Shown here one piece after another: positions 1 to 64,000 of a stretch of DNA of 64,000 bases. Source of the stretch: Archaeoglobi archaeon (lineage in GTDB: Archaea; Halobacteriota; Archaeoglobi; Archaeoglobales; Archaeoglobaceae); the NCBI GenBank assembly GCA_029259415.1, contig JAPDIW010000044.1, positions 27,716 to 91,715 of the forward strand. Direction: 5' to 3'. The translations under genes and the position numbers were made by a program. The notes below the pieces were generated by a model. It searched no databases and had not been told where the DNA came from. It saw nothing but the letters and a program-made list of their open reading frames with translations. Every line of letters starts with the position of its first letter. Position 1 is the first letter of the stretch.

Positions 1-269
1 CTACGAAGTGGTTCGAGATCAGCGAAGCCATTGCGAAGGCTGCTTACAAGTACAAGAAGCTTCTACCGAACGTTGACTTCTACTCAGCAAGCGTTTACGC
101 CAATCTCGGCATCCCGGACGACCTCTTTGTCAACATCTTTGCGATGGGCAGAATTTCCGGGTGGACGGCGCATATCATAGAGCAGTACGAGAACAACAGG
201 CTCATAAGACCCAGAGCGGAGTATGTTGGGGAGAAGGGGAAGAAATTTGTCCCCATTTCCAAGAGGTGA
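1..269 (+). CDS. Citrate synthase, C-terminal part (5' end outside window)
   Basis: Frame beginning at nt 3 reads TKWFEISEAIAKAAYKYKKLLPNVDFYSASVYANLGIPDDLFVNIFAMGRISGWTAHIIEQYENNRLIRPRAEYVG..., typical citrate synthase C-terminus; stop TGA 267-269. Not in the ORF track because the start is outside. Confidence 0.9.
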   Translation, partial: TKWFEISEAIAKAAYKYKKLLPNVDFYSASVYANLGIPDDLFVNIFAMGRISGWTAHIIEQYENNRLIRPRAEYVGEKGKKFVPISKR

Positions 270-305
270 CGAAACCTTTATTTGACATGCTGAGGTGGAG
301 GGAGC

Positions 306-830
306 ATGGCAAGAAAACCAGCGAGAATGTGGAGAAGACTTGAAAGACCTTACACAAGAACCGAGTATATTGATGGTGCTCCAGGAACGAGGGTCAGGAT
401 GTTCGACATGGGTAACAAGAGTGCTGACTTCCCCGTCATGGTCACACTCGTCGCAAAGGAGGCTGTGCAGATCAGGGAAAATGCTCTGGAGGCGGCGAGA
501 GTTGTGGCGAACAAGTACGTATCAAGGAGGGCCGGAGCGAGCAACTACAAGCTGAAACTCCGCATCTTCCCGCACCACATTCTGAGAGAGCACAAGATGG
601 CTGTTGGTGCTGGAGCTGACAGAATTTCTCAGGGTATGAGGGCAGCATTCGGCAAGCCTGTTGGCAGAGCAGCAAGAGTCAAGCCAGGAACAAAGATAAT
701 GTCAGTCTGGGTTAAGCCAGAGCACTTTGAAATTGCCAAGGAAGCCCTGAGAAGGGCTGCAATGAAAATGCCTACTCCTACAAAAATTGTTGTTGAAAAG
801 GGACACGAGCTGCTTAAGGGCAAGATCTAG
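306..830 (+). CDS. rpl10e: 50S ribosomal protein L10e (uL16 family)
   Basis: MARKPARMWRRLERPYTRTEYIDGAPGTRVRMFDMGNK..., characteristic archaeal L10e. Confidence 0.95.
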   Translation: MARKPARMWRRLERPYTRTEYIDGAPGTRVRMFDMGNKSADFPVMVTLVAKEAVQIRENALEAARVVANKYVSRRAGASNYKLKLRIFPHHILREHKMAVGAGADRISQGMRAAFGKPVGRAARVKPGTKIMSVWVKPEHFEIAKEALRRAAMKMPTPTKIVVEKGHELLKGKI

Positions 831-900
831 TATTTTTACTTTATTTCCTCCGAAGACTTTTGTACCTTAACTTTGTACCTTTAACGTAGCTATCAATTCT

Positions 901-920
901 TTAGCAATCTTTTTTGCTAA
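901..920. repeat. Small inverted repeat TTAGCAA-n6-TTGCTAA downstream of rpl10e
   Basis: Direct reading; a T-rich loop separates perfect 7-bp arms. Function unknown. Confidence 0.5.
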
Positions 921-1145
921 GTTTAAATAAGTAGATTGTCAGTTCAGTTTTATATTTCCGATTTTAAATTTTTCTTAAAAGCATATATGTTAGCACAATT
1001 CTAACAACACCACTCATCAGTGGATAAACGCAGTTAGTAAAGACCTGTGCATCTGTATGGACAAACAATAGGACTCAATTACCTTCTTCATGCTGAGCAC
1101 CCAATCAAAACCCAAATTTATATAATTCAGCAATCATGACGTATT

Positions 1146-1670
1146 CTAACTTAACCTTCTTATTAAGCCAATTCCAAGCAGGAATCTTGGCAATTCAAGG
1201 ATTGAAGCGATGATTACGACAGAAATTGGCAGTGCAGCCATACTAACTTGAATGCTCAGCCAGTTTATAGCAGTAATTACAACTCGGTTTAGCAGAGTGC
1301 ATTGTAAAAATTCAGGATTGAGGCCTGTGAAATCGTAATATCCGGCTCCATCTGCCAAGTATATTAAGAGTCCTTCCGTAAATTGAAGAGGAATTCCATT
1401 TAAAGTTAAAGATACAAAGACCGTCGTTCTCGACACAACACCGGTAATCACGCGGTATAACAAGGTGGATAACGTTGTCCTCCAGAACACTGCGAGTACA
1501 AACGTAACCAATAGATAGCTTGTTTTATCTCCTGCTGGTGAATAGAACGCCATTGGAAATAGGGACAAATCGAGAAAAAAGTACAAGATTGTGCAAAAAA
1601 TGAGTACAATTAAATATATAGTTATTTTATTTCCTCTTAAGAAATTAAAAAATTGTTGATGCTCTTGCAT
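1146..1670 (-). CDS. Multi-spanning membrane protein, function unknown, downstream of secreted-protein gene
   Basis: 174 aa with several hydrophobic segments (ITIYLIVLIFCTILYFFL, TSYLLVTFVLAVFW etc.); start abuts the stop of the 1670-2188 ORF. Confidence 0.6.
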   Translation of the reverse strand: MQEHQQFFNFLRGNKITIYLIVLIFCTILYFFLDLSLFPMAFYSPAGDKTSYLLVTFVLAVFWRTTLSTLLYRVITGVVSRTTVFVSLTLNGIPLQFTEGLLIYLADGAGYYDFTGLNPEFLQCTLLNRVVITAINWLSIQVSMAALPISVVIIASILELPRFLLGIGLIRRLS

Positions 1671-2654
1671 TACGGACTCTCCCCTATCGTCTCATCTGTA
1701 TATACACAGGTGCTGTAGTCATTCTCTGCATCCATTCTGCTTCCCTCAACTGGATTTAGCCAAGTACTGAATGCTGTATCGGCCATAGATGGGTTGTTAT
1801 CGTTTTCGCCCATCGCATGGTTCCACGTGTTAGCGTATATTATTGGGTGTGTTCCTGTTGTGCTGAACGAATATACCTTCGCTCTTTCGTGTGCTGCAGT
1901 ATCCCATGTAGCTGATCCGCTGTAGATTGGGCTGATACTCCTCCACTCTCCGTAGAATGGGCTCCACCAGTAGATTTGAAGACCTATAAACGATAATCTA
2001 CTCACGCTTCCAGTACTTTTGTCAACAACTAGGAAGAATGTCTCTATATCTTCGAATCTCCCCCACGCTATGTAACGATACCAGTCGTATGCACCATCTA
2101 AGGTTGGATGGTCTTCATCATTGAAAACGTACGTAACCTCTATTATGTACTTTCCTGGAAGGTAAGTAGCCGTAAACATTTTCATCAAAAACCTTTGCGT
2201 ACGTTTTTATCAACCCGTTACCGTTGTTTATGTCAGAAGTCGGCTGATACAACTTTGGAAGGTAGTCGTATGCGACTGTAATGCTTGTCGCAGTAGACAA
2301 AACCTCTGCCTGCGCGTAGTATTCATAAGCTTTTAATTTCAGTCTTTCCTTTTCGATCGTCTTCTTCAGGACTTTAAATTCTTCATCGCTCAGTTCGATA
2401 CAATCAAGCTTCTTTAAAACAGCGTTAAACAGCCTCTCGAACTCTTTCCAATCTTCATCACTTAACTTATCTTTCGTCAGAATTTTTCTGATCTGATCTA
2501 CGCTCTTTTTGAACTCCTTATCACCCTTGTAGAGTTGCCTAAACTTCACTTCTTTTAGCTTTGTATCGCTGATACTTGTTGCAGTCACCGGGCACGCTAC
2601 ACTTACCACCATTACCAAAACCAGCAATATTGCCAGCACTGCTCCCATTCTCAA
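1670..2654 (-). pseudogene. Secreted protein (signal peptide), reading frame interrupted once
   Basis: ORF 2118-2654 starts with a signal peptide (MGAVLAILLVLVMVVSVACPVTA) and ends ...YAKVFDENVYGYLPSRKV...; ORF 1670-2188 continues ...TYLPGKYIIEVTYVFNDEDH... in another frame. A shift of one frame within about 2150-2185 would rejoin them. SD-like ggaggtga upstream. Confidence 0.6.
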
Positions 2655-2717
2655 CCACTTTCACCTCCTCCCCACCGTTCTCGCTTGATTGTCTTTACAA
2701 CCATAAATAAAACCAGC

Positions 2718-2747
2718 GAAAACGTTAGATAACCATCTAACATTTTC
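2718..2747. promoter_or_regulatory. 30-bp near-perfect palindrome, candidate operator (copy 1)
   Basis: GAAAACGTTAGAT-AACC-ATCTAACATTTTC: 13-bp arms with one mismatch, between divergent A/T-rich TATA-like boxes (ataaataaaacc / gtttaaaaaga). Confidence 0.75.
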
Positions 2748-2775
2748 ATAAGGTTTAAAAAGAGAAGAATTTGAA

Positions 2776-3303
2776 ATGCTCTATGTGGGGTTAAACTCGG
2801 AATCAGAAGTTGAGAAAAAAGAAATAGAAGAGCCTATAGAAAATATAAAGGTACTAACAGACAAAACGAGAATCTCTATTTTAAAAAACCTTACTAAGAG
2901 GAACTATACTATCTCAGAACTTTCAAAGCTACTGAACTTGACTAAGCCAACTGTCCTGTATCACATGAAAATTCTTGAAGGTGCAGGATATGTGAGAAGA
3001 ATTGAGAGCAATAGAAAGTGGGTTTATTATGAGATAACCAGTTCTGGCAAATCTGTTTTGAGGAGGAGGGAACTAAAAATTATTTTGCCTCTACTAAGTG
3101 CTGTTGCTTCAACAATCATATCATTTACAATCCTTCTATTAAAATCGATGAAGAGGAAGGGGGTTTCAGAAAGTCCAGTTTTGGGTATAGAGTATGATTT
3201 GTTACTTTTAATTTCTATCGCAATACTTATTATCTCTCTGTATGCTGCTTGTATTGCTATGAAGAAGGAAACGAGTTGTCAACCACACTTCCAAGGAGAA
3301 TAA
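2776..3303 (+). CDS. ArsR-type winged-helix transcriptional regulator with C-terminal transmembrane segments
   Basis: NIKVLTDKTRISILKNLTKRNYTISELSKLLNLTKPTVLYHMKILEGAGYVRR is a winged HTH; two hydrophobic helices follow (LLSAVASTIISFTILLL and LLLLISIAILIISLYAACIA). Confidence 0.8.
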   Translation: MLYVGLNSESEVEKKEIEEPIENIKVLTDKTRISILKNLTKRNYTISELSKLLNLTKPTVLYHMKILEGAGYVRRIESNRKWVYYEITSSGKSVLRRRELKIILPLLSAVASTIISFTILLLKSMKRKGVSESPVLGIEYDLLLLISIAILIISLYAACIAMKKETSCQPHFQGE

Positions 3304-3818
3304 CCACAGAAACCTCTACTAATAACGATAAATGTTACTGCGAAATTTATCAGAATCCAGTAAATAATTACCTTCTTTCTATTAGGTTGTTGGTATGCAT
3401 AACAAGACACATAACTCATCAAAATACTCCCTGGAATGCTTGCAGCTGAAAATAGAATATTATTAAGAACTTTACCTGAAATGCCCCAGAAAGCAATTTT
3501 ATTTATATCACCTATCACTCCGTAATTTCCTGTAAACTTATACAAAAGTAGAATTTCAGCTCTAAACATAATAATTGCTAATTCGAACCCTACTAAATTT
3601 AAAAACCATATAGCAAGAATAACTAACAGTACCCTATCCTTACTAGCTAATTTTGTGTTGCTAAACAGTGAAAAAGCGATTAGTGCAAGTGCACTCGATA
3701 TCAAAGAATAAAAAAGGGACGAAAAAGGAAGCCCAAGAATCCAAGGAAGAAGAAAGTCTGCAAGCATAATAAATAAAAATTTAGATGTACGTGTTACAAG
3801 ACCCTCTTTCCGTATCAA
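3279..3818 (-). CDS. Multi-spanning membrane protein, function unknown, downstream of secreted-protein remnant
   Basis: 179 aa with multiple hydrophobic segments; same size and position relative to a secreted-protein gene as 1146-1670. Confidence 0.55.
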   Translation of the reverse strand: MIRKEGLVTRTSKFLFIMLADFLLPWILGLPFSSLFYSLISSALALIAFSLFSNTKLASKDRVLLVILAIWFLNLVGFELAIIMFRAEILLLYKFTGNYGVIGDINKIAFWGISGKVLNNILFSAASIPGSILMSYVSCYAYQQPNRKKVIIYWILINFAVTFIVISRGFCGYSPWKCG

Positions 3819-4106
3819 GATCGCACCAGTTAAGCCAAGTGTCAGCGTTAGTTTCTACTCTAGCAGTGTGTGCACTTCGTTGATAACCAGCATCGATGTT
3901 TCCTGTGGCCTTATCCCAAAAGATGTCAGCCAATTTGCACACTCCGACCACCATATTCCCCCATCATAAATTTCACCAGAAGCTCCAATGACACACTGAA
4001 CTCCCTTATTGTTCAGGTAAGTAGCAAAATTATTTCCTGCCTCGCATGCAGCTACCACAAACACTCTGGTTAACACAAGCATAAACTCAATCCATGCCTT
4101 TTTCAT
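3769..4106 (-). pseudogene. Small secreted protein (possible caspase-like/C-terminal peptidase fragment), frameshifted
   Basis: ORF 3855-4106 reads MKKAWIEFMLVLTRVFVVAACEAGNNFATYLNNKGVQCVIGASGEIYDGGIWWSECANW...; the adjacent frame continues ADIFWDKATGNIDAGYQRSAHTARVETNADTWLNWCDLDTERGSCNTYI*, implying a frameshift near 3920-3945. SD-like ggaggtgaagg upstream of the start. Confidence 0.5.
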
Positions 4107-4161
4107 CCTTCACCTCCCCGCCATTTTTTGTTGTTATTTGTTTTAAGCATATAAAACCACT

Positions 4162-4191
4162 GAAAACGTTAGATAACCATCTAACATTTTC
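4162..4191. promoter_or_regulatory. 30-bp near-perfect palindrome, candidate operator (copy 2)
   Basis: GAAAACGTTAGATAACCATCTAACATTTTC, identical to copy 1 at 2718-2747; TATA-like elements on both sides are also shared (atataaaacc / ctttaaaaaga). Confidence 0.75.
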
Positions 4192-4256
4192 GTAAACTTT
4201 AAAAAGATCGTTAACCTTAGTTCATTCACTTGATCATATCAGAAAGTTTTTGATTT

Positions 4257-5669
4257 TTGAACCAACTTTTATTGATGCCCTCTTTAATGGTAGGTGGTAC
4301 TACAAGCAGTGCCGGGAAGAGTCTGATCGTTGCCGCCCTCTGCCGAATTTTGGCAAGAAGGGGCTATGATGTTGCTCCTTTTAAGGCTCAGAACATGAGT
4401 CTCAACTCCTATGTAACTAAAAACGGTAAAGAGATTGCGATAGCACAGGCCTATCAGGCTTTTGCTGCCGGGATAGAGCCGGATGAAAGGATGAATCCGA
4501 TACTGCTGAAGCCGAAGGGGGATTTCACTTCTCAGCTTGTTGTGATGGGTGAGGCTGCTGGAGATGTGGATTCAAGGAATTATTACGAAGAAGTTGAACG
4601 GCTGAAGAAGGTTGTTGAGGAAGCATATACGAGCCTCGCTGAGGAGTATGATGTTGTGGTTATTGAGGGTGCGGGTGGAATGGCCGAGATAAACCTCTAT
4701 GAGAGAGACCTCGCGAACATACACATTGCGAGGTTTGCCAGGCCCGACATAATCATAGTGGGAGATATAGACAGAGGGGGCGTGTTTGCATCCCTTTTCG
4801 GCACATACTCTCTTTTGCCCGAAGATATCAGAAGAATGGTGAAGGGGTTTGTTATAAACAGGCTGAGGGGTAGGGAGGATATTCTGCAGAGTGGGATAAC
4901 GCAGCTTGAGAGGCTGACCGGCATTCCCGTTCTTGGAGTGCTTCCCTTTCTTGACTACAACTTCCCCTCGGAAGACTCTTTGAACATTGATGAGTGGGGC
5001 AAAGAGGGTCCAGTGGGGATAGTAAGGCTGCCCAGAGTGTCGAACTTCACGGATTTTGAGTTCATAAGGGGTTATACGCGCTTTCTCGATCTGAACTCAG
5101 GGCTGGATAGATGTGAGGTGGTGATAATTCCGGGAACGAAGGACACCATTGCAGATCTGATGGAGTTGAAGAGGTCGAGGCTCGGTAAGGAAATTGTCAG
5201 AAAGGCGGGTGAAATTCCTGTTATAGGGATATGTGGTGGCTACCAGATCATGGGGAAAGAGCTGATTGATTACGGGGTGGAGCATGGGAAAGTCAGGGTG
5301 AAGGGGTTGGGACTACTTGACGCTGTAACGAGATTTGAGAACTACAGAAAGAGGACGGTTCAGGTGGTGAAAAGAGTTAGGGGAAATGCCGTGATTCTGG
5401 ACAAGATTGCCGGGCAGGAAGTCTGGGGTTACGAGATACACAAGGGCGTTACGGAGGCATCAAGGCCTTTGTTTGAAGATGAAGGGTGTGTTAGCGAAGA
5501 TGGGATGTGCTGGGGCACTTATCTGCACGGTTTGTTCTGGAATGCAAATGTTGTTGATGCCTTGGGGAAGTTTCTCGGTGTGAAAATTAAAAGGGAGGGT
5601 GACTGGGCAGAGGTTATTGCTGGGGAAGTGGATAGGAGGTTGAAGCTCGAAGCAGTTCTTGGCTTTTGA
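4257..5669 (+). CDS. cobQ: Cobyric acid synthase (adenosylcobyric acid synthase)
   Basis: VGGTTSSAGKSLIVAALCRILARRGYDVAPFKAQNMSLNSYVT..., C-terminal GATase domain (PVIGICGGYQIMG, YEIHKGVT). True start is probably ATG 4275 or 4287 rather than TTG 4257. Confidence 0.93.
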   Translation: MNQLLLMPSLMVGGTTSSAGKSLIVAALCRILARRGYDVAPFKAQNMSLNSYVTKNGKEIAIAQAYQAFAAGIEPDERMNPILLKPKGDFTSQLVVMGEAAGDVDSRNYYEEVERLKKVVEEAYTSLAEEYDVVVIEGAGGMAEINLYERDLANIHIARFARPDIIIVGDIDRGGVFASLFGTYSLLPEDIRRMVKGFVINRLRGREDILQSGITQLERLTGIPVLGVLPFLDYNFPSEDSLNIDEWGKEGPVGIVRLPRVSNFTDFEFIRGYTRFLDLNSGLDRCEVVIIPGTKDTIADLMELKRSRLGKEIVRKAGEIPVIGICGGYQIMGKELIDYGVEHGKVRVKGLGLLDAVTRFENYRKRTVQVVKRVRGNAVILDKIAGQEVWGYEIHKGVTEASRPLFEDEGCVSEDGMCWGTYLHGLFWNANVVDALGKFLGVKIKREGDWAEVIAGEVDRRLKLEAVLGF

Positions 5670-6006
5670 GTTATTAAGTCCTCTTCTTCTGGTAGAGAGA
5701 AATCTTAAACCCACACAATATTTTACTTAATCCCTATTCAAAACTTCTTAGTAATATCAACCTTGCTATCGGTCGTCAAAGATGTGACTCTTTTCAAAAA
5801 TACTGACTTACAGGTCAAAGAAACCCGGAAAACTATTCCCTGTTCGCAAGGCCGACGAACGTATGCTAAAAAATTTTATAACATTCACTGACGTTTTAAG
5901 GTCTAAGTGAAGAGTTATAAGCCCGTCAAATATGCAAGAAGAAATAAAGTTTCAAAACCGGGGATAGTACCTGAAAAATCCCAATTAAGAGATTACAAAC
6001 TCATTC

Positions 6007-7782
6007 TCATTCCACTGTCACACTCTTAGCAAGATTTCTCGGCTTGTCTATCTCACAACCTCTTTTCCTTGCTGTGTAGTAGGCAAGTAACTGCAATGCA
6101 ACAGAGTAAGTTATTGATGTAAACACGGAATTTGTTTTTGGCACCCTGATAACGAAGTCTACGTATTTCTCAACTTCTGCGTCGTCTTCATCTGCAACTG
6201 CCACAACCAAAGAGTCTCTAGCTTTAACCTCTTTAATGTTATTTAGCATGATCTCATACGTCTCATCAGGGATAAGCAGAGCAATTACGGGCGTGTCTTT
6301 ACCCAAAAGTGCGAAGGGACCGTGTTTCAGCTCGCCTGCGGGATAGGCTTCTGCGTGAATATAAGAGATCTCCTTCATTTTTAATGCCCCTTCCATTGCT
6401 ATGGGGACACCTATCCCCCTCCCGATATATATCATATCCTCAAAGTCTGCAATCTCTTCTGCAATTTGTTCAATTTCCTCCTTATACTCTAAAACTCTCC
6501 TCACAAGTTCAGGCATAATTCTTAGCTCATCCACCAGCTTTTCTATCTCGCTACCTGGCAATTTGGAGAGCTTCAGAACGAGCAGGTATAAAACGATGAG
6601 CTGGGCTATGAACGACTTGGTTGCAGCAACACTTATCTCAGGACCAGCTCTCGTGTAAAGGACGTAATCAGCTATCCTTGTTGCCGTACTGCCAAGAACA
6701 TTGACTATCGCAACCACTCTAGCCCCATGTTTTTTCGCTATCCTCATCGCTTCGAGGGTGTCTGCCGTCTCCCCCGACTGTGTTATGGCGATGACAAGAG
6801 ACCTGCTCATAGGTGGTGGATTGTAAATGAACTCGGACGCAAACTCAACTCTTACAGGAATCCCTGTTAGCTTCTCTATCAAGTACTTTCCAATCAAGCT
6901 TGCGTGGTATGATGTACCGCATGCAACAAATACGATTTCAGAAATCCCCGCAGAGAAACTGACGTCTATGTCAATACCCTCGGAGAGATACTCAAAAAGA
7001 GTGTCTTCTATAACTCTCGGTGTTTCATGTATCTCCTTTAACATGAAGTGCTCATACCCGCCCTTCTCGGCATCCTCAATGCTCCATGGTACCGTTTCAA
7101 CCCTTCTTTCAACTTCTTTCCCGTTGTTCCAGATTATAAAACCACCATTCCAGAGCCTAGCGACATCTCCATCCTCCAGGTAGATCACCCTGTTCGTGTA
7201 GTCGAGAACCGCGGGAACATCGGAAGCTACAAACAACTCTCCATCTCCAACGCCTATGACGAGAGGGCTTTTGTACCTGATAGCAACCAATTCTTCTGTG
7301 TCTGCGTGCATTACAACTATGGCGTATGATCCCCTCAACCTTTCAACTGCCTTCATTAACGCTTCCTTCAAATCCCCTTTGTATTCTTCCTCTATGAGGT
7401 GGGCAATTACCTCAGTGTCCGTCTCAGAAGTAAAGTCGTGCCCCCTGCTCCTGAGTTCTTCCCTCAGAGACTGAAAGTTGGAGATTATGCCATTATGTAC
7501 AACAGCTATTTTTCCTTTACAGTCTGTGTGAGGGTGCGCGTTGACTTCTGAGGGCTTTCCGTGGGTTGCCCACCTTGTATGACCTATTCCTATACTACCG
7601 TCAGCCAAACTGTAGTTCTCAACGTCACCAATTGCTCCAACCCTCTTTATAATCTCCAAACCATTCCCGTGCTTTACAGCAACGCCCCAGGAGTCGTAGC
7701 CGCGGTATTCAAGCCTCTTCAGAGCTGAAATTATAACCTGATCAGCCCTCCTGAAGCCGATGTAGCCGACAATTCCGCACAT
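6007..7782 (-). CDS. glmS: Glutamine--fructose-6-phosphate aminotransferase (isomerizing)
   Basis: MCGIVGYIGFRRADQVIISALKRLEYRGYDSWGVAV N-terminal GATase plus two SIS domains; ends NLAKSVTVE. Confidence 0.97.
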   Translation of the reverse strand: MCGIVGYIGFRRADQVIISALKRLEYRGYDSWGVAVKHGNGLEIIKRVGAIGDVENYSLADGSIGIGHTRWATHGKPSEVNAHPHTDCKGKIAVVHNGIISNFQSLREELRSRGHDFTSETDTEVIAHLIEEEYKGDLKEALMKAVERLRGSYAIVVMHADTEELVAIRYKSPLVIGVGDGELFVASDVPAVLDYTNRVIYLEDGDVARLWNGGFIIWNNGKEVERRVETVPWSIEDAEKGGYEHFMLKEIHETPRVIEDTLFEYLSEGIDIDVSFSAGISEIVFVACGTSYHASLIGKYLIEKLTGIPVRVEFASEFIYNPPPMSRSLVIAITQSGETADTLEAMRIAKKHGARVVAIVNVLGSTATRIADYVLYTRAGPEISVAATKSFIAQLIVLYLLVLKLSKLPGSEIEKLVDELRIMPELVRRVLEYKEEIEQIAEEIADFEDMIYIGRGIGVPIAMEGALKMKEISYIHAEAYPAGELKHGPFALLGKDTPVIALLIPDETYEIMLNNIKEVKARDSLVVAVADEDDAEVEKYVDFVIRVPKTNSVFTSITYSVALQLLAYYTARKRGCEIDKPRNLAKSVTVE

Positions 7783-8955
7783 TCACAACACCTTGGACTT
7801 GTCAGGAATTACCCCAGACAGAACCTTCAGCGGGCTAACCTCCACCTCATTGCCAACAATACATGCTGGCATTGCCGTAACCTTTGGCCCTATGGAGCAC
7901 ATTTCCCCAATAAAGGCTCCGGTCTCAATTTTCTGGATTGCTCCATCAACTTCTACCGACGCTTTACCCTTTACGGCCGTAAAGCCAGGCATTATCCTCG
8001 TTCCGGAGTCAACGACTGAGCTCTCTAGTCTGCTACCGGTTCCTGCTCTTACATTGTCCCCAATCACGCTGTTCTCCACAACTGAGAAAGGCTCGATTAC
8101 CGTGTTGTCGCCGATGGACACTGCCGGGCCTATTACGGCATGGGGCCCAATCTCACAGTTTTCTCCAATTACCACTGGCCCTCTAATGTACGTACCACTT
8201 CTGATCACACATCCCTCTCCAATTACGACATCTCCGGAGATGAAGATACCACTCTCAACCTTGCCGGAAATTACCCTTCCTTTAAAGTTGAGGGCAAGCT
8301 CATTCACCTTCGGAATATCCCATGGATAAACCACGTCAAGCCATACTCCATTACTCTCTACAGCATTGAACTGGATTCCGTCCTTAATCATTCGGTTTAT
8401 AACTGCTGTTAAATCGTTTTCATTAGCAAGATAATCGAATATTCTCGAGTCGAAGTGATACACACCTATATTGGCAAGGTAGCTGACTTTATCTTCCGGC
8501 TTTTCCACGATCTCTTCAATTTTTTCCTCCCTTCCGAGCTTTATGACTCCATATTTTGATGGTGCATCAACAACCTTGTAAACCACCGAGTTCTTTTCGG
8601 CAAATGCACTTCTTACAATCTCTTTGTCAATTATGTTATCTCCAGAAACGACAATGAACTCATCACCAACCAGATTCTCTGCCTGTCTGAGAGCGTGAGC
8701 AGTGCCGAGTTGTTGTTTTTGAATGGCATACTCTATTTTCACCCCAAACCTCTTTCCATCAGCAAAGTAGTCCATCACCCTTTCCTTCCTGTAGCCAACA
8801 ACCATCACAATGTCCCTTATCCCCGAATCTCTCAGAGCTTCCACCACGTACTGAAGAATTGGCTTGTTACCCACCTTTATCATCACCTTCGGCTTACTCG
8901 TGGTAAAGGGTCTCAACCTCTGCCCCTCACCGGCTGCAAGAATTACGGCTTTCAT
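7783..8955 (-). CDS. Sugar-1-phosphate nucleotidyltransferase with left-handed beta-helix (GlmU-like)
   Basis: MKAVILAAGEGQRLRPFTTSKPKVMIKVGNKPILQYV plus C-terminal hexapeptide repeats (VVIGENCEIGPHAVIGPAVSIGDNTVI). Start refined from 9024 to the internal ATG. Confidence 0.88.
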   Translation of the reverse strand: MKAVILAAGEGQRLRPFTTSKPKVMIKVGNKPILQYVVEALRDSGIRDIVMVVGYRKERVMDYFADGKRFGVKIEYAIQKQQLGTAHALRQAENLVGDEFIVVSGDNIIDKEIVRSAFAEKNSVVYKVVDAPSKYGVIKLGREEKIEEIVEKPEDKVSYLANIGVYHFDSRIFDYLANENDLTAVINRMIKDGIQFNAVESNGVWLDVVYPWDIPKVNELALNFKGRVISGKVESGIFISGDVVIGEGCVIRSGTYIRGPVVIGENCEIGPHAVIGPAVSIGDNTVIEPFSVVENSVIGDNVRAGTGSRLESSVVDSGTRIMPGFTAVKGKASVEVDGAIQKIETGAFIGEMCSIGPKVTAMPACIVGNEVEVSPLKVLSGVIPDKSKVL

Positions 8956-8963
8956 CTTACCAC

Positions 8964-10172
8964 CTAAAACACCTTCGAGTATGGTTCTACAAAACCGCTG
9001 ACGACGGCTCCAGGGCCTATACAAACATTATTCCCTATTATGCTTCCGACATTTATCGAGGCGTTTATTCCGGTTTTAACGTTATCGCCTATTGCTGCAC
9101 CAAACTTCTTCCTGCCGGTTCTTACAGCTTTTCCTTTAACGTTCACGACAACCTCACTCTCATCCAGCCTGAGATTTGCGATCTTTGTTCCTGCACCGAA
9201 GTTGCAGTTTTCACCTATAACAGAGTCACCAACATAGTTGTGATGCGGAAGTTTAGTGCCTGCCATAATTATTGAGTTTTTAACTTCTACCGCCGCTCCA
9301 ATGTGACAGTTATCCCCAATTGATGTGTACGGCCTTATGTAGCAGTTGGGGCCTATTCTGCAGTTTTTCCCTATTATAACGGGGCCAACAATATATGCTC
9401 CGGACATAATTATGCTGCCTTCTCCAACAACAACATTCCCTTTTATGGTTGCATTCTCCTCAACTTCACCATCGATTTTCGATTCAATGTCTCTTAGAAG
9501 CTCTTCATTCGCTTTAAGCAGATCCCATGGATAGCCAACGTCAATCCACCTTTCAATTTTCACAGCTTTAAACTCAAACCCTTCCGAGATTGCCATGGTT
9601 ATAGAGTCCGTAATCTCGTACTCCCCTCTGACCGAAACGGGCGTCTTCTTCACGTAGTCCAGTATCTCTTTCGTGAAAGCGTATACTCCGGCGTTGATAA
9701 GGTTAGATTTCGGTTTTTCTGGCTTTTCGATTATTCTGCTCACCTTTCCGTCAGCAACCTCCACAACGCCAAAATCTTCGGGATTTGGGACCTCGAAAAC
9801 AGCTATTCCGTTTCTTTCCTTTACGATCTTTTTCAAGTCGTCTTCAAAAACTATTGCGTCTCCATTGAGCATGAGAAATCTGTTTTCGAGAATGTGTTCA
9901 GCAGACAGCAAAGCGTGGGCTGTGCCAAGCTGTCTGCTCTGTCTGACATATTTGATTTTCATCCTGTTCCACTTATCGCCGAAATAACTTCGAATGGCCT
10001 CATCTCTGTATCCGACTACAATTACCGCTTCGTCAACTCCTGCTTTAGCCAGCTCCTCCATCAGATGTTCAAGAATTGGGCGATTAGCTACAGGAAGCAT
10101 CACTTTGGGTCTAGTGTAGGTTAAGGGGCGCAATCTTGTTCCTTCTCCGGCTGCGAGTATGATGGCTTGCAC
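8964..10172 (-). CDS. Sugar-1-phosphate nucleotidyltransferase with left-handed beta-helix (GlmU-like; paralogue of preceding gene)
   Basis: MQAIILAAGEGTRLRPLTYTRPKVMLPVANRPILEHL plus hexapeptide repeats. Confidence 0.88.
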   Translation of the reverse strand: MQAIILAAGEGTRLRPLTYTRPKVMLPVANRPILEHLMEELAKAGVDEAVIVVGYRDEAIRSYFGDKWNRMKIKYVRQSRQLGTAHALLSAEHILENRFLMLNGDAIVFEDDLKKIVKERNGIAVFEVPNPEDFGVVEVADGKVSRIIEKPEKPKSNLINAGVYAFTKEILDYVKKTPVSVRGEYEITDSITMAISEGFEFKAVKIERWIDVGYPWDLLKANEELLRDIESKIDGEVEENATIKGNVVVGEGSIIMSGAYIVGPVIIGKNCRIGPNCYIRPYTSIGDNCHIGAAVEVKNSIIMAGTKLPHHNYVGDSVIGENCNFGAGTKIANLRLDESEVVVNVKGKAVRTGRKKFGAAIGDNVKTGINASINVGSIIGNNVCIGPGAVVSGFVEPYSKVF

Positions 10173-10222
10173 GAATTGAGAATAGCTCTAAAATTTATAT
10201 GCCTTTAGGTCTTATAGGTTTT

Positions 10223-11331
10223 GGGACAAAACTCCCAGATCACTCTTTGAGGATTATAACGTAAGCACTCTTCCCAATATACTTCTTCGGAACACTTACC
10301 TACGCTGAATTTCCGAAGAGTGTAACCCTTTTTTCGAAAACAATCTCCACCTCATCTTCCAGCACAAACTTACCTTCCTTAACCTCGATCCTTCTCACAT
10401 TCAGTATATCTATGGAAATACTCAAATTTTCCATTGCGTCCTCAGCATGATTACACCCCAGAGTGACAAAGAAGACTGTAAGAGAGATTCTGGAGCTTTT
10501 GGATGAGGTTATGAAGAGATAAAACTGGAAGAGAAGGCAAAGTATCCCTATGCAGAATGGGAAAGAAGAAGAGAGACTGTAAAGGGGAGGCTGAGAAATC
10601 TCCCAAAATATGTTAAAGAAGCTTGCAACATCCGAATTGAGAAAAGGATAGGAAACCAAAGAAGGTTGACCTGGAGAAGAGAGTCATGCTATTCTTGTTT
10701 GCAAGGTTGATGGGTAAGTCCAACAAGGATGTTGAAGAGCTGCTTGAGCTTTTTGAGCCCTTATTTGGGATCAAAGTGAGTTACAAGACCATACAGAGGC
10801 TTCATTCGGATGAAGAGGTGAAGATTGTTCTGCACAACCTCTTCATCCTTCTGCTTGAAAGAAGAGGGGGTTTCAGGTGATTTCTCTAAAGATGGAAGGT
10901 TACAGCCTAACCATAACCAGGCATTACAGGAGCAATCCCAAAAAGGATTTTCGCTATGTTTTCAGGATAATTGACCTCGATACTGGGATGTACGTCGGGA
11001 CAGGTTATTCTGCAAGATCTGAGAAGGAGGCTTTTGAGAAGGCTACGGAAATGATGAAGAAATTGGGATAACTTTGAGGATGTTTAACGCTGAAACTGCT
11101 GTATATTCCTCGGAAAATTGGCGAGAATTGGCTTTGACTGGCTGAAGGTTATTGAGAGGATTGCTAAGGCCCCTACAACTTTCTGGAGAGGTATTTCAAG
11201 AGGAATTTGAAGAATCAGGTTTGGATGGGTGGTGAGGCAGAGGAGAAAGGATAAAAGAGAGATGACCCTATTTTGCTGTTGGTTTGCTACACAATCTGTT
11301 TGCAGTGAGGGTTATGGGGTAGTTTTGTCCA
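10223..11331 (+). mobile_element. Degenerate insertion sequence with transposase relic (+) and DUF2080-like relic (-)
   Basis: Candidate terminal inverted repeats GGACAAAACT (10224-10233) and AGTTTTGTCC (11321-11330). Between them a transposase-like frame with shifts (KLEEKAKYPYAEWERRRETVKGRLRNLPKYVKEACN..., MLFLFARLMGKSNKDVEELLELFEPLFGIKVSYKTIQRL..., MEGYSLTITRHYRSNPKKDFRYVFRIIDLDTGMYVGTGYSARSEKEAFEKATEMMKKLG, VGLLHNLFAVR). On - strand 10240-10440: ILNVRRIEVKEGKFVLEDEVEIVFEKRVTLFGNSA + VSVPKKYIGKSAYVIILKE*. Confidence 0.75.
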
Positions 11332-11557
11332 AAGTCGGTCTTACATTTATGCAGCCCTATAAGATCACAATTTCGGAGTGTATAGTTCATTGGGAATAAA
11401 ATAAATGTAGTATTTACAGGAGGAAAGAAGTTTTATAATGAGAGAACATTTTAAGTAAGTAAATAGCTTCTCTATATAAAACTTAGCAAGAAATTCACGA
11501 ATAATAGAGCGAAATTCAGAGTACACGAAAGAAAAATAAAACCAATAACCCAACATT

Positions 11558-12460
11558 GTGTATATGAAAATCTTAATTACTGGTGCGTCAGGACAAATCG
11601 GCTCATATGTTCTGGAGAGGTTTGTGGATAAACATGAGGCTATTGGAGTAGATTTAAAGCCCTGTCCGATTAGGGATTTGAGAGATCTGGTATTTCAGGG
11701 TGATTTGAGAGATTACAAGTTTGTAAGAGAAATTATTAAAGATGTTGATGCTATAATTCATCTAGCAGCTCAAGTCTCTGTTGAGAACAGCTGGAACAAT
11801 CCGATTGACGATGTTGAAAACAATATCATTGCGACGATTAACCTTCTGAAAGCGTGTTCTGACCATGGGGTAGATAGATTCGTTTATATTTCATCAGCAG
11901 CGGTTTACGGAAATCCTCGTTATGTTCCGATTGATGAAGAACATCCGAAGAATCCAGTTTCTCCGTATGGAGTTAGCAAGCTTTCTGGAGAATACTACTG
12001 CAGGATTTTCTCAGACAGTGTTCATACTGTTATCATTAGACCTTTTAACGTCTTTTCGGCAAGAATGGATCCAAATAATCCCTATTCGGGTGTTATAGCC
12101 AAGTTCATCTCTAGAGTTAAGCAGAAGCTACCCCCAGTGATTTACGGAGATGGTAAGCAGACGAGAGACTTTGTTAATGCCAGGGATGTAGTTGATTTTG
12201 TGGAGATAACCCTAAAGAAAGGAGAAAAAGGGAAAGCTTATAATGTTGGAACTGGAAAAGAGACTTCTATTTTAAATCTGGCTAAGGCAATAATGGATAT
12301 TGCTGGAGTGAAGGGCAAGCCAGTTTTTGATAAGCCTCGAAAGGGCGATATTAAAAGGAGCTGTGCAGACATATTCAAAGCTAAAAAATTAGGATTTAAA
12401 CCGAAAACTGATTTGAGGAGAGATCTAGAGGAGATCTTTGAGGAGTATGCGAGTGATTGA
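11558..12460 (+). CDS. NAD-dependent epimerase/dehydratase (UDP-glucose 4-epimerase-like)
   Basis: MKILITGASGQIGSYVLERF..., SAAVYGNP, YGVSKLSGEYY (YxxxK). Confidence 0.9.
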   Translation: MYMKILITGASGQIGSYVLERFVDKHEAIGVDLKPCPIRDLRDLVFQGDLRDYKFVREIIKDVDAIIHLAAQVSVENSWNNPIDDVENNIIATINLLKACSDHGVDRFVYISSAAVYGNPRYVPIDEEHPKNPVSPYGVSKLSGEYYCRIFSDSVHTVIIRPFNVFSARMDPNNPYSGVIAKFISRVKQKLPPVIYGDGKQTRDFVNARDVVDFVEITLKKGEKGKAYNVGTGKETSILNLAKAIMDIAGVKGKPVFDKPRKGDIKRSCADIFKAKKLGFKPKTDLRRDLEEIFEEYASD

Positions 12461-12529
12461 AATTGAAACTCATTCATTAAATACACAAAGTTTATAATAC
12501 TCAGATTCAAATCAGGAGAATAGGCGGCA

Positions 12530-13392
12530 ATTAGACTAAAGCGATATCTAGCTTCTTAGCCCCCTCTCTTACCTTCTTGGCATGATGCGATCTGAAGTTA
12601 TCCAGAACAATGACTATTGTTTTCTCCAGAATTCCTATTCCTTATCTTCTCCAAAAATTCACATACAGATTCCTTTTTAGAGTCTTCTTTGAAGTCAACA
12701 ACGCTTTCTCCATTTATAGCATAGAAACCGAAAGTGTTGGCTCTAATCTTTGCTGTGTTCTTCCTCACAGATGGTTTATTGAATGACCAAAGCCTCTGAG
12801 TGTTTGAAGTAAGTTGCGGAGAGGTTTCATCCAGAAATCCTATGATGCAAGTTTCCAGTTCAAGTTCTTCAAGTTTTTTTAAACACCTCTTCTTGCATTT
12901 TCAGGCCTTCTGTAATCCTTTGGATAGGGCTTGGCGTATTTCATGCCAATGATTTTAGTATTCTGCTCACGTGCCTTAGGGAGTATTCCACTCCAAACTT
13001 CTCCTTGATGAGTTCTCTCACCTCTTTTGTTGTCCAGTAGTTTCTCTCTTTCAGAATGGCTTTCAACTCTTCTTTCTGCTCATCGCTTAACTCAGAAGGT
13101 CTTCCTCCTCCGTAGTTCGGTTTCAAACCTTTCAAACCCTGTTTGTTCCACCTTTCAAGCCATACATAGCCTATAACTTTACTTACTCCTACTTCTTTCG
13201 CTGCTTGAGGAACTGTTGCCCCTTTATACAGCTCTTTGATGAAGAAAAGTTTTCTCAGGACTTCAGAGCAGATTTTTCTCTTTCGAATTTCTTCGTTCAG
13301 CTCTTCCAAGGTTAGCCATCTAACAACTTCTTTTTCGGGTTTTCTTCCCGTGTGTTTGTTTTGTAGTATTGGTTAAAAATGTTTTGTCTAAT
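12530..13392 (-). mobile_element. IS630-like element, transposase in two frames (likely degenerate)
   Basis: ORF 12941-13309 is an IS630-type N-terminus (GATVPQAAKEVGVSKVIGYVWLERWNKQGLKGLKPNYGGGRPSELSDEQKEELKAIL); the DDE half follows out of frame (CIIGFLDETSPQLTSNTQRLWSFNKPSVRKNTAKIRANTFGFYAINGESVVDF). Candidate ends ATTAGACTAAA (12530-12540) / TTTTGTCTAAT (13382-13392). Confidence 0.75.
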
Positions 13393-13550
13393 ACTCTAGT
13401 TACCATTATGAGATGACACAAGCCTGTGTGGGAGTGGATGAAAGAAGTGATTTACTCTAAACTACACCATAGCCCTCGGTTTGTTTTGAACTTCAACCTC
13501 TTTTAGTACCAAACCTCTTCAGTAAAACTCCATCTAGATTCTTTACCAAA

Positions 13551-14380
13551 TTACGTCTTAGCCAAACCTCTACAGCATCTTCTTTTCCCTAAACCCAGAG
13601 CAGCAACCAACCCAATCAAAAGGACATTCAGACTGCAAACTTCAACACGGATCTCCTCGTATAGCGGTGCAGTCGTCGCAATCCATATGATTTGGCAAGC
13701 TTGAACATCAATCACAAATCTTACAGCCTTAAACCCATTCCATCTTTGCAGCAAACTCAAAAGCTTGGATTTTAAAACCCTAAATCTCCTCTTCTCTTTA
13801 TGCAGGCTCTTAGAATTAAAAACGCTTAAGGGATAGCTAAGCATTCCATCCAGTTTGTTCATATTGAAGTTTCTTCTGGGGAAAATCAGGGGAACGACCT
13901 GTACTCGTTAACCCCGATCAGATAATCCCGGTAGGCGTAAAATCCATTATCCATTATCATCGTGTCTCCTTTCTCTACAATCTTCCTTCTTTTCAGCTCT
14001 TCCATGATCTCTTGGAAAATCCTAGCCTTGAACATTGAAGTGGCAGTGGTTTTTAATGTAGTTTGCCGCTTTTCTGACGAAGAAAACTGGGCAACAACCT
14101 TTTTCACCTTTCTCTTTTCAAGAATCTCAAGTATATTTTCTATAACTACTACTGCCATCTGTAATCGCTCTTGTCGAGTACAAGCGATATTTTCATTTTT
14201 TTCACCCAGAACACATAAACATCGTTCTGCATAATTTTTACGGTCTCAAACCGGTTTATTTCCTTTGAGATTATGTTTGCCACGTCTATTTTTGTTGCGA
14301 GAAGAATTTTGAATGGTTATTTGGAGATTGAACAACTTAGAGAAGAGATTGGATTGAGGATTGTGGAAACATCTTAAAAA
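13551..14380 (-). pseudogene. DDE transposase (IS4/IS5-type) pseudogene
   Basis: Fragments in several frames: VVVIENILEILEKRKVKKVVAQFSSSEKRQTTLKTTATSMFKARIFQEIMEELKRRKIVEKGDTMIMDNGFYAYRDYLIGVNEYRSFP and MNKLDGMLSYPLSVFNSKSLHKEKRRFRVLKSKLLSLLQRWNGFKAVRFVID... LNVLLIGLVAALG. Confidence 0.7.
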
Positions 14381-14638
14381 TTTCGTCATTTTCACTTGAT
14401 CTCTCTTTCCCTTTAATTATTAGAATCTCATAAAAACTTTTGAACTACAATCTTCTAATATTCAACTCCAAGTTTTTGTGCTATTCAATTTCTTAATCTG
14501 CATGATAGGAAGGAATTGGGGCAATTTATTTTTTTGGTAAGTGCCACATCGACCCGTCTGTCCACTTTTCCTAACTCAATGGCCACTATTTAAACCGCAG
14601 GTGGAAAAAACAATATTAACCTAGAATCAAGTTAAGCT

Positions 14639-16078
14639 GTGGAATTGGCGAGGAGGGTTGCGAAAAACGCATTGTTTAACACGTCTGCACTTGTTGTAGG
14701 CAACGTTTCCGGATTATTTCTTAGCGTAATCCTTGCAAGGGTTTTAACTCCTGAGTATTTTGGATTATACAGTCTGACGTTGGCAGTAGCAAACGTAGCT
14801 ATAGCTCTTGCAAATTTAGGTGTTGATGGTGCTATTGTTAGATATACAGCCTACTTTTCAACTGACATTTTTCAGTTAAGAAGTCACTTTAGGTACTTTC
14901 TTAAGATCAAAATTTTGCTCGCTTCTTTAATTTCTTTAGTTCTACTCTTTGCTTCAAATAACCTTGCAACTATCTTCGGGGATGAAAGGCTTGCATTAAC
15001 TTTTGCAATTGCAAGTTTAATTGTTTTTTTGGCCTCCTTAGCATACGCTCTGAATTCCCTTTTCAATGGCCTTCAAGAATTCAAATACACTCTTTTGAGT
15101 CGAATAGCCTACGAAGTGTCAAGATGGATTTTTGTCATCCCATTGGCAGTTTCCTTTCTAGCTACTGGGGCAATTGCCGGAACTGCTGCAGCATACCTCG
15201 TCTCTCTAATTTTTTTGGTAATAATAGTAGTAAGACACTATAGCGAATATATTTTTGGTGAAACTGGAAGAGTCGGTGGGAAAGTAAATACTTTCGTTGG
15301 CTTTATGAGCATTGCAGGAATTTCCGGGATAATTTATGCACACGTTGACTCCATTATGATTGGCCATCTTTTGACACCTACGGATGTGGGATATTATAGA
15401 GCCGCATGTACAATTGTATTCGCGCTTATAGGATTTATATCCTCTTTAAGTTCTGTTCTGTTTCCTACATTCACCCGGCTTACGATAGAAGACATCAAAA
15501 GGTCGCTTGATAGACTTACCAGATATTTATCTATAATTGCATTCCCATCAGCCTTTTTGATTTTATATCTGTCTGAAAAAATAGTAAAGATAGTTTATGG
15601 AACTGAGTACTTGGCTGCATCGTCAGCAATGTTCTTCCTATCCTTTGCTTTACTTCCAGGAGCTTTCAGCTACCTACCAACAATTTTTAATGCAAAAGAG
15701 AGAGTAGACATCTCAGTAAAGCTCACCGTATCAAGTATGCTTCTTAATGTTGTTTTAAATTATTTTTTAATTCTCGAGATGGGGATTGCTGGTGCTGCTG
15801 TTGCAACCGTAGTTTCAAGGTTTTTTACTATAGGTTTTGCGGCAATTTTACTCTACAAAATGTTCAGTATCTCATTCAGAGCATCATCAGTTTTGAAGCC
15901 GTTAATAAGCTCATTGATCATGTTCGCTGTGCTGATTGTTATGCCCGAACCACGATCTGTAGTTATTGGTTTGGCGGAGGTAATTTTTGCTGGATTGATT
16001 TACTTTGTTGTCCTTTTTGGTATTAGAGGAATCGACATGGATGATTTTAGATATTTCAGAAATCTGGTAAGATTTTAA
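14639..16078 (+). CDS. Oligosaccharide/polysaccharide flippase (Wzx/MATE-like, PST family)
   Basis: ARRVAKNALFNTSALVVGNVSGLFLSVILARVLTPEYFGLYSLTLAVANVAIALANLGVDGAIVRY; about 12-14 hydrophobic helices. GTG start. Confidence 0.88.
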   Translation: MELARRVAKNALFNTSALVVGNVSGLFLSVILARVLTPEYFGLYSLTLAVANVAIALANLGVDGAIVRYTAYFSTDIFQLRSHFRYFLKIKILLASLISLVLLFASNNLATIFGDERLALTFAIASLIVFLASLAYALNSLFNGLQEFKYTLLSRIAYEVSRWIFVIPLAVSFLATGAIAGTAAAYLVSLIFLVIIVVRHYSEYIFGETGRVGGKVNTFVGFMSIAGISGIIYAHVDSIMIGHLLTPTDVGYYRAACTIVFALIGFISSLSSVLFPTFTRLTIEDIKRSLDRLTRYLSIIAFPSAFLILYLSEKIVKIVYGTEYLAASSAMFFLSFALLPGAFSYLPTIFNAKERVDISVKLTVSSMLLNVVLNYFLILEMGIAGAAVATVVSRFFTIGFAAILLYKMFSISFRASSVLKPLISSLIMFAVLIVMPEPRSVVIGLAEVIFAGLIYFVVLFGIRGIDMDDFRYFRNLVRF

Positions 16079-16353
16079 GATTTTGGCTTATATCTCAGCG
16101 TCATAAAAAGTTTCTCTCAAAATTGAACAAGCAATCTTGCAGTTTTAGTGTAAGATATCGCTAAAATATCTATATCTCCAAAACATTCCTAAAATTGCGA
16201 GTTCATGTGTGTGCATTAAGGTATTAATAAAATACACCTATACTTAAAAGCACTAGACCGAAGTAAAAATCTTTTTCTAAATGTAAACCTTTATTTTCTT
16301 GAGCAGCTTAAATTGTAAGTATTCTAATATATAACACGTGTCCCTAGGGTTCT

Positions 16354-16564
16354 GGGACAAAATTTGATTAATCTTCACGATGTGAGCTCAGCCCTCTATA
16401 ATCTAATATGCTTTCTCAGAACATTAACCTTGGCTGAAGTTCAAAAGGAGTTGCCTCTCTCGTACACTAACTTCCACCTCATCCGTGGGTTCAGTCTTTA
16501 CAATTTCAACCTCCTGATGGTTTGCCGCACAACCTGCTTGCGTAGGATGAAGAGATAATTTTGT
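16354..16564. mobile_element. Short internally deleted IS relic (MITE-like) related to 10223-11331
   Basis: Ends GGGACAAAATT (16354-16364) and AATTTTGT (16557-16564); contains a DUF2080-like relic near the left end (- strand) and gatggtttgccgcacaacctgcttgcgt, resembling the transposase C-terminus ttggtttgctacacaatctgtttgcagt at 11279-11306. Confidence 0.55.
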
Positions 16565-16623
16565 TTTCTAGAGTCGATAAACAATCGAAAATTCTTATAA
16601 ATCTTAAAAGGTTTGATTGAAGT

Positions 16624-17667
16624 GTGGGGTCTAGAACTACGAAACATGACAAAACAAATATAGAAGAAAATAGCAAGTATGTTGTAGTTGGAATATGTAC
16701 ATATAATAATGAAGACACTATAGAAAGAACTCTTTACAGCTTGGAAAACCAGCTGAGAAGACCTGATGAAATAGTAATCTGTGACAAGAGTAGTGATGGT
16801 ACTTTATCGAAGATCAAGAATTTTCAAAAAAAATCTAAAATGAAAATTACGATCCTGAGGCAAAAGGGAGATGGTGTGGGTGAGGCTAGAAATGAAATTT
16901 TAAACTATCTAAAGAGGGAGGCTAAGTGTGATTTATTGTTTTTCCTCGATACTGATATAACAATTCCACCAGACTTCATAACTAAAAGCTTAAAACTTCA
17001 TGAGATGTACCCAGATGTTGGTGTAGTCTGTCCAGGTGAGCGCTTTACGATAGCTCAAGATCCTTTTCAAGGCGATTACTTCTGTCAAGGTACTTGCTCT
17101 ATAAAATTCGATTTAATCAAAGAATTAAATTTAGAATACGACTCTACTTTAAAAAGGGGAGAAGACTGGGATTTTGCGATAAAATTATTCAAAAACGGAG
17201 TTACTAGTTTGATTACTCCGGAACTAAAAAGAGACGTTTTTGAAAAAGTAACTTTCAAAACTTGGATAAAAAAGAACCTAAAACGACCAACGTCTTTACC
17301 ATATATAAAGAAGTACGGGATTTGGTATATAAGAAAACACCCAGTTCATTTTTTTGGGGATTTGGTATCCTTTATATTGCTAATTTCTGTCGCACTGTCA
17401 GTAGTTGGCTTCATAGCTCAAATATCTGAATTTAAGACGCTTTTATTTGCAAGTATGTTTACATACGTTTTATATTTTGCTGGTATGAGATATAAATATA
17501 AAAAATTATATCTAGGAAATATACATTACATAGTAATACATACTTTATGGCCAATTATATATGGAATTACTGTATTAAAATATATATTTTTTTCGATAAT
17601 TAAATATATTTATAGTTTATCGGCAATAATCGATTGGTTAAAGTTAACATCTTTAAGAAAAAATTAA
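16624..17667 (+). CDS. Glycosyltransferase family 2 with C-terminal TM segments
   Basis: YVVVGICTYNNEDTIERTLYSLENQLRRPDEIVICDKSSDGT..., FFLDTDITIPPDF; two hydrophobic segments at the C-terminus. GTG start. Confidence 0.88.
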   Translation: MGSRTTKHDKTNIEENSKYVVVGICTYNNEDTIERTLYSLENQLRRPDEIVICDKSSDGTLSKIKNFQKKSKMKITILRQKGDGVGEARNEILNYLKREAKCDLLFFLDTDITIPPDFITKSLKLHEMYPDVGVVCPGERFTIAQDPFQGDYFCQGTCSIKFDLIKELNLEYDSTLKRGEDWDFAIKLFKNGVTSLITPELKRDVFEKVTFKTWIKKNLKRPTSLPYIKKYGIWYIRKHPVHFFGDLVSFILLISVALSVVGFIAQISEFKTLLFASMFTYVLYFAGMRYKYKKLYLGNIHYIVIHTLWPIIYGITVLKYIFFSIIKYIYSLSAIIDWLKLTSLRKN

Positions 17668-17681
17668 TAATATTAAAATTT

Positions 17682-18683
17682 CTATAGATATAAATTCAAA
17701 AATTCTCTAACTTCATCCTTGGTTAGCAATTTTGCGTCTTTAGAGGTATATTTTTTTACTTTTAACTTTTTACTGTTTGGTGGCACATTACCAAAAGGAA
17801 CTACAACTATCATGTCATCAATTTCATACGCTTGATCCGACTCTATTTCGGCAAGTAATTCCTCATGTAACTTTTCCCCTGGTCTCTTACCTACTATCTC
17901 AATTTTTATTCCATTAGGATTAATTCCACATATTTTAGCAAATTCGTTTACAACCACTTCAGCCAAGTCAATAATTCTTAAGGCTGGCATTTTAAAGATG
18001 AATATCTCCCCACCTTTCGAGATTTTAGCAGCTTTCAGAACTAGTTCGACAGCTCTTGAAATACTCATAACGAACCTCGTCATTTGAGGATCTGTAACTG
18101 TAATGGGTCCACCCTTCTGTATTTGATCCATAAAAACAGGAAGTACTGAACCTCTTGATCCAATAACATTTCCAAATCTAACACATGAAAATGCTGTTTT
18201 TCTGGATCCTTTATACAAGTTAGCAGAAATAGTTAGCCTTTCTGCCAACAACTTTGTAGCACCTAAAACATTCGTAGGATTTACAGCTTTATCTGTGCTT
18301 ATCGTTATAAACTTTTCAGTATTTTCGTCTATGGCTACGTCAATTAAATTTTGAGTCCCGACAACGTTAGTTTTTACAGCTTCAAAAGGATTATATTCAC
18401 ACACAGGGACGTGCTTTAGTGCAGCTGCGTGGAAAACAATGTCAACACCTTCGATTGCCCTTTTCAGTCTGTCTTTATCTCTTATATCCCCAACAAACAA
18501 TCTGAGCTTTTCTGAGTTGAGTTCGTGTTCTAATTCATACAAACCTGTTTCATTTATATCTAACACCCTCACTACTTTGGGATCAAACTTAAGGAGCGTT
18601 CTGACTATTTCACTCCCTATAGAACCTGCGCCTCCGGTTACAAGAATTGTCTTACCCTCGTAAAACTCTTTGAGGTCATTCAT
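17682..18683 (-). CDS. UDP-GlcNAc 4,6-dehydratase-like (FlaA1/PseB/CapD family)
   Basis: ILVTGGAGSIGSEIVRTLLKFDPKVVRVLDINETGLYELEHEL..., STDKAVNPTNVLGATK motif. Confidence 0.88.
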   Translation of the reverse strand: MNDLKEFYEGKTILVTGGAGSIGSEIVRTLLKFDPKVVRVLDINETGLYELEHELNSEKLRLFVGDIRDKDRLKRAIEGVDIVFHAAALKHVPVCEYNPFEAVKTNVVGTQNLIDVAIDENTEKFITISTDKAVNPTNVLGATKLLAERLTISANLYKGSRKTAFSCVRFGNVIGSRGSVLPVFMDQIQKGGPITVTDPQMTRFVMSISRAVELVLKAAKISKGGEIFIFKMPALRIIDLAEVVVNEFAKICGINPNGIKIEIVGKRPGEKLHEELLAEIESDQAYEIDDMIVVVPFGNVPPNSKKLKVKKYTSKDAKLLTKDEVREFLNLYL

Positions 18684-19819
18684 ACTCTCCCCTCCTGGAA
18701 GAATTCTTTAATTGAAGTGACAATGTAGTCCAGCTCTTCTTTTGTCATATGGGGGTACATTGGCAAACTCAAAACTTGAGAAGAAACCTTCTCCGTTACT
18801 GGGAGTTTGACTTTAGAATATCCAAGCTTTCTAAATATCGTGTATTTGTGGACTGGCTCAAAGTAAACCTTAGTTGATATCCCCTTTTTTGCAAGATACC
18901 TCATTAGAGCATCTCTCATTTCTTTTCCTTCTAAAACCCTTATCATATAAAGCTGATAGGCCGCAAAATAATCTTCTGGCTCTTCCATGACTTCGACACC
19001 ATCTATTTTTTTGAGCTCCTTGTTTAGTGAGTGTGCATTTTTTCTCCGCATTTCTATTAGCTTGTCAACTTTTTCTAGCTGTGCTATTCCCAAAGCCGCC
19101 AAAATTGTTGAAAGCCTCCAGTTATAGCCGACTTCAATGTAATCTGTCTTTGTTCCGGAAGTGAAATAATCCCCCTCCGTTATCCTGCCATAAGAGACGA
19201 GGAGTTTTAGTTTGTCATATAATTCCCTGTCGTCTGTGACAGCGGCTCCCCCTTCACTTGTTGTGAAAATCTTGTTTTGACAGAAACTGAGAATAGCGGC
19301 GTCTCCAAATGTCCCAACGTGTTTATCACCCACCTTCGCCCCGAAGGCCTCTGCAGCGTCTTCAATCAGTACAAGTTTATAATCCTCCGCTATTTCCCTG
19401 AGTTCTCTAATTTTGCACGGCATCCCGCCGTAATGAATTGGCAGTATAGCTTTGGTTTTTGAAGTTATTTTTTCCTTGACGTCTTCTGGATCCAGTCCCA
19501 AAGTTTCTTCCTCGATGTCAGCAAAGACTGGCTTCGCACCAACATATAATGGAGCATAAGCAGTTGCTATGAATGTAAAGGAGGGTACAATTATCTCGTC
19601 CCTTGGCTTAAAGCCATAAGCAAGCACCAATGCATGGAGCGCTGAACCCCCAGAGTTAAAGGCCACACAATATCTTGAGCCGATGTACTCACGTATCTTT
19701 TTTTCAAACTCTTTTATTTGCTTTCCAGTACACCAATGCATTCCAGACTGAATTACTTCTTTAACCGCATTTACGTCTTCCTCATCCCAATAAATTTTGA
19801 AGAGGGGAATTTTCCACAT
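18680..19819 (-). CDS. DegT/DnrJ/EryC1 PLP-dependent sugar aminotransferase (LegC/PseC-like)
   Basis: FNSGGSALHALVLAYGFKPRDEIIVPSFTFIATAYAPLYVGAKPVFADIEEETLGLDPEDV..., SFCQNKIFTTSEGGAAV. Confidence 0.9.
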   Translation of the reverse strand: MWKIPLFKIYWDEEDVNAVKEVIQSGMHWCTGKQIKEFEKKIREYIGSRYCVAFNSGGSALHALVLAYGFKPRDEIIVPSFTFIATAYAPLYVGAKPVFADIEEETLGLDPEDVKEKITSKTKAILPIHYGGMPCKIRELREIAEDYKLVLIEDAAEAFGAKVGDKHVGTFGDAAILSFCQNKIFTTSEGGAAVTDDRELYDKLKLLVSYGRITEGDYFTSGTKTDYIEVGYNWRLSTILAALGIAQLEKVDKLIEMRRKNAHSLNKELKKIDGVEVMEEPEDYFAAYQLYMIRVLEGKEMRDALMRYLAKKGISTKVYFEPVHKYTIFRKLGYSKVKLPVTEKVSSQVLSLPMYPHMTKEELDYIVTSIKEFFQEGRV

Positions 19820-19829
19820 ACTTCACCAC

Positions 19830-20897
19830 CTATACTATTTTTTCATCAAGATCCCACCGATACTCTGGAAAGTAATTGTTCGAAAATGCAGACATGGGAT
19901 TCAAGGTTGACAGTTTTTTGTAAGTTTTTATATCAAATATTTTTTTGCCAATATAGAAAGGAACTGTATCGTTCGAAAAGCCTTTTTTAAATTCAAAAAG
20001 AGAATCATTTTTTCCTCTGCCTCCACCAAGATTCAGTAATTCAAAGTTATTCGTTTTTACCCATTTTATTGCTTTCCATAACATTAAATCTAATGGATAC
20101 ACTCCTTTTAAACCATATGTAGCACCAGATAGATGATAATGAACTACTTTGCGCCAAAATATGAAAATACTTGCTCCAATGATCTGATTATTATGTTCTA
20201 CTTTAACTAATACTGACTTTAATAAGCTAAAATGATCATTTAGGAACTCTCTTGAAAAATAGTATTTTTTTGATGCCTTATTTTTGTCCATTGTATGATA
20301 ATAAATTTTTACAAAGTTATCAATATCCTTTTTAGTAGGAGTACTCACAATTTCTACTTTACACTCCTCTCTTATAGATTTTTTGATGTTATATCTGTGT
20401 CCTTTTTTGATTGATTTCCAAATCCCTTCTAAGTCTTTATTCAAGTTAATAACTACAACATCGTTTAGATATTCAACGTTAAAGCTCTTATTAAAAAACC
20501 TCCAGTTCTTAAAAATTGGGTGGAATCTTATAAATTCGCACACGTAATTATTCCTTAAAGCATAGTTTTGGTATTCCTCCAAAAATTTTTTCAGAGAACT
20601 GTTTATCTTTTCTTTATCTCGTGTTTTTGTGGTAATCAAAGGCCCCCCATAACCATAAGGAGTGGTCAAGTCATAATATTCGAAGTCTTTAAATTTCTCT
20701 ATTTTACTTATATCTCTAACTAAATGTGGCCAAAAAATTTTTATGTTTTCATCTTCCCAAAAAATAGCTTCAGGTTCAACATCATAGTGCCTTTTGTAGA
20801 GGTCAAAATACTCGTATCTAAAATAAATGTCCTCATATCCTCCAAATTCTTCGGCTAGTGTAGAATTCCACGTAGCCCTATCTTTTATGGAGATCAT
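19830..20897 (-). CDS. FemAB/GNAT-like acyltransferase
   Basis: NLNKDLEGIWKSIKKGHRYNIKKSIREECKVEIVSTPTKKDIDNFVKIYYHTMDKNKASKKYYF..., HYHLSGATYGLKGVYPLDLMLWKAIKWVKTNNFELLNLGG: the architecture of FemAB-type peptidyltransferase-like proteins. Confidence 0.75.
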   Translation of the reverse strand: MISIKDRATWNSTLAEEFGGYEDIYFRYEYFDLYKRHYDVEPEAIFWEDENIKIFWPHLVRDISKIEKFKDFEYYDLTTPYGYGGPLITTKTRDKEKINSSLKKFLEEYQNYALRNNYVCEFIRFHPIFKNWRFFNKSFNVEYLNDVVVINLNKDLEGIWKSIKKGHRYNIKKSIREECKVEIVSTPTKKDIDNFVKIYYHTMDKNKASKKYYFSREFLNDHFSLLKSVLVKVEHNNQIIGASIFIFWRKVVHYHLSGATYGLKGVYPLDLMLWKAIKWVKTNNFELLNLGGGRGKNDSLFEFKKGFSNDTVPFYIGKKIFDIKTYKKLSTLNPMSAFSNNYFPEYRWDLDEKIV

Positions 20898-22012
20898 AAT
20901 TTACCCTCCAATATCTCCAAAATTATTTTCACTATTCTTTCCGAACTTTTTCCATCGCCATATGGATTTTTTATTGTTTTTAACTTGTTTCTAAACTCTT
21001 TGTCGTACAAAGCCTTCTTTATACCCTCCACAATCTCGTCTTTATTATATCCTACGTCTATTGTATTTCCTGCCCTCAGCCTATTTCTCTGCCTCGTTCC
21101 GATACAAACAAAAGGTTTTCTAAAAGATGCCAATTCAACAATCCCTGCACTTGAATTGCCCACCATCACATCACAAGCATTCATTAATCCTAAAAAATCT
21201 TCTCGTTCAATATGTTGAAATACTTTTAAGAAAGGTAATTCTTTACTGTATTCTTCAAGTATTTTGTTTATAACCCTCCCCCCAGCATCTGCATTTGAGT
21301 AAACAGCTATTGTCTGAATCTTTAGTTCTTTGATTGCATCCAAAGTTCCTTTTATCTGCCTTTCTACGTCTTCGTGCTCCTCGGTATTTGGGTGCTGAAC
21401 AAGAAGAATGATAGGTTTTTCTGGATTTAGTTCGTATTTTTTAATTATCTCCTCTTTTGGTGTAAACTCTCCTGCATAGATATCATCCAACCCTGGTTCA
21501 CCTACATTAAATACTCTATTTTTCGGAATACCCATACTTATCAATCTTCTATAACTTTCTTCATTTCCTACAAGATGGTAGTCTGAAAACATCGTAATTG
21601 CATACCTTATTTTGTTATCTATTGAACCTCCTAAATCTCCTCCTCCATGATGCACCACTGGAATATTTAAGTGAGCTCCAACTATAGCTCCAGCTAAACT
21701 CTCGCCTCTGTCGCCTTCAATAAATATTAGATCTGGATTTATCCCTTCTATCGCTTGAGCAATACCATATACGCAAATACCAAAAGATTTGACCATTGCT
21801 CCCAGACTATCGTTATCCAATAGCATATCAACTTTCTTGATTTTGAGTTTGTCTTTTTCTATCTCTTTTATAGTATACCCAAATCTAGAACTCAAATGCA
21901 TACACGTTGCTATTATTGTTAAATCTACATGCTTATTTAGTTCCATCAGTGCCCTCCTCATCAATAAATAATCTGACCTTGAACCTGAAACATATACGAC
22001 CCTCTTACTCAT
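20894..22012 (-). CDS. neuC: UDP-N-acetylglucosamine 2-epimerase, hydrolysing (NeuC/LegG-like)
   Basis: RVVYVSGSRSDYLLMRRAL..., PDLIFIEGDRGESLAGAIVGAHLNIPVVHHGGGDLGGSIDNKIRYAITMFSDYHLVGNEESYRRL, VGNSSAGIVELASFRKPFVCIGTRQ. Confidence 0.9.
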   Translation of the reverse strand: MSKRVVYVSGSRSDYLLMRRALMELNKHVDLTIIATCMHLSSRFGYTIKEIEKDKLKIKKVDMLLDNDSLGAMVKSFGICVYGIAQAIEGINPDLIFIEGDRGESLAGAIVGAHLNIPVVHHGGGDLGGSIDNKIRYAITMFSDYHLVGNEESYRRLISMGIPKNRVFNVGEPGLDDIYAGEFTPKEEIIKKYELNPEKPIILLVQHPNTEEHEDVERQIKGTLDAIKELKIQTIAVYSNADAGGRVINKILEEYSKELPFLKVFQHIEREDFLGLMNACDVMVGNSSAGIVELASFRKPFVCIGTRQRNRLRAGNTIDVGYNKDEIVEGIKKALYDKEFRNKLKTIKNPYGDGKSSERIVKIILEILEGKL

Positions 22013-23118
22013 AGACTTTCACCATTTAGGATACCATTTAGAATATTAGCTACTTTCGACATCTCTTTCTTGCCATATCTCTGATCTATAGGTATTGACA
22101 AAATTCTTTTGCTTAATTCATGTTCATATGAGTAGTTCTTTGGGATTATACCCTCCAAATCCCAATGTATTGGGGGATAAATATCTTTTTCAATTAAGAG
22201 TTTCTTAACTCTATTCCTTTCTTCTTCACTCTCAAATATTAATGGCAGGGTAAAAGGACTTTTTATGTCATCTAAATTAAACAAAAAATATTTCTTATTA
22301 TGAATATTGCTATACATAAATTTTAAATTTTCAAACCTTTTTCGAGTAATATATGAAATATTTATTTTTCTTAAAATGTAAAGCGAAATAAAGGGGATAT
22401 CCTGTAATTGTATTGGCTCACTGTCTTTATTTACTTCATAGTTTTTGTACATTACTAAAAATAAGTTTTTTAATTTGTTAGCATCTTTTGAGATAATCCT
22501 CTCATAGTTTTTTAAATACATAGTTTTTAATACCATCGCTTCGAGCATATTTTCGTAACCTTCTGGGAATGATTTCTTTACTTTAAATGCAGAGTTAGTA
22601 TAGTATAACACACCACCATCTGGTATCGGAAAAACTTTTCTTAAACTTGAGACTAGATACAAATTCTCATGTTCTATTTTAAATCTGCTTCTATTGAAGA
22701 TGGAATGAGTAATGTCTAGAATTACAATATTCTCTTTATCTAACAAATTTAAAATATTTTTATTAAAAATGGGTTCAGTTCCAAAATAATCTATAAAATA
22801 GATTAATGAATTTTTTATATTTTTATCTAATATTGGTTTTAAAGGATGTTTATGAGTGTAAAACTTAACTTTTAAATTTAACTCTTTAAAAGGCTTCAAA
22901 ATCGAATGACATAGATATGCTGGTAGGTAGCATATTTCCTTTTTTAGTAATTTTTTTGTATTTAACAACACAGATTTTACTGCTTGCCTACCATCTCTGA
23001 AAAAGCAATAGTTTCTGTTTTCGCCAACACTTATAAGATAATACAATGCGGAGTTCGTGTATTCATCATTGTCGAATTCTGGAAATTCAAAAAAACTTCC
23101 TATTTCCATAATGACCAC
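22009..23118 (-). CDS. Divergent PLP-dependent aminotransferase-like protein (DegT-like fold)
   Basis: CFFRDGRQAVKSVLLNTKKLLKKEICYLPAYLCHSILKPFKELN..., ILDITHSIFNRS, SSLRKVFPIPDGGVLYY resembles the DegT active-site lysine region. Confidence 0.6.
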   Translation of the reverse strand: MVIMEIGSFFEFPEFDNDEYTNSALYYLISVGENRNYCFFRDGRQAVKSVLLNTKKLLKKEICYLPAYLCHSILKPFKELNLKVKFYTHKHPLKPILDKNIKNSLIYFIDYFGTEPIFNKNILNLLDKENIVILDITHSIFNRSRFKIEHENLYLVSSLRKVFPIPDGGVLYYTNSAFKVKKSFPEGYENMLEAMVLKTMYLKNYERIISKDANKLKNLFLVMYKNYEVNKDSEPIQLQDIPFISLYILRKINISYITRKRFENLKFMYSNIHNKKYFLFNLDDIKSPFTLPLIFESEEERNRVKKLLIEKDIYPPIHWDLEGIIPKNYSYEHELSKRILSIPIDQRYGKKEMSKVANILNGILNGESL

Positions 23119-23801
23119 CTCTTCCTCGCTTCGACAATCCAGTGAATAATTTCTTCTTGTCGGTTTTCATAAGTACGAATGTTGTTCTCAATACTATTAA
23201 TTTCAAATCCTGATCGCAACAACAGATTTTCTAAATCATCTGCAGAGAGCATACAAGTTATCCCTACATTAGCTAGGGGGCCTTCTGACAAATTATCAAA
23301 AGTTTCGTAGTCAATCAGATTTGATGTTCCATAACCCCAACTCCCCTTTGCAATATGAAAACTCCAAAAATAACCGCCAAGTTTTAAAACACGATTTATT
23401 TCGGCATAAGCCTTTTTATGGTCTCTAAAAGTGAGATGCTGAATTGTGGCACAGTCAATAACTACATCAAAACATTGATTCTTATAGGGTAGTTCTCTTA
23501 CATCAGCCACTTTTAAATTTGCTCTAACATTATACGCCTCTTCCAAGTATCTCTCCGCTTTTCTTACTGCAGATGGAGAAATATCTATACCATATACAAA
23601 ACCCTCATTCGCTAAAAACCAAAGATTTGCTCCTTGTCCACATCCAACTTCTAAGATCTTGATATTTTTCCTTTCTTCTTTTGGGATTTTGAAGAAATTA
23701 GCTCCTATAAATCTTATAAGTTCCTCATTAGGGTATTTGCCCCACATCCTTTGCGAGTGTATACATTCCCATATATTTTTTCTACCATTCAATGAGCTCA
23801 A
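23100..23801 (-). CDS. SAM-dependent methyltransferase (class I)
   Basis: KILEVGCGQGANLWFLANEGFVYGIDISPSAVRKAERYL..., FDVVIDCATIQHL. Confidence 0.88.
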   Translation of the reverse strand: MSSLNGRKNIWECIHSQRMWGKYPNEELIRFIGANFFKIPKEERKNIKILEVGCGQGANLWFLANEGFVYGIDISPSAVRKAERYLEEAYNVRANLKVADVRELPYKNQCFDVVIDCATIQHLTFRDHKKAYAEINRVLKLGGYFWSFHIAKGSWGYGTSNLIDYETFDNLSEGPLANVGITCMLSADDLENLLLRSGFEINSIENNIRTYENRQEEIIHWIVEARKRWSLWK

Positions 23802-24834
23802 AGGTTATCACCTCATCTTTATTTATCTTCTTTCTAGCTTTTTTCCCTATGATTTCTTTATAATATTTGGGTGATAGTCCAGTTTCAGGCCGCTTAAATG
23901 TTATCATATCTTTAGTTATAGTGGCTCCTTTGGGTATATCCACTTTGGCAACTATGCTTCTCCTTACGACTCTCCTAATCTCTATCTCTTCAGGGGCAGC
24001 CCTCTTAATCCCATCTCCCAAGGCTTTTTCAATTATCCTTATCTCTTCAATCATTTCTTTTAGCTCTTCCGGATTAAGTGATGCCTTGTGGTCTGGTCCA
24101 GGCAAATTTTTATCTAATGTGAAATGCTTTTCAATGACAACAGCTCCAAGAGCCACAGCTGCTATTGAGGCGTAGATTCCCAGACTATGGTCAGAAAACC
24201 CTACAGGCAGTTTAAATGCCTCCTTAAGAGTTTGGATTGCTCTTAAATTTAGGCTTTCAAATTTTGCTGGATAACTAGTGACACAGTGCAAGAGAATTAT
24301 ATCTTCATTTCCAGCGTTTTTTATCGTGTTTATAGCTTCTTCTATTTCTCCCAGCGTTCCCATTCCAGTAGAGAGAATTATTGGTTTTCTCTTTTCTGCT
24401 ATGTATTTTAGGAAGGGTAGGTTTGTTAAGTCGGCTGAAGATACCTTAAAAGCTGGAACTCCCAATTCTTCGAGGAAATCGACGCTCTCAAAGTCAAATG
24501 GCGTTGATAGAAATATAATTCCTCTGCGCTTAGTATATTTGTAGAGCTCCTTAAACTCATCCTCACTAAGCTCAAGTTCTTTTAGCATTTCGTGTTGAGA
24601 TTCATTTGATCCCGTGTTTTTAGCTTGATAATCGGCTTTTGGAGCATTTTTGGTAACTACATTTTCAGCTTTAAAGGTTTGGAATTTTACGGCATCTGTT
24701 CCAGCTTCAACCGCAATGTCTACAAGCTTTTTAGCAAGTTCAATATCCCCATTGTGGTTGACTCCAGCTTCTGCAATTATGAAGCATGGTTCTCCATCTC
24801 CTATCGATTTGCTACCTATCTTAACAATTTTCAT
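23782..24834 (-). CDS. neuB: N-acetylneuraminate/legionaminate synthase (NeuB/LegI family) with C-terminal SAF domain
   Basis: PCFIIAEAGVNHNGDIELAKKLVDIAVEAGTDAVKFQTFKAENVVTKNAPKADYQ..., GFSDHSLGIYASIAAVALGAVVIEKHFTLDKNLPGPDHKASL. Confidence 0.95.
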   Translation of the reverse strand: MKIVKIGSKSIGDGEPCFIIAEAGVNHNGDIELAKKLVDIAVEAGTDAVKFQTFKAENVVTKNAPKADYQAKNTGSNESQHEMLKELELSEDEFKELYKYTKRRGIIFLSTPFDFESVDFLEELGVPAFKVSSADLTNLPFLKYIAEKRKPIILSTGMGTLGEIEEAINTIKNAGNEDIILLHCVTSYPAKFESLNLRAIQTLKEAFKLPVGFSDHSLGIYASIAAVALGAVVIEKHFTLDKNLPGPDHKASLNPEELKEMIEEIRIIEKALGDGIKRAAPEEIEIRRVVRRSIVAKVDIPKGATITKDMITFKRPETGLSPKYYKEIIGKKARKKINKDEVITFELIEW

Positions 24835-25898
24835 TCTAACTCCCCCATTATTTTCATTAATGCCTCGACGAAATAGTAATCACCCCATATTAAACATTCG
24901 TCAACTCCTAAACCCGCTGGCTTATGAAAACATCCGTGTTTTAATATGCCATCTCCATCACCCTTAGCTAAGTATTGCTTACTGCTAAGAGAGTTCAGAA
25001 TTTTCATAGCTATTTCTTTAAATCTTTCTTGTCGACTGAGATTTGATAATGTGAGCAAACCAGAACTAGCTATTGCTGCAGCAGAGCTATCCTTGACGGA
25101 TTTTTCAGGATCATTAAAGTCCCAGTAGGGAACATAGTCTTCGGGTAGATGTTCTATGAAGTAACTTGCAAGTTTTTTTGCGGTTTTCAGAAATATCTTA
25201 TCTTTTGCTGTTTTATACGCCAAAGCAAATCCATATATTGCCCAAGCTTGTCCCCTTGACCAGCATGATTCATCGCGGTATCCTTGAGTTGTAATTTTTC
25301 TAATGATATTCCCTGTATCTAAATCGAAGTCGATTACATGGATCGTAGAATAGCTCCCTCTAATGAATTCTTCAATTGTTCGTATGGAGTGCGTATAAGC
25401 TATATCATAGTAAATACCATTACCTGTTTCTTCAAACGCCCACCAGAGTAACGGTAAGTTCATCATGACATCTATAATAGTTCTTCCAACTTTTTCACCA
25501 TTCAGGTATGTAACACAGTATACAAATTTAGATTTCTTGTGAACTAGAGTTGAAAGAGTTTTTGCTGCATCTAACGAAATTCGTCCTAGATTTTCATCAC
25601 CAGTAAACTTATAACCCAAAACGAAGGAAGGGTAAAACAGAAAACCTAGATCAAATGTCTTGTCAAATCTTCTCCCCTTTAAGCGCTCAGCCCAAGAGTA
25701 AGCCAATTCTTTATATTTTTTATCCTTCGTTATCTTATAACACAGCCAAAGTAAACCAACCCAAAAACCGCCAGTCCAGTAACCATCCTTGGTAGTTGTC
25801 CACTTTCCATTCTTCGTTATGTGTGGAAAGTCTCTGAGATTAACAATATTTTTATTCACTTTATCCAATATGATTTCCAAGATATTATTCATATCCAT
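24831..25898 (-). CDS. Glycoside hydrolase family 88-like (unsaturated glucuronyl hydrolase-like)
   Basis: DGYWTGGFWVGLLWLCYKIT..., TQGYRDESCWSRGQAWAIYGFALAYKTAKD..., LPEDYVPYWDFNDPEKSVKDSSAAAIASSGLLTLS. Confidence 0.85.
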   Translation of the reverse strand: MDMNNILEIILDKVNKNIVNLRDFPHITKNGKWTTTKDGYWTGGFWVGLLWLCYKITKDKKYKELAYSWAERLKGRRFDKTFDLGFLFYPSFVLGYKFTGDENLGRISLDAAKTLSTLVHKKSKFVYCVTYLNGEKVGRTIIDVMMNLPLLWWAFEETGNGIYYDIAYTHSIRTIEEFIRGSYSTIHVIDFDLDTGNIIRKITTQGYRDESCWSRGQAWAIYGFALAYKTAKDKIFLKTAKKLASYFIEHLPEDYVPYWDFNDPEKSVKDSSAAAIASSGLLTLSNLSRQERFKEIAMKILNSLSSKQYLAKGDGDGILKHGCFHKPAGLGVDECLIWGDYYFVEALMKIMGELE

Positions 25899-26586
25899 AC
25901 TTCCTCATTAAGAGTTCTGCTAATAAGAAGTCTATCTCATTATCGATATCGATACTTCTTTCAAGGGACATTATGTATGGAATCATTTTTTGACAATAAA
26001 AGCTTCTATATCTGTATAAGACTTCGGGTGTGGACACATATATTGCCCCGTTTGGCATATATGCTTTTGGCAAGTCCTGTCGCCTTTTTCTTAAATATTC
26101 CTCTCCAAAGATAGGTTTCAAATAACCATTCTCGACTTTGAAACTCCAGTACGGCGAATGTTCGGCTTCACAGACACTTATAACCGATTCACAATCACTT
26201 TTCATGAATAACTCTATAGCGTTATCAATGTCTTGACTGTTGCGTAATGGTGAAGTTGGTTGCAATAATACGACAATATCTGGCTTAAAATCCTGAACCT
26301 CCAAAGTACTTAAAGCGTGCAAGACTACATCTATACTCGGTGTGTCATCTTTTGATAGTTCTTTAGGCCTCTTTATTACTTTAGCACCATACTTGCTTGA
26401 GATTCTGGCAATATCCTCATCCTCTGTCGATACTACAATCTTGCTAATATATCTTGATTTAAAAGACTCTCGAATTGTGTAATAGATCAGAGGCTTTCCA
26501 TTGAGTGATTTTATGTTTTTTCTAGGTAGTCTCTTTGAGCCCCCACGAGCAGGTATTATTGCTAACGTATTTGGTTTTACCATCAT
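25885..26586 (-). CDS. neuA: CMP-N-acylneuraminate cytidylyltransferase (NeuA/LegF family)
   Basis: LAIIPARGGSKRLPRKNIKSLNGKPLIYYTIRESFKSRYISKIVVSTEDEDIARIS..., LLQPTSPLRNSQDI. Start refined from 26604. Confidence 0.93.
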   Translation of the reverse strand: MMVKPNTLAIIPARGGSKRLPRKNIKSLNGKPLIYYTIRESFKSRYISKIVVSTEDEDIARISSKYGAKVIKRPKELSKDDTPSIDVVLHALSTLEVQDFKPDIVVLLQPTSPLRNSQDIDNAIELFMKSDCESVISVCEAEHSPYWSFKVENGYLKPIFGEEYLRKRRQDLPKAYMPNGAIYVSTPEVLYRYRSFYCQKMIPYIMSLERSIDIDNEIDFLLAELLMRKYGYE

Positions 26587-28132
26587 ACCCTCCACTTTGG
26601 CCATTGCATATTTTGATTATGGTTTCCGCTATAACCTCACCACATCTACCAAAATTCTTGAATATACGATTTTTTAGTTCATCTTGCATTTTCAGCATTT
26701 TATTATATTCAGTCTTATCTTTCAACATTGTTAATACTTCATTGACTAGGACATTTGATTCTGTAATAGGTCTTTTTCCCCCAAAAGTCGAAAGATCTAA
26801 CTGCTCTGGATAACGCTGTCCTGTAAAGTTGATTTGGATTACGGGCACATCCATTGCAATTGCCTCAAATAATCCTGTAGAAACTGTAGAAATTACAATG
26901 TACGAATTTGCCAATAACTCATAGAAATCAAATTCATCACGAATGATTATCGTTTTCTTTAATTCATTTTTAGAAAACACATGTTTTATTTTATTTTCAA
27001 CACTAAATCTTTTTTTATTTTCCCGGGGATGTAGCTTGATAATAAGGTTGCAATCATCCGGTAAAACTTTTGCTAGTTCTTTTAATGCCAAAAACAATTT
27101 TTCATTTTCATACCATTCCTCAGCAACCGAAATATAAACCACATTGCGGCGACTACTTTCTTTACGGCCCAACTTTTTATTAAACTTGTTAAAATTTCTT
27201 TTTAAAGAGGAAATTTTCCACAAATACTCAAATCTGGGGGATCCAAGCGAGAGAATCTTGACGGTATTATCTGTCCATCTCTCTAAATCTTCCTTTGTTA
27301 TATCATCGTACGTAATTATATAATCAGATATATATGGGTAGTGCCCACCACCTCCAGCTCCATGTTGTAAAATGAAGGTAGGAATTCCTTTTTCCTTTGC
27401 TATCTCGAATGCTGTAGTAAATACAATCGATATGACTCCATCAATATTATATGTGTTAAAAATTTTATCAAAAAAATAATATTGTATTAATTCTTTTTTA
27501 AGAAGAGACCTGATAAAATACCTATCAACTAGCAGAATTTCCTTAGTTTCATAATCAACTTTAGAGACCAAAAAATTGAACAATTCTGAAGATTCTTTAT
27601 AGGATCGAATATACTCTATGATGGGAAGGTTTTTCAGCTCGTGATCGAAAAAGACAACTTTTGAATTTTTTAGATTTTTAAAATCATCTAAATACTTAAC
27701 ATAGACATCTTTAAATGTTACGATTAGCACTCGCTTATGTCTTTCTAAATGCTCTATAACAGGAATCGCAGACATAACATGGTCCTTAGTATTAAGAACA
27801 AACAAGAAATTAAAATCACCGTTGAGGTTATCTAAGGTGTCTAACCCATACTTAAATTTGTAGAATAAATATTCAAATTTTACAAAGAAAAGCTTCCATA
27901 TTAAAATCATTGGAATTAAAGTCAGATCCTCTAAGAAATTTTTAATACGTTCTACGACACTTGCATACGCTTTGGTGTAATAAGTTCTGATTATAAATAA
28001 AGTGGGTATTTTAGAAAATATTCTTTCTTTCTCGATAATATCGTGGAACATATAATAAATTCTCTTCCAAAGCTTAATTCTCTCTTCATACTTGTGAGGC
28101 AATTTAAACTTGGCTACTTTAGCCTTAAACAT
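26522..28132 (-). CDS. Putative GT-B glycosyltransferase (CDP-glycerol transferase/polysialyltransferase-like), candidate CMP-nonulosonate transferase
   Basis: GVISIVFTTAFEIAKEKGIPTFILQHGAGGGGHYPYISDYIITYDD..., NLIIKLHPRENKKRF, YELLANSYIVISTVSTGLFEAIAMDVPVIQINFTGQ. Confidence 0.6.
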   Translation of the reverse strand: MFKAKVAKFKLPHKYEERIKLWKRIYYMFHDIIEKERIFSKIPTLFIIRTYYTKAYASVVERIKNFLEDLTLIPMILIWKLFFVKFEYLFYKFKYGLDTLDNLNGDFNFLFVLNTKDHVMSAIPVIEHLERHKRVLIVTFKDVYVKYLDDFKNLKNSKVVFFDHELKNLPIIEYIRSYKESSELFNFLVSKVDYETKEILLVDRYFIRSLLKKELIQYYFFDKIFNTYNIDGVISIVFTTAFEIAKEKGIPTFILQHGAGGGGHYPYISDYIITYDDITKEDLERWTDNTVKILSLGSPRFEYLWKISSLKRNFNKFNKKLGRKESSRRNVVYISVAEEWYENEKLFLALKELAKVLPDDCNLIIKLHPRENKKRFSVENKIKHVFSKNELKKTIIIRDEFDFYELLANSYIVISTVSTGLFEAIAMDVPVIQINFTGQRYPEQLDLSTFGGKRPITESNVLVNEVLTMLKDKTEYNKMLKMQDELKNRIFKNFGRCGEVIAETIIKICNGQSGGYDGKTKYVSNNTCSWGLKETT

Positions 28133-28146
28133 TATATAAGCACCTC

Positions 28147-29157
28147 CTAGCTCTTAGAAATATGTTTACGAATTATCTCAGCAAATCCTCCTTTTTTATT
28201 AGAGAAAATTTCATAACATTCTACATTATCTAGGAGGTTGCTAATAATTAGTCGTCTTTTTTTCTCTAGTTCAAATAAGTCTAAATCCTTTTTCATATAG
28301 GAATAAGTGCAAATACTGTGGTGCGCGTTAGTCCTGAAGTGTATCAACGTCTGTGTAGTATCGTACAAAAGCTTAACCGCTGTAGATTTGTCCAACTCCT
28401 GGATATCTGGTGAGCCTTCACGAAGGAAGTAACATATTTCAGGTCGGCAGGAGTCTATCATTTTCTGCTTCACATTTATTGAACTTCTATTTCCAAGGAT
28501 TGCTGAAAAGACAGGCAATCTAAGCAAATTATCTTGAACTTTCTTTGTTAACTTTTGCCACCCAGATAGGCCTATAGACCCTATATCCGTTTTCGGAGAT
28601 ATCCCTACTGCCCTTGGGAAGGAATATACTCTGTCATTTCCGAAAAGTACAGTATCATCACCATAAAGCTGAGCTTCAGGTGAGATAGAGAGGAGATTTA
28701 GTACCGTTGAGGTTTTTCCCATGTTACTTAAACCAGTAATCAAGATATTCTTACCCTCAAATGATATGCATGCGGCATGCACTGGCGTAATATCATACCG
28801 AAGCAAATGAATTGAAATGGTTGCACCAATGATATACGAAACGTCTCCAAATTTCCAAAAAAGTGGCGAGAAAATTAATTCTGTCATAGGTTGATCAAGC
28901 CCCTTAATAACTGCTTGAAGACCTACAATAGACGGTAGCCCCCAATCTAGGTACAACCAGTTTTCACCCCACCTGTACTTGTCACCAACCCTTTCCCCAG
29001 ATAGGTAATGTTCAGGCTTAATTCTGCAGACTTTTACCACGATATTCGGCTCTTTTATCTCATCAGTAAGGAACACGTCAGGAATTTCAATATACTTGGT
29101 GTTTAGTGATTTATCCGAGCGAATAGAAAGCACATTATGTATGTTATACAAATACAT
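28147..29157 (-). CDS. HPr kinase-like P-loop protein
   Basis: DITPVHAACISFEGKNILITGLSNMGKTSTVLNLLSISPEAQLYGDDTVLF: Walker A GLSNMGKT with HprK-like context. Confidence 0.65.
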   Translation of the reverse strand: MYLYNIHNVLSIRSDKSLNTKYIEIPDVFLTDEIKEPNIVVKVCRIKPEHYLSGERVGDKYRWGENWLYLDWGLPSIVGLQAVIKGLDQPMTELIFSPLFWKFGDVSYIIGATISIHLLRYDITPVHAACISFEGKNILITGLSNMGKTSTVLNLLSISPEAQLYGDDTVLFGNDRVYSFPRAVGISPKTDIGSIGLSGWQKLTKKVQDNLLRLPVFSAILGNRSSINVKQKMIDSCRPEICYFLREGSPDIQELDKSTAVKLLYDTTQTLIHFRTNAHHSICTYSYMKKDLDLFELEKKRRLIISNLLDNVECYEIFSNKKGGFAEIIRKHISKS

Positions 29158-30311
29158 TAAATATCACCTCCTCTCAACTTATCGTAAAGTTTAATGTATT
29201 TATCAGTAACATTTGGATACATAAATATTTTTATCCTACTTCTACACATGTTACTCAATTCGATACTTAACTTTTTATTTTCCAAAACTACAAGTATCCT
29301 TTTGGCTAGTGAGATTGGATCTTTCTTCGGAACTATCAAGTCTGCTGATCCAAGTACTTCTTTAATAGCTTCATCATTAGAAGCCACAATAACTTTACTA
29401 TAATACATGGGATCAAATAAAGATATGCCAAATGCTTCAACTACTGATGGCATACAGTAAACATCGCAAGCCTTGATCAGGGCATACTTTTCCTTGCCTA
29501 TCACATATCCAGTGAAAGTTACAAATTCCTCCAGATTTAGTTTTTTGACTAAATTTTCGAGATTATCCCTCTCATCCCCTTCACCAGCGATTACCAAATG
29601 TATATCGGTCACACCATCGGAGACTAACTTTGAAACGGCTTCGATCAAATAATCTAATCCCTTCTCTTTACTTAATCTTGAGAGTGACAATATCAATTTT
29701 TTATCTTTTGGTATCCCATATCTTGTCAACACTGAATCGATAAAATCACTTTCTATTGCAAATTCTGGAGGTTTATACATATTGTAAATCACAAAAATTT
29801 TATCCTCTCTAGTTCCAGCGTCTATAGCATCTTTTACCATTGCTTTTGAAACGACCGTGTGAGCGTCGCATAATTTAAGAGCTAGTTTAATGAGTATCTT
29901 TCTGTACCATTTGAGTCTCATCCCATAGTTTATTTCTCGAACAACTTGTATATCTTCACCGTGCGAGGTAATGATGACTGGAGCCTTGTGAAAAGGTTTA
30001 GTGATAGCTGCAAGAAAACCAGAAGAAAATGCAAAATGAGCATGCACGATATCCGGATTTATTTTTCTCGCCCACTTAATGAAAGTGTAAAACATTCTTA
30101 TTGCATCAATTAGCGAACTCGAACCTCTTTTTCTCAGTGCAATATTTTTTGGAAAACCATTTGTTTTGTCTATGTAATTTTGAGCATCATAAGGCGTAAA
30201 AAGATAGACCTCATGGCCTCTTTCTGCTAAACTCTCTGCCAGCCATTTCACTTGATATTCAGCCCCCCCGACTTGCGGAAAGAAAGTTGTAGTCAATATG
30301 AAGATTTTCAT
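29157..30311 (-). CDS. Glycosyltransferase family 4 (GT-B)
   Basis: MKIFILTTTFFPQVGGAEYQVKWLAESLAERGHEVYLFT..., LILSLSRLSKEKGLDYLIEAVSKLV, MPSVVEAFGISLFDPMYYSK. Confidence 0.93.
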   Translation of the reverse strand: MKIFILTTTFFPQVGGAEYQVKWLAESLAERGHEVYLFTPYDAQNYIDKTNGFPKNIALRKRGSSSLIDAIRMFYTFIKWARKINPDIVHAHFAFSSGFLAAITKPFHKAPVIITSHGEDIQVVREINYGMRLKWYRKILIKLALKLCDAHTVVSKAMVKDAIDAGTREDKIFVIYNMYKPPEFAIESDFIDSVLTRYGIPKDKKLILSLSRLSKEKGLDYLIEAVSKLVSDGVTDIHLVIAGEGDERDNLENLVKKLNLEEFVTFTGYVIGKEKYALIKACDVYCMPSVVEAFGISLFDPMYYSKVIVASNDEAIKEVLGSADLIVPKKDPISLAKRILVVLENKKLSIELSNMCRSRIKIFMYPNVTDKYIKLYDKLRGGDI

Positions 30312-32128
30312 TATTTTTCACCACCTATGTAAATCCTATACCACACTACATAACAAAGGATTTTCCACAAAACCATTCCATAATCCCCTTTGCCTTCTTT
30401 ATGTTTTTTGTACAGTTCTTGGACCCTTTCGTGGTCAATATATTCAATGTCTCTTAAGTCATTGAAGTACTTTGCTACAAAATTATCATCCTCTCTAAAC
30501 CATTTAGATACTGGCACATCAAATCCATGTTTTGGCCGGTATATTATTTTCCTTGGTAGCAGACCGTTTACAGCTTTCTTCAACACATGTTTACCTTCGT
30601 TCCCCAGCTTTATGTGTGGTGGGATGTTGTAAGCAAAGCTCAAAAACTCGTGATCGAGATACGGCACTCTCGCTTCCAGTGATTTTGCCATCGTCATTTT
30701 GTCCAGTTTCATAAGCAGGTCATCTGGTAGCCAGTATTTTATGTCGTAGTAGAGCATGTTAGAAATATAATCTCTGCGCTCATCAAAGCATGACTTTACG
30801 AGTTTCTCAACCTCATCCTTGCCATTCTTAATAACCCACAGACTACCCCAGTCCATGTTCCTTAGCCTAAATGTGTAACTCTCAACTTGGCTACCTTTGG
30901 ATGCTACAAAGCCAAAGTACATCACCAGTCTTTTTTTGTCAAATAGCTTTGCAACTGAGGAGCTCAACAATTTGGTAACTTTTGAAAGTTTCGAAAGCCT
31001 ATTATACATCCTGTACTCATGTAGATACTTCTCATATCCGCCAAAAGCTTCATCACCTCCTTCTCCAGTTAGAACAACCTTGACTTTCTTCCTCGCAAGC
31101 TCAGAAATTAGCAGAGTCGGTATCGCCGCCGGATCGGCAACCGGTTCATCGAAGTGGTAGATTATCTTCGGTAGCAGGTCTATTTGGTCTATATCGACAA
31201 ACATTTCGTGGTGGTCTGTTCCAAACTCCTCGGCTATAATCCTGGCATATGGCGTTTCATCGTACTTGGCCCCTTCAAATCCAACGGAGAACGTTTTAAC
31301 CGGATCGTCCATCAGCTGACTCATTAAAGCGACGATTGTGGATGAATCTATGCCCCCAGACAGAAATGCGCCGAGAGGGACGTCTGCTATCAACCTCCTC
31401 CTCACAGACTCCTTCAACATTTTAAACACTTTTCTAGCTATCGCCTCTTCATCCTCCTTTACTGGTGAGTACACGAGATCCCAGTATCTCGTTTTTGAGA
31501 TCTTACCATCTTTCACAACGAGGTAGCAACCAGGTTCGAGCTTGTAAATTCCCCTGAACATCGTTCTTGGAGCTGGAACATATCGCAGGGCGAAGTAGTT
31601 TGCAAGAGCAACTTTATCAACCTCTCTCTTCACTTCCTCGTATTCAAGGATGGACTTTATCTCGGATGCGAAGAAAAGATGACCATCTAGAAGCGTGTAG
31701 TAGAGTGGCTTAATTCCTATCCTGTCCCTTGCCAAGAAAAGCTCCTTTTTCTCGGAATTCCAGATTGCAAAAGCGAACATCCCGTTGAATTTCTTAACGC
31801 AATCGTAACCGTATTCTTCATACGCGTGCACAATAACTTCTGTATCGGTATTTGTGTAAAATCTGTGCCCTCTTCTCTCAAGCTCCTCTCTCAGCTCCTT
31901 GAAGTTGTATATCTCCCCATTGAATACTATAACAATGCTCTTGTCCTCATTGAATATCGGCTGCTTTCCGGTTATGAGGTCAATTATGCTTAACCTCCTC
32001 ATCCCCAAAGAGATTTCATCATCAACATAGTAGCCGTGATCGTCCGGACCTCTGTGGACTATCTTATCGCACATCCTCCTAACAAGTTCTTTGTCCGAGA
32101 GACCGTAAACTCCTGCGATCCCACACAT
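30311..32128 (-). CDS. asnB: Asparagine synthase (glutamine-hydrolysing)
   Basis: MCGIAGVYGLSDKELVRRMCDKIVHRGPDDHGYYVDDEISLGMRRLSIIDL..., LSGGIDSSTIVALMS. Confidence 0.95.
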   Translation of the reverse strand: MCGIAGVYGLSDKELVRRMCDKIVHRGPDDHGYYVDDEISLGMRRLSIIDLITGKQPIFNEDKSIVIVFNGEIYNFKELREELERRGHRFYTNTDTEVIVHAYEEYGYDCVKKFNGMFAFAIWNSEKKELFLARDRIGIKPLYYTLLDGHLFFASEIKSILEYEEVKREVDKVALANYFALRYVPAPRTMFRGIYKLEPGCYLVVKDGKISKTRYWDLVYSPVKEDEEAIARKVFKMLKESVRRRLIADVPLGAFLSGGIDSSTIVALMSQLMDDPVKTFSVGFEGAKYDETPYARIIAEEFGTDHHEMFVDIDQIDLLPKIIYHFDEPVADPAAIPTLLISELARKKVKVVLTGEGGDEAFGGYEKYLHEYRMYNRLSKLSKVTKLLSSSVAKLFDKKRLVMYFGFVASKGSQVESYTFRLRNMDWGSLWVIKNGKDEVEKLVKSCFDERRDYISNMLYYDIKYWLPDDLLMKLDKMTMAKSLEARVPYLDHEFLSFAYNIPPHIKLGNEGKHVLKKAVNGLLPRKIIYRPKHGFDVPVSKWFREDDNFVAKYFNDLRDIEYIDHERVQELYKKHKEGKGDYGMVLWKILCYVVWYRIYIGGEK

Positions 32129-32132
32129 TATT

Positions 32133-33074
32133 TCAGCCTTTCAAAACTCCGATGTTTTCCTCGATCCATTCAACCTCCCTTCTGATGCCTTCACCCAGCT
32201 TTACCCTCGGCTTATATCCGAGTTCTTCCTTAGCTTTCGTTATATCCGCATACGTGTCCCTCACATCTCCCTTCTTTGCCCCTTCAAATCTTATCTTTGC
32301 CTCAACACCAACCGCTCTTTCAATCTCCCTAACAGCCTCAATCAACTCAACTCTGCTTCCACCCCCGATATTGAAAACTCCTACAGCATCGCTTTCGGCA
32401 GCCTTAATTGTTGCATCCACAACATCTCCAACATAGGTAAAATCCCTCGTCTGCTTTCCATCACCGTATATCACGATTTCCCTTCCATCCATCATCGCCC
32501 TTATAAACCTGTGGAAGGCCATGTCTGGTCGTTGCCTCTCGCCGTAAACTGTGAAATATCGCAGCGAGATCGCTGGAATTCCGAAATTCATTCTGTAAAG
32601 CTCGCATAGGTTTTCTGCAGCGAGTTTCGTAACGCCATAAGGCGAGAAGGGCTTAGGATACATGTCTTCTCTCATTGGCAACTCGTTAACGTTACCGTAA
32701 ACCGATGAGGATGAGGTATAAACAAATTTCACTATCCCGTACTTCTTGCAGGCTTCAAGCAGTCTTTGAGTTGTCAGGATGTTGTTTCTCGTGTAAATTT
32801 CAAATTCCTCACCCCAGCTTGCCCTAACTCCAGCTTGGGCAGCGAGATGGAATATTACATCCACATCTTTGATAATTGCAACGTCAACATCCAGAATGTC
32901 TTTTTCGATGAACGTTATCTCGTCAACAAACCCAGACACATTTCTTTCTTTAATCTTTCTTGAGTAGTAATCGGTAAAGCAATCGATACCTACAACATCG
33001 TATCCCTTTTCCAGCAACCTTTCAACGAGGTTCGAGCCTATGAATCCCGCGCATCCTGTAACAATTACTGTCAT
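32133..33074 (-). CDS. NAD-dependent nucleotide-sugar epimerase (UDP-glucose/UDP-glucuronate 4-epimerase-like)
   Basis: MTVIVTGCAGFIGSNLVERLLEKGYDVVGIDCFTDYYSRKIKERN..., SSSSVYG, PYGVTKLAAENL. Confidence 0.92.
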   Translation of the reverse strand: MTVIVTGCAGFIGSNLVERLLEKGYDVVGIDCFTDYYSRKIKERNVSGFVDEITFIEKDILDVDVAIIKDVDVIFHLAAQAGVRASWGEEFEIYTRNNILTTQRLLEACKKYGIVKFVYTSSSSVYGNVNELPMREDMYPKPFSPYGVTKLAAENLCELYRMNFGIPAISLRYFTVYGERQRPDMAFHRFIRAMMDGREIVIYGDGKQTRDFTYVGDVVDATIKAAESDAVGVFNIGGGSRVELIEAVREIERAVGVEAKIRFEGAKKGDVRDTYADITKAKEELGYKPRVKLGEGIRREVEWIEENIGVLKG

Positions 33075-33108
33075 ACATAAATTTAGCATCATCGAGTTTA
33101 AAAACTTT

Positions 33109-34185
33109 TTAATAGGTATTAAGCAAAGCCTCAGCCAATTTCGCCGTCCTCCTGTCCGTTGCCGTTATGAGATCGAGTTTTTGAATTAGGAATCTGTTGA
33201 TTGTTCTCTTCCATTTTGCTTCTCCAATGGCACCTTCCCCCCTCAGGCTCATAATACCCTTGCTCCCGTTCTTTTTCGCTGCATACGCCACAATCCCTCC
33301 CTCCCAGTTCCTGCCATCAACAACATCAAATTTTTCGTCAAGCAGCAGTGAAGCTATTAATGCGTAGGTGGGTCGGGATGTAAGCTTGGTATTAATAATT
33401 CTAACATTTCTGAACTTGACATCACCCCTCGAATAGCCTCCTACTCCGCACAGTATTGTGACATGGCAAAATCTCGCCAAAGCTTTTGCCAAGCCGTAAA
33501 CTTGTACTCCTACACCAGACAAATCGTAAGGAGGGGCGAAAAGGGAAGCAAAGCAAATCTTTTCTGGAATGTATCCAAGAACTGAACCGTATAAGTTGTA
33601 TATTTTTCTCGCAACAACATCAAAAGAATACTTCTTCTTTGTTAGCAGGTGAATCCTTTTTCTATTTAATTCTCTCACTTTCTCAATACCTTCCGCTATC
33701 ATCTTTGAATTTCTCACATCCACGATTATGCCAAATCTGTCATCAATAACTTCCGGTGCTGCTCCGATAGGCGTTGCAACGACTGGTAAACCGCATGCTA
33801 ATGCTTCGAGCATCGAATTCGAGAAGCCCTCCATGCTTACCGATGGCAAGACGAAGACATCCATGGCGTTGTAGAGCTTGGGAACGTCATCGTGCTTAAT
33901 TTTACCGAGGAACTCTACCCTGTCTCCATACTTTGTAGCAATTCTTTCAAGCTCTGCCCTTTGCTCTCCATCTCCGGCAATGAAAATTTTTCCTTCTCGC
34001 AGATACTTTGCAGAGTTGATTAGATACTCTACACCCTTCTCCGGCGAGAGTCTGCCGAGGTAGATAACGTTTAAGTCTGGGTCGAGTTCGCGAAACCTGC
34101 TTTCAAACCACTCTACAGCTTCTCTTTTGTCGATAATTCTAAATTTGCCAGTATCAACACCGTTCGGAACCACACGAATCTTCAT
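33109..34185 (-). CDS. Glycosyltransferase family 4-like with reversed domain order (putative circular permutant)
   Basis: Begins with the acceptor-proximal C-domain signature MKIRVVPNGVDTGKF...VIYLGRLSPEKGVEYLI...LPSVSMEGFSNSMLEALACGLPVVATPIGAAPEVI and ends with the N-domain signature KICFASLFAPPYDLSGVGVQVYGLAKALARFCHVTILCG...LITATDRRTAKLAEALLNTY*. Confidence 0.85.
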   Translation of the reverse strand: MKIRVVPNGVDTGKFRIIDKREAVEWFESRFRELDPDLNVIYLGRLSPEKGVEYLINSAKYLREGKIFIAGDGEQRAELERIATKYGDRVEFLGKIKHDDVPKLYNAMDVFVLPSVSMEGFSNSMLEALACGLPVVATPIGAAPEVIDDRFGIIVDVRNSKMIAEGIEKVRELNRKRIHLLTKKKYSFDVVARKIYNLYGSVLGYIPEKICFASLFAPPYDLSGVGVQVYGLAKALARFCHVTILCGVGGYSRGDVKFRNVRIINTKLTSRPTYALIASLLLDEKFDVVDGRNWEGGIVAYAAKKNGSKGIMSLRGEGAIGEAKWKRTINRFLIQKLDLITATDRRTAKLAEALLNTY

Positions 34186-35042
34186 TTTATAGATCTCAAA
34201 TATTCAAGGAGCTTATCCCTAAGTTCATCTCTCATCAGAGCTAGCTCAATGTTCGCAATGATATATCCGAACTTGTCACCTATATCATATCTTCTACCCC
34301 TCAACCTGTAAGCGTGGAGAGTAGTGTCTCTCAAACTCACCCTCAAAGCGTCTGTGAGCTGGATCTCTCCACCGTATCCGGGGCCTATTTTCTTGAGATA
34401 GTCAAATATTTTGGGGGTCAGTATATATCTCCCCATCGTTGCAAGGTTTGACGGAGCTTCATCAACCCTCGGCTTCTCAACTATATCCAATACTCTATAA
34501 ACCCCCTCTCTGATCTCCTCAGGCTTTACTATACCGTATCTTGAAACATCTTCAACCTCAACCTCTTCGACAGCAATCACATTCCCGCCAAACTCTTCAT
34601 GCAATTCAATCAGCGTTTTTGTGCATGGCGGATTAGACAATATAATATCATCTCCCAGTAAAACTGCAAAGGGTTCATCATCCACGAATCTCTTAGCGTA
34701 GAGTATTGCATCTCCAAGGCCTCGCGGTGCTTTCTGCCTCACGTAAAAAATGTTCGCCATTTCAGTTATTTTCCTTATTTCCTCCAAAACATCGTACTTT
34801 CCACTTCTCTCTAAATGTTCCTCCAGCTCAGGATAGGCGTCGAAGTAGTCAACTATTGCCCTCTTCCCCCTTCCAGTTATTATTAGTATGTCCTCTATTC
34901 CCGATTCCACAGCTTCCTCAACAACATAATGCAAAGCGGGCTTATCAACGACTGGCAACATCTCCTTAGGCTGGGCTTTTGTGGCTGGAAGCAACCTCGT
35001 CCCAAGTCCGGCAGCGGGTATAACGGCTTTTCGAACCCTCAT
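34182..35042 (-). CDS. galU: UTP--glucose-1-phosphate uridylyltransferase
   Basis: MRVRKAVIPAAGLGTRLLPATKAQPKEMLPVVDKPALHYVVEEAVESGIEDILIITGRGKRAI. Start refined from 35057. Confidence 0.95.
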   Translation of the reverse strand: MRVRKAVIPAAGLGTRLLPATKAQPKEMLPVVDKPALHYVVEEAVESGIEDILIITGRGKRAIVDYFDAYPELEEHLERSGKYDVLEEIRKITEMANIFYVRQKAPRGLGDAILYAKRFVDDEPFAVLLGDDIILSNPPCTKTLIELHEEFGGNVIAVEEVEVEDVSRYGIVKPEEIREGVYRVLDIVEKPRVDEAPSNLATMGRYILTPKIFDYLKKIGPGYGGEIQLTDALRVSLRDTTLHAYRLRGRRYDIGDKFGYIIANIELALMRDELRDKLLEYLRSIK

Positions 35043-35047
35043 CTCAA

Positions 35048-36316
35048 TCACCAGCACAAACCCTCATAAACTTTTGCCTCTCTTGCTTTCAAAATCCTCC
35101 TGCCGTCTATAACTATTTTGCCTCTGTAATCAACATTCTCAAACTCCCTCCATTCTGTTACAATTAAAACAGCATCCACATTATCAACAAGCTCTTGGGC
35201 AGATGAAGCGTATTCTACATCAGAATACAAGCGTTTGAACTTCTCAATTGCAACTGGATCGTATGCAAAAACTTTTGCATTTTCCTTAAGCAATTGCTTG
35301 ACGAGAATTATGGCTCTGCTCTCTCTGATGTCATCTGTATCGGGTTTAAATGTCAAGCCGAGTAAGCCGATTCTCTTATCGCTGAGGTTGCCAAGATGCT
35401 TTTTCAGGAGATCAATCATCATGGCGGGTTGCATGTCATTTATTTCGAGAACAGTTTTCAGTAATTTGGGATTATAACCAAGTCTCTCTGCTTTTGCTAT
35501 CAACGCCTTTACGTCTTTCGGAAAACAGCTACCACCAAAACCAAGTCCTGCTCTGAAAAAGGATGGGTTAATTCTGTGATCCAGTCCAACCCCTTCGAAT
35601 ACTTTATAGGAGTCAATTCCAAGTTTCTTGCAGATGTTGCCAATTTCGTTGGCAAATGAGATTTTGGTTGCGAGAAAAGCATTACTTGCATACTTTATCA
35701 TCTCGGCTGTTTTCAGGTCGACAAACAATTTCGGACATTTGAATGGCGAATGCAGTTCATCAAGAATTTTTCTCGTTCTTTCATCCTCAGATCCAATAAC
35801 AACTCTATCTGGGTTGAAGAAGTCATCCACAGCCTCACCTTCCCTCAGAAATTCGGGTGTTACAGCCACACCGAAATCAACAAAAGCCCCCTTTTTCGAG
35901 TGTTTTTCGAGTGTAGGAATGATGACCTCCTCAGTCGTTCCCGGCACAACTGTGCTTTTAACAGCAACAACATGAAAGTCATCTTTTTTTGCCAACACTT
36001 CAGCAACGGATTTCGCAGCACCCATCACTTGACTGAGATCTATCGAACCGTCTGGATTCGATGGTGTTCCGACGCAGATAAAGGTGATGTCAGAATTCAG
36101 GATGGCATCAATATAGTTATCTGTGGCATAATATGCCTCTTTATTCTTTTTCATTAGTTCCTTCAACCCTTTTTCGAAGATTGGGGGCTCCTTTTTATTG
36201 ATAATCTCAATCTTTCCTGGATCGACATCGACAAAGATTACATTATTCCCCATTTCAGCAAAACCTATCCCAGTTACAATTCCAACGTAACCCGAGCCAA
36301 CGATAGAGATGTTCAT
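35048..36316 (-). CDS. ugd: UDP-glucose 6-dehydrogenase (UDP-glucose/GDP-mannose dehydrogenase family)
   Basis: MNISIVGSGYVGIVTGIGFAEMGNNVIFVDVDPGKIEIINKKEPPIFEKGLKEL..., GFGGSCFPKDVKAL. Confidence 0.94.
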   Translation of the reverse strand: MNISIVGSGYVGIVTGIGFAEMGNNVIFVDVDPGKIEIINKKEPPIFEKGLKELMKKNKEAYYATDNYIDAILNSDITFICVGTPSNPDGSIDLSQVMGAAKSVAEVLAKKDDFHVVAVKSTVVPGTTEEVIIPTLEKHSKKGAFVDFGVAVTPEFLREGEAVDDFFNPDRVVIGSEDERTRKILDELHSPFKCPKLFVDLKTAEMIKYASNAFLATKISFANEIGNICKKLGIDSYKVFEGVGLDHRINPSFFRAGLGFGGSCFPKDVKALIAKAERLGYNPKLLKTVLEINDMQPAMMIDLLKKHLGNLSDKRIGLLGLTFKPDTDDIRESRAIILVKQLLKENAKVFAYDPVAIEKFKRLYSDVEYASSAQELVDNVDAVLIVTEWREFENVDYRGKIVIDGRRILKAREAKVYEGLCW

Positions 36317-36355
36317 TGGTGAATTTTGTGCAACTTGGGCTTAAAAATTGTTATC

Positions 36356-37285
36356 CTAAATCTCAATCAACCTTAATTTCCCCCCAAAATACCCGGCACC
36401 CACTAAAGCTGTGAAAAGCATTATTGTGAAGAGCTTTAAACCATCTCTAAAGTCTCCCCTAAGCATCCCCTTGAGACGGGCCGGAATTCTGCTCTTCAAA
36501 AGATACTTAAGAAAGTTTCTCTCTTCTCCAACCCCATCAGCTATCCTCTCCATAACAGCCTTTGAGTATCCCTGCCAGAACGCCCTTCTCGCTAAAAATC
36601 CAAGTTTAGTTCTGTTCTCAAAAACCTTGTGATATACAATTGCGTTCGGGTTGTACATAACTCCCTTACCGTATTTCTTCCGCATCCTCTCGCAGAACTC
36701 AGTTTCCTCAGATTGTAGTACTACATTTCCTTTTATTCCAAGATGTTTGCTAAATCCACCTAAATCGAGAAAAATATTCCTTTTAAAACTTATGTTCGAT
36801 CCAAAAGTATTTCTTACTTCAGCCACAACCTCAGGAAAACCTAAATGCGTTGCACCAATCAACCAATAGAATTCTTCTGGCAACCATTTCGGCTTTTTTG
36901 TAATCCAAAGTGGAACGAGTTTTCCACCTGCAGCAATAGCACCTCTTTTATACATCTTCACCAATTCTTCTATCCATCGTTCATCCGCAATGGCATCATC
37001 GTCTATAAATGCAACAACATCCCCCTCTGCCAACTCGGCACCTCTATTCCTGCTTTCTGAAAGACCGAGGTTTTTCTCATTTAAAAATATTTTAGTACTA
37101 TTTTCCCTGAGAAATTCTCCATATTCATTTATTATCCTGTTATAGTAGTCTTCATTCCCGTCAACAATGCATATTATCTCTATATTCTCGTAGCTTTGAT
37201 TAACCAGACTTTCAACACACTCTATAAAATGATCTAGCATTCTTGGGGTATATGTGCACACAACAACACTGACTTCCACCTTTAC
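36356..37285 (-). CDS. Glycosyltransferase family 2
   Basis: VKVEVSVVVCTYTPRMLDHFIECVESLVNQSYENIEIICIVDGN..., VAFIDDDAIADERWIEEL. Start refined to GTG 37285 (ORF 37357). Confidence 0.88.
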   Translation of the reverse strand, partial: VKVEVSVVVCTYTPRMLDHFIECVESLVNQSYENIEIICIVDGNEDYYNRIINEYGEFLRENSTKIFLNEKNLGLSESRNRGAELAEGDVVAFIDDDAIADERWIEELVKMYKRGAIAAGGKLVPLWITKKPKWLPEEFYWLIGATHLGFPEVVAEVRNTFGSNISFKRNIFLDLGGFSKHLGIKGNVVLQSEETEFCERMRKKYGKGVMYNPNAIVYHKVFENRTKLGFLARRAFWQGYSKAVMERIADGVGEERNFLKYLLKSRIPARLKGMLRGDFRDGLKLFTIMLFTALVGAGYFGGKLRLIEI

Positions 37286-37388
37286 TCGTTGGCAAATTAA
37301 AATAAAAGTATTATGCCTAATCCTAGTTTTAGCACACATCTGTGAAAAATCACTCACGCGTCAACAAATACCTCATCAGAAGCCAACT

Positions 37389-37739
37389 TCAGATCTCCAC
37401 AAATTTCTTCACAAATCTCCTATACCATCTTTCCCATTCCTCGGAGGTTATCACGTGAATCTCAAATGGATGCAAACCGAAAGTTTCTCTCACTCTTCTA
37501 TAAAGCTTCATTCTCTCTTCTTCATCTACTTTTCTAGATAAAACTACTGCGACGTCCACGTCACTCATTGGACGCTCTGATCCCTCGACCACGCTACCGA
37601 AGACGTAAACGGACAGCAAATTCTCACCGAAGATTTCTTTTGCCAAATCTTTAATCCTCCTAACGTTTTCTACATAATTTTTCCTCAACTCTCTGAACCT
37701 CTTTACCGTTTCAATCTGAAAATCTGTCAGAGTAACCAT
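37389..37739 (-). CDS. MNT-type nucleotidyltransferase (HEPN/MNT module 1)
   Basis: SVYVFGSVVEGSERPMSDVDVAVVLSRKV minimal nucleotidyltransferase motif. Confidence 0.88.
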   Translation of the reverse strand: MVTLTDFQIETVKRFRELRKNYVENVRRIKDLAKEIFGENLLSVYVFGSVVEGSERPMSDVDVAVVLSRKVDEEERMKLYRRVRETFGLHPFEIHVITSEEWERWYRRFVKKFVEI

Positions 37740-38092
37740 CTCTTGAACACCTCTTTGAATTCTTTAAGAACCTTCAAGGCATTTTCGGCACTTTTCATGC
37801 TGTACTCTTTCCCGAGGTACCTTGCGGTTATGTAGGCTTCTTCTAACAGGTCGATGTAATCAGCAAATCTTTCGTAAAAATCCCTCGCTTCTTCTGATAT
37901 CTTAGATAACTCTTCAAAAAGAACTTTGAGTCTATGCGTCTTGGGATAATCGTCAAGCTCCTTTGCCAGGATATATTTTATGTAAAGCTGTATTGCCTGC
38001 TCAGCGAAGAACAGTACAAATCTAGGTTTTTCTTTTAAAGCTTCTATCGCCTTCTCTTCGAAGTACTCTGCATTCTCTTTAAGAAATTCCAT
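37727..38092 (-). CDS. HEPN-domain protein (module 1)
   Basis: AIEALKEKPRFVLFFAEQAIQLYIKYILAKELDDYPKTHRLKVLFEEL...YITARYLGKEYS; overlaps the MNT gene by 13 bp. Confidence 0.85.
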   Translation of the reverse strand: MEFLKENAEYFEEKAIEALKEKPRFVLFFAEQAIQLYIKYILAKELDDYPKTHRLKVLFEELSKISEEARDFYERFADYIDLLEEAYITARYLGKEYSMKSAENALKVLKEFKEVFKRWLL

Positions 38093-38464
38093 AGAGGTTG
38101 TATATATTGGTCAGATTTATAGGTTTCGTAGATCGCTGTGAATCTGTAAATTTTTAAATGCATTCAACAAATTCCAGTGAAGCTGAGGGGACTATTAAAG
38201 AACATCTTTACATGTTGTTCACAGTTCGAACTTGGCTATAAAGGAGTTGTTGAAAATCAGTTAACATCAAATGTTTAACTTTCTAAAAACTTCTGGCTGC
38301 TCCAATAATTTTTCACACTTCAAATATTCCAGTAATTCTATTATTTCATGATTTACTAACCTTTTTGCGTTTCGATATGTGATATGACTTAGGATAAAGT
38401 TTTCCCCTTCATAATCTCGTGACATGCAAGAAGTTCCAGTAGCGCTTGTATATTCTCCAGCATA

Positions 38465-38835
38465 TCATCTTTGTGTCCCGTGACGAGATTGAGATTTTGA
38501 GGATTAGGTCAGAGAATTTCTTTAGGAATGCTGAGACTCCTCGAAGAAGGGGTATACGAACTTGCAGCCTTCAGCCTGCAGCAGGCGGTAGAGTTGTTTT
38601 TGAAGTATAAGCTTTTCTTGCTCCTCGGCGAGTATCCGAGGTTGTTGGTTCGGCAGGTGTAATTATCAGAGCGGCTAAGCCGGGATTTATTTCAAAGGAA
38701 TGGACTGAAAGATTTGGAAAAGCTTGCAAATGTCATGTGGTTGGGTGTTGGTGGTACGAGAAGGCAAGAAGGATTATAGAAAGTTTCTGAGAAATTAATG
38801 AGGGCTGCACTTAAGGATTAGGATACCGTAGAATT
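38465..38835 (+). pseudogene. HEPN-domain gene relic
   Basis: Shifting frames give IRSENFFRNAET / LLEEGVYELAAFSLQQAVELFLKYKLFLLLGEYPRLL, the typical HEPN core. Confidence 0.65.
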
Positions 38836-38870
38836 TATGGGTAAACAAAAAATGTAACACATGGATGTAA

Positions 38871-39262
38871 CAAGCTTCAGAATGCCGAAGGATCCTACGA
38901 AGACGTTAAACTGGAGCGAAGAAACAGGAAGTTCATTGAAGTCAAGGTCAGGGAAGAAAAAAGAAAAAGCGCTGGAAGAGATAGAGGCATGCTTTCCGAT
39001 TTGCCAAAAGCCGGAAAGGGAAAGGCGAAGAACTACGTGAGGTGACAGTAATTAATGCCTCCTCAATCGCAAAGTATCTCTTGAGGGAGGACAATTGAGA
39101 AGAAATTTGACGCGAAGAAGATCCTCAAAGCCCTGAGAAAACTCGATGATGTTGTTGTCTTTGAGCCGTTTGAGAAATACCTCGATGATGGCGTGGGAAT
39201 TAAACGAGAGAATAACTGTTTGCGATCTCTTTATATATCCCAAGCTAAAAAATTCGTTGAGT
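38871..39262 (+). pseudogene. VapB antitoxin and VapC (PIN) toxin relic pair
   Basis: VapB-like fragments MDVTSFRMPKDP..., NWSEE, KFIEVKVREEKRK, ALEEIEAMLSDLPKAGKGKAKNYVR; then VapC-like TVINASSIAKYLLREDN ... FDAKKILKALRKLDDVVVFEPFEKYLDD ... with shifts and an apparent deletion. Confidence 0.6.
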
Positions 39263-39277
39263 AATTTTCAACTGCCT

Positions 39278-39535
39278 TTATAGAACTCTAACAAGCTTCG
39301 GCTTAAATATCTTCACCCACCTCTCGAACTCATCCTTACTCATGAGATGAAACTCAAACGGATGTACGAAAGGCAGCCCGGCTCTCTCTTCGATTTCTGC
39401 TATAACCTCGGCCCTCTTTCTCCCCGTTGCTACGTTTTCTCCGCGAGTCACAATCATTATATCAACATCACTTGAGGGGGTTGCCTCACCTTCAGCAACG
39501 CTACCAAAGAGATATATGTTTGCATCTCCAAGCAC
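39278..39535 (-). CDS. MNT-type nucleotidyltransferase (module 2; N-terminus possibly broken)
   Basis: NIYLFGSVAEGEATPSSDVDIMIVTRGENVATGRKRAEVIAEIEE; upstream in-frame codons ERAEIVRKYREWLPKIANAAKEV lack a clear start. Confidence 0.75.
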   Translation of the reverse strand: MLGDANIYLFGSVAEGEATPSSDVDIMIVTRGENVATGRKRAEVIAEIEERAGLPFVHPFEFHLMSKDEFERWVKIFKPKLVRVL

Positions 39536-39628
39536 CTCTTTTGCAGCGTTAGCGATCTTGGGTAACCACTCTCTGTACTTTCTAACGATCTCAGCTCTTT
39601 CTTTTCATAGCTCTGGCAACAACTGAAA

Positions 39629-39955
39629 TCACCTCTTCAGGAATCTTGATACATAATCCGAGCCTAAGTAGCGAGCTTTTATATACGCATCTTCAAGGAA
39701 AATAAGTGATCTTCTGTCAAAATCAAACTGCTCATCGAGAAGTTTTGATAAAATCGAGAGCAACTGTCTTATCGAATGTGTTCTTGGCACATCTCCACTG
39801 AGTTCCAGAACTGCTGATTTTAGATAGAGTTGAACTGCCTGCTCTGCCATAAAACAAGCGAGGTCGTAATCTTCAGCCTTAAGCCTCTCTGCTGCGGCAT
39901 CCATGAATCCCATGGCTCTCTTTCTCAGTCTCTCCACCTCTTTTCTGTGAGACAT
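39629..39955 (-). CDS. HEPN-domain protein (module 2; C-terminus possibly frameshifted)
   Basis: RAMGFMDAAAERLKAEDYDLACFMAEQAVQLYLKSAVLELSGDVPRTHSIRQLLSIL...AYIKARYLGSDYVSR. Confidence 0.78.
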   Translation of the reverse strand: MSHRKEVERLRKRAMGFMDAAAERLKAEDYDLACFMAEQAVQLYLKSAVLELSGDVPRTHSIRQLLSILSKLLDEQFDFDRRSLIFLEDAYIKARYLGSDYVSRFLKR

Positions 39956-40117
39956 CGTCTAAAGTTCTCATACAAAATTTAAAATGTTTCCATGATTAAA
40001 ACACCCAATACTCAAGCGTAGTAGATCTCCTCAGCTCGTTGTCCGCATTCGGTCGTTCAGATGAGTATTTGCTCATCAACGACGATATTGCTGAGCTTCA
40101 CCCATCACCCCCAAACG

Positions 40118-40447
40118 TCACACAGCCCTGTACTTCTTCACCAGCTTTCTAAAAGTCTCCCACTGCTCCGGTGTGAGAACGTGGAACTCGAAAGGAGAGT
40201 CGAAGAACGGTTTTAGCAGCTTCCCAAACACCTCAAGCTTTTTATCTCTATCCCTAAACCTCTCGGACACCACGACCACATCAATGTCGGAGAGCCCGAT
40301 GGAGTAGTCACCCTCGATAACAGAGCCAACAAGATATATTTTCGCATCTGGGCACTCTTTCTTGGCAATGGCTTTTATCTCCTTCAGGTAGCTGTCCAGA
40401 TTGTCGAAGTACTTTTTTCTGTCCTCGTAAATTCTTTTCAGGTCCAT
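40118..40447 (-). CDS. MNT-type nucleotidyltransferase (module 3)
   Basis: AKIYLVGSVIEGDYSIGLSDIDVVVVSERFRDRDKKLEVFGKL. Confidence 0.88.
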   Translation of the reverse strand: MDLKRIYEDRKKYFDNLDSYLKEIKAIAKKECPDAKIYLVGSVIEGDYSIGLSDIDVVVVSERFRDRDKKLEVFGKLLKPFFDSPFEFHVLTPEQWETFRKLVKKYRAV

Positions 40448-40812
40448 AACAGTTCCCTCAGCTTTCTGTAAAACTTTAAGGCGTCCTCAACCTCCCCCTT
40501 CCTGAACTCCTCCGGGAGGTACCTTGAGGCAATGTATGCAAACTCCAAATTTCTCAAAGTGCCCCAGTTCTCCTCGATTAAGCTTTCAAGTTCCTTGTTG
40601 AGTATAGTCGACAAATCTTTGAGCAACCTCCTCAAGCTGTGGGTCTTCTCAAAATAACCTGCTAAATCGAGGAACTTTGCCTTTATAACAAGCTGGGATG
40701 CCTGCTCGACGTGAAACATCGCCAGATCATAATCCTCCCTCTTCAAATCTTCCAGAGCATCTTTAATGAAACTTTCAGCCCTCCTGAGAAGGATTTCTAC
40801 ATCTTTCTTCAT
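40438..40812 (-). CDS. HEPN-domain protein (module 3)
   Basis: RRAESFIKDALEDLKREDYDLAMFHVEQASQLVIKAKFLDLAGYFEKTHSLRRLLKDL; overlaps the MNT gene by 10 bp. Confidence 0.85.
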   Translation of the reverse strand: MKKDVEILLRRAESFIKDALEDLKREDYDLAMFHVEQASQLVIKAKFLDLAGYFEKTHSLRRLLKDLSTILNKELESLIEENWGTLRNLEFAYIASRYLPEEFRKGEVEDALKFYRKLRELLWT

Positions 40813-40953
40813 TACACAAACAACGCTACGATGGATAAAAACGTTACTCCATTGTTGTTTAACCTTCCTTCATCCAAGAGAGGTGTTTCAAAATTCAAGG
40901 GAATTGCCCCAAGCGAACTAAAAAATTTTTAAAATCCAACTCCAACAGCAGCC

Positions 40954-41493
40954 ATGCTCGATTTAATTCTGAAAACAATATGGCTCCTTCTCCCATGCTA
41001 CACGCCCAACAACTTCGCTGTTCTTGTTGGTGGCGGAACGCCGATAGATTTCGGTAAAACTTTCTTTGATGGGAAAAGGATACTCGGAGACGGTAAAACC
41101 TGGAGGGGGTTTGTGGGAGGTGTTGCGGGAGGTGCTTTTACTGCCAATATTCAGTTTGCTGTTGAAAAGCTTTCAGGCGTTGCCCTCTATTCCTCCCTTC
41201 CTTACAGCGAGTTCTTCACCCTTACGTTTTTGCTTGCCTTTGGAGCGATGTTTGGAGATGTCTGCGGAAGCTTCGTCAAGAGAAGACTTGGCTACGAAAG
41301 GGGTGCAAGGCTTCTGTTCATCGACCAGCTCACGTTTCTAGTCGTTGCCTTGCTTATAGCCTCTCTCTACCCTCCCTTCTGGAAGCTCTTTACGATTGAA
41401 ATCATCGCTCTGGCCATAATCATAACTCCAGCCCTCCACCTCGGAATAAACTATATTGCCTACAGGCTAAATCTTAAGGAGGTGCCTTGGTGA
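40954..41493 (+). CDS. carS: CDP-archaeol synthase
   Basis: NNFAVLVGGGTPIDFGKTFFDGKRILGDGKTWRGFVGGVAGG..., DVCGSFVKRRLGYERGARLLFIDQLTF. Confidence 0.93.
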   Translation: MLDLILKTIWLLLPCYTPNNFAVLVGGGTPIDFGKTFFDGKRILGDGKTWRGFVGGVAGGAFTANIQFAVEKLSGVALYSSLPYSEFFTLTFLLAFGAMFGDVCGSFVKRRLGYERGARLLFIDQLTFLVVALLIASLYPPFWKLFTIEIIALAIIITPALHLGINYIAYRLNLKEVPW

Positions 41494-42023
41494 TGTCAAC
41501 TGATGCTTTGGTTAGAAGAATGATAGAAACCGGAGCGTTGAAGTTCGGTGATTTCGTGCTGTCTTCAGGCAAGAGAAGCAAGGTTTACGTTGACGTGAAG
41601 CTCGCCTCTACTTTCCCCGACATTCTAGAGATGATTGCAGAAAGCATGGCGGCCAGGCTTAGAAATCTGGAATTCGACAGGATAGCGTGCGTTGAGCTCG
41701 GAGGGGTGCCAATTGCAGTCGCGCTCTCGCTGAAGCTGAAGAAGCCACTCGTAATCTTCAGAAAGGAGAAGAAGGACTACGGTGTCAAGGGAGACAGGAT
41801 AGGAGAGATAAAGGAGAGCGAGAAAGTCGTGGTTGTTGAAGATGTCATAACCACTGGCAGCTCCGCTCTCTCAGCAGCAAGGAGGGTGGAGGAGAGCGGA
41901 GGAGTTGTAGCCGGAATCATCGCAGTTGTTGACAGAGAGGAGTCGGGAAAGGAATTTATGAGCATATTGAAGCTCAGCGACTTAATCAAGGCGTATGACT
42001 CCCTCCAGTCCACCGAATCTTAA
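41487..42023 (+). CDS. pyrE: Orotate phosphoribosyltransferase
   Basis: ALKFGDFVLSSGKRSKVYVDVKLASTFPD..., VVVVEDVITTGSSALSAARRV. Confidence 0.93.
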   Translation: MVMSTDALVRRMIETGALKFGDFVLSSGKRSKVYVDVKLASTFPDILEMIAESMAARLRNLEFDRIACVELGGVPIAVALSLKLKKPLVIFRKEKKDYGVKGDRIGEIKESEKVVVVEDVITTGSSALSAARRVEESGGVVAGIIAVVDREESGKEFMSILKLSDLIKAYDSLQSTES

Positions 42024-42917
42024 CTCCTTAAGCTCTTCTCTTTTAAACTCCTGCTCCGGGTAGAAATCGTAGCTCTCGAAGGACTTTACGATGATTTCCG
42101 CCGGGAATCCGATCAATTCTGCCAGAGCTTCCCCGTCCTTCTTCCCCACTCTCGCCCTGTCAAACTCTGTAAGGAAGCTTTCCAGCAAATCTGAGTTTTG
42201 CTCCGCAAAGCTGTTGTTCACTGCAAGGGTGCAGCAGAGGTAATCTCCCAACTGCTCGCTGAACAGCTCCTTCTTTCCCTCAAGCATTGTGAAGTATGGC
42301 TCCCAAATCGCTATCGCCTTTAACTCTCCCAGAGACTTAATCATGCTCTCGGGACTTCTGAAGTACCTTATCTTCCCCTCCCCCTTCAACTCGAAATACT
42401 TTCTAAGATTTCTCTCCATGGCTGAAAATTCAGAGCAACCCCAGTAATCCGACTCTACACCGGAAAAAACTAGCCCTCCACCGTTCATTGCAACCTTTCT
42501 CACAATCGTGATGTTTTTCATGAGTATGCCAAAGAAAGCCTGAGTTATGAAGGGAGAAGCTGCTATGTCTACAATACCGCGTACGAGATCTTTGGTGAGT
42601 TCAATGCTGCTCCCGTAAACCCTTACGTGGGCATTCAGCTTTTTTGATGCCCTCACAACTCTAGGATACTCACTTGCCCTTAAAATTCCCACCCTTGCTA
42701 CACCTTCTACAGGTTCAGGATAGTATTTGACGAGCCAAACCCTGTAGGACTTTCCCGAAACCTTCTTTCTTACAATTTCTTTCTCCTCCTCAAGTATCGA
42801 AAGAGTTTCAGAGACTGTTGACTTGGACAAACCTGTAAGAGCGGGAATTTCGCTCTGCAAAACTCCTTCCTCCCCGGCCCCTTCCAGAACCTGCTTTATC
42901 TTTTCACTCGCATGCAT
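41982..42917 (-). CDS. HTH (MarR-like) domain fused to a periplasmic-binding-protein-like (NMT1/SsuA-type) domain; probable one-component regulator
   Basis: IKQVLEGAGEEGVLQSEIPALTGLSKSTVSETLSILEEEKEIVRKKVSGK then ARVGILRASEYPRVVRASKKLNAHVRVYGSSIELTKDLVRGIVDIAASPFITQAF... Confidence 0.7.
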   Translation of the reverse strand: MHASEKIKQVLEGAGEEGVLQSEIPALTGLSKSTVSETLSILEEEKEIVRKKVSGKSYRVWLVKYYPEPVEGVARVGILRASEYPRVVRASKKLNAHVRVYGSSIELTKDLVRGIVDIAASPFITQAFFGILMKNITIVRKVAMNGGGLVFSGVESDYWGCSEFSAMERNLRKYFELKGEGKIRYFRSPESMIKSLGELKAIAIWEPYFTMLEGKKELFSEQLGDYLCCTLAVNNSFAEQNSDLLESFLTEFDRARVGKKDGEALAELIGFPAEIIVKSFESYDFYPEQEFKREELKELRFGGLEGVIRLD

Positions 42918-43098
42918 TTAAGAGAAGTATGATGGATGACATTTAGAATTATTCCTTTGATAGCCAATTTGAATTTTAATCTGACTTTGATTATACCCTA
43001 TGCGAGTGCCAACAGGACGTAAATTGTTAAGTATTCATCCAGCACAATCGCTAATTTTTTATAAGTTGGTGGCTAGAAAGCATTGAGGGTGTTCTGAA

Positions 43099-43674
43099 AT
43101 GGCTAAGACTGTCGATATTGATGAAAAAGACAGGATGATACTTGAACTTCTCGAAAAAGACCCGGAAATGTCTCAAAGTGAAATAGCGAAGGTTGTTGGA
43201 CTCTCGCAACCTTCTGTAGGAGCTAGGATAAAAAAGCTAAAGGAGCTCGGTGTAATAAGCCATGCATACGGACTCAACATAAAGAAATCCGGGCTCTACG
43301 TTCTAAAAGTCGACGTGAAGTGTAAAAGACCGTCGGAAGTTCTAAATAAGCTCTCAGCCTGTCCGTTTTTCCTCAACGGATTTGTTCTGGCTGGTGAAAA
43401 GAATTTAACAATTCTGCTGGCTGGCGAGGATCTGACGACGCTTGAGGCAATCGTTGATAAGCACATAAGGGCCGAGCCAGACGTTTACGACGTTGATGCT
43501 GGGATAGTCGTGAGGGCTGAAAGAGATGCTGTTATGCCGATTAAAATGTACATCGAAAGGCAGGAAGATGCTCCATGCGGTGACGAAAGTTGCACTAACT
43601 GCGATTACTGGAGAATTGACCTCTGCCTGGGCTGTCCCGTTACAGGCCACTATAAAGGAAAGTTGTGGAAGTAA
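43099..43674 (+). CDS. Lrp/AsnC-family regulator with C-terminal cysteine-rich tail
   Basis: VDIDEKDRMILELLEKDPEMSQSEIAKVVGLSQPSVGARIKKLKELGVISHAYG...; tail APCGDESCTNCDYWRIDLCLGCPVTGHYKGKLWK. Confidence 0.85.
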   Translation: MAKTVDIDEKDRMILELLEKDPEMSQSEIAKVVGLSQPSVGARIKKLKELGVISHAYGLNIKKSGLYVLKVDVKCKRPSEVLNKLSACPFFLNGFVLAGEKNLTILLAGEDLTTLEAIVDKHIRAEPDVYDVDAGIVVRAERDAVMPIKMYIERQEDAPCGDESCTNCDYWRIDLCLGCPVTGHYKGKLWK

Positions 43675-43675
43675 A

Positions 43676-44230
43676 ATGCTGAGCCGAATAAAACCCATCA
43701 CAACGGATCTCGTTTCTCCCCTAGCCTTAAGACTGTCAAAGCTCGGTGTAAAACCCAACCACCTCACTTTTTTGGGACTTGTTTTCGCCCTCGTCTCCTC
43801 CTACCTGATAGTGGAGAGGAATATACTGCTTGCAAGCGTTTTCGTCTTGCTGAGCAGTCTCTGCGATTTGCTGGACGGGGCGCTGGCGAGAAATGCCGGA
43901 ATGACCTCGAATTTTGGAGCGTTTCTGGACTCAGTGACAGACAGGTATGTTGACGTCATCCTATTCATATCTCTCGGAATTTACGGAATAGACTGGGTTG
44001 TCATAGCGTTGGCGATGAGCGGAGCGTTGCTTGTCAGCTACACTAGGGCGAGGGCGGAGAACATCATCGAAAAATGTGATGTGGGAGTTGCTGAAAGAAG
44101 TGAGAGGCTTCTGATTCTGCTTTTGGGTATGCTTTCAGGCTACATCTATGAGGCCGTTTTGCTGATAGCCGTTCTGAGCCACATAACCGCTCTGCACAGA
44201 GTGGTTTACACCTACCTCAAAATGAGATAA
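43676..44230 (+). CDS. CDP-alcohol phosphatidyltransferase (archaetidylinositol phosphate synthase-like)
   Basis: LCDLLDGALARNAGMTSNFGAFLDSVTDRYVD matches DG(x)2AR(x)8G(x)3D(x)3D. Start refined from 43526. Confidence 0.88.
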   Translation: MLSRIKPITTDLVSPLALRLSKLGVKPNHLTFLGLVFALVSSYLIVERNILLASVFVLLSSLCDLLDGALARNAGMTSNFGAFLDSVTDRYVDVILFISLGIYGIDWVVIALAMSGALLVSYTRARAENIIEKCDVGVAERSERLLILLLGMLSGYIYEAVLLIAVLSHITALHRVVYTYLKMR

Positions 44231-44800
44231 TCAAATCGGAATCAGCAGCCTAACATACCCGATATAGGGTATCCTGAACTTGGCCACCCCGATAATCCAC
44301 TCTTCCTTTACAGGCTGAATTTTCTCGCCAATAGGCGAGAATGCTGCGGGAACAGCCTGGTCGGGAAGCTGGTTCGTCCTTACATTGTCTCCCTGGGTTA
44401 TGTAGCCATCACTCTCCGCTATCTGGTTCGTCAGAACGAGCTTTCCGTTAACAATGACTGGAATGTAGTCACCTTTGTGAACATACGCAATGGCTCTGTG
44501 TATTATGGGTTTTCCATAACCATTAGGCTTGTAAACGATAACATCACCATAATTCCCGAAGCTCATGTAACCCTTCTGAACTCCCTCCTCCCAAGTGACA
44601 ATCCCTCCTGTACGGGATGGGCTGAGGAGGAATACAACATCCCCTGGATACAGATGAGGCTCCATGCTGCCAGACTCTACTGCAACCATAAATGGCCATG
44701 TGCCAGTTATTGCAATACCCCCACCCACCACAACCGCAACGATAATTAACGTTGAGACCACATCTTTCAGAAACTGGTATGTCTTGGATTCGGTGTCCAT
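44231..44800 (-). CDS. Signal peptidase I (archaeal Sec11-like)
   Basis: WPFMVAVESGSMEPHLYPGDVVFLL and KPIIHRAIAYV; N-terminal TM. Confidence 0.9.
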   Translation of the reverse strand: MDTESKTYQFLKDVVSTLIIVAVVVGGGIAITGTWPFMVAVESGSMEPHLYPGDVVFLLSPSRTGGIVTWEEGVQKGYMSFGNYGDVIVYKPNGYGKPIIHRAIAYVHKGDYIPVIVNGKLVLTNQIAESDGYITQGDNVRTNQLPDQAVPAAFSPIGEKIQPVKEEWIIGVAKFRIPYIGYVRLLIPI

Positions 44801-44819
44801 GCTTTAAGGAGGAGAGGGG

Positions 44820-46292
44820 ATGGTAATTAAAAATATCGATGCTGCAACAGTGGCGAAAAAGTTCTTGGTCAGGGGATACAACATAGACCCGAAAGCTGCT
44901 GAGCTTCTTTGCAAATCGGGTCTTTTTAGTGATGATATTGTGGACAAAATCTGTTGTGTAGCCAATGGCGGATTCATAATAGAAAAGAGTGTTGTTGAAG
45001 AGTTTTTGCGAAATTTGGCAAACTCAAAGCCAAAGCCAGAACCAAAACCTAAGCTGGAGGTTGAGAAAAAAATTAACGAAGTGAAAACCTCAAGCAGCCC
45101 TCTGAAAGTCATAAAAGATATCACAGGAAAGTCTTCCTGCCAGGGCAGTGTGGAAGACTTTCTCATGTACTTCAACTCCAGGCTTGAAAAGCTTACAAAA
45201 ATAATAAGGAGCAGGGTGAACACCACACCGATTGCCTACGCGGGGAAGGTTAAGGGAAACGTGAGCGTTGCCGGGCTTGTGAATGAAGTTTATGAGAGGG
45301 GTGACAGGTGCTACATTCGTCTTGAAGACAATACTGGAATGATAACGTGTGTTGCGACTGGCAAAAACGCTGAAATTGCCAGAGAGCTTCTTGGTGATGA
45401 GGTTATTGGTGTAACGGGAGTCATTAAAGGCTCCTCACTTTACGCAAACAGAATAATTTTCCCCGACGTCCCGATTAACGGGAATGGCGAGAAAAAGAAG
45501 GACTTTTATATGGTGTTTTTATCCGACACACACTTCGGAAGCAAAGAGTTCCTCGAAAGAGAATGGAAGATGTTTATCAACTGGCTGAATGGGGAGGTTG
45601 GGGGGAAGAAGAGTCAGGAGTTAGCTGAAAAAATTAGGTACATCATAATAGCGGGAGATATTGTTGACGGCATAGGCGTGTATCCGGGGCAGGAGGAGGA
45701 TCTGGCAATAAAGGACATATACGGCCAGTACGAGTTTGCAGCTTCCCATCTGGAAGAGATTCCAAAGCACATAAAGGTGATAGTCTCCCCCGGAAACCAC
45801 GATGCTGTTAGGCAGGCCGAACCCCAGCCCGCTTTTGATGGGGAAATAAGAAATCTTTTCCCGAAGAATGTTGAGCATGTGGGAAATCCAGCTTATGTTG
45901 ACATAGAAGGCGTGAAGGTGCTGATTTACCACGGAAGAAGCATAGACGACATAATCTCCAAGATCCCAAGGCTGAGCTACGATGAACCACAGAAGGTGAT
46001 GGAGGAAATCCTGAAAAGGAGACATCTCAGCCCGATTTACGGTGGAAGAACTCCATTAGCCCCTGAAAAGGAGGACTACCTCGTAATTGAAGATGTCCCC
46101 GACGTGTTCCACTGTGGACACATCCACACTTACGGGACCGGATTCTACAGGGGTGTTTTCATGGTGAACTCCTCAACCTGGCAGGCTCAGACTGACTTCC
46201 AGAAAAAGGTCAACCTCAATCCCATGCCAGGAAACGTGGCAGTTTACAGGCCAGGTGGGGAAGTTGTTAGGTTGAGGTTCTACGGTGAGTGA
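44820..46292 (+). CDS. polB: DNA polymerase II (PolD) small subunit DP1
   Basis: OB fold and phosphoesterase (FYMVFLSDTHFGSKEFLEREWKMFINWLNG..., YIIIAGDIVDGIGVYPGQEEDL, VSPGNHDAVRQAEPQPAF). Confidence 0.95.
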   Translation: MVIKNIDAATVAKKFLVRGYNIDPKAAELLCKSGLFSDDIVDKICCVANGGFIIEKSVVEEFLRNLANSKPKPEPKPKLEVEKKINEVKTSSSPLKVIKDITGKSSCQGSVEDFLMYFNSRLEKLTKIIRSRVNTTPIAYAGKVKGNVSVAGLVNEVYERGDRCYIRLEDNTGMITCVATGKNAEIARELLGDEVIGVTGVIKGSSLYANRIIFPDVPINGNGEKKKDFYMVFLSDTHFGSKEFLEREWKMFINWLNGEVGGKKSQELAEKIRYIIIAGDIVDGIGVYPGQEEDLAIKDIYGQYEFAASHLEEIPKHIKVIVSPGNHDAVRQAEPQPAFDGEIRNLFPKNVEHVGNPAYVDIEGVKVLIYHGRSIDDIISKIPRLSYDEPQKVMEEILKRRHLSPIYGGRTPLAPEKEDYLVIEDVPDVFHCGHIHTYGTGFYRGVFMVNSSTWQAQTDFQKKVNLNPMPGNVAVYRPGGEVVRLRFYGE

Positions 46293-46905
46293 AATGTACC
46301 TCGTGCTGAGCTGGAGATACGTGGAGAGCCTTTGCAGAAAGATTGCGCTTGAAATTATCGAGGACTGCTTCACTCCGGATAAAATAGTTGCTCTGGTGAA
46401 GGGAGGAGTCTTTGTAGGAAGCCTTCTGAGCGATCATCTTGGTGTTTCAAAAATTGCGTGTCTCGATGTCAGAGAAGCCGGAGTTAAGGTTGAAGGAAAC
46501 AGGCTACTTGTAGTGGACGATTTTATCAACACCGGAAACACGATGAAGAGAGCCTTAAATCTCGTGGAAGGGGAAGAAGTGAGGACAGCATCGCTGCTGA
46601 TGCTGGAAAAGTCCGAATTCATCCCCGACTACCTTGGAGACTACTTAACTGACCACTACTGGGTAATCTTCCCGTGGAACGTTATTGAAGACCTTTCGGA
46701 GTTTATACGCGATATACTGCGCGAAGAGGGTGAGATGAGCCAGTCAAAGCTGAGAAGGGTTGTTTCCGAGAGAGGTTTGAACATACACATGCTAGAGGCT
46801 GTTTTTCCCGGCAAGTTTGAAGAGGTGCTCGAGTTACTGGAGCTGAAAGGCGCTATAAAGAAGAAACTTGAGGGGGAAAGGGTTTACTGGAGGCTGGTTG
46901 AATGA
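46285..46905 (+). CDS. Phosphoribosyltransferase-domain protein with C-terminal HTH-like region
   Basis: YVESLCRKIALEIIEDCFTPDKIVALVKGGVFVGSLLSDHLG..., LLVVDDFINTGNTMKRAL; overlaps the DP1 stop. Confidence 0.82.
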   Translation: MSEMYLVLSWRYVESLCRKIALEIIEDCFTPDKIVALVKGGVFVGSLLSDHLGVSKIACLDVREAGVKVEGNRLLVVDDFINTGNTMKRALNLVEGEEVRTASLLMLEKSEFIPDYLGDYLTDHYWVIFPWNVIEDLSEFIRDILREEGEMSQSKLRRVVSERGLNIHMLEAVFPGKFEEVLELLELKGAIKKKLEGERVYWRLVE

Positions 46906-47633
46906 TCGGAATCATTGGAGGGACACACATCCTCGAAATCGAGGTTCTGAAAGACGTGGAGGAGACAAGGATTGAGACTCCATACGGTGTTGCAGAAGTT
47001 GATGTTGGCAGAATCGATGGCATCGATGTCGCGATAATCCAGAGGCACGGCAAAAACAAGGACAAACCCCCTCACAGAATAAACCATCCCGCAAACTTTC
47101 AAGCGCTGAAATCTTTAGGCGTGAAGTACGTAATCGGCATGGGCTCGGTTGGAGCGCTCAAGGAGGAATTCAGTCTCCCCTCCCTCATTATCCCTGACGA
47201 CTACATAGACTTTTTCAGCGGCGTAACAGTTTACAACGACTCGCTTGTCCATGTTACCCCTGGATTCGACGATTATTTGAGGAGCGTACTTTTGGAGGTT
47301 GCAAAAAAACATTCGAGCTTTCCCGTAATTGAGAAAGGCGTTTATTTCCAGACAAGGGGACCGAGACTTGAAACCAAGGCTGAGATTGCGATGATAAAAA
47401 ACTACGCTGACTGTGTAGGCATGACTGCAGGCAGTGAGGCGACGATAGCCAAGGAGCTTGGCCTTAGTTACGCCATCATCTGCACGATGGACAACTACGC
47501 CCACGGAATAAAAAATCAGAGAATCGATTACAGGGAGATAGTGGAGAAGGCAAAAGAAAATGCCAGAGAATGCCTCAAAATTGTCGAAGAAGCCGTGAAA
47601 AAGATCTGGGAGGAAAAAATCCAGAGGACATAA
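46902..47633 (+). CDS. MTAP/purine nucleoside phosphorylase family (S-methyl-5'-thioinosine/thioadenosine phosphorylase-like)
   Basis: MIGIIGGTHILEIEVLKDVEETRIETPYGVAEV..., IQRHGKNKDKPPHRINHPANFQALKSLGVKYVIGMGSVGAL, GMTAGSEATIAKELGLSYA. Confidence 0.9.
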   Translation: MIGIIGGTHILEIEVLKDVEETRIETPYGVAEVDVGRIDGIDVAIIQRHGKNKDKPPHRINHPANFQALKSLGVKYVIGMGSVGALKEEFSLPSLIIPDDYIDFFSGVTVYNDSLVHVTPGFDDYLRSVLLEVAKKHSSFPVIEKGVYFQTRGPRLETKAEIAMIKNYADCVGMTAGSEATIAKELGLSYAIICTMDNYAHGIKNQRIDYREIVEKAKENARECLKIVEEAVKKIWEEKIQRT

Positions 47634-47666
47634 ATCTTATATAGTAACGCACATACATTCATTTAA

Positions 47667-48599
47667 ATGTACACAGCTCTAATCGAGTCAGTAGTTAAAA
47701 TTCTGCAGAAAGCTAATTTTAACGTTGCAGACTTAGCCGAGACTAAGCCGAGATGCTTCGACATTGTTGCAAGAAAGGATGATGTCGTTTTGCTCATCAA
47801 GGTTCTTTACAACGTCGACTCTCTGAAGCCCGAAGCGGCAGAGGAGATGAAGAAACTGACGAAAATTTTGCAGGCAAGCCCACTGGTAATCGGGGAGAGG
47901 TTCAAATTTGACTTCCTTGAAAGAGGGGTTGTTTACACACGCTACGGTTTGCCCGTAATTAACCTTGCAACATTTTACGACTTTGTTGTTGAGGGAATCT
48001 ATCCTTACGTTTACTCCGCACCTGGTGGTTATTATGTGAAGCTTGACAGCGAGAAGATAAGAGAGGCAAGGGAGAGACTGGGGTTGAGCGTCGGAGACAT
48101 GGCAAAGATGCTCGGAGTTTCGAGGAGAACGGTAAAGAAGTACGAAGAGGGAACTGATACGACTCTCTCAACAGCCGCAAAAATTGAGGAAATCATCGGA
48201 ACCTTTGCGATAAAGGAAATAGACCTTCTCAATTTCGTTGAGGCTAACATCAATGAAGAGGAAGAAGACGTTGAGGGTGAAGAGGGGGAGATAATCGAGC
48301 AGCTTAGGGTTATAGGGCTATCAGTTTATCCGGTCAGACAGGCTCCCTTTGATGCGGTCTCGCAGGCTAAAGAAGACCAGATTCTGACCGGATTCAAGCA
48401 GGTAAGAGAAATAGAGAAGAGAGCAAAGCTTCTCGGCAGAATTTCGGAGGCAATAGATGCTGAGGCTGCGTACATCACCGACAAGGTTTGCAGAAAGAAG
48501 GTTGAATCGGTTGTTTTTGTTTTGAAGGAAGAACTCTACTCTGTAAGCAGTGCAAAGGACTTCATCTCTCTTCTGAGAGAGAAAAGCTGTGAGGAGTGA
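47667..48599 (+). CDS. Archaeal HTH (Cro/CI-type) transcriptional regulator with N-terminal nuclease-fold-like domain
   Basis: IREARERLGLSVGDMAKMLGVSRRTVKKYEEGTDTTLSTAAKIEEIIG HTH within the conserved archaeal long-form regulator. Confidence 0.85.
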   Translation: MYTALIESVVKILQKANFNVADLAETKPRCFDIVARKDDVVLLIKVLYNVDSLKPEAAEEMKKLTKILQASPLVIGERFKFDFLERGVVYTRYGLPVINLATFYDFVVEGIYPYVYSAPGGYYVKLDSEKIREARERLGLSVGDMAKMLGVSRRTVKKYEEGTDTTLSTAAKIEEIIGTFAIKEIDLLNFVEANINEEEEDVEGEEGEIIEQLRVIGLSVYPVRQAPFDAVSQAKEDQILTGFKQVREIEKRAKLLGRISEAIDAEAAYITDKVCRKKVESVVFVLKEELYSVSSAKDFISLLREKSCEE

Positions 48600-48609
48600 G
48601 GTGGTGGGA

Positions 48610-49122
48610 ATGCTGGAGTATTTATATCCTCTGAGAACGTATCTGATAGTCTCGGGAGTTGAGAAACCCAATGTTATGACTGCCGACTGGGTCGTGCCTT
48701 TATCCTTCAACCCGCAGCTTCTCGGAGTGGCGATTGGACACAGCAGGTACACGCACTCCCTCATCAAGGAATGCGGAGAGTTTGTAGTTGCGGTTCCGAC
48801 AATAGAGCTTCTCAAGGATGTCTGGAAAGCTGGAACGCTGAGCGGGGCGAAGGGGGATAAGATGGAGAAGCTCAGTCTCACGCTGGTTGAGTCCAAGAAG
48901 GTCAGGGTTCCCTCAATCAAGGAGTGCCAAGCAAATATTGAGTGCAGAGTGGTCAAAGAAGTCGAGACGGGAGACCACACCTTCTTCGTTGGAGAGATAC
49001 TCGACGTAAGCTACGGAGATGCCTTCAAAGACGGAAAGCCAGACATTAACTACAAATTCGTCATGCATGCAAGCTTCGGAAAGAACTTTACCACAAACTC
49101 AAGCGAGACTTTCGAACCCTAA
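48610..49122 (+). CDS. Flavin reductase/flavoredoxin-like protein
   Basis: LEYLYPLRTYLIVSGVEKPNVMTADWVVPLSFNPQLLGVAIGHSRYTHSLIKECGEFVVAVP. Start refined from 48589. Confidence 0.85.
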   Translation: MLEYLYPLRTYLIVSGVEKPNVMTADWVVPLSFNPQLLGVAIGHSRYTHSLIKECGEFVVAVPTIELLKDVWKAGTLSGAKGDKMEKLSLTLVESKKVRVPSIKECQANIECRVVKEVETGDHTFFVGEILDVSYGDAFKDGKPDINYKFVMHASFGKNFTTNSSETFEP

Positions 49123-49180
49123 ATTTTTGCTTCTGCAAAACACGAAAGTATTATTTAATTCACATCTGTAAATTATAACA

Positions 49181-49756
49181 ATGGAGAGAGTGGAGGAGTA
49201 CCTCGAGGCAATTTACGACATTCAGGAGGAAACGAACAAGGTTGCCAAAACGGGTGAGCTGGCGAAAATTCTCAACGTTAAGCCTTCCAGCGTAACAGAA
49301 ATGCTCATAAAGCTCAGAGATATGGGTTATGTGGATTATCAGCCGTACAAAGGAGCAAAGCTAACGAGGAAGGGAGAAGAGATTGCCAAGAGAATTAAGA
49401 AATACTACCTCGCTCTTTACCACTTCTTCAAGGACTACCTAGGAATTGAGGGTGAGCTTGCAGAAAAGCTGAGTTGCGAGCTTGAGCACCACATCACAGA
49501 AGATGCGTTTGTTAGGGTTTGCAGAATCATCTCTGGAAACTGCGACGTTTGCGAAAGCTGTACTCAGGAGTACGTCAGCTTGTCTAATGCAGACGAGGGA
49601 GATTACGAAGTTATCGTGGCACCGTCTTATCTGACAAAAATCGGGTTGAAGCCAGGAGAAGTCATAAGCGTTGTTGAAGGTGAGATAGAAACGCAAATGG
49701 GCAGGTTCAAGATTGAGGAGAGCGTTAAGAGGCTCATCATTCTCTCCAGATTTTGA
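49181..49756 (+). CDS. DtxR/MntR-family metal-dependent transcriptional repressor
   Basis: [66 protein letters not shown]. Confidence 0.9.
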
Positions 49757-50270
49757 TTGCGTAAAGTCTTTCGAAGAAGACTCCTCTTTCTCCAATAATT
49801 TCGTACACAAAACCCCTTTCCCTAATTAAATCGAAGACCTCCGGCTCGTTCTGCGATGAAGCTATCAGGATCGCCCTCCCGCTGTCATCCATGATTTCGT
49901 CCAGCATGTCCAGAAACTTTCTTATGACCTCAATCCCCCTTCTACCACCGTCAATCGCAACATCGAGCCAGTCGCCCATCTTGAGTTCATCCTCAAGCTC
50001 CACGTAAGGAGGGTTGAAGAGGACGAGGCTGAATCTCTTCTTTATCCCCCTCGCAATGTCCGTCATCACAACATCCAGACCTTTACGCCTCAGCTCCCTT
50101 GCAGCATAGGGAGAGATATCGGTCGTTAAGATGTACCTGCACTTCCCCTTTAACCTCTCAGCGACGAAACCGCTCCCTGCACCGATTTCGATTACCTCAT
50201 CTTCCGGCTTAATTTCCTGTAAGGCAGCTTCAAGAAGGAGTTCGCTGTCCTCAGCCGGTTCGTAAATCAT
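49737..50270 (-). CDS. HemK/Mtq2-like glutamine methyltransferase
   Basis: [15 protein letters not shown]..., [26 protein letters not shown] (NPPY). Confidence 0.9.
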
Positions 50271-51001
50271 TCTTCCACCAGAATCTCAGCAAACTTTTCC
50301 GCTCCAAGCTCTTCAGGTCTTTTTTCGGCTAGATTCTCCTCAAGGGCTACGTCAATACCGTATCTCTTTTTGAACTCCCGCACTATATTCCCCATCTTCT
50401 TTCTTTTCATGCTGAAGGCGAAGGTGACGAACTTCTCAAAAAGCTCTCTGTCTCTCACCTCAACCTCTGGCTCAGGAACAATGCGGACTATTGCTGAATC
50501 AACCTTCGGTGGGGGGTTGAAGCTGTTCGACTTCACAACTTCCAGCAACTCCGCCCTGCAGTAGGTTTTCGAGATTACTCCGAGCCTGTTATCGTCCCTG
50601 CAAAGCCTCTCAGCAAACTCGCGCTGATACATGACAACTGCGAGCCTGAAGTCAGACTTCAGGAGCTTGAAGGTGAGAGGAGATGAGATCTTGTATGGAA
50701 TGTTCGACACGAACTTAGTGAAGGGTGGAAACGCAACCTTCAGCGCATCACCCTGTATTAGCCTGAATTTCCCCTCTTCTACGAACTTCGAGAATTTCTT
50801 GCTGAGCAACTCCACCATCGCCGGGTCTTTCTCTATGCCAACAACCTTACATTCTCTGAGCATGGCAGAAGTCAGGTTGCCGGTTCCGCATCCAACCTCC
50901 AGAACAACATCGTCTTCGGATAACTCCGCATACCTTACAATCCTCGAAATAACCCTCCTGTCAACTAGCATGTGCTGTCCAAGGCTCTTACGCATTCTCA
51001 T
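50267..51001 (-). CDS. ksgA: 16S rRNA dimethyladenosine transferase
   Basis: [45 protein letters not shown]..., [17 protein letters not shown]. Confidence 0.92.
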
Positions 51002-51224
51002 GCAGCTTCCCAACCTCAAGCCCTATTTCGAGCCACGCCCACGCCCAGACAACACATTCGAAGGCTCTGATTAAATCCCCTTTTTCCAGAAAGTAATGCG
51101 AGTCGCTGATGTACGCCCTTATGTTCTCCATGAACCCTCTGTCCCCACCAATCCCGTTCATCCTCTCTTCAATTCTCCTTAGCCACTTCAGAGTCTCCTC
51201 TCTCAGCTCCTCCTCGAGTTTCAA
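50988..51224 (-). CDS. DUF357 family protein
   Basis: Small helical protein ...[32 protein letters not shown], typical DUF357, next to ksgA. Confidence 0.8.
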
Positions 51225-52488
51225 CTTTTCTCACCTTCAGCGTCAAACCGTCCCTTTCAATAACCTCTACCTCGTCACCCTTCTTTAGCTCCTCATCGCT
51301 CACAACCTTCCATATCTCGCCCCTTACTCTCGCAAATCCCCTGCCGTTGCTGAACTCCAGTATTTCTCCCCTTTCTCCAACAACCTCTCCGACGCTGCTC
51401 TTCTTCTTTCTTATCTGTGCAATCTTGACTATCATGAAGGTCATTATTCCACCCATGCCCACGCCGATTCCAGCGATGAACTTTGGAAAAGCTTCATAAA
51501 AGGATTCTGGCATCAGGGGCTCGTTGAAAAGAATCAGCAGTCCCAGTACGACGGAGATTACGGAGGCTGCACCAAGAACGCCGTATGTGGGTGTTAAAAG
51601 CTCGGCAATCAGGAAAATTACACCGAGAACGATCAGCAGCAATCCGAGGAGGTTTATACCGATAACCCCAAGTCCTGCAAGGGCGAGGATGAGGCAAATC
51701 GCCCCAACCGTCTCGGGAACAATTCCAGGAGACGTTAAGCCGAATATGAGGAGGTATATACCCAGCAAGAGTAGAATGGCTGCAAGCTGCGGACTTGAGA
51801 TTATCTCGTATATGCTCGCCTGCAATGGTTTCTTAACTTCGATAATTCTGTAGGTGTCAAACTCGAACGTTACGGTCTTTCCATCTACCTCAGCACTCCT
51901 CCCCTTAAGTCCTTTTATAGCCTCACTCTCACTGTTGGCGATAAAGTCGATAATACCCTGCTCAAAGGCTTCCTTTGCAGTCAGGGTGAGAGCTTGAGTG
52001 ACAAACTTCTCCGCAACCTCTTCATTCCTCCCCCTCTCCCGCGCAATGTCCTTTACGTAGCCTGCGATGTAGTTCACGGTTTTATTCTCAACTTCCGCAC
52101 TTCCAAAGCCCACGCTGACGGGAGTTGCGGCACCTACAGCAGTACCATCCGCCATGATGGCAATATGTGACGAAAGGAGGATAATTGAGCCTGCCGAAGC
52201 GCACATTGCCCCGCTCGGAACGTAAACCACCACAGGAACCTCGCTGTTTAGAAACATCTTGACTATCTTTTGCGTTGAACTCAACAACCCACCCGGTGTG
52301 TCAAGGACGACAAAGAGTACGTCGCATCTCTCTCTGAGGGCAAAATCGTAGGCGTGCTGGAGAGTTAGATAAGTCCCCTCGTTTATCTCTCCCCTGACCT
52401 CCACCTTTGCCACCTTAAGCTCAGCAGCACTTGACAGGCCAATAAGCAAAATCAAAGACAGTAAAACAAAAAGTGGTGAAAGTTTCAT
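51169..52488 (-). CDS. NfeD-like membrane-bound serine protease (ClpP class)
   Basis: VLDTPGGLLSSTQKIVKMFLNSEVPVVVYVPSGAMCASAGSIILLSSHIAIMADGTAVGAATPV; four TM and C-terminal OB fold. Confidence 0.9.
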   Translation of the reverse strand: MKLSPLFVLLSLILLIGLSSAAELKVAKVEVRGEINEGTYLTLQHAYDFALRERCDVLFVVLDTPGGLLSSTQKIVKMFLNSEVPVVVYVPSGAMCASAGSIILLSSHIAIMADGTAVGAATPVSVGFGSAEVENKTVNYIAGYVKDIARERGRNEEVAEKFVTQALTLTAKEAFEQGIIDFIANSESEAIKGLKGRSAEVDGKTVTFEFDTYRIIEVKKPLQASIYEIISSPQLAAILLLLGIYLLIFGLTSPGIVPETVGAICLILALAGLGVIGINLLGLLLIVLGVIFLIAELLTPTYGVLGAASVISVVLGLLILFNEPLMPESFYEAFPKFIAGIGVGMGGIMTFMIVKIAQIRKKKSSVGEVVGERGEILEFSNGRGFARVRGEIWKVVSDEELKKGDEVEVIERDGLTLKVRKVETRGGAERGDSEVAKEN

Positions 52489-52524
52489 GTCTTTTTCTTC
52501 GACACAAACCTAATTTAACCTTTG

Positions 52525-54162
52525 CTACATCTTCACACTTGGCTGGGGGTTGAATGGAGCAAAGGAGTCTGGGGAGATGCGGAGGTCCAGGACAAAGGGC
52601 TTGTCGGAGCCGAGCATTTCCCTTATAGCGTCATCAATTTCACCGTCCGATGATACGGCAATCCCTTCAGCTCCGAAAACTCTCGCCAGTTCCGCAAAGT
52701 CAGGATTTGTGTGTAGAGTCCCGTAAACTCTCCCCATTTTCTGAAGTTTCTGCCTGAAGTAAAGGACTCTGTACGAGTTGTCGTTCACTACAACCACTTT
52801 CACCGGAATCTTTTCCCTTACTGCGGTTTCCAAATCCTGCACGGTCATCATGAACTCGCCGTCACCCACAACTGCTATGGCGGTGTGTTCGAGAAGTGCT
52901 GCAGCCATCGCTGCGGGAAAGCCGAAGCCCATGGCTCCGTGGTTTGTGGCTGCGAGATAGCTTCTCGGTCTCCTCGCTTTGATGTAGGCCTGAGGATACA
53001 CAACGTGCATTCCCTGACCAGCGGTAACAACTGTGTTTTCAGGCAAAAGCTCATTCAGCCTCTTGAAAAACCGTGCCGGATTCGCAAAACCTTTGTATTC
53101 CGTGTTTGCTGCATTCGTGACCATTTGCTCCCAGCTCTTCCTCCAGCCTTCGATTTCCTTCAGCCAGCTTTCCGGAGCCCTGTAGCCTTCCACCTTATCA
53201 ACGAGCCTCCTGAGAAAATCAACGGCGTCGCTGTAGCTTACAAGAGCATAGTTCAGCTTCTTTCCTGCTTCCCTGTCCAGAGTGACCGCTGCAACCTTTC
53301 CAGAAGGCATCCAGTTGTAGCCGTAGGTTGAAACGTCCGTAAGCTGGCATCCGAGACAGAGCAGGAAGTCTGAGTTCCTTAGAGCTTCATCTGCGTGTAT
53401 GCTCCCTCCTCCAAATCCCACTCTGCCCAGACACAGGCTGTGCTCCTCATCAATCGCTCCCCTTCCGTTTCCTGTTGTTGCGACAGGTATTGACGTCTTT
53501 TCCACCAGCTTTGCTAAAAGCCTGCTTCCCTCCTCGCTGTTAACACCGAATCCTGCAAGTATCAAAGGCCTCTTTGCCTCCTTCAGCATCTCTGCAACCT
53601 TCTCAACCTCATCCTCACTGGCTTTAGGCTTTTCCGCCTCAATTTTGACCTCTTCATCGCTGCTTTCCTCTAACCAGATGTCCTCAGCCACCTCAACGTA
53701 AACAGGCCCGCACTCCCTGATTGCGATGGAAAAAGCCTCGGCAACAACACTCTGAACCTTATCCGCATCCTCAACCCTGAACGTGGCCATCGTTATCGGC
53801 CTCATCACAGACTGCTGGTCGACCTCAAGCATCGTGTTCTTCCCGTAGAGCTTCCTTTTTGCCCCTCCCGAAATTACAACCATTGGAGAACCATCTTTAT
53901 AGGCGTTGGCAACGCTGATTGCCGCGTTAAGTGTGCCCGGAGCAGCATGAACGAGGCTGACTCCCGGAAAGCCCGTAAGCCTTCCCTCTGCATCTGCCAT
54001 CGAGGCAGCAACCTGCTCGTGTCTGCACGAAATGTATCTTATTTCATCCCTGTAGTCGTATAGTGCATCAACAAAATCGACGATAGAGGTTCCGATGATG
54101 CCGTAAACTCTCTTCACGCCAAACTTCTTCAAGCAGTCCGCAACAGCATGTGCCACATCCAT
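52525..54162 (-). CDS. Thiamine-diphosphate-dependent enzyme, acetolactate synthase large-subunit-like
   Basis: CLKKFGVKRVYGIIGTSIVDFVDALYDYRDEIRYISCRHEQVAASMADAEGRLTG..., VVGDGEFMMTVQDLETAVREKIPVKVVVVNDNSYRVL (GDG...NDN). Confidence 0.88.
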   Translation of the reverse strand: MDVAHAVADCLKKFGVKRVYGIIGTSIVDFVDALYDYRDEIRYISCRHEQVAASMADAEGRLTGFPGVSLVHAAPGTLNAAISVANAYKDGSPMVVISGGAKRKLYGKNTMLEVDQQSVMRPITMATFRVEDADKVQSVVAEAFSIAIRECGPVYVEVAEDIWLEESSDEEVKIEAEKPKASEDEVEKVAEMLKEAKRPLILAGFGVNSEEGSRLLAKLVEKTSIPVATTGNGRGAIDEEHSLCLGRVGFGGGSIHADEALRNSDFLLCLGCQLTDVSTYGYNWMPSGKVAAVTLDREAGKKLNYALVSYSDAVDFLRRLVDKVEGYRAPESWLKEIEGWRKSWEQMVTNAANTEYKGFANPARFFKRLNELLPENTVVTAGQGMHVVYPQAYIKARRPRSYLAATNHGAMGFGFPAAMAAALLEHTAIAVVGDGEFMMTVQDLETAVREKIPVKVVVVNDNSYRVLYFRQKLQKMGRVYGTLHTNPDFAELARVFGAEGIAVSSDGEIDDAIREMLGSDKPFVLDLRISPDSFAPFNPQPSVKM

Positions 54163-54163
54163 A

Positions 54164-55144
54164 TTACCACCCGCTCACAACATGTCTGATCTCCTCTCCC
54201 CTCAGCGCCCTCGCGATGTTCTCCATTGCCTCCCTTATTATCCTTAGCCTTGCTTCATTCGTCGCTCCGGCTATGTGGGGTGTGAAGAGGACGTTGTAGT
54301 CCTTAAGCTCAAGCAGCTCGCTCCCTTCTGGAGGTTCGTTAGCAAAAACGTCAAGTGCAGCTCCAGAAATCCACTTCTCCCTTATTGCCTTTACGAGTGC
54401 TTTTTCATCCACAACCTCTCCCCTGGAAACGTTTATCAGTATTGCAGAGTTCTTCATCATCTTCAGCTCATTCTCACCTATCATCCCCTTCGTTTTTTCT
54501 GTAAGGGGCACATGAAGACTGACGATGTCCGCTTCCTTGAGCAAATCCTCGAAATCCCTGTATTCCGCACCATACTGCTTCTCAACATCCTCAGCCCTCT
54601 TTATGTCGTAGTAAATGACTCTGACACCCCATCCCTGCAACCTCTTGACAAGTTCTCTGCCCTGCGCACCCATGCCAATAATCCCCCAAGTTTTACCGAA
54701 AAGCTCGTACACGCCAAGATTTGCCATCTCATCCTGCTCCCATTTCCCGCTTAAAACGCTGTTGTGCGCATACACAAGCCTTTTGAGCAGAGCGAGGGCG
54801 AACATCACCGTGTGCTCCGCAACACTGAGCGCGTTAACCCCGCCGACGTTTGCGACGGTAATACCAAGCTTTCTTGCCGCATCGACATCTATGTTGTTGT
54901 AGCCTGTTGAGGGCTGCTGGATAAGCTTTATCTTCTGCATCGCTCTCATCATTCTCTCCGTTATTGGTATTTTGAACGTGTAGTCTCCTATCACAATGTC
55001 TGCATCCTTTACAGCTTCAACAATGGCATCTTCGTCGTACTCGTTTATTACAACAACCTCGACCTCTGGACCGTCGTAGACGGACGAGATGAGGGCTCTC
55101 ACTACGCCTTCCGGCAGTGGGGAGAAACTCACAATTTTGACCAT
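54164..55144 (-). CDS. D-isomer-specific 2-hydroxyacid dehydrogenase
   Basis: GKTWGIIGMGAQGRELVKRLQGWGVRVIYYDIKR..., INVSRGEVVDEKALVKAIREKWISGAALDVFANEP. Confidence 0.9.
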   Translation of the reverse strand: MVKIVSFSPLPEGVVRALISSVYDGPEVEVVVINEYDEDAIVEAVKDADIVIGDYTFKIPITERMMRAMQKIKLIQQPSTGYNNIDVDAARKLGITVANVGGVNALSVAEHTVMFALALLKRLVYAHNSVLSGKWEQDEMANLGVYELFGKTWGIIGMGAQGRELVKRLQGWGVRVIYYDIKRAEDVEKQYGAEYRDFEDLLKEADIVSLHVPLTEKTKGMIGENELKMMKNSAILINVSRGEVVDEKALVKAIREKWISGAALDVFANEPPEGSELLELKDYNVLFTPHIAGATNEARLRIIREAMENIARALRGEEIRHVVSGW

Positions 55145-55302
55145 GATGTTTGTAAAATGTTAAGGTTAAAAAAAGCTTTGATAACCATGGATTCGGACGG
55201 TAACGAAAAGCTAAGCTTGTGACGAGCGTAAAGTATTTTGAACGAAATAGGACTTTGCTTTGCGATAAAATTAACGAAAAGAGCAAAAACGAAAAGAAGA
55301 AT

Positions 55303-55896
55303 TTAAAGCTCAGCCTCGAAGTCCTCTATGCTGTACGTGAAGTCCTGCCCTCTGATCTTCGCAATTTCTCTGGCAAGAAGCCAGTAAACTATTGCCAAGG
55401 CTCTCCTTCCCTTGTTGTTTGTTGGGATTACGAGATCAACGTCTGCTGATGAGTTGTTGGAGTCGCAGAGAGCAACTACAGGGATTCCGACAGCAGTTGC
55501 CTCACTGACAGCCTGCTTGTCTATCGCCGGATCGTTGACAAAGACCACTTCAGGTTCCCTGTATTCAGAGAGCATCGGATTCGTCAATGTGCCGGGGATA
55601 AACCTGCCTATGACGTAATCGCTCCCCACAACCTTTGAGAACATTTGAACCGGCTTGTGGGCGTACTGCCTTGCAGCCACCAGCAGAATCTTTGACGGCT
55701 CAAATCTTGAAAGGAACTTCGCCGCAACTCTGATTCTCTCATCGAGCTTTCTGATGTCGAGTACATAAAGCCCGTCCTGCCTTACCTTGAAGATGAACTT
55801 CTTCATGTCTCCCGTCTTGATCTGAGTACCTATATGCACTCCAGCAGCGAGATAGTCATCCGGTGGAACCAGATACTCGTATTCCTTCTCCATCAT
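55303..55896 (-). CDS. rpsB: 30S ribosomal protein S2
   Basis: [51 protein letters not shown]... Confidence 0.96.
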
Positions 55897-57092
55897 ATCA
55901 TCACCATTCTTGGTTTGTCCATTAACTCTTCAATCCTTATGAGCTCGTTGAGCTTGGATATTCTCTCCCCTCCAACAACACCTGTCTTTATTAACTTTGC
56001 GTTGAACGCAACGGCGAGGTGAGCTAAGCCTTCATCCTCCGTTTCACCGCTTCTGTGGCTCACCACAACACTGTAACCGCTATCCTTCGCCACCTTCACC
56101 GCCTTAGCCGTCCCGCTGAGCGTCCCGTTCTGGTTTGGCTTGATAAGGACGGTGTTTGCAGCCCCCATCTCGACCCCTTTCTTCACCAATTCTGGGTTTG
56201 TAACGAAAAGGTCGTCTCCGCACACCATGCACTTAACTTGCTTTGTCAACTCCGCAAAGCCTTCAAAGTCCTTCTCGTGGAGTGGGTCTTCGATGTAGAG
56301 CAATTCATACCTGTCTGCCAGCTCCGCCATGTAGGCAATCTGCTCCTCCGTTGTCAGCTTCTTATCGGGGTAAACGTACTTCTCTCCATCCCACAGTTCG
56401 GAGGCGGCAACGTCAATTCCCATCCTCACCTTCACTCCAAGCTCGTCCTCAACCTTCTGTATGGCTTCGCTCAGTATTTCAAAAGCCTGCTCATCGCTTA
56501 TCTGCGCAGCCCAGGCTCCTTCATCACCCTTTGCGGCGAAAATACCTCTGCTTTTGAACTCCTTCTTTAGCTGCTTATGAACAGCAGCATTGGCTCGCTG
56601 AGCCTCGAAGAAGGTTTTAGCTCCGACAGGAATTACGAGGAACTCCTGAATGCTCGTAGAGCCCTCAGCATGCCTCCCGCCACCTATGACGTTTCCCAAA
56701 GGATAGGGTAATTCCTTTGCAAACGCCCCTCCAATGTACGCGTAAAGCGGGAGGCCAAGAATTTCGGCAGCAGCCTTAGCTACAGCCAGGCTTGCGGTTA
56801 TGGCGAAATTGCCACCAATTCTTGAAAAATTCTCGGTACCATCAACTTCCCTTAGAGCCTCATCGACGCTCTCCTGGTCAAAAACGCTCATTCCGATTAT
56901 CGCCTTTGAAACCTCTTCTTCAATCTCCTCAAACTTGTACGGGTTCACCACAACTGCCTCAGCACTTCCTGTCGATGCTCCACTCGGAGCCATTGCTTTT
57001 GCAACAACATCTCCTGCAACAATTTCGCACTCAACAGTCTCATTTCCCCTGCTGTCAAAAACGACTCTGTAGTGAACATCCTCAATTATCAA
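55893..57092 (-). CDS. eno: Enolase
   Basis: [38 protein letters not shown]..., [27 protein letters not shown]. Confidence 0.96.
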
Positions 57093-57101
57093 GTTACCAC
57101 C

Positions 57102-57332
57102 TCAGAAAAGGTCGTATCTGTCAAGCCATATGAATTCATTTCTTCTCCTCCTCACAGTAATTGGAATAACACCCCTGTTGAACTCCTCAAGAGCTATATC
57201 GAGAGGTTCAACTTTGTCAGTTTCAATTAAAACCGGAGCACCCATTGCTATCTGCAATGCCCTGGCTCCTATAATCCTCGCTTTTTCAAATCTTGTGTAT
57301 TCAAACGGGAACTTTACTTTAATGCCCATCAC
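57102..57332 (-). CDS. rpoK: DNA-directed RNA polymerase subunit K
   Basis: [55 protein letters not shown]. Confidence 0.93.
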
Positions 57333-57345
57333 CCCTTAAAGCGGA

Positions 57346-57419
57346 TGGGGCCGCCGAGATTTGAACTCGGGTCACGGCGTCCCGAACGCCGCAGGATCAC
57401 CAGGCTACCCCACGGCCCC
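57346..57419 (-). tRNA. tRNA-Pro (anticodon CGG)
   Basis: Reverse strand GGGGCCGTGGGGTAGCCTGGTGATCCTGCGGCGTTCGGGACGCCGTGACCCGAGTTCAAATCTCGGCGGCCCCA folds as a cloverleaf; anticodon loop TTCGGGA. Confidence 0.95.
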
Positions 57420-57644
57420 ATGAAAGCGGGATAGCTCCTTAATTACAGACTTATGAGTTATGAACATTCTCCTGCAGCAGTATCTCTCGATTCCAAGCTC
57501 ATCCAGAGCTTCCTTCGGACTTTTGCCTTCTTGAAGCTTCTTCTTGTACTCGTCGTAGAGGTGGCCTATCACTGCCCCGCATGAAAAACAGCGAATTGGG
57601 AAATCGCTGGAATTCTCGTTTCTTGGAACGTCCATTTGTTTCAC
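57405..57644 (-). CDS. rpoN: DNA-directed RNA polymerase subunit N
   Basis: [50 protein letters not shown]. Confidence 0.95.
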
Positions 57645-58060
57645 CTGTACGATGTTTGCCTCCTCGCTCTTGCTCCTCTTCCACCCTGAATCTTTGGAAG
57701 CTTTCTCCTCACATCGTTAACCAGTAGAGTTCTATCATACTCCAGGAAGGCCTTTCTAAGCTCCTCATCACCGCTGAACTCAAGAAGCGCTCTCGCTATA
57801 GCAGTTCTCGCTGCCTCAGCCTGTGCCATGAATCCACCTCCCCAGGTCTTGACTTCGATGTCGACCTTCTCTGCAAGCTCCTTTGCTATGATCAGAGGTT
57901 CCATTATCTTCATTCTCGCCAGTTCAGGCTGGTGAATCTCTACGGGAACGCTGTTTATTCTCACTCTTCCTTTGCCCGGCTTTATAACAGCCCTTGCGGT
58001 TGCAGTTTTTCTCTTACCGCTCGTTACAACAATCTTCATTTCAGACACCTCTGAATCCAA
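57641..58060 (-). CDS. rpsI: 30S ribosomal protein S9
   Basis: [46 protein letters not shown]...RARRQTSYR. Confidence 0.95.
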
Positions 58061-58520
58061 GATACCTGCTTACATCTGCAAGAGTGACGTATTTGTCTGT
58101 TTTTGAAACTTTCTCCAGCAGGGCGTCATCAATTCTCTCGAACTCCCTGCCCTGAAGCTCCTCGGGAACACCCATGAAAACTCTTAGCCGCCTGTAAGCG
58201 TCTCTCCCCCTCGAACTCTTCCACGGGAGCATCCCTCTGACAGTTCTCTTGAATATTCTCTCCGGGTGCCTTGGGAAATACGGACCCTTCTCCTTGCTTC
58301 CTCTGTCATACTTTTCCTTGTACCTTTCAAAGACCATGTACTTGTCTCCCGTAATAACAGCCTTCTCAGCGTTTACAACAACAATTCTCTCCCCATTAAG
58401 CAACCTCTTTGCAATTTTGCTGGAAAGCCTTCCGAGAATGTGACCAGAAGCATCAATAACTGTGAAGTCATCACCAAGAGTTTTTATAACCCTGCTAACG
58501 TTAACGGCCATTCCAACCAC
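58041..58520 (-). CDS. rplM: 50S ribosomal protein L13
   Basis: [79 protein letters not shown]. Confidence 0.95.
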
Positions 58521-58521
58521 C

Positions 58522-58899
58522 TCAGACCATCAGCCTTACGCCGCTGCCCTTTGGATTTTCCCTCAAGAGTTCCTCTATTTTCATACAAGCTCCTCCTGCT
58601 TCCTTGATTTTGCTCACTGCCTTCTCCGAAAAGCTGAGCGCCGCAACCTTTACGGGCTTTGTTATGCTCCCTGTGCCCAGCACTTTCCCTGGAACGACCA
58701 CGTACTCGTTTGGCTTAGCGTACTTTTCTATCTTAGATACGTTCACCTCTGCATGCAGTCTCCTCGGTTTTGCCAGCTTCTCTGCCACCTCTTTCCATAC
58801 CGGTGCTTCATTCTTCGCAGACTCGCTCAGCAGTACATCGATGAGAGTAACGAGGTTTGGATTAGACTTCCTCCTCTGCAACTTCCTTATCTTGCTCAT
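58522..58899 (-). CDS. rpl18e: 50S ribosomal protein L18e
   Basis: MSKIRKLQRRKSNPNLVTLIDVLLSESAKNEAPVWKEVAEKLAKPRRLHAEVNVSKIEKYAKPNEYVVVPGKVLGTG. Confidence 0.95.
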   Translation of the reverse strand: MSKIRKLQRRKSNPNLVTLIDVLLSESAKNEAPVWKEVAEKLAKPRRLHAEVNVSKIEKYAKPNEYVVVPGKVLGTGSITKPVKVAALSFSEKAVSKIKEAGGACMKIEELLRENPKGSGVRLMV

Positions 58900-59028
58900 G
58901 CCAACTACACCTCAGCGTAGTTCTGAACGTTACACCACGGAATTTAAATCTTTGCCGCATGTTAATTTTTAATGTTCTCCCTTCGTAGGACTAAAAACGG
59001 TTTCGATGCATGAATGGAGGGTGGGAGA

Positions 59029-59475
59029 ATGCAGATAGGTGTTATAGGTGCTGGAGAGTGTGACAAGGAAATTTATAGAATCGCGTACAGAGTAGGAGAG
59101 CTTGTAGCGGAGAAAGGGCATGTTCTGGTAAACGGTGGTCTTGGAGGTGTGATGGAAGCCAGTGCGAGAGGGGCGAAAAGCAAAGGGGGTCTGGTTGTAG
59201 CGATTCTGCCAAGAAAAAAGGATTTGTGCAACGAATTTGCCGATATAAGGATTGCAACGGACATGGGACATGCAAGAAACATTATTATTGTCCACTCCAG
59301 CGACGCCCTGATTTCCGTTGGTGGTGGATACGGCACGATTTCTGAGATTGCCATAGCGCTGAAAGAGGGGAAGAGGGTGGCTTCAATAAAGCCTCCAGTC
59401 GTGATTGAGGGAATGAAAGTTGTCGAAACTCCTGAGGAGGCTGTAGACTACTGTATCTCCTCTTCGGTCAGGTAA
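59029..59475 (+). CDS. LOG-family/TIGR00725-type nucleotide-binding protein
   Basis: MQIGVIGAGECDKEIYRIAYRVGELVAEKGHVLVNGGLGGVMEASARGAKSKGGLVVAILP..., SVGGGYGTISEIAIAL. Start refined from 59014. Confidence 0.88.
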   Translation: MQIGVIGAGECDKEIYRIAYRVGELVAEKGHVLVNGGLGGVMEASARGAKSKGGLVVAILPRKKDLCNEFADIRIATDMGHARNIIIVHSSDALISVGGGYGTISEIAIALKEGKRVASIKPPVVIEGMKVVETPEEAVDYCISSSVR

Positions 59476-60599
59476 CAGCTCGGATCTGTTCCCCATAAAT
59501 CACCGTATCTGTATGCCCTCACTCTGAATCCACCGCATATTTCCTTATACCTGCACCTCCCGCATTTTCCTCGCAAATATTTTGTTTTCTCCCTCAGCTT
59601 TTTCAACAGTTCATCCTCACCAGTCCATATTTGCTCAAAGGGCTCCTTCAAAACGTTTCCAATAGTGTAATCCCACCAGAACTGGTTTGGATGAACGTTG
59701 CCCTGATGGTCGATACAGGCCAATCTTATCCCGCTGCTGTCCCCTCCTCTGAACTCCAGAAACTCTATTGCCATCTCAGCCTTTTCTGGATCAAGTTCTT
59801 TTAGCCTGAGATACGTGTAGATTCCGTCAGCGGGATTGTCAACTGTCATGATCTCCATTCCTTCTTTCTCAGCTTCCATGAGAAGATGATCCATTAGCAC
59901 CCGTCTCTCCTCATTTGTGATGTCATCTTTAAACTCCGCCCTGCCAGACGGGACGAGATGGTAAAGGCAGAACCTCGGTATCTCATGCTCCCTTGCCAGC
60001 TTTACAAGCGGTAGAACGTCATCGTAGTTGTATTTGCTCACCGTGAATCTGACTCCTGACAGTACGACTTCTGAAGCGTTGAGCAGTCCGTTAAACGCCT
60101 TTTCAAAAGCTCCCTCAGCTCCTCTGAACCTGTCGTTTGTAGAAGCTAAACCATCAAGGCTGACTCCCACATATTCGAAAACCCTGAGGTTTTCTGCCGT
60201 GTCTCTGTCAATTAGAGTTCCGTTAGTTGAGAGAACTGACTTTATCCCCTTTTTCTTGGCATACTCGGCAATTTCAAAAATATCTTTTCTTAAGAGAGGT
60301 TCTCCGCCGCTGAAAAGGATTAACGGAACTTTAAACTCAGCGAGAGAATCTATAATCTGGAAACACTGCTCTGTTGATAGCTCATTAATGTCGGAATTGG
60401 CAGAGGCGTAGCAGTGAATGCATCGCAGATTGCACCTGTTCGTAACATTCCAAACGACGATCGGGCGGAGAGAGGAGGCAAATTCCTTCAGTTTTTTTGG
60501 GATAAAGCTGGAATCTCCCCCGTAGGTTATATGCCTTGAAACCGTCGCCTCTCCTGCAATCAGCTTGCTCAGACTGATCATCTTTTTGCATGAAACCAA
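59448..60599 (-). CDS. Radical SAM/SPASM protein, AhbC-like (12,18-didecarboxysiroheme deacetylase)
   Basis: NVTNRCNLRCIHCYASA (CxxxCxxC), ILFSGGEPLLRKDIFEIAEYAK, C-terminal CGRCRYKEICGGFRVRAY SPASM cysteines. Confidence 0.75.
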   Translation of the reverse strand: MVSCKKMISLSKLIAGEATVSRHITYGGDSSFIPKKLKEFASSLRPIVVWNVTNRCNLRCIHCYASANSDINELSTEQCFQIIDSLAEFKVPLILFSGGEPLLRKDIFEIAEYAKKKGIKSVLSTNGTLIDRDTAENLRVFEYVGVSLDGLASTNDRFRGAEGAFEKAFNGLLNASEVVLSGVRFTVSKYNYDDVLPLVKLAREHEIPRFCLYHLVPSGRAEFKDDITNEERRVLMDHLLMEAEKEGMEIMTVDNPADGIYTYLRLKELDPEKAEMAIEFLEFRGGDSSGIRLACIDHQGNVHPNQFWWDYTIGNVLKEPFEQIWTGEDELLKKLREKTKYLRGKCGRCRYKEICGGFRVRAYRYGDLWGTDPSCYLTEEEIQ

Positions 60600-60754
60600 A
60601 CTTCAGAAATAGTTTTCGAGAGGCAGATAGTATAAAATTAAATTGTTGAAATTGTTATAGTAAAGAATAAAAGTATCTTTACATCATTATTATTGCAATA
60701 ATGAGTAAAATTAATATACTAGTCGTTAGGTTAAGTTGTAAAGGAGGTGTTAGG

Positions 60755-61198
60755 ATGGAATGGAAAACTCTAGTTATCCTTACCTCTATAGGATTGTTGA
60801 TAGTCAGTATTAGTGGATGCGTTGAGGAAAGTACACCACCTTCATCTACATCACAAACTCAGACGGTAGATCCAAGTACCACCATCCAAGAGTTCGTTAC
60901 GGCGTACAACAACAGAGATGCAAACAAGCTCTATAGCTTATTCTCTACCAAGATCAAATCCGAGTATCCCCGAGAGAAGATTGAGAGTCAGTTAGAGCTA
61001 GCTAAGTCTTTCGGCATAAAAATAACTGAATACAAAGTAGAAAACAAAGAAATCAGTAACGACGTAGCAAACCTTAAAGTAACTATAACGTCCTACATGG
61101 GCGGTAAAACATATAAAGAAGTCATAGAGTTTTCTTTGGTTTATGAGAACGGCAGATGGTTAATTGACAATTGGCCATGGAAAGAGCACGAAGAATAG
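60755..61198 (+). CDS. Lipoprotein with NTF2-like/DUF4878-type domain
   Basis: MEWKTLVILTSIGLLIVSISGCVEE: lipobox SISGC; FVTAYNNRDANKLYSLFSTKIKSEYP. SD aaaggagg upstream. Start refined from 60701. Confidence 0.75.
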   Translation: MEWKTLVILTSIGLLIVSISGCVEESTPPSSTSQTQTVDPSTTIQEFVTAYNNRDANKLYSLFSTKIKSEYPREKIESQLELAKSFGIKITEYKVENKEISNDVANLKVTITSYMGGKTYKEVIEFSLVYENGRWLIDNWPWKEHEE

Positions 61199-61441
61199 AA
61201 GAAAAACAAACAAGCAATATAAATAAAACTTCGAAACGACTGAATTTGAACATTAGAAAAAATATGGCAACTTTAGATTAAATCTAAAAAAAGGCGACTG
61301 AGAAAACGAACAAAAAATTGAACATATAGGAAATCAAAGCATTGATAAAATAATAAAATTTTCCACTTTTTAATAAAAATTAAATAAAAACAAAACTCAA
61401 AAGAAGGAAAGTTTAAAATCAGACTTACCAACAAGAGCTAA

Positions 61442-61526
61442 GCCGGGGTTGCAGAGCCAGGCCACTGCGGGAGACTCGAGATCTCCTGGGCGTTCGCCCG
61501 CGTGGGTTCGAATCCCACCCCCGGCG
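61442..61526 (+). tRNA. tRNA-Ser (anticodon CGA)
   Basis: GCCGGGGTTGCAGAGCCAGGCCACTGCGGGAGACTCGAGATCTCCTGGGCGTTCGCCCGCGTGGGTTCGAATCCCACCCCCGGCG; long variable arm, loop CTCGAGA. Confidence 0.95.
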
Positions 61527-61586
61527 TACAGAGCTGAGGTTTCAAAAATTCTCCTCATCAAAGAGGGGAAATGAGGTGATCTGGTT

Positions 61587-62774
61587 ATGCCTGAGGAAAA
61601 GTTGTTTGAGTACTCAGAAGAGGATTAGGAATTCAGAAATAACGAAAAGAAATAAGCAACTGTTGTTTGAGTTCAGAGATTTTCTCATTCTTCAGGGCAT
61701 TAAAGCTCCAAGAATCGAGAAGCACCTTGACAACCTTGAGAGAGTTTTGAAGTGGCTGGGTAAAGACGCGGACAAGGCCACAAATAGGGAGATAGAGGTA
61801 ATTGTTGCAAGAATAACCAGGTCGAGGAAAATCAGCGATGGACAAAGTACGACTACAAACGCTCAATCAGAGCTTTCTGGATTTGGCTTGGGATGAGGAA
61901 ATAGTCAGGGACATAAAGAACCCCATGCCAAAGAAGAAGCTTCCAAACGAAGTTCTGACGGAGGATGAGGTCAAGAGGATGATAGATGCTGCAGAAAACC
62001 TGAGAGATAAGGCCATGATTGCCGTTCTATACGAGAGCGGTACAAGAAGAGGGGAGTTCATGAACCTAAGAATTCGTGATGTCGTCTTCGATGACTATGG
62101 AGCGGTAATAAAGGTGAAGGGAAAGACAGGGGAGAGGAGAATTAGGCTTGTGAGTAGCGTTCCATATTTGCTCAGGTATATTGACGTTCACCCGCAAAAG
62201 GATGACCCCAACGCACATCTTTGGGTGAAAATGGGTTATCCAGGGAAAGGGGAGCCTGTAAACTACAACACGTTCTCAGCTCAGCTCAAGAAGATAGCTA
62301 AAAAGGCTGGAATTAAGAAGAGAATCCATATGCACCTTTTCAGGCATTCAAGGGCTACAATTCTTGGCAAATTATCTTACAGAGGCTCAGATGTGCGAGT
62401 TTTTCGGGTGGGTTCAGGGTTCTGACATGCCAAGGATTTACATCCATCTCAGCGGGAGAGATGTTGATGAGGCCACTTTGAGAGTGTATGGTTTGGTGAA
62501 AGAGGATGAGAGACAGCCTAAGCTCACACCTGTGCAGTGTCCACGCTGTAGTATGCTGAATGACGGTGAGTCGAGGTACTGTTCACGCTGCGGACTTCCA
62601 CTCGCTAAGGATGCACAGGTTGATGTTGTTGCGGAAGAGATGTTGATTAAAGAACTGCATAACGCTATCCTTAATGATGATTTGTTCAGAGAGGTATTGG
62701 TAAGGCTCAGACCATTCATTACAACCGTGCTCAGAAAGGAGATAGAGAAGAGGAAAGAAAGTTGGGGAAAGTAA
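61587..62774 (+). pseudogene. Tyrosine recombinase/integrase (XerC/D-like) with C-terminal zinc ribbon, frameshifted
   Basis: Three overlapping ORFs in different frames: N-terminal SAM-like domain (RDFLILQGIKAPRIEKHLDNLERVLKWLGKD), catalytic part (ESGTRRGEFMNLRIRDVVFDDYGAVIKVKGKTGERRIRLV...HMHLFRHSRATIL), then ANYLTEAQMCEFFGWVQGSDMPRIYIHLSGRDVDEATLRVYG...CPRCSMLNDGESRYCSRCGLPL. Confidence 0.85.
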
Positions 62775-63771
62775 ACCCATCAATTACATTTTTCAACTCT
62801 AGGTTGTTTAAGCTAATGTGTCGAACTGACCTCATCTTCTCTCGGTATTTAATGGTTGTATTCAATCACTCCCTTTATCTCCAAGTCATGCGTTTTCCAT
62901 TTGATTAAATGTAGAATCTCTTTTTGGAGCATCCGATAGTAAACGAGATCTTTTTCCTCTTGGAAAACGATTGTAGGAAAGCTGCCTGCAATGTAGAGCG
63001 CCTTGGGTAAAAATTCTCGCAGATTGGTCTTCCCTAAGCCTTTGATGCTAAGACGAGGGTCATTTTGCTTTCCTTTTCAGCTCTTCTCGACACAGCAATG
63101 CAAGTCCTCAACTGTTACGTTGCAAAAAGGCTTGTAAGGCATCCGCTTTGCACAGAGTACTTGCAATTCCGTGTTTTTCTTTCTTTTCGGATTATCCGTT
63201 TTCTGCGTTCAAGTTGCTCGTATTTTGGTGGAGTTTTCGGACCATACTTGGGAGAGCTACCTAATTTAAAGTTTCGGGGAATTTCTATGCTCTTTTGTAG
63301 TTGCTCGTTCTCGCAATCATCTTATTAAGGATTTAGAAAAAGGTAGTACATAAATGTAGCCAATTATTGCATGGATAAATCCGAGGCTGTTTTATCTCCC
63401 TCTTCAATATTTTCTGAGGAATGTATACCGTCAACTCAGCGTTTGCTCACTCCTTTCTGCGTCTGAGTTTATAGCTGTTTTTTAGAAAAATACGGATTTA
63501 AAGGGGAGCTAGAAAATGCAAAAAATGGGGTATATTCATTTCGGGGGTCTGTCCACTAAAAACCTCTCAACTTTTTGAACTTGATTACACGTGTATCAAT
63601 ACAGATATCAGGTACTTCTCCTTTCAGATCTGAAATCCTTTATTGTGATTTTCTCAATGATCTCATCTCCAAAATCTCATTTTGGTCTGATTTCAACGCT
63701 ACATACAATTTAACTACTATTTCGACACCAGATTTCTTTGTATAGTCCCAAAATTTTTGACCTTATAAACC

Positions 63772-64000
63772 CTACCTCTCATTCTCCAACACCTCATCAA
63801 AAAGTTTGAATGCAACACCTAACCTTGCCTCTACCGGCAACCTGCTCCAGAAGGCATCTTCTGGTGTTTGGAGGTAGTGTTTGGTGTCAAGGCTTTCATG
63901 GAATCTGACGTTGTTGTACCAGTAAACGAAGTCATCTAAGCTTTCAAAATCATCCCTATGCCTGTTGTAGCAGTCAAAGAACTTCTCTATCTTCCCGTTT
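63772..64000 (-). CDS. IS481/IS3-like transposase, C-terminal rve_3 region (partial; 5' end outside window)
   Basis: Reverse strand reads NGKIEKFFDCYNRHRDDFESLDDFVYWYNNVRFHESLDTKHYLQTPEDAFWSRLPVEARLGVAFKLFDEVLENER*. Confidence 0.8.
   Translation of the reverse strand, partial: NGKIEKFFDCYNRHRDDFESLDDFVYWYNNVRFHESLDTKHYLQTPEDAFWSRLPVEARLGVAFKLFDEVLENER

Follow-up and report, generated by a model that had tools for sequence, protein, structure and literature searches.

A decaying cassette in an Archaeoglobaceae genome may encode a regulator-controlled secreted peptidase effector with a protective membrane partner

The window studied here, a stretch of 64,000 nucleotides from the draft genome G000 of an Archaeoglobaceae archaeon (1.94 Mb in 104 contigs), carries a compact gene cluster between rpl10e (306-830) and cobQ (4257-5669). 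The initial annotation had placed a module of one regulator, two secreted proteins and two membrane proteins at 1146-4191; the module does lie there, and its true extent is about 833-4242, one discrete insertion of about 3.4 kb. In six congeneric genomes this site is empty, with rpl10e directly followed by cobQ. The window segments 226-832 and 4243-5672 are contiguous in genome G004 (L122; 95% and 91% identity, respectively), and the approximately 3.4 kb between them therefore represent a single insertion; a gain in G000 is preferred because it is simpler than six losses. The insertion is AT-rich and has clean junctions. Terminal repeats, a target duplication and an integrase frame, which characterize transposons and integrative elements, were looked for in 833-4242, and none was seen. 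A phage or plasmid origin was rejected, since neither IMG/VR nor plasmids contained relatives and no meaningful PHROG match was obtained, and so was a known defence system, as PADLOC matched only via a generic helix-turn-helix (HTH) domain. A literature search found no description of the module, which had rightly been left unnamed. Five open reading frames of 172-179 aa lie in the insertion; in Markov shuffles (n=200), the longest frame averaged 85 aa and reached at most 156 aa.

Between two operator/secreted protein/membrane protein units, both on the - strand, sits the open frame of a regulator (2776-3303, + strand) consisting of an ArsR-type winged HTH (Pfam HTH_5, 6e-13) and two C-terminal transmembrane (TM) helices, visible as two hydrophobic segments; TM helix counts are hydropathy-based throughout. 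A DNA-binding domain and a TM region joined in one chain define the membrane transcription regulators (TTRs). In these membrane one-component regulators, represented by ArnR and ArnR1 of Sulfolobus, an N-terminal HTH is combined with two C-terminal TM helices, and inverted-repeat boxes are present in the target promoter (PMC6396743, PMC10269533). The window regulator shares this architecture and has inverted-repeat operators, but it lacks a HAMP or sensor domain between the HTH and the TM helices, its HTH is of the ArsR type, and its targets are different.

A palindrome had been reported ahead of each secreted gene on the - strand, and two identical copies are indeed present. Operator 1, GTTAGATAACCATCTAAC (2724-2741), lies between the divergent regulator gene and secreted copy 1 and has BRE/TATA-like sequence on both sides; operator 2 (4168-4185) is located upstream of the relic of secreted copy 2. 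They are the only perfect matches in the 1.94-Mb genome, and the 57-bp block around each is conserved between the two at about 91% identity, with an exact core of 30 bp. Counting both window copies, the element was located at seven sites; the other five are spread over four loci (L029, L034, L027, and L028), each with the form of operator 1, and the flanks are conserved (WTTTTCG.AA, then a TATA-like sequence). The counterpart of operator 2 in L029 (at 8866) has the corresponding position, upstream of an intact peptidase-like gene. Other genomes have this form at equivalent positions, so the palindrome is not a product of chance. Its placement just outside BRE/TATA on both sides would, by general experience with archaeal promoters, fit activation better than repression. 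A pattern scan revealed one further operator-like palindrome, GTTAGCACAATTCTAAC (989-1005; GTTAG-N7-CTAAC, with a spacing one base shorter), which may be a degenerate third operator; no gene follows it, and it possibly marks a lost third unit. The repeat AAGCATATA is common to this area, in the insertion's left arm, and the operator 2 region.

The two secreted genes read from 2654 and 4106 on the - strand. As annotated, each starts with a signal-like segment and is preceded by a Shine-Dalgarno sequence, GGAGGTGA (2661-2668 and 4109-4116, both - strand), and these leaders are complementary to the 3' end of 16S rRNA (TCACCTCC on the + strand). Neither gene is intact, and the initial annotation had not recognised the extent of the damage. 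Copy 1 (2654-1670) is split by one frameshift at about 2120-2185 into an N-terminal frame with the signal peptide (2118-2654, - strand; NF047489 E=8.8e-5 on residues 128-154) and a C-terminal frame with an Lsa23-like domain (1670-2188, - strand; NF047489 E=6.1e-17, family HMM E=1e-13) that contains the motifs DEDHP, YD..R..GR.ED.E.F and WNHAM. A programmed frameshift finds no support, since the relatives are all single frames of 300-330 aa. The NF047489 model, which describes the Leptospira surface adhesin Lsa23, is matched by 10 of 11 copy 1 relatives and best by the window fragment, whose 61.6 bits, against an equivalog cutoff of 270, indicate a homologous and not the same protein. The archaeal proteins differ from Lsa23 by an extra helical N-terminal part and by the gene for a 4-TM partner, and the role of Lsa23 in adhesion or complement binding (PMC5174078) cannot be carried over to them. 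Matches of this family to FtsH in a PDB sequence search were limited to the helical part and were disregarded.

Relatives of copy 1 span several families of the phylum (15 of 394 genomes, one copy per genome); in 9 of the 11 relatives examined the gene is directly followed by the 4-TM gene, and no peptidase was seen in the neighbourhoods examined. This pattern looks physiological and would suit a role in envelope stress or surface remodelling, in which the regulator would respond to the state of the envelope by switching on a secreted protease and a surface protein, both directed at the cell's own envelope, and the TM proteins would serve as anchors, chaperones or protease regulators. Such a role would also agree with the low dN/dS of the secreted proteins and with the regulator's likeness to ArnR and other membrane one-component regulators that govern surface structures (PMC6396743). 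The distribution, being patchy and insertion-borne, speaks against it.

TM1, the partner of copy 1, is a 174-aa multi-TM protein encoded by an open frame (1146-1670, - strand). The only relative found (L039:1414-1860 in genome G044; 37% identity) is encoded directly upstream of a halocin C8-domain protein (TIGR04449; 25.4 bits for its C-terminus, cutoff 24). The surrounding locus of this Archaeoglobaceae genome (contig C13, 213-3111) is bacteriocin-like and comprises genes for a 290-aa secreted protein, the TM1 relative, the 242-aa halocin C8 protein, and another TM protein; its secreted proteins have no detectable relationship to copy 1. An ArsR-type regulator, a membrane immunity protein and a secreted product are likewise united in the SdpRI/SdpC locus of Bacillus. 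The window module differs in that its regulator itself carries TM helices and scores far below the cutoff of the SdpR model, and the window proteins gave no match to SdpI, SdpC or the Cys-rich C-terminal halocin C8 domain (TIGR04449).

Copy 2 (4106-3781) has undergone an internal deletion of about 1 kb and a frameshift, which left the signal peptide and the last ~100 residues, as judged from a relative of ~427 residues. Its first frame (3855-4106, - strand) joins the signal peptide to the Cys half of a caspase-like domain (VFVVAACEAG), the PepSY-like region and the His half being deleted; the second (3781-3954, - strand), is the C-terminal part of this domain; it is 84% identical to the C-terminus of L029:7520-8803, against which it shows a one-base deletion. 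The His-Cys dyad of clan CD is thus incomplete in the window, and because the His half is lost, the relic cannot be an active clan CD-like enzyme. Sequence errors in the draft assembly could contribute to the window frameshifts; the ~1-kb deletion cannot be such an error.

An intact form of the module is found in another genus (G024; L029). There, a regulator with 56% identity to that of the window is divergent from the gene for a 305-aa secreted protein, which is followed by that for a 121-aa TM protein, a second operator, and the genes for a 427-aa secreted protein (L029:7520-8803, peptidase-like) and its 168-aa TM partner (L029:7032-7538). The two operators, GTTAGGTGAGTATCTAAC and GTTAGATGAATTTCTAAC, stand one ahead of each secreted gene. 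This module shows that the ancestor of copy 2 was secreted and combined a PepSY/YcdB-like N-terminus with a predicted clan CD (caspase/legumain)-like domain. The module is real, and its window copy, in region 833-4242, is an acquired cassette in decay.

The peptidase-like gene was detected in 5 of 394 genomes, confined to two genera of the sample, and at every locus found it is followed by a gene for a TM protein of 130-195 aa. The motifs SGHG and AC are invariant in six copy 2 relatives (SGHG...SACYAG in the intact G024 form, with His307 and Cys340 of L029:7520-8803 as the putative dyad) and follow the order of the clan CD dyad. As in legumain (C13), caspase (C14) and gingipain (C25), His-Gly precedes Ala-Cys, each after a hydrophobic strand-like segment; a Gly next to the His is stated for all clan CD families (PMC4357240). 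When the C-terminal domain alone was compared with Pfam, three matches were obtained: Peptidase_C13 (E=0.017; 15.1 bits against a cutoff of 22.8), Peptidase_C14 (E=0.039, below the cutoff), and an unrelated one (E=0.099); the best two of these three fall on the His-Cys dyad. The family differs from clan CD peptidases in that it stays below all cutoffs, with a fold that is predicted at most, and in its N-terminal part, whose likeness to YcdB/PepSY proteins is also below the cutoff (DUF4901 2.4e-5 to 3e-3, PepSY 0.008). Two AlphaFold runs from three-row alignments reached pLDDT values of 40 and 37, and PDB sequence searches returned nothing for either this family or DUF6345. On these sequence data, the best reading of the copy 2 ancestor is a predicted clan CD-like secreted pro-peptidase.

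Close paralogs of the regulator adjoin genes for secreted DUF6345 (PF19872) proteins, five of them directly divergent and often with the same form of operator. The DUF6345 proteins have the GHG...C order of the copy 2 family, and the regulator family is thereby linked to two kinds of secreted His-Cys proteins. The gene after that of DUF6345 encodes a membrane-anchored protein with motif-level similarity to the PepSY-like part of the copy 2 family. DUF6345 differs from this family in lacking a significant profile match to it; when profiles of the peptidase family were compared with those of DUF6345 and of the PepSY-like proteins, the matches were at the motif level only. No paper found by the literature search names DUF6345. 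One such locus in the genome under study (L027, contig C37, 4498-6563) combines a paralogous regulator and the operator GTTAGAGATTTTTCTAAC with divergently oriented genes for a secreted DUF6345 protein and a PepSY-like protein.

TM2 (3279-3818, - strand), the 179-aa multi-TM partner of the peptidase-like gene, is 58-60% identical to L029:7032-7538 and to L133:10424-10909 of genome G025. Both window TM proteins are open frames of about the 175 aa first noted, and the two operons have the proposed parallel layout. They are not duplicates: TM1 and TM2 have no detectable similarity, and the secreted proteins match different families. At the G025 locus syntenic to the G024 module only TM2 is kept, as the orphan L133:10424-10909, and the other 3.4 kb are absent. 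The orphan is 82% identical to its G024 counterpart with a dN/dS of 0.15, compared to 0.14 for neighbouring genes; it could have been left behind by a deletion so recent that decay has not yet set in. Seven open TM genes lack an intact peptidase gene (that of window copy 2, the L133 orphan, both in L056, the first in L053, the second in L054 and the second in L055), and none of the three intact peptidase genes lacks a TM gene; these counts are small and not independent, and gene length would by itself explain part of the asymmetry (7 vs 0/3). The two peptidase genes of G001 are truncated N-terminally, and the TM genes there are open. A second peptidase-like locus of the G000 genome (L053, contig C10, 3963-7120), which has no regulator, contains a nearly intact copy and a relic; in its first copy the reading frame is shifted downstream of the signal peptide and the TM gene is open, and its second pair, in which both genes are broken, is an exception to the pattern. 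As in effector-immunity pairs, the partner adjoins the peptidase gene at all loci and also exists alone, which the putative effector does not. Co-occurrence of secreted and TM genes elsewhere had been proposed as a test of the module and holds, both at every peptidase locus and for 9 of 11 Lsa23-like relatives.

That the TM proteins and the regulator of the window are functionless relics as well, merely not yet decayed, is unlikely. The damage to both secreted genes, together with the AT-richness of the insertion, goes part of the way towards the relic state that had been named as refuting the module; against that state stand the open frames of TM1, TM2 and the regulator (174-179 aa), the intact operators and Shine-Dalgarno sequences, and the constraint on TM2 between species.

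At nonsynonymous sites, the divergence of the TM partners exceeds that of the secreted proteins 3-7-fold (dN of 0.57 vs 0.08 in one pair and 0.32 vs 0.10 in another). Nutrient scavenging, with a secreted protease, a co-transcribed membrane protein for uptake or anchoring, and the membrane regulator as a switch, would be in line with exoprotease biology, as family knowledge of secreted proteases with a PepSY-like N-terminus implies. We regard it as quite improbable, since the TM proteins are small, evolve fast and match no transporter family, the module contains no peptide transporter, and orphan TM genes exist.

From the gene anatomy, operators, insertion, lesions, homology, co-occurrence and orphan partners, we infer the following course of events. 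The membrane-anchored ArsR-type regulator would bind the putative GTTAGA-N6-TCTAAC operators next to the BRE/TATA of the divergent promoters and, sensing at the membrane, would switch on both secreted-protein/membrane-partner operons. In the intact form in G024, one secreted protein would be a pre-pro-peptidase that is exported and activated, and the second an Lsa23-like surface or secreted protein. The peptidase would most likely act extracellularly, with the envelope proteins of neighbouring non-producers as its target, and the co-transcribed TM protein would protect the producer. The window, with its secreted genes broken and its TM genes and regulator open, may then represent a producer turned into an immune-only strain.

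We assign a probability of roughly 0.42 to a decaying, regulator-controlled cassette for a secreted peptidase effector and a protective TM partner. This reading is favoured over envelope maintenance because TM2 is intact beside broken or absent peptidase genes, never the reverse. Secreted genes have been lost repeatedly from beside TM genes that stayed, the G025 orphan among them, and this weighs against a role on the cell's own envelope, which we still consider a serious alternative at well below even odds. The effector reading is further supported by the arrangement of one regulator and two operators with the same layout in another genus, by the invariant HG/AC motifs with the C13 and C14 matches on the dyad, by the paralogous regulators beside DUF6345 proteins, by the constant adjacency and faster nonsynonymous divergence of the TM partners, by the dN/dS of the orphan and the open TM genes without an intact peptidase, by the halocin C8-domain gene beside the only TM1 relative, and by the patchy presence of the peptidase gene. 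Against it stand the clan CD matches below Pfam cutoffs, the low pLDDT values, the small lesion counts, and a secreted domain that is better conserved than its partner, which also separates the module from classical polymorphic toxins. The C-terminal domain of the copy 2 family is conserved and not swapped, unlike the exchangeable toxin domains that polymorphic toxins attach to a conserved trafficking module. Polymorphic toxin systems are reported to be rare in hyperthermophiles (PMC3482391), which likewise counts against an effector. The putative effector with a membrane immunity partner, put forward as speculation in the initial annotation, has gained support from the orphan TM partners and the TM1 relative.

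Little is known of protein-based antagonism in hyperthermophilic archaea. If the reading is true, the pairing of a secreted caspase-like peptidase with a membrane protein of its own, under a membrane-anchored switch, would constitute a new archaeal conflict or envelope-control module. Rather doubtful is the bolder proposal of a hitherto undescribed archaeal antagonism module, a small cassette that would spread among hyperthermophiles and leave orphan immunity genes in its wake; in it, the membrane-tethered regulator would co-induce two secreted products, an Lsa23-like protein and a caspase-like pro-peptidase, both paired with a membrane immunity protein of their own. The module ties together several uncharacterised families, namely the peptidase, DUF6345, the Lsa23-like proteins, and two or more TM families. 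At one of the peptidase loci (L055, contig C1 of G003, 9530-13286), three tandem paralogous secreted proteins of about 400 aa are encoded downstream of the peptidase and TM genes.

What the first reader, a model, noticed from the sequence alone, without database searches (positions are those of the whole stretch)
2718..4191. Identical 30-bp near-perfect palindrome at two divergent promoters next to an HTH-TM regulator
GAAAACGTTAGAT-AACC-ATCTAACATTTTC occurs identically at 2718-2747 and 4162-4191, each between divergent TATA-like sequences. The gene starting 29 nt after copy 1 encodes an ArsR-type winged helix with C-terminal TM helices. The simplest model is an autoregulated membrane-anchored repressor/activator controlling two neighbouring operons. 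Copy 2 may also affect cobQ.
Basis: partly seen in the sequence, partly recalled or inferred. Interest (0 to 1): 0.82.

Follow-up and report, generated by a model that had tools for sequence, protein, structure and literature searches.

The report
Membrane-anchored archaeal regulator's paired DNA switch
Two identical DNA palindromes in an Archaeoglobus-like archaeon are most likely the binding sites of the small membrane-anchored regulator encoded between them, which would control itself and neighbouring genes for secreted proteins; related site-and-regulator pairs occur in other archaea, giving a defined but experimentally untested signalling system.

Summary
In detail: the 30-mer is identical at 2718-2747 and 4162-4191, inside a 57-nt repeat, with only these two copies in the genome. 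It is a real operator by phylogenetic footprinting: a matrix built from nine sites in other loci scores the two window sites 37.1, against 13.4 for the next best in 64 kb. At the Archaeoglobales sites compared, both operator edges lie six bases from a TATA-like box. The regulator is an ArsR-type winged helix with two C-terminal membrane helices. Its relatives sit beside secreted DUF6345 proteins (10 of 18 DUF6345 loci). The window's half-sites GTTAG-N8-CTAAC also precede regulator genes in non-Archaeoglobales archaea (7 of 39 versus 0.05 expected). The half-site base changes with the recognition-helix residue. A test in methanogen relatives and other paralogues failed (0 of 40), so the operator belongs to part of the family. 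The cassette is a 3.4-kb insertion between an L10e-type ribosomal gene and cobQ; copy 2 served a secreted-protein gene that is now a pseudogene, and cobQ probably keeps its own promoter. Best reading: an autoregulated, membrane-anchored one-component regulator, probably an activator. It works like ArnR but is not ArnR.

The parts
2718..2747 (.). operator copy 1, 13-4-13 inverted repeat
4162..4191 (.). operator copy 2, identical
2748..2761 (+). BRE-like ATAAGG + TATA-like TTTAAAAA of the regulator promoter
   Evidence: consensus reading, not mapped experimentally
2704..2717 (-). BRE-like GCTGGT + TATA-like TTTATTTA of leftward promoter 1
   Evidence: inference
4192..4205 (+). BRE-like GTAAAC + TATA-like TTTAAAAA right of copy 2, probably a relic copy of the regulator promoter facing cobQ
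   Evidence: inference
4148..4161 (-). BRE-like AGTGGT + TATA-like TTTATATG of leftward promoter 2
   Evidence: inference
2776..3303 (+). regulator gene: ArsR-type winged helix (HTH_5) plus two C-terminal TM helices; likely start GTG 2785
1670..2654 (-). secreted protein gene 1 (signal-peptide-like start), frameshifted near 2170; C-terminal half homologous to the 304/305-aa proteins of L051/L038
1146..1670 (-). small membrane protein gene downstream of secreted gene 1
   Evidence: no Pfam match
3781..4106 (-). pseudogene: signal-peptide start fused to the C-terminal ~96 aa (84-90% identical) of a 427-aa secreted protein of L038, plus a frameshift
3279..3818 (-). small membrane protein gene downstream of the pseudogene; lies in DNA 72% identical to L038:36-810
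831..4240 (.). inserted cassette between the L10e-type gene and cobQ, absent from two congeners; right boundary approximate
4275..5669 (+). cobQ, right neighbour

Best explanation
The palindromes are operators of the membrane-anchored ArsR-like winged-helix protein encoded at 2776-3303. A dimer held at the membrane by two TM helices binds the inverted repeat GTTAGA-N6-TCTAAC between two divergent promoters. From there it controls its own gene (autoregulation) and the leftward genes for secreted proteins at both copies. Because the operator lies just upstream of BRE/TATA on both sides, the likeliest action is activation through TBP/TFB, with input through the TM helices and the short loop that carries an invariant glycine. 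The cassette is an inserted, partly decayed module in this species. Supported here by comparative evidence: the operator is conserved, sits at a fixed distance from both TATA-like boxes, belongs to regulator and secreted-protein promoters, and its sequence tracks the recognition helix. Inferred: binding by this protein, dimerisation, activation, signal sensing.
For: A matrix from nine non-window sites scores the two window copies 37.1 versus 13.4 for the next site. A degenerate search finds low-mismatch sites (0-2) before regulator genes or secreted-protein genes in G003, G018, G024 (two), G009, the own-genome paralogue C37 and others, with no match for the reversed control in the window's genome. 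Operator edge to TATA-like box is 6 nt on both sides at nearly all loci compared. DUF6345 genes lie within 3 kb of a regulator gene in 10 of 18 loci, against about 1% per locus by chance. The window-derived GTTAG-N8-CTAAC precedes 7 of 39 distinct non-Archaeoglobales regulator genes at up to 1 mismatch, versus 0.05 in shuffles. Residue before the conserved His of the recognition helix: Tyr/His goes with A at half-site base 6 (9 of 10), Glu with G (28 of 34). Members with other helices (KKQLINYH, HKQLVYYH, SRQRISYH) lack the operator. The model gives a winged helix plus two long helices, and Foldseek matches MarR/ArsR. ArnR boxes lie within -43 to -84 and ArnR is an activator (PMC6396743). Sites upstream of BRE/TATA activate and sites downstream repress in TrmBL1/Tgr (PMC4158304).
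Against: No binding or expression data exist. A test on 40 further relatives (Halobacteriota methanogens and other Archaeoglobi paralogues) found 0 sites at up to 1 mismatch, so the operator is not family-wide. Covariation counts are not corrected for shared ancestry. Some relatives with a KPT helix keep only one half-site or a weak one (L010, L016). An operator abutting the BRE could also repress by blocking TFB. The putative targets in the window are damaged genes.
Confidence: 0.75

Rival explanations
1. Same regulator and operator, but it represses both divergent promoters (classical ArsR-style autorepressor); the operator arms abut the BRE and binding excludes TFB until a membrane signal releases it.
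For: Most ArsR/MarR relatives matched are repressors (own knowledge and their titles); NCBIfam SdpR-type autorepressor is a sub-threshold match. The operator edge is 0 nt from the BRE-like hexamer.
Against: In the archaeal cases read, sites upstream of BRE/TATA activate and sites downstream repress (PMC4158304), and the membrane-bound ArnR is an activator at a similar distance (PMC6396743).
Confidence: 0.35
2. The palindrome binds a different, unlinked protein (an Lrp-type or general factor), and linkage to the regulator gene is incidental.
For: No binding data. G009:C62 has a perfect site before a DUF6345 gene with no regulator match on that contig.
Against: Linkage of site and regulator recurs in several genera and outside Archaeoglobales. 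The half-site base changes with the recognition helix. Members with other helices lack the site.
Confidence: 0.12
3. The 57-nt repeat is a dispersed or mobile element end carried with the 3.4-kb insertion, not an operator.
For: The cassette is an insertion and the pseudogene remnant is unusually similar to its counterpart in another genus (84-90%).
Against: Only two copies in the genome, both at promoters. Diverged sites keep arm sequence, spacing and TATA distance while flanks differ. No integrase or flanking repeat was seen. The one viral-contig match lies inside an unrelated coding sequence without the promoter context.
Confidence: 0.05

Closest known systems
ArnR / ArnR1 of Sulfolobus acidocaldarius (PMC6396743)
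   Same: N-terminal HTH, two C-terminal TM helices, one-component; binds inverted repeats within -43 to -84, just upstream of BRE/TATA
   Different: ArnR has HAMP and sensor domains, boxes TCGAC-N5-GTCGA, and controls the archaellum and pili. Here there is only a short loop, GTTAGA-N6-TCTAAC, secreted-protein targets and a divergent autoregulatory layout
ArsR/SmtB family repressors (CzrA, SmtB, BigR)
   Same: winged helix (HTH_5), inverted-repeat operator, autoregulation as a common layout (own knowledge)
   Different: C-terminal membrane helices here; no Cys in the winged helix; probably upstream activation rather than repression
TrmBL1/Tgr of Thermococcales (PMC4158304)
   Same: archaeal palindromic operators whose position relative to BRE/TATA sets activation or repression
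   Different: soluble sugar-binding TrmB family with another motif (TATCAC-N5-GTGATA)
CadC/ToxR (PMC5430869, abstract)
   Same: membrane-integrated DNA-binding activators linking an outside stimulus directly to promoters
   Different: bacterial, with a periplasmic sensor domain (own knowledge)

Membership tests
ArsR-type winged helix (Pfam HTH_5) | profile match above gathering score | tested here: met
   48.9 bits vs cut-off 22
ArsR/SmtB metalloregulator (NCBIfam HTH_metalloreg) | score above curated cut-off | tested here: not met
   46.5 vs 55 bits
ArsR/SmtB metalloregulator (NCBIfam HTH_metalloreg) | metal-ligand cysteines in the recognition helix | tested here: not met
   no Cys in residues 29-97 (sequence)
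ArnR | N-terminal HTH and two C-terminal TM helices | tested here: met
ArnR | HAMP-like and sensing domain between HTH and TM | tested here: not met
   175 aa; the helix from residue 89 runs straight into TM1, with no domain in between
ArnR | binds TCGAC-N5-GTCGA boxes | tested here: not met
   the conserved site is GTTAGA-N6-TCTAAC
ArnR | transcriptional activator | not testable with these tools
   position consistent, no expression data
DUF6345 (PF19872) | profile match of the secreted partner | tested here: inconclusive
   met for partners in L039, L046, L060. The window's own leftward proteins have no convincing Pfam match; the 427-aa homologue of the pseudogene matches only Peptidase_C13 weakly (E 0.055)

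The most novel reading that the evidence does not exclude
A cross-lineage archaeal regulator-operator system: membrane-anchored ArsR-like activators with GTT[AC]G-N8-C[GT]AAC operators, where the residue before the conserved recognition-helix His sets half-site base 6. In Archaeoglobales it is dedicated to secreted caspase-like (DUF6345) proteins, whose action or absence outside the cell is read through the TM loop and fed back to their own promoters.
Probability: 0.3. Interest if true: 0.72.

Novelty: new variant of a known kind. Interest (0 to 1): 0.55.

Why it matters
Few archaeal membrane-bound transcription factors have known operators. This gives a defined operator with fixed promoter geometry, a candidate DNA-recognition rule that can be tested by swapping one residue, and a recurring set of neighbours (secreted DUF6345 proteins of unknown function) that suggests a surface or secretion signalling circuit in Archaeoglobales.

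Tried and rejected
Palindrome quality as evidence by itself: rejected, chance gives sites as symmetric. Virus origin: the only exact viral-contig match lies inside a 312-aa coding sequence and lacks the promoter context; viral relatives of the regulator are weak. The extended 30-bp palindrome across the phylum is found only in the window's own family. Family-wide operator: a test on 40 further relatives was negative, so the claim was narrowed. Caspase-like fold of DUF6345: the AlphaFold model failed (pLDDT 35) and was not searched; the HG...C dyad and the weak Peptidase_C13 match remain a lead only. Literature: no paper on DUF6345, and none found describing this regulator type.

Full report
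OBSERVATION. The 30-mer is present without mismatch at 2718-2747 and 4162-4191, with none expected by chance and no further copy in the genome at up to 3 mismatches. It is the core of a 57-nt repeat that includes a TATA-like box on the right. The symmetry alone is not significant; what matters is the duplication and the conservation.

SURROUNDINGS. The window is from an Archaeoglobaceae genome (class searches; closest named relatives Archaeoglobus and Geoglobus). The regulator (2776-3303) matches Pfam HTH_5. Its model has a winged helix at 29-87, then two long helices at 89-127 and 137-167, with a short loop in which one glycine is invariant. Foldseek finds MarR/ArsR winged helices including CzrA, SmtB and BigR. 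Leftward of copy 1 lies a secreted-protein gene split by a frameshift near 2170, and a small membrane protein. Leftward of copy 2 lies a pseudogene whose C-terminal 96 residues are 84-90% identical to a 427-aa secreted protein of L038 (G024), again followed by a small membrane protein. L038 has a matching layout with open genes: operator between a secreted 305-aa gene and the regulator, plus a second operator before the 427-aa gene.

INSERTION. In two congeners the L10e-type ribosomal protein gene and cobQ are adjacent, tens of bases apart. In the window, 3.4 kb with 37.7% GC separates them, against 50.5% and 49.2% for the two flanking genes. The AT-rich stretch just before cobQ in the window resembles that of the relatives, so cobQ probably keeps its own promoter (inference).

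FOOTPRINT. A matrix from nine sites outside the window ranks the two window sites first, 37.1 against 13.4. The degenerate search over 59 genomes gave low-mismatch sites before regulator or secreted-protein genes; many 3-mismatch hits look like background, and reversed-pattern controls occur in several genomes. On both sides of the operators a TATA-like box starts 6 nt from the operator edge, at the window sites and in L037, L038, L060, L039 and L071; the second L038 site is degenerate.

FAMILY TEST. An unbiased count of inverted repeats upstream of 89 regulator genes put TTAGA-N6-TCTAA, TTCGG-N6-CCGAA and GTTAG-N8-CTAAC near the top, level with or behind an AT-rich T-tract. The combined motif GTT[AC]G-N8-C[GT]AAC has 14 exact and 25 hits at up to 1 mismatch, against 0.05 and 0.68 in shuffles, or 0.15 and 0.72 from locus background; this motif was shaped on the same set. 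The stricter test, with the window-derived GTTAG-N8-CTAAC on non-Archaeoglobales members only, still gives 7 of 39 against 0.05. Those hits come from soil and Thermoplasmata-type Euryarchaeota, Aenigmarchaeota and Nanoarchaeota (titles). A further set of 40 methanogen relatives and other paralogues gave none at up to 1 mismatch. The operator is therefore a property of part of the family.

RECOGNITION. Half-sites from regulators with Tyr or His before the conserved recognition-helix His have A at base 6 in 9 of 10; those with Glu have G in 28 of 34. Close relatives with different helices lack the site. These counts are not corrected for shared ancestry.

TARGETS. DUF6345 genes lie within 3 kb of a regulator gene in 10 of 18 cases. 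Their H-G and C motifs suggest a caspase-like fold, but the structure model failed and no literature was found.

MECHANISM. Activation from an upstream site is favoured by the position rule reviewed for TrmBL1/Tgr (PMC4158304) and by ArnR, a membrane-bound activator with boxes within -43 to -84 (PMC6396743). Repression by TFB exclusion remains a serious rival. The system works like ArnR, but lacks the ArnR sensor region and ArnR box and is not a member.

Noticed in passing
window 2654-1670 (minus): Secreted-protein gene split by a frameshift near 2170 beside a short T/A run; real pseudogene, assembly error or slippage cannot be told apart here.
   Followed up: partly
L194 (G019:C1:1584225-1588357) and L056 (G018:C73:41582-44310): In another genus a different regulator paralogue with DUF6345 also lies directly beside cobQ; hot spot or coincidence unknown.
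   Followed up: no
window 14639-30311: AT-rich island (down to 31% GC) with a polysaccharide flippase, DegT/DnrJ aminotransferase, UDP-GlcNAc 2-epimerases, FemAB-like, GH88 and glycosyltransferase genes: probable surface polysaccharide cluster.
   Followed up: partly
window 2785: GTG in frame 31 nt after the start of the TATA-like box suggests a leaderless start for the regulator.
   Followed up: partly
L037:4640-4925: G018 has a broken regulator gene (internal stops, no TM part) whose own promoter lacks the palindrome, while an operator with 2 mismatches to the window's 30-mer remains before a secreted-protein gene nearby.
   Followed up: partly
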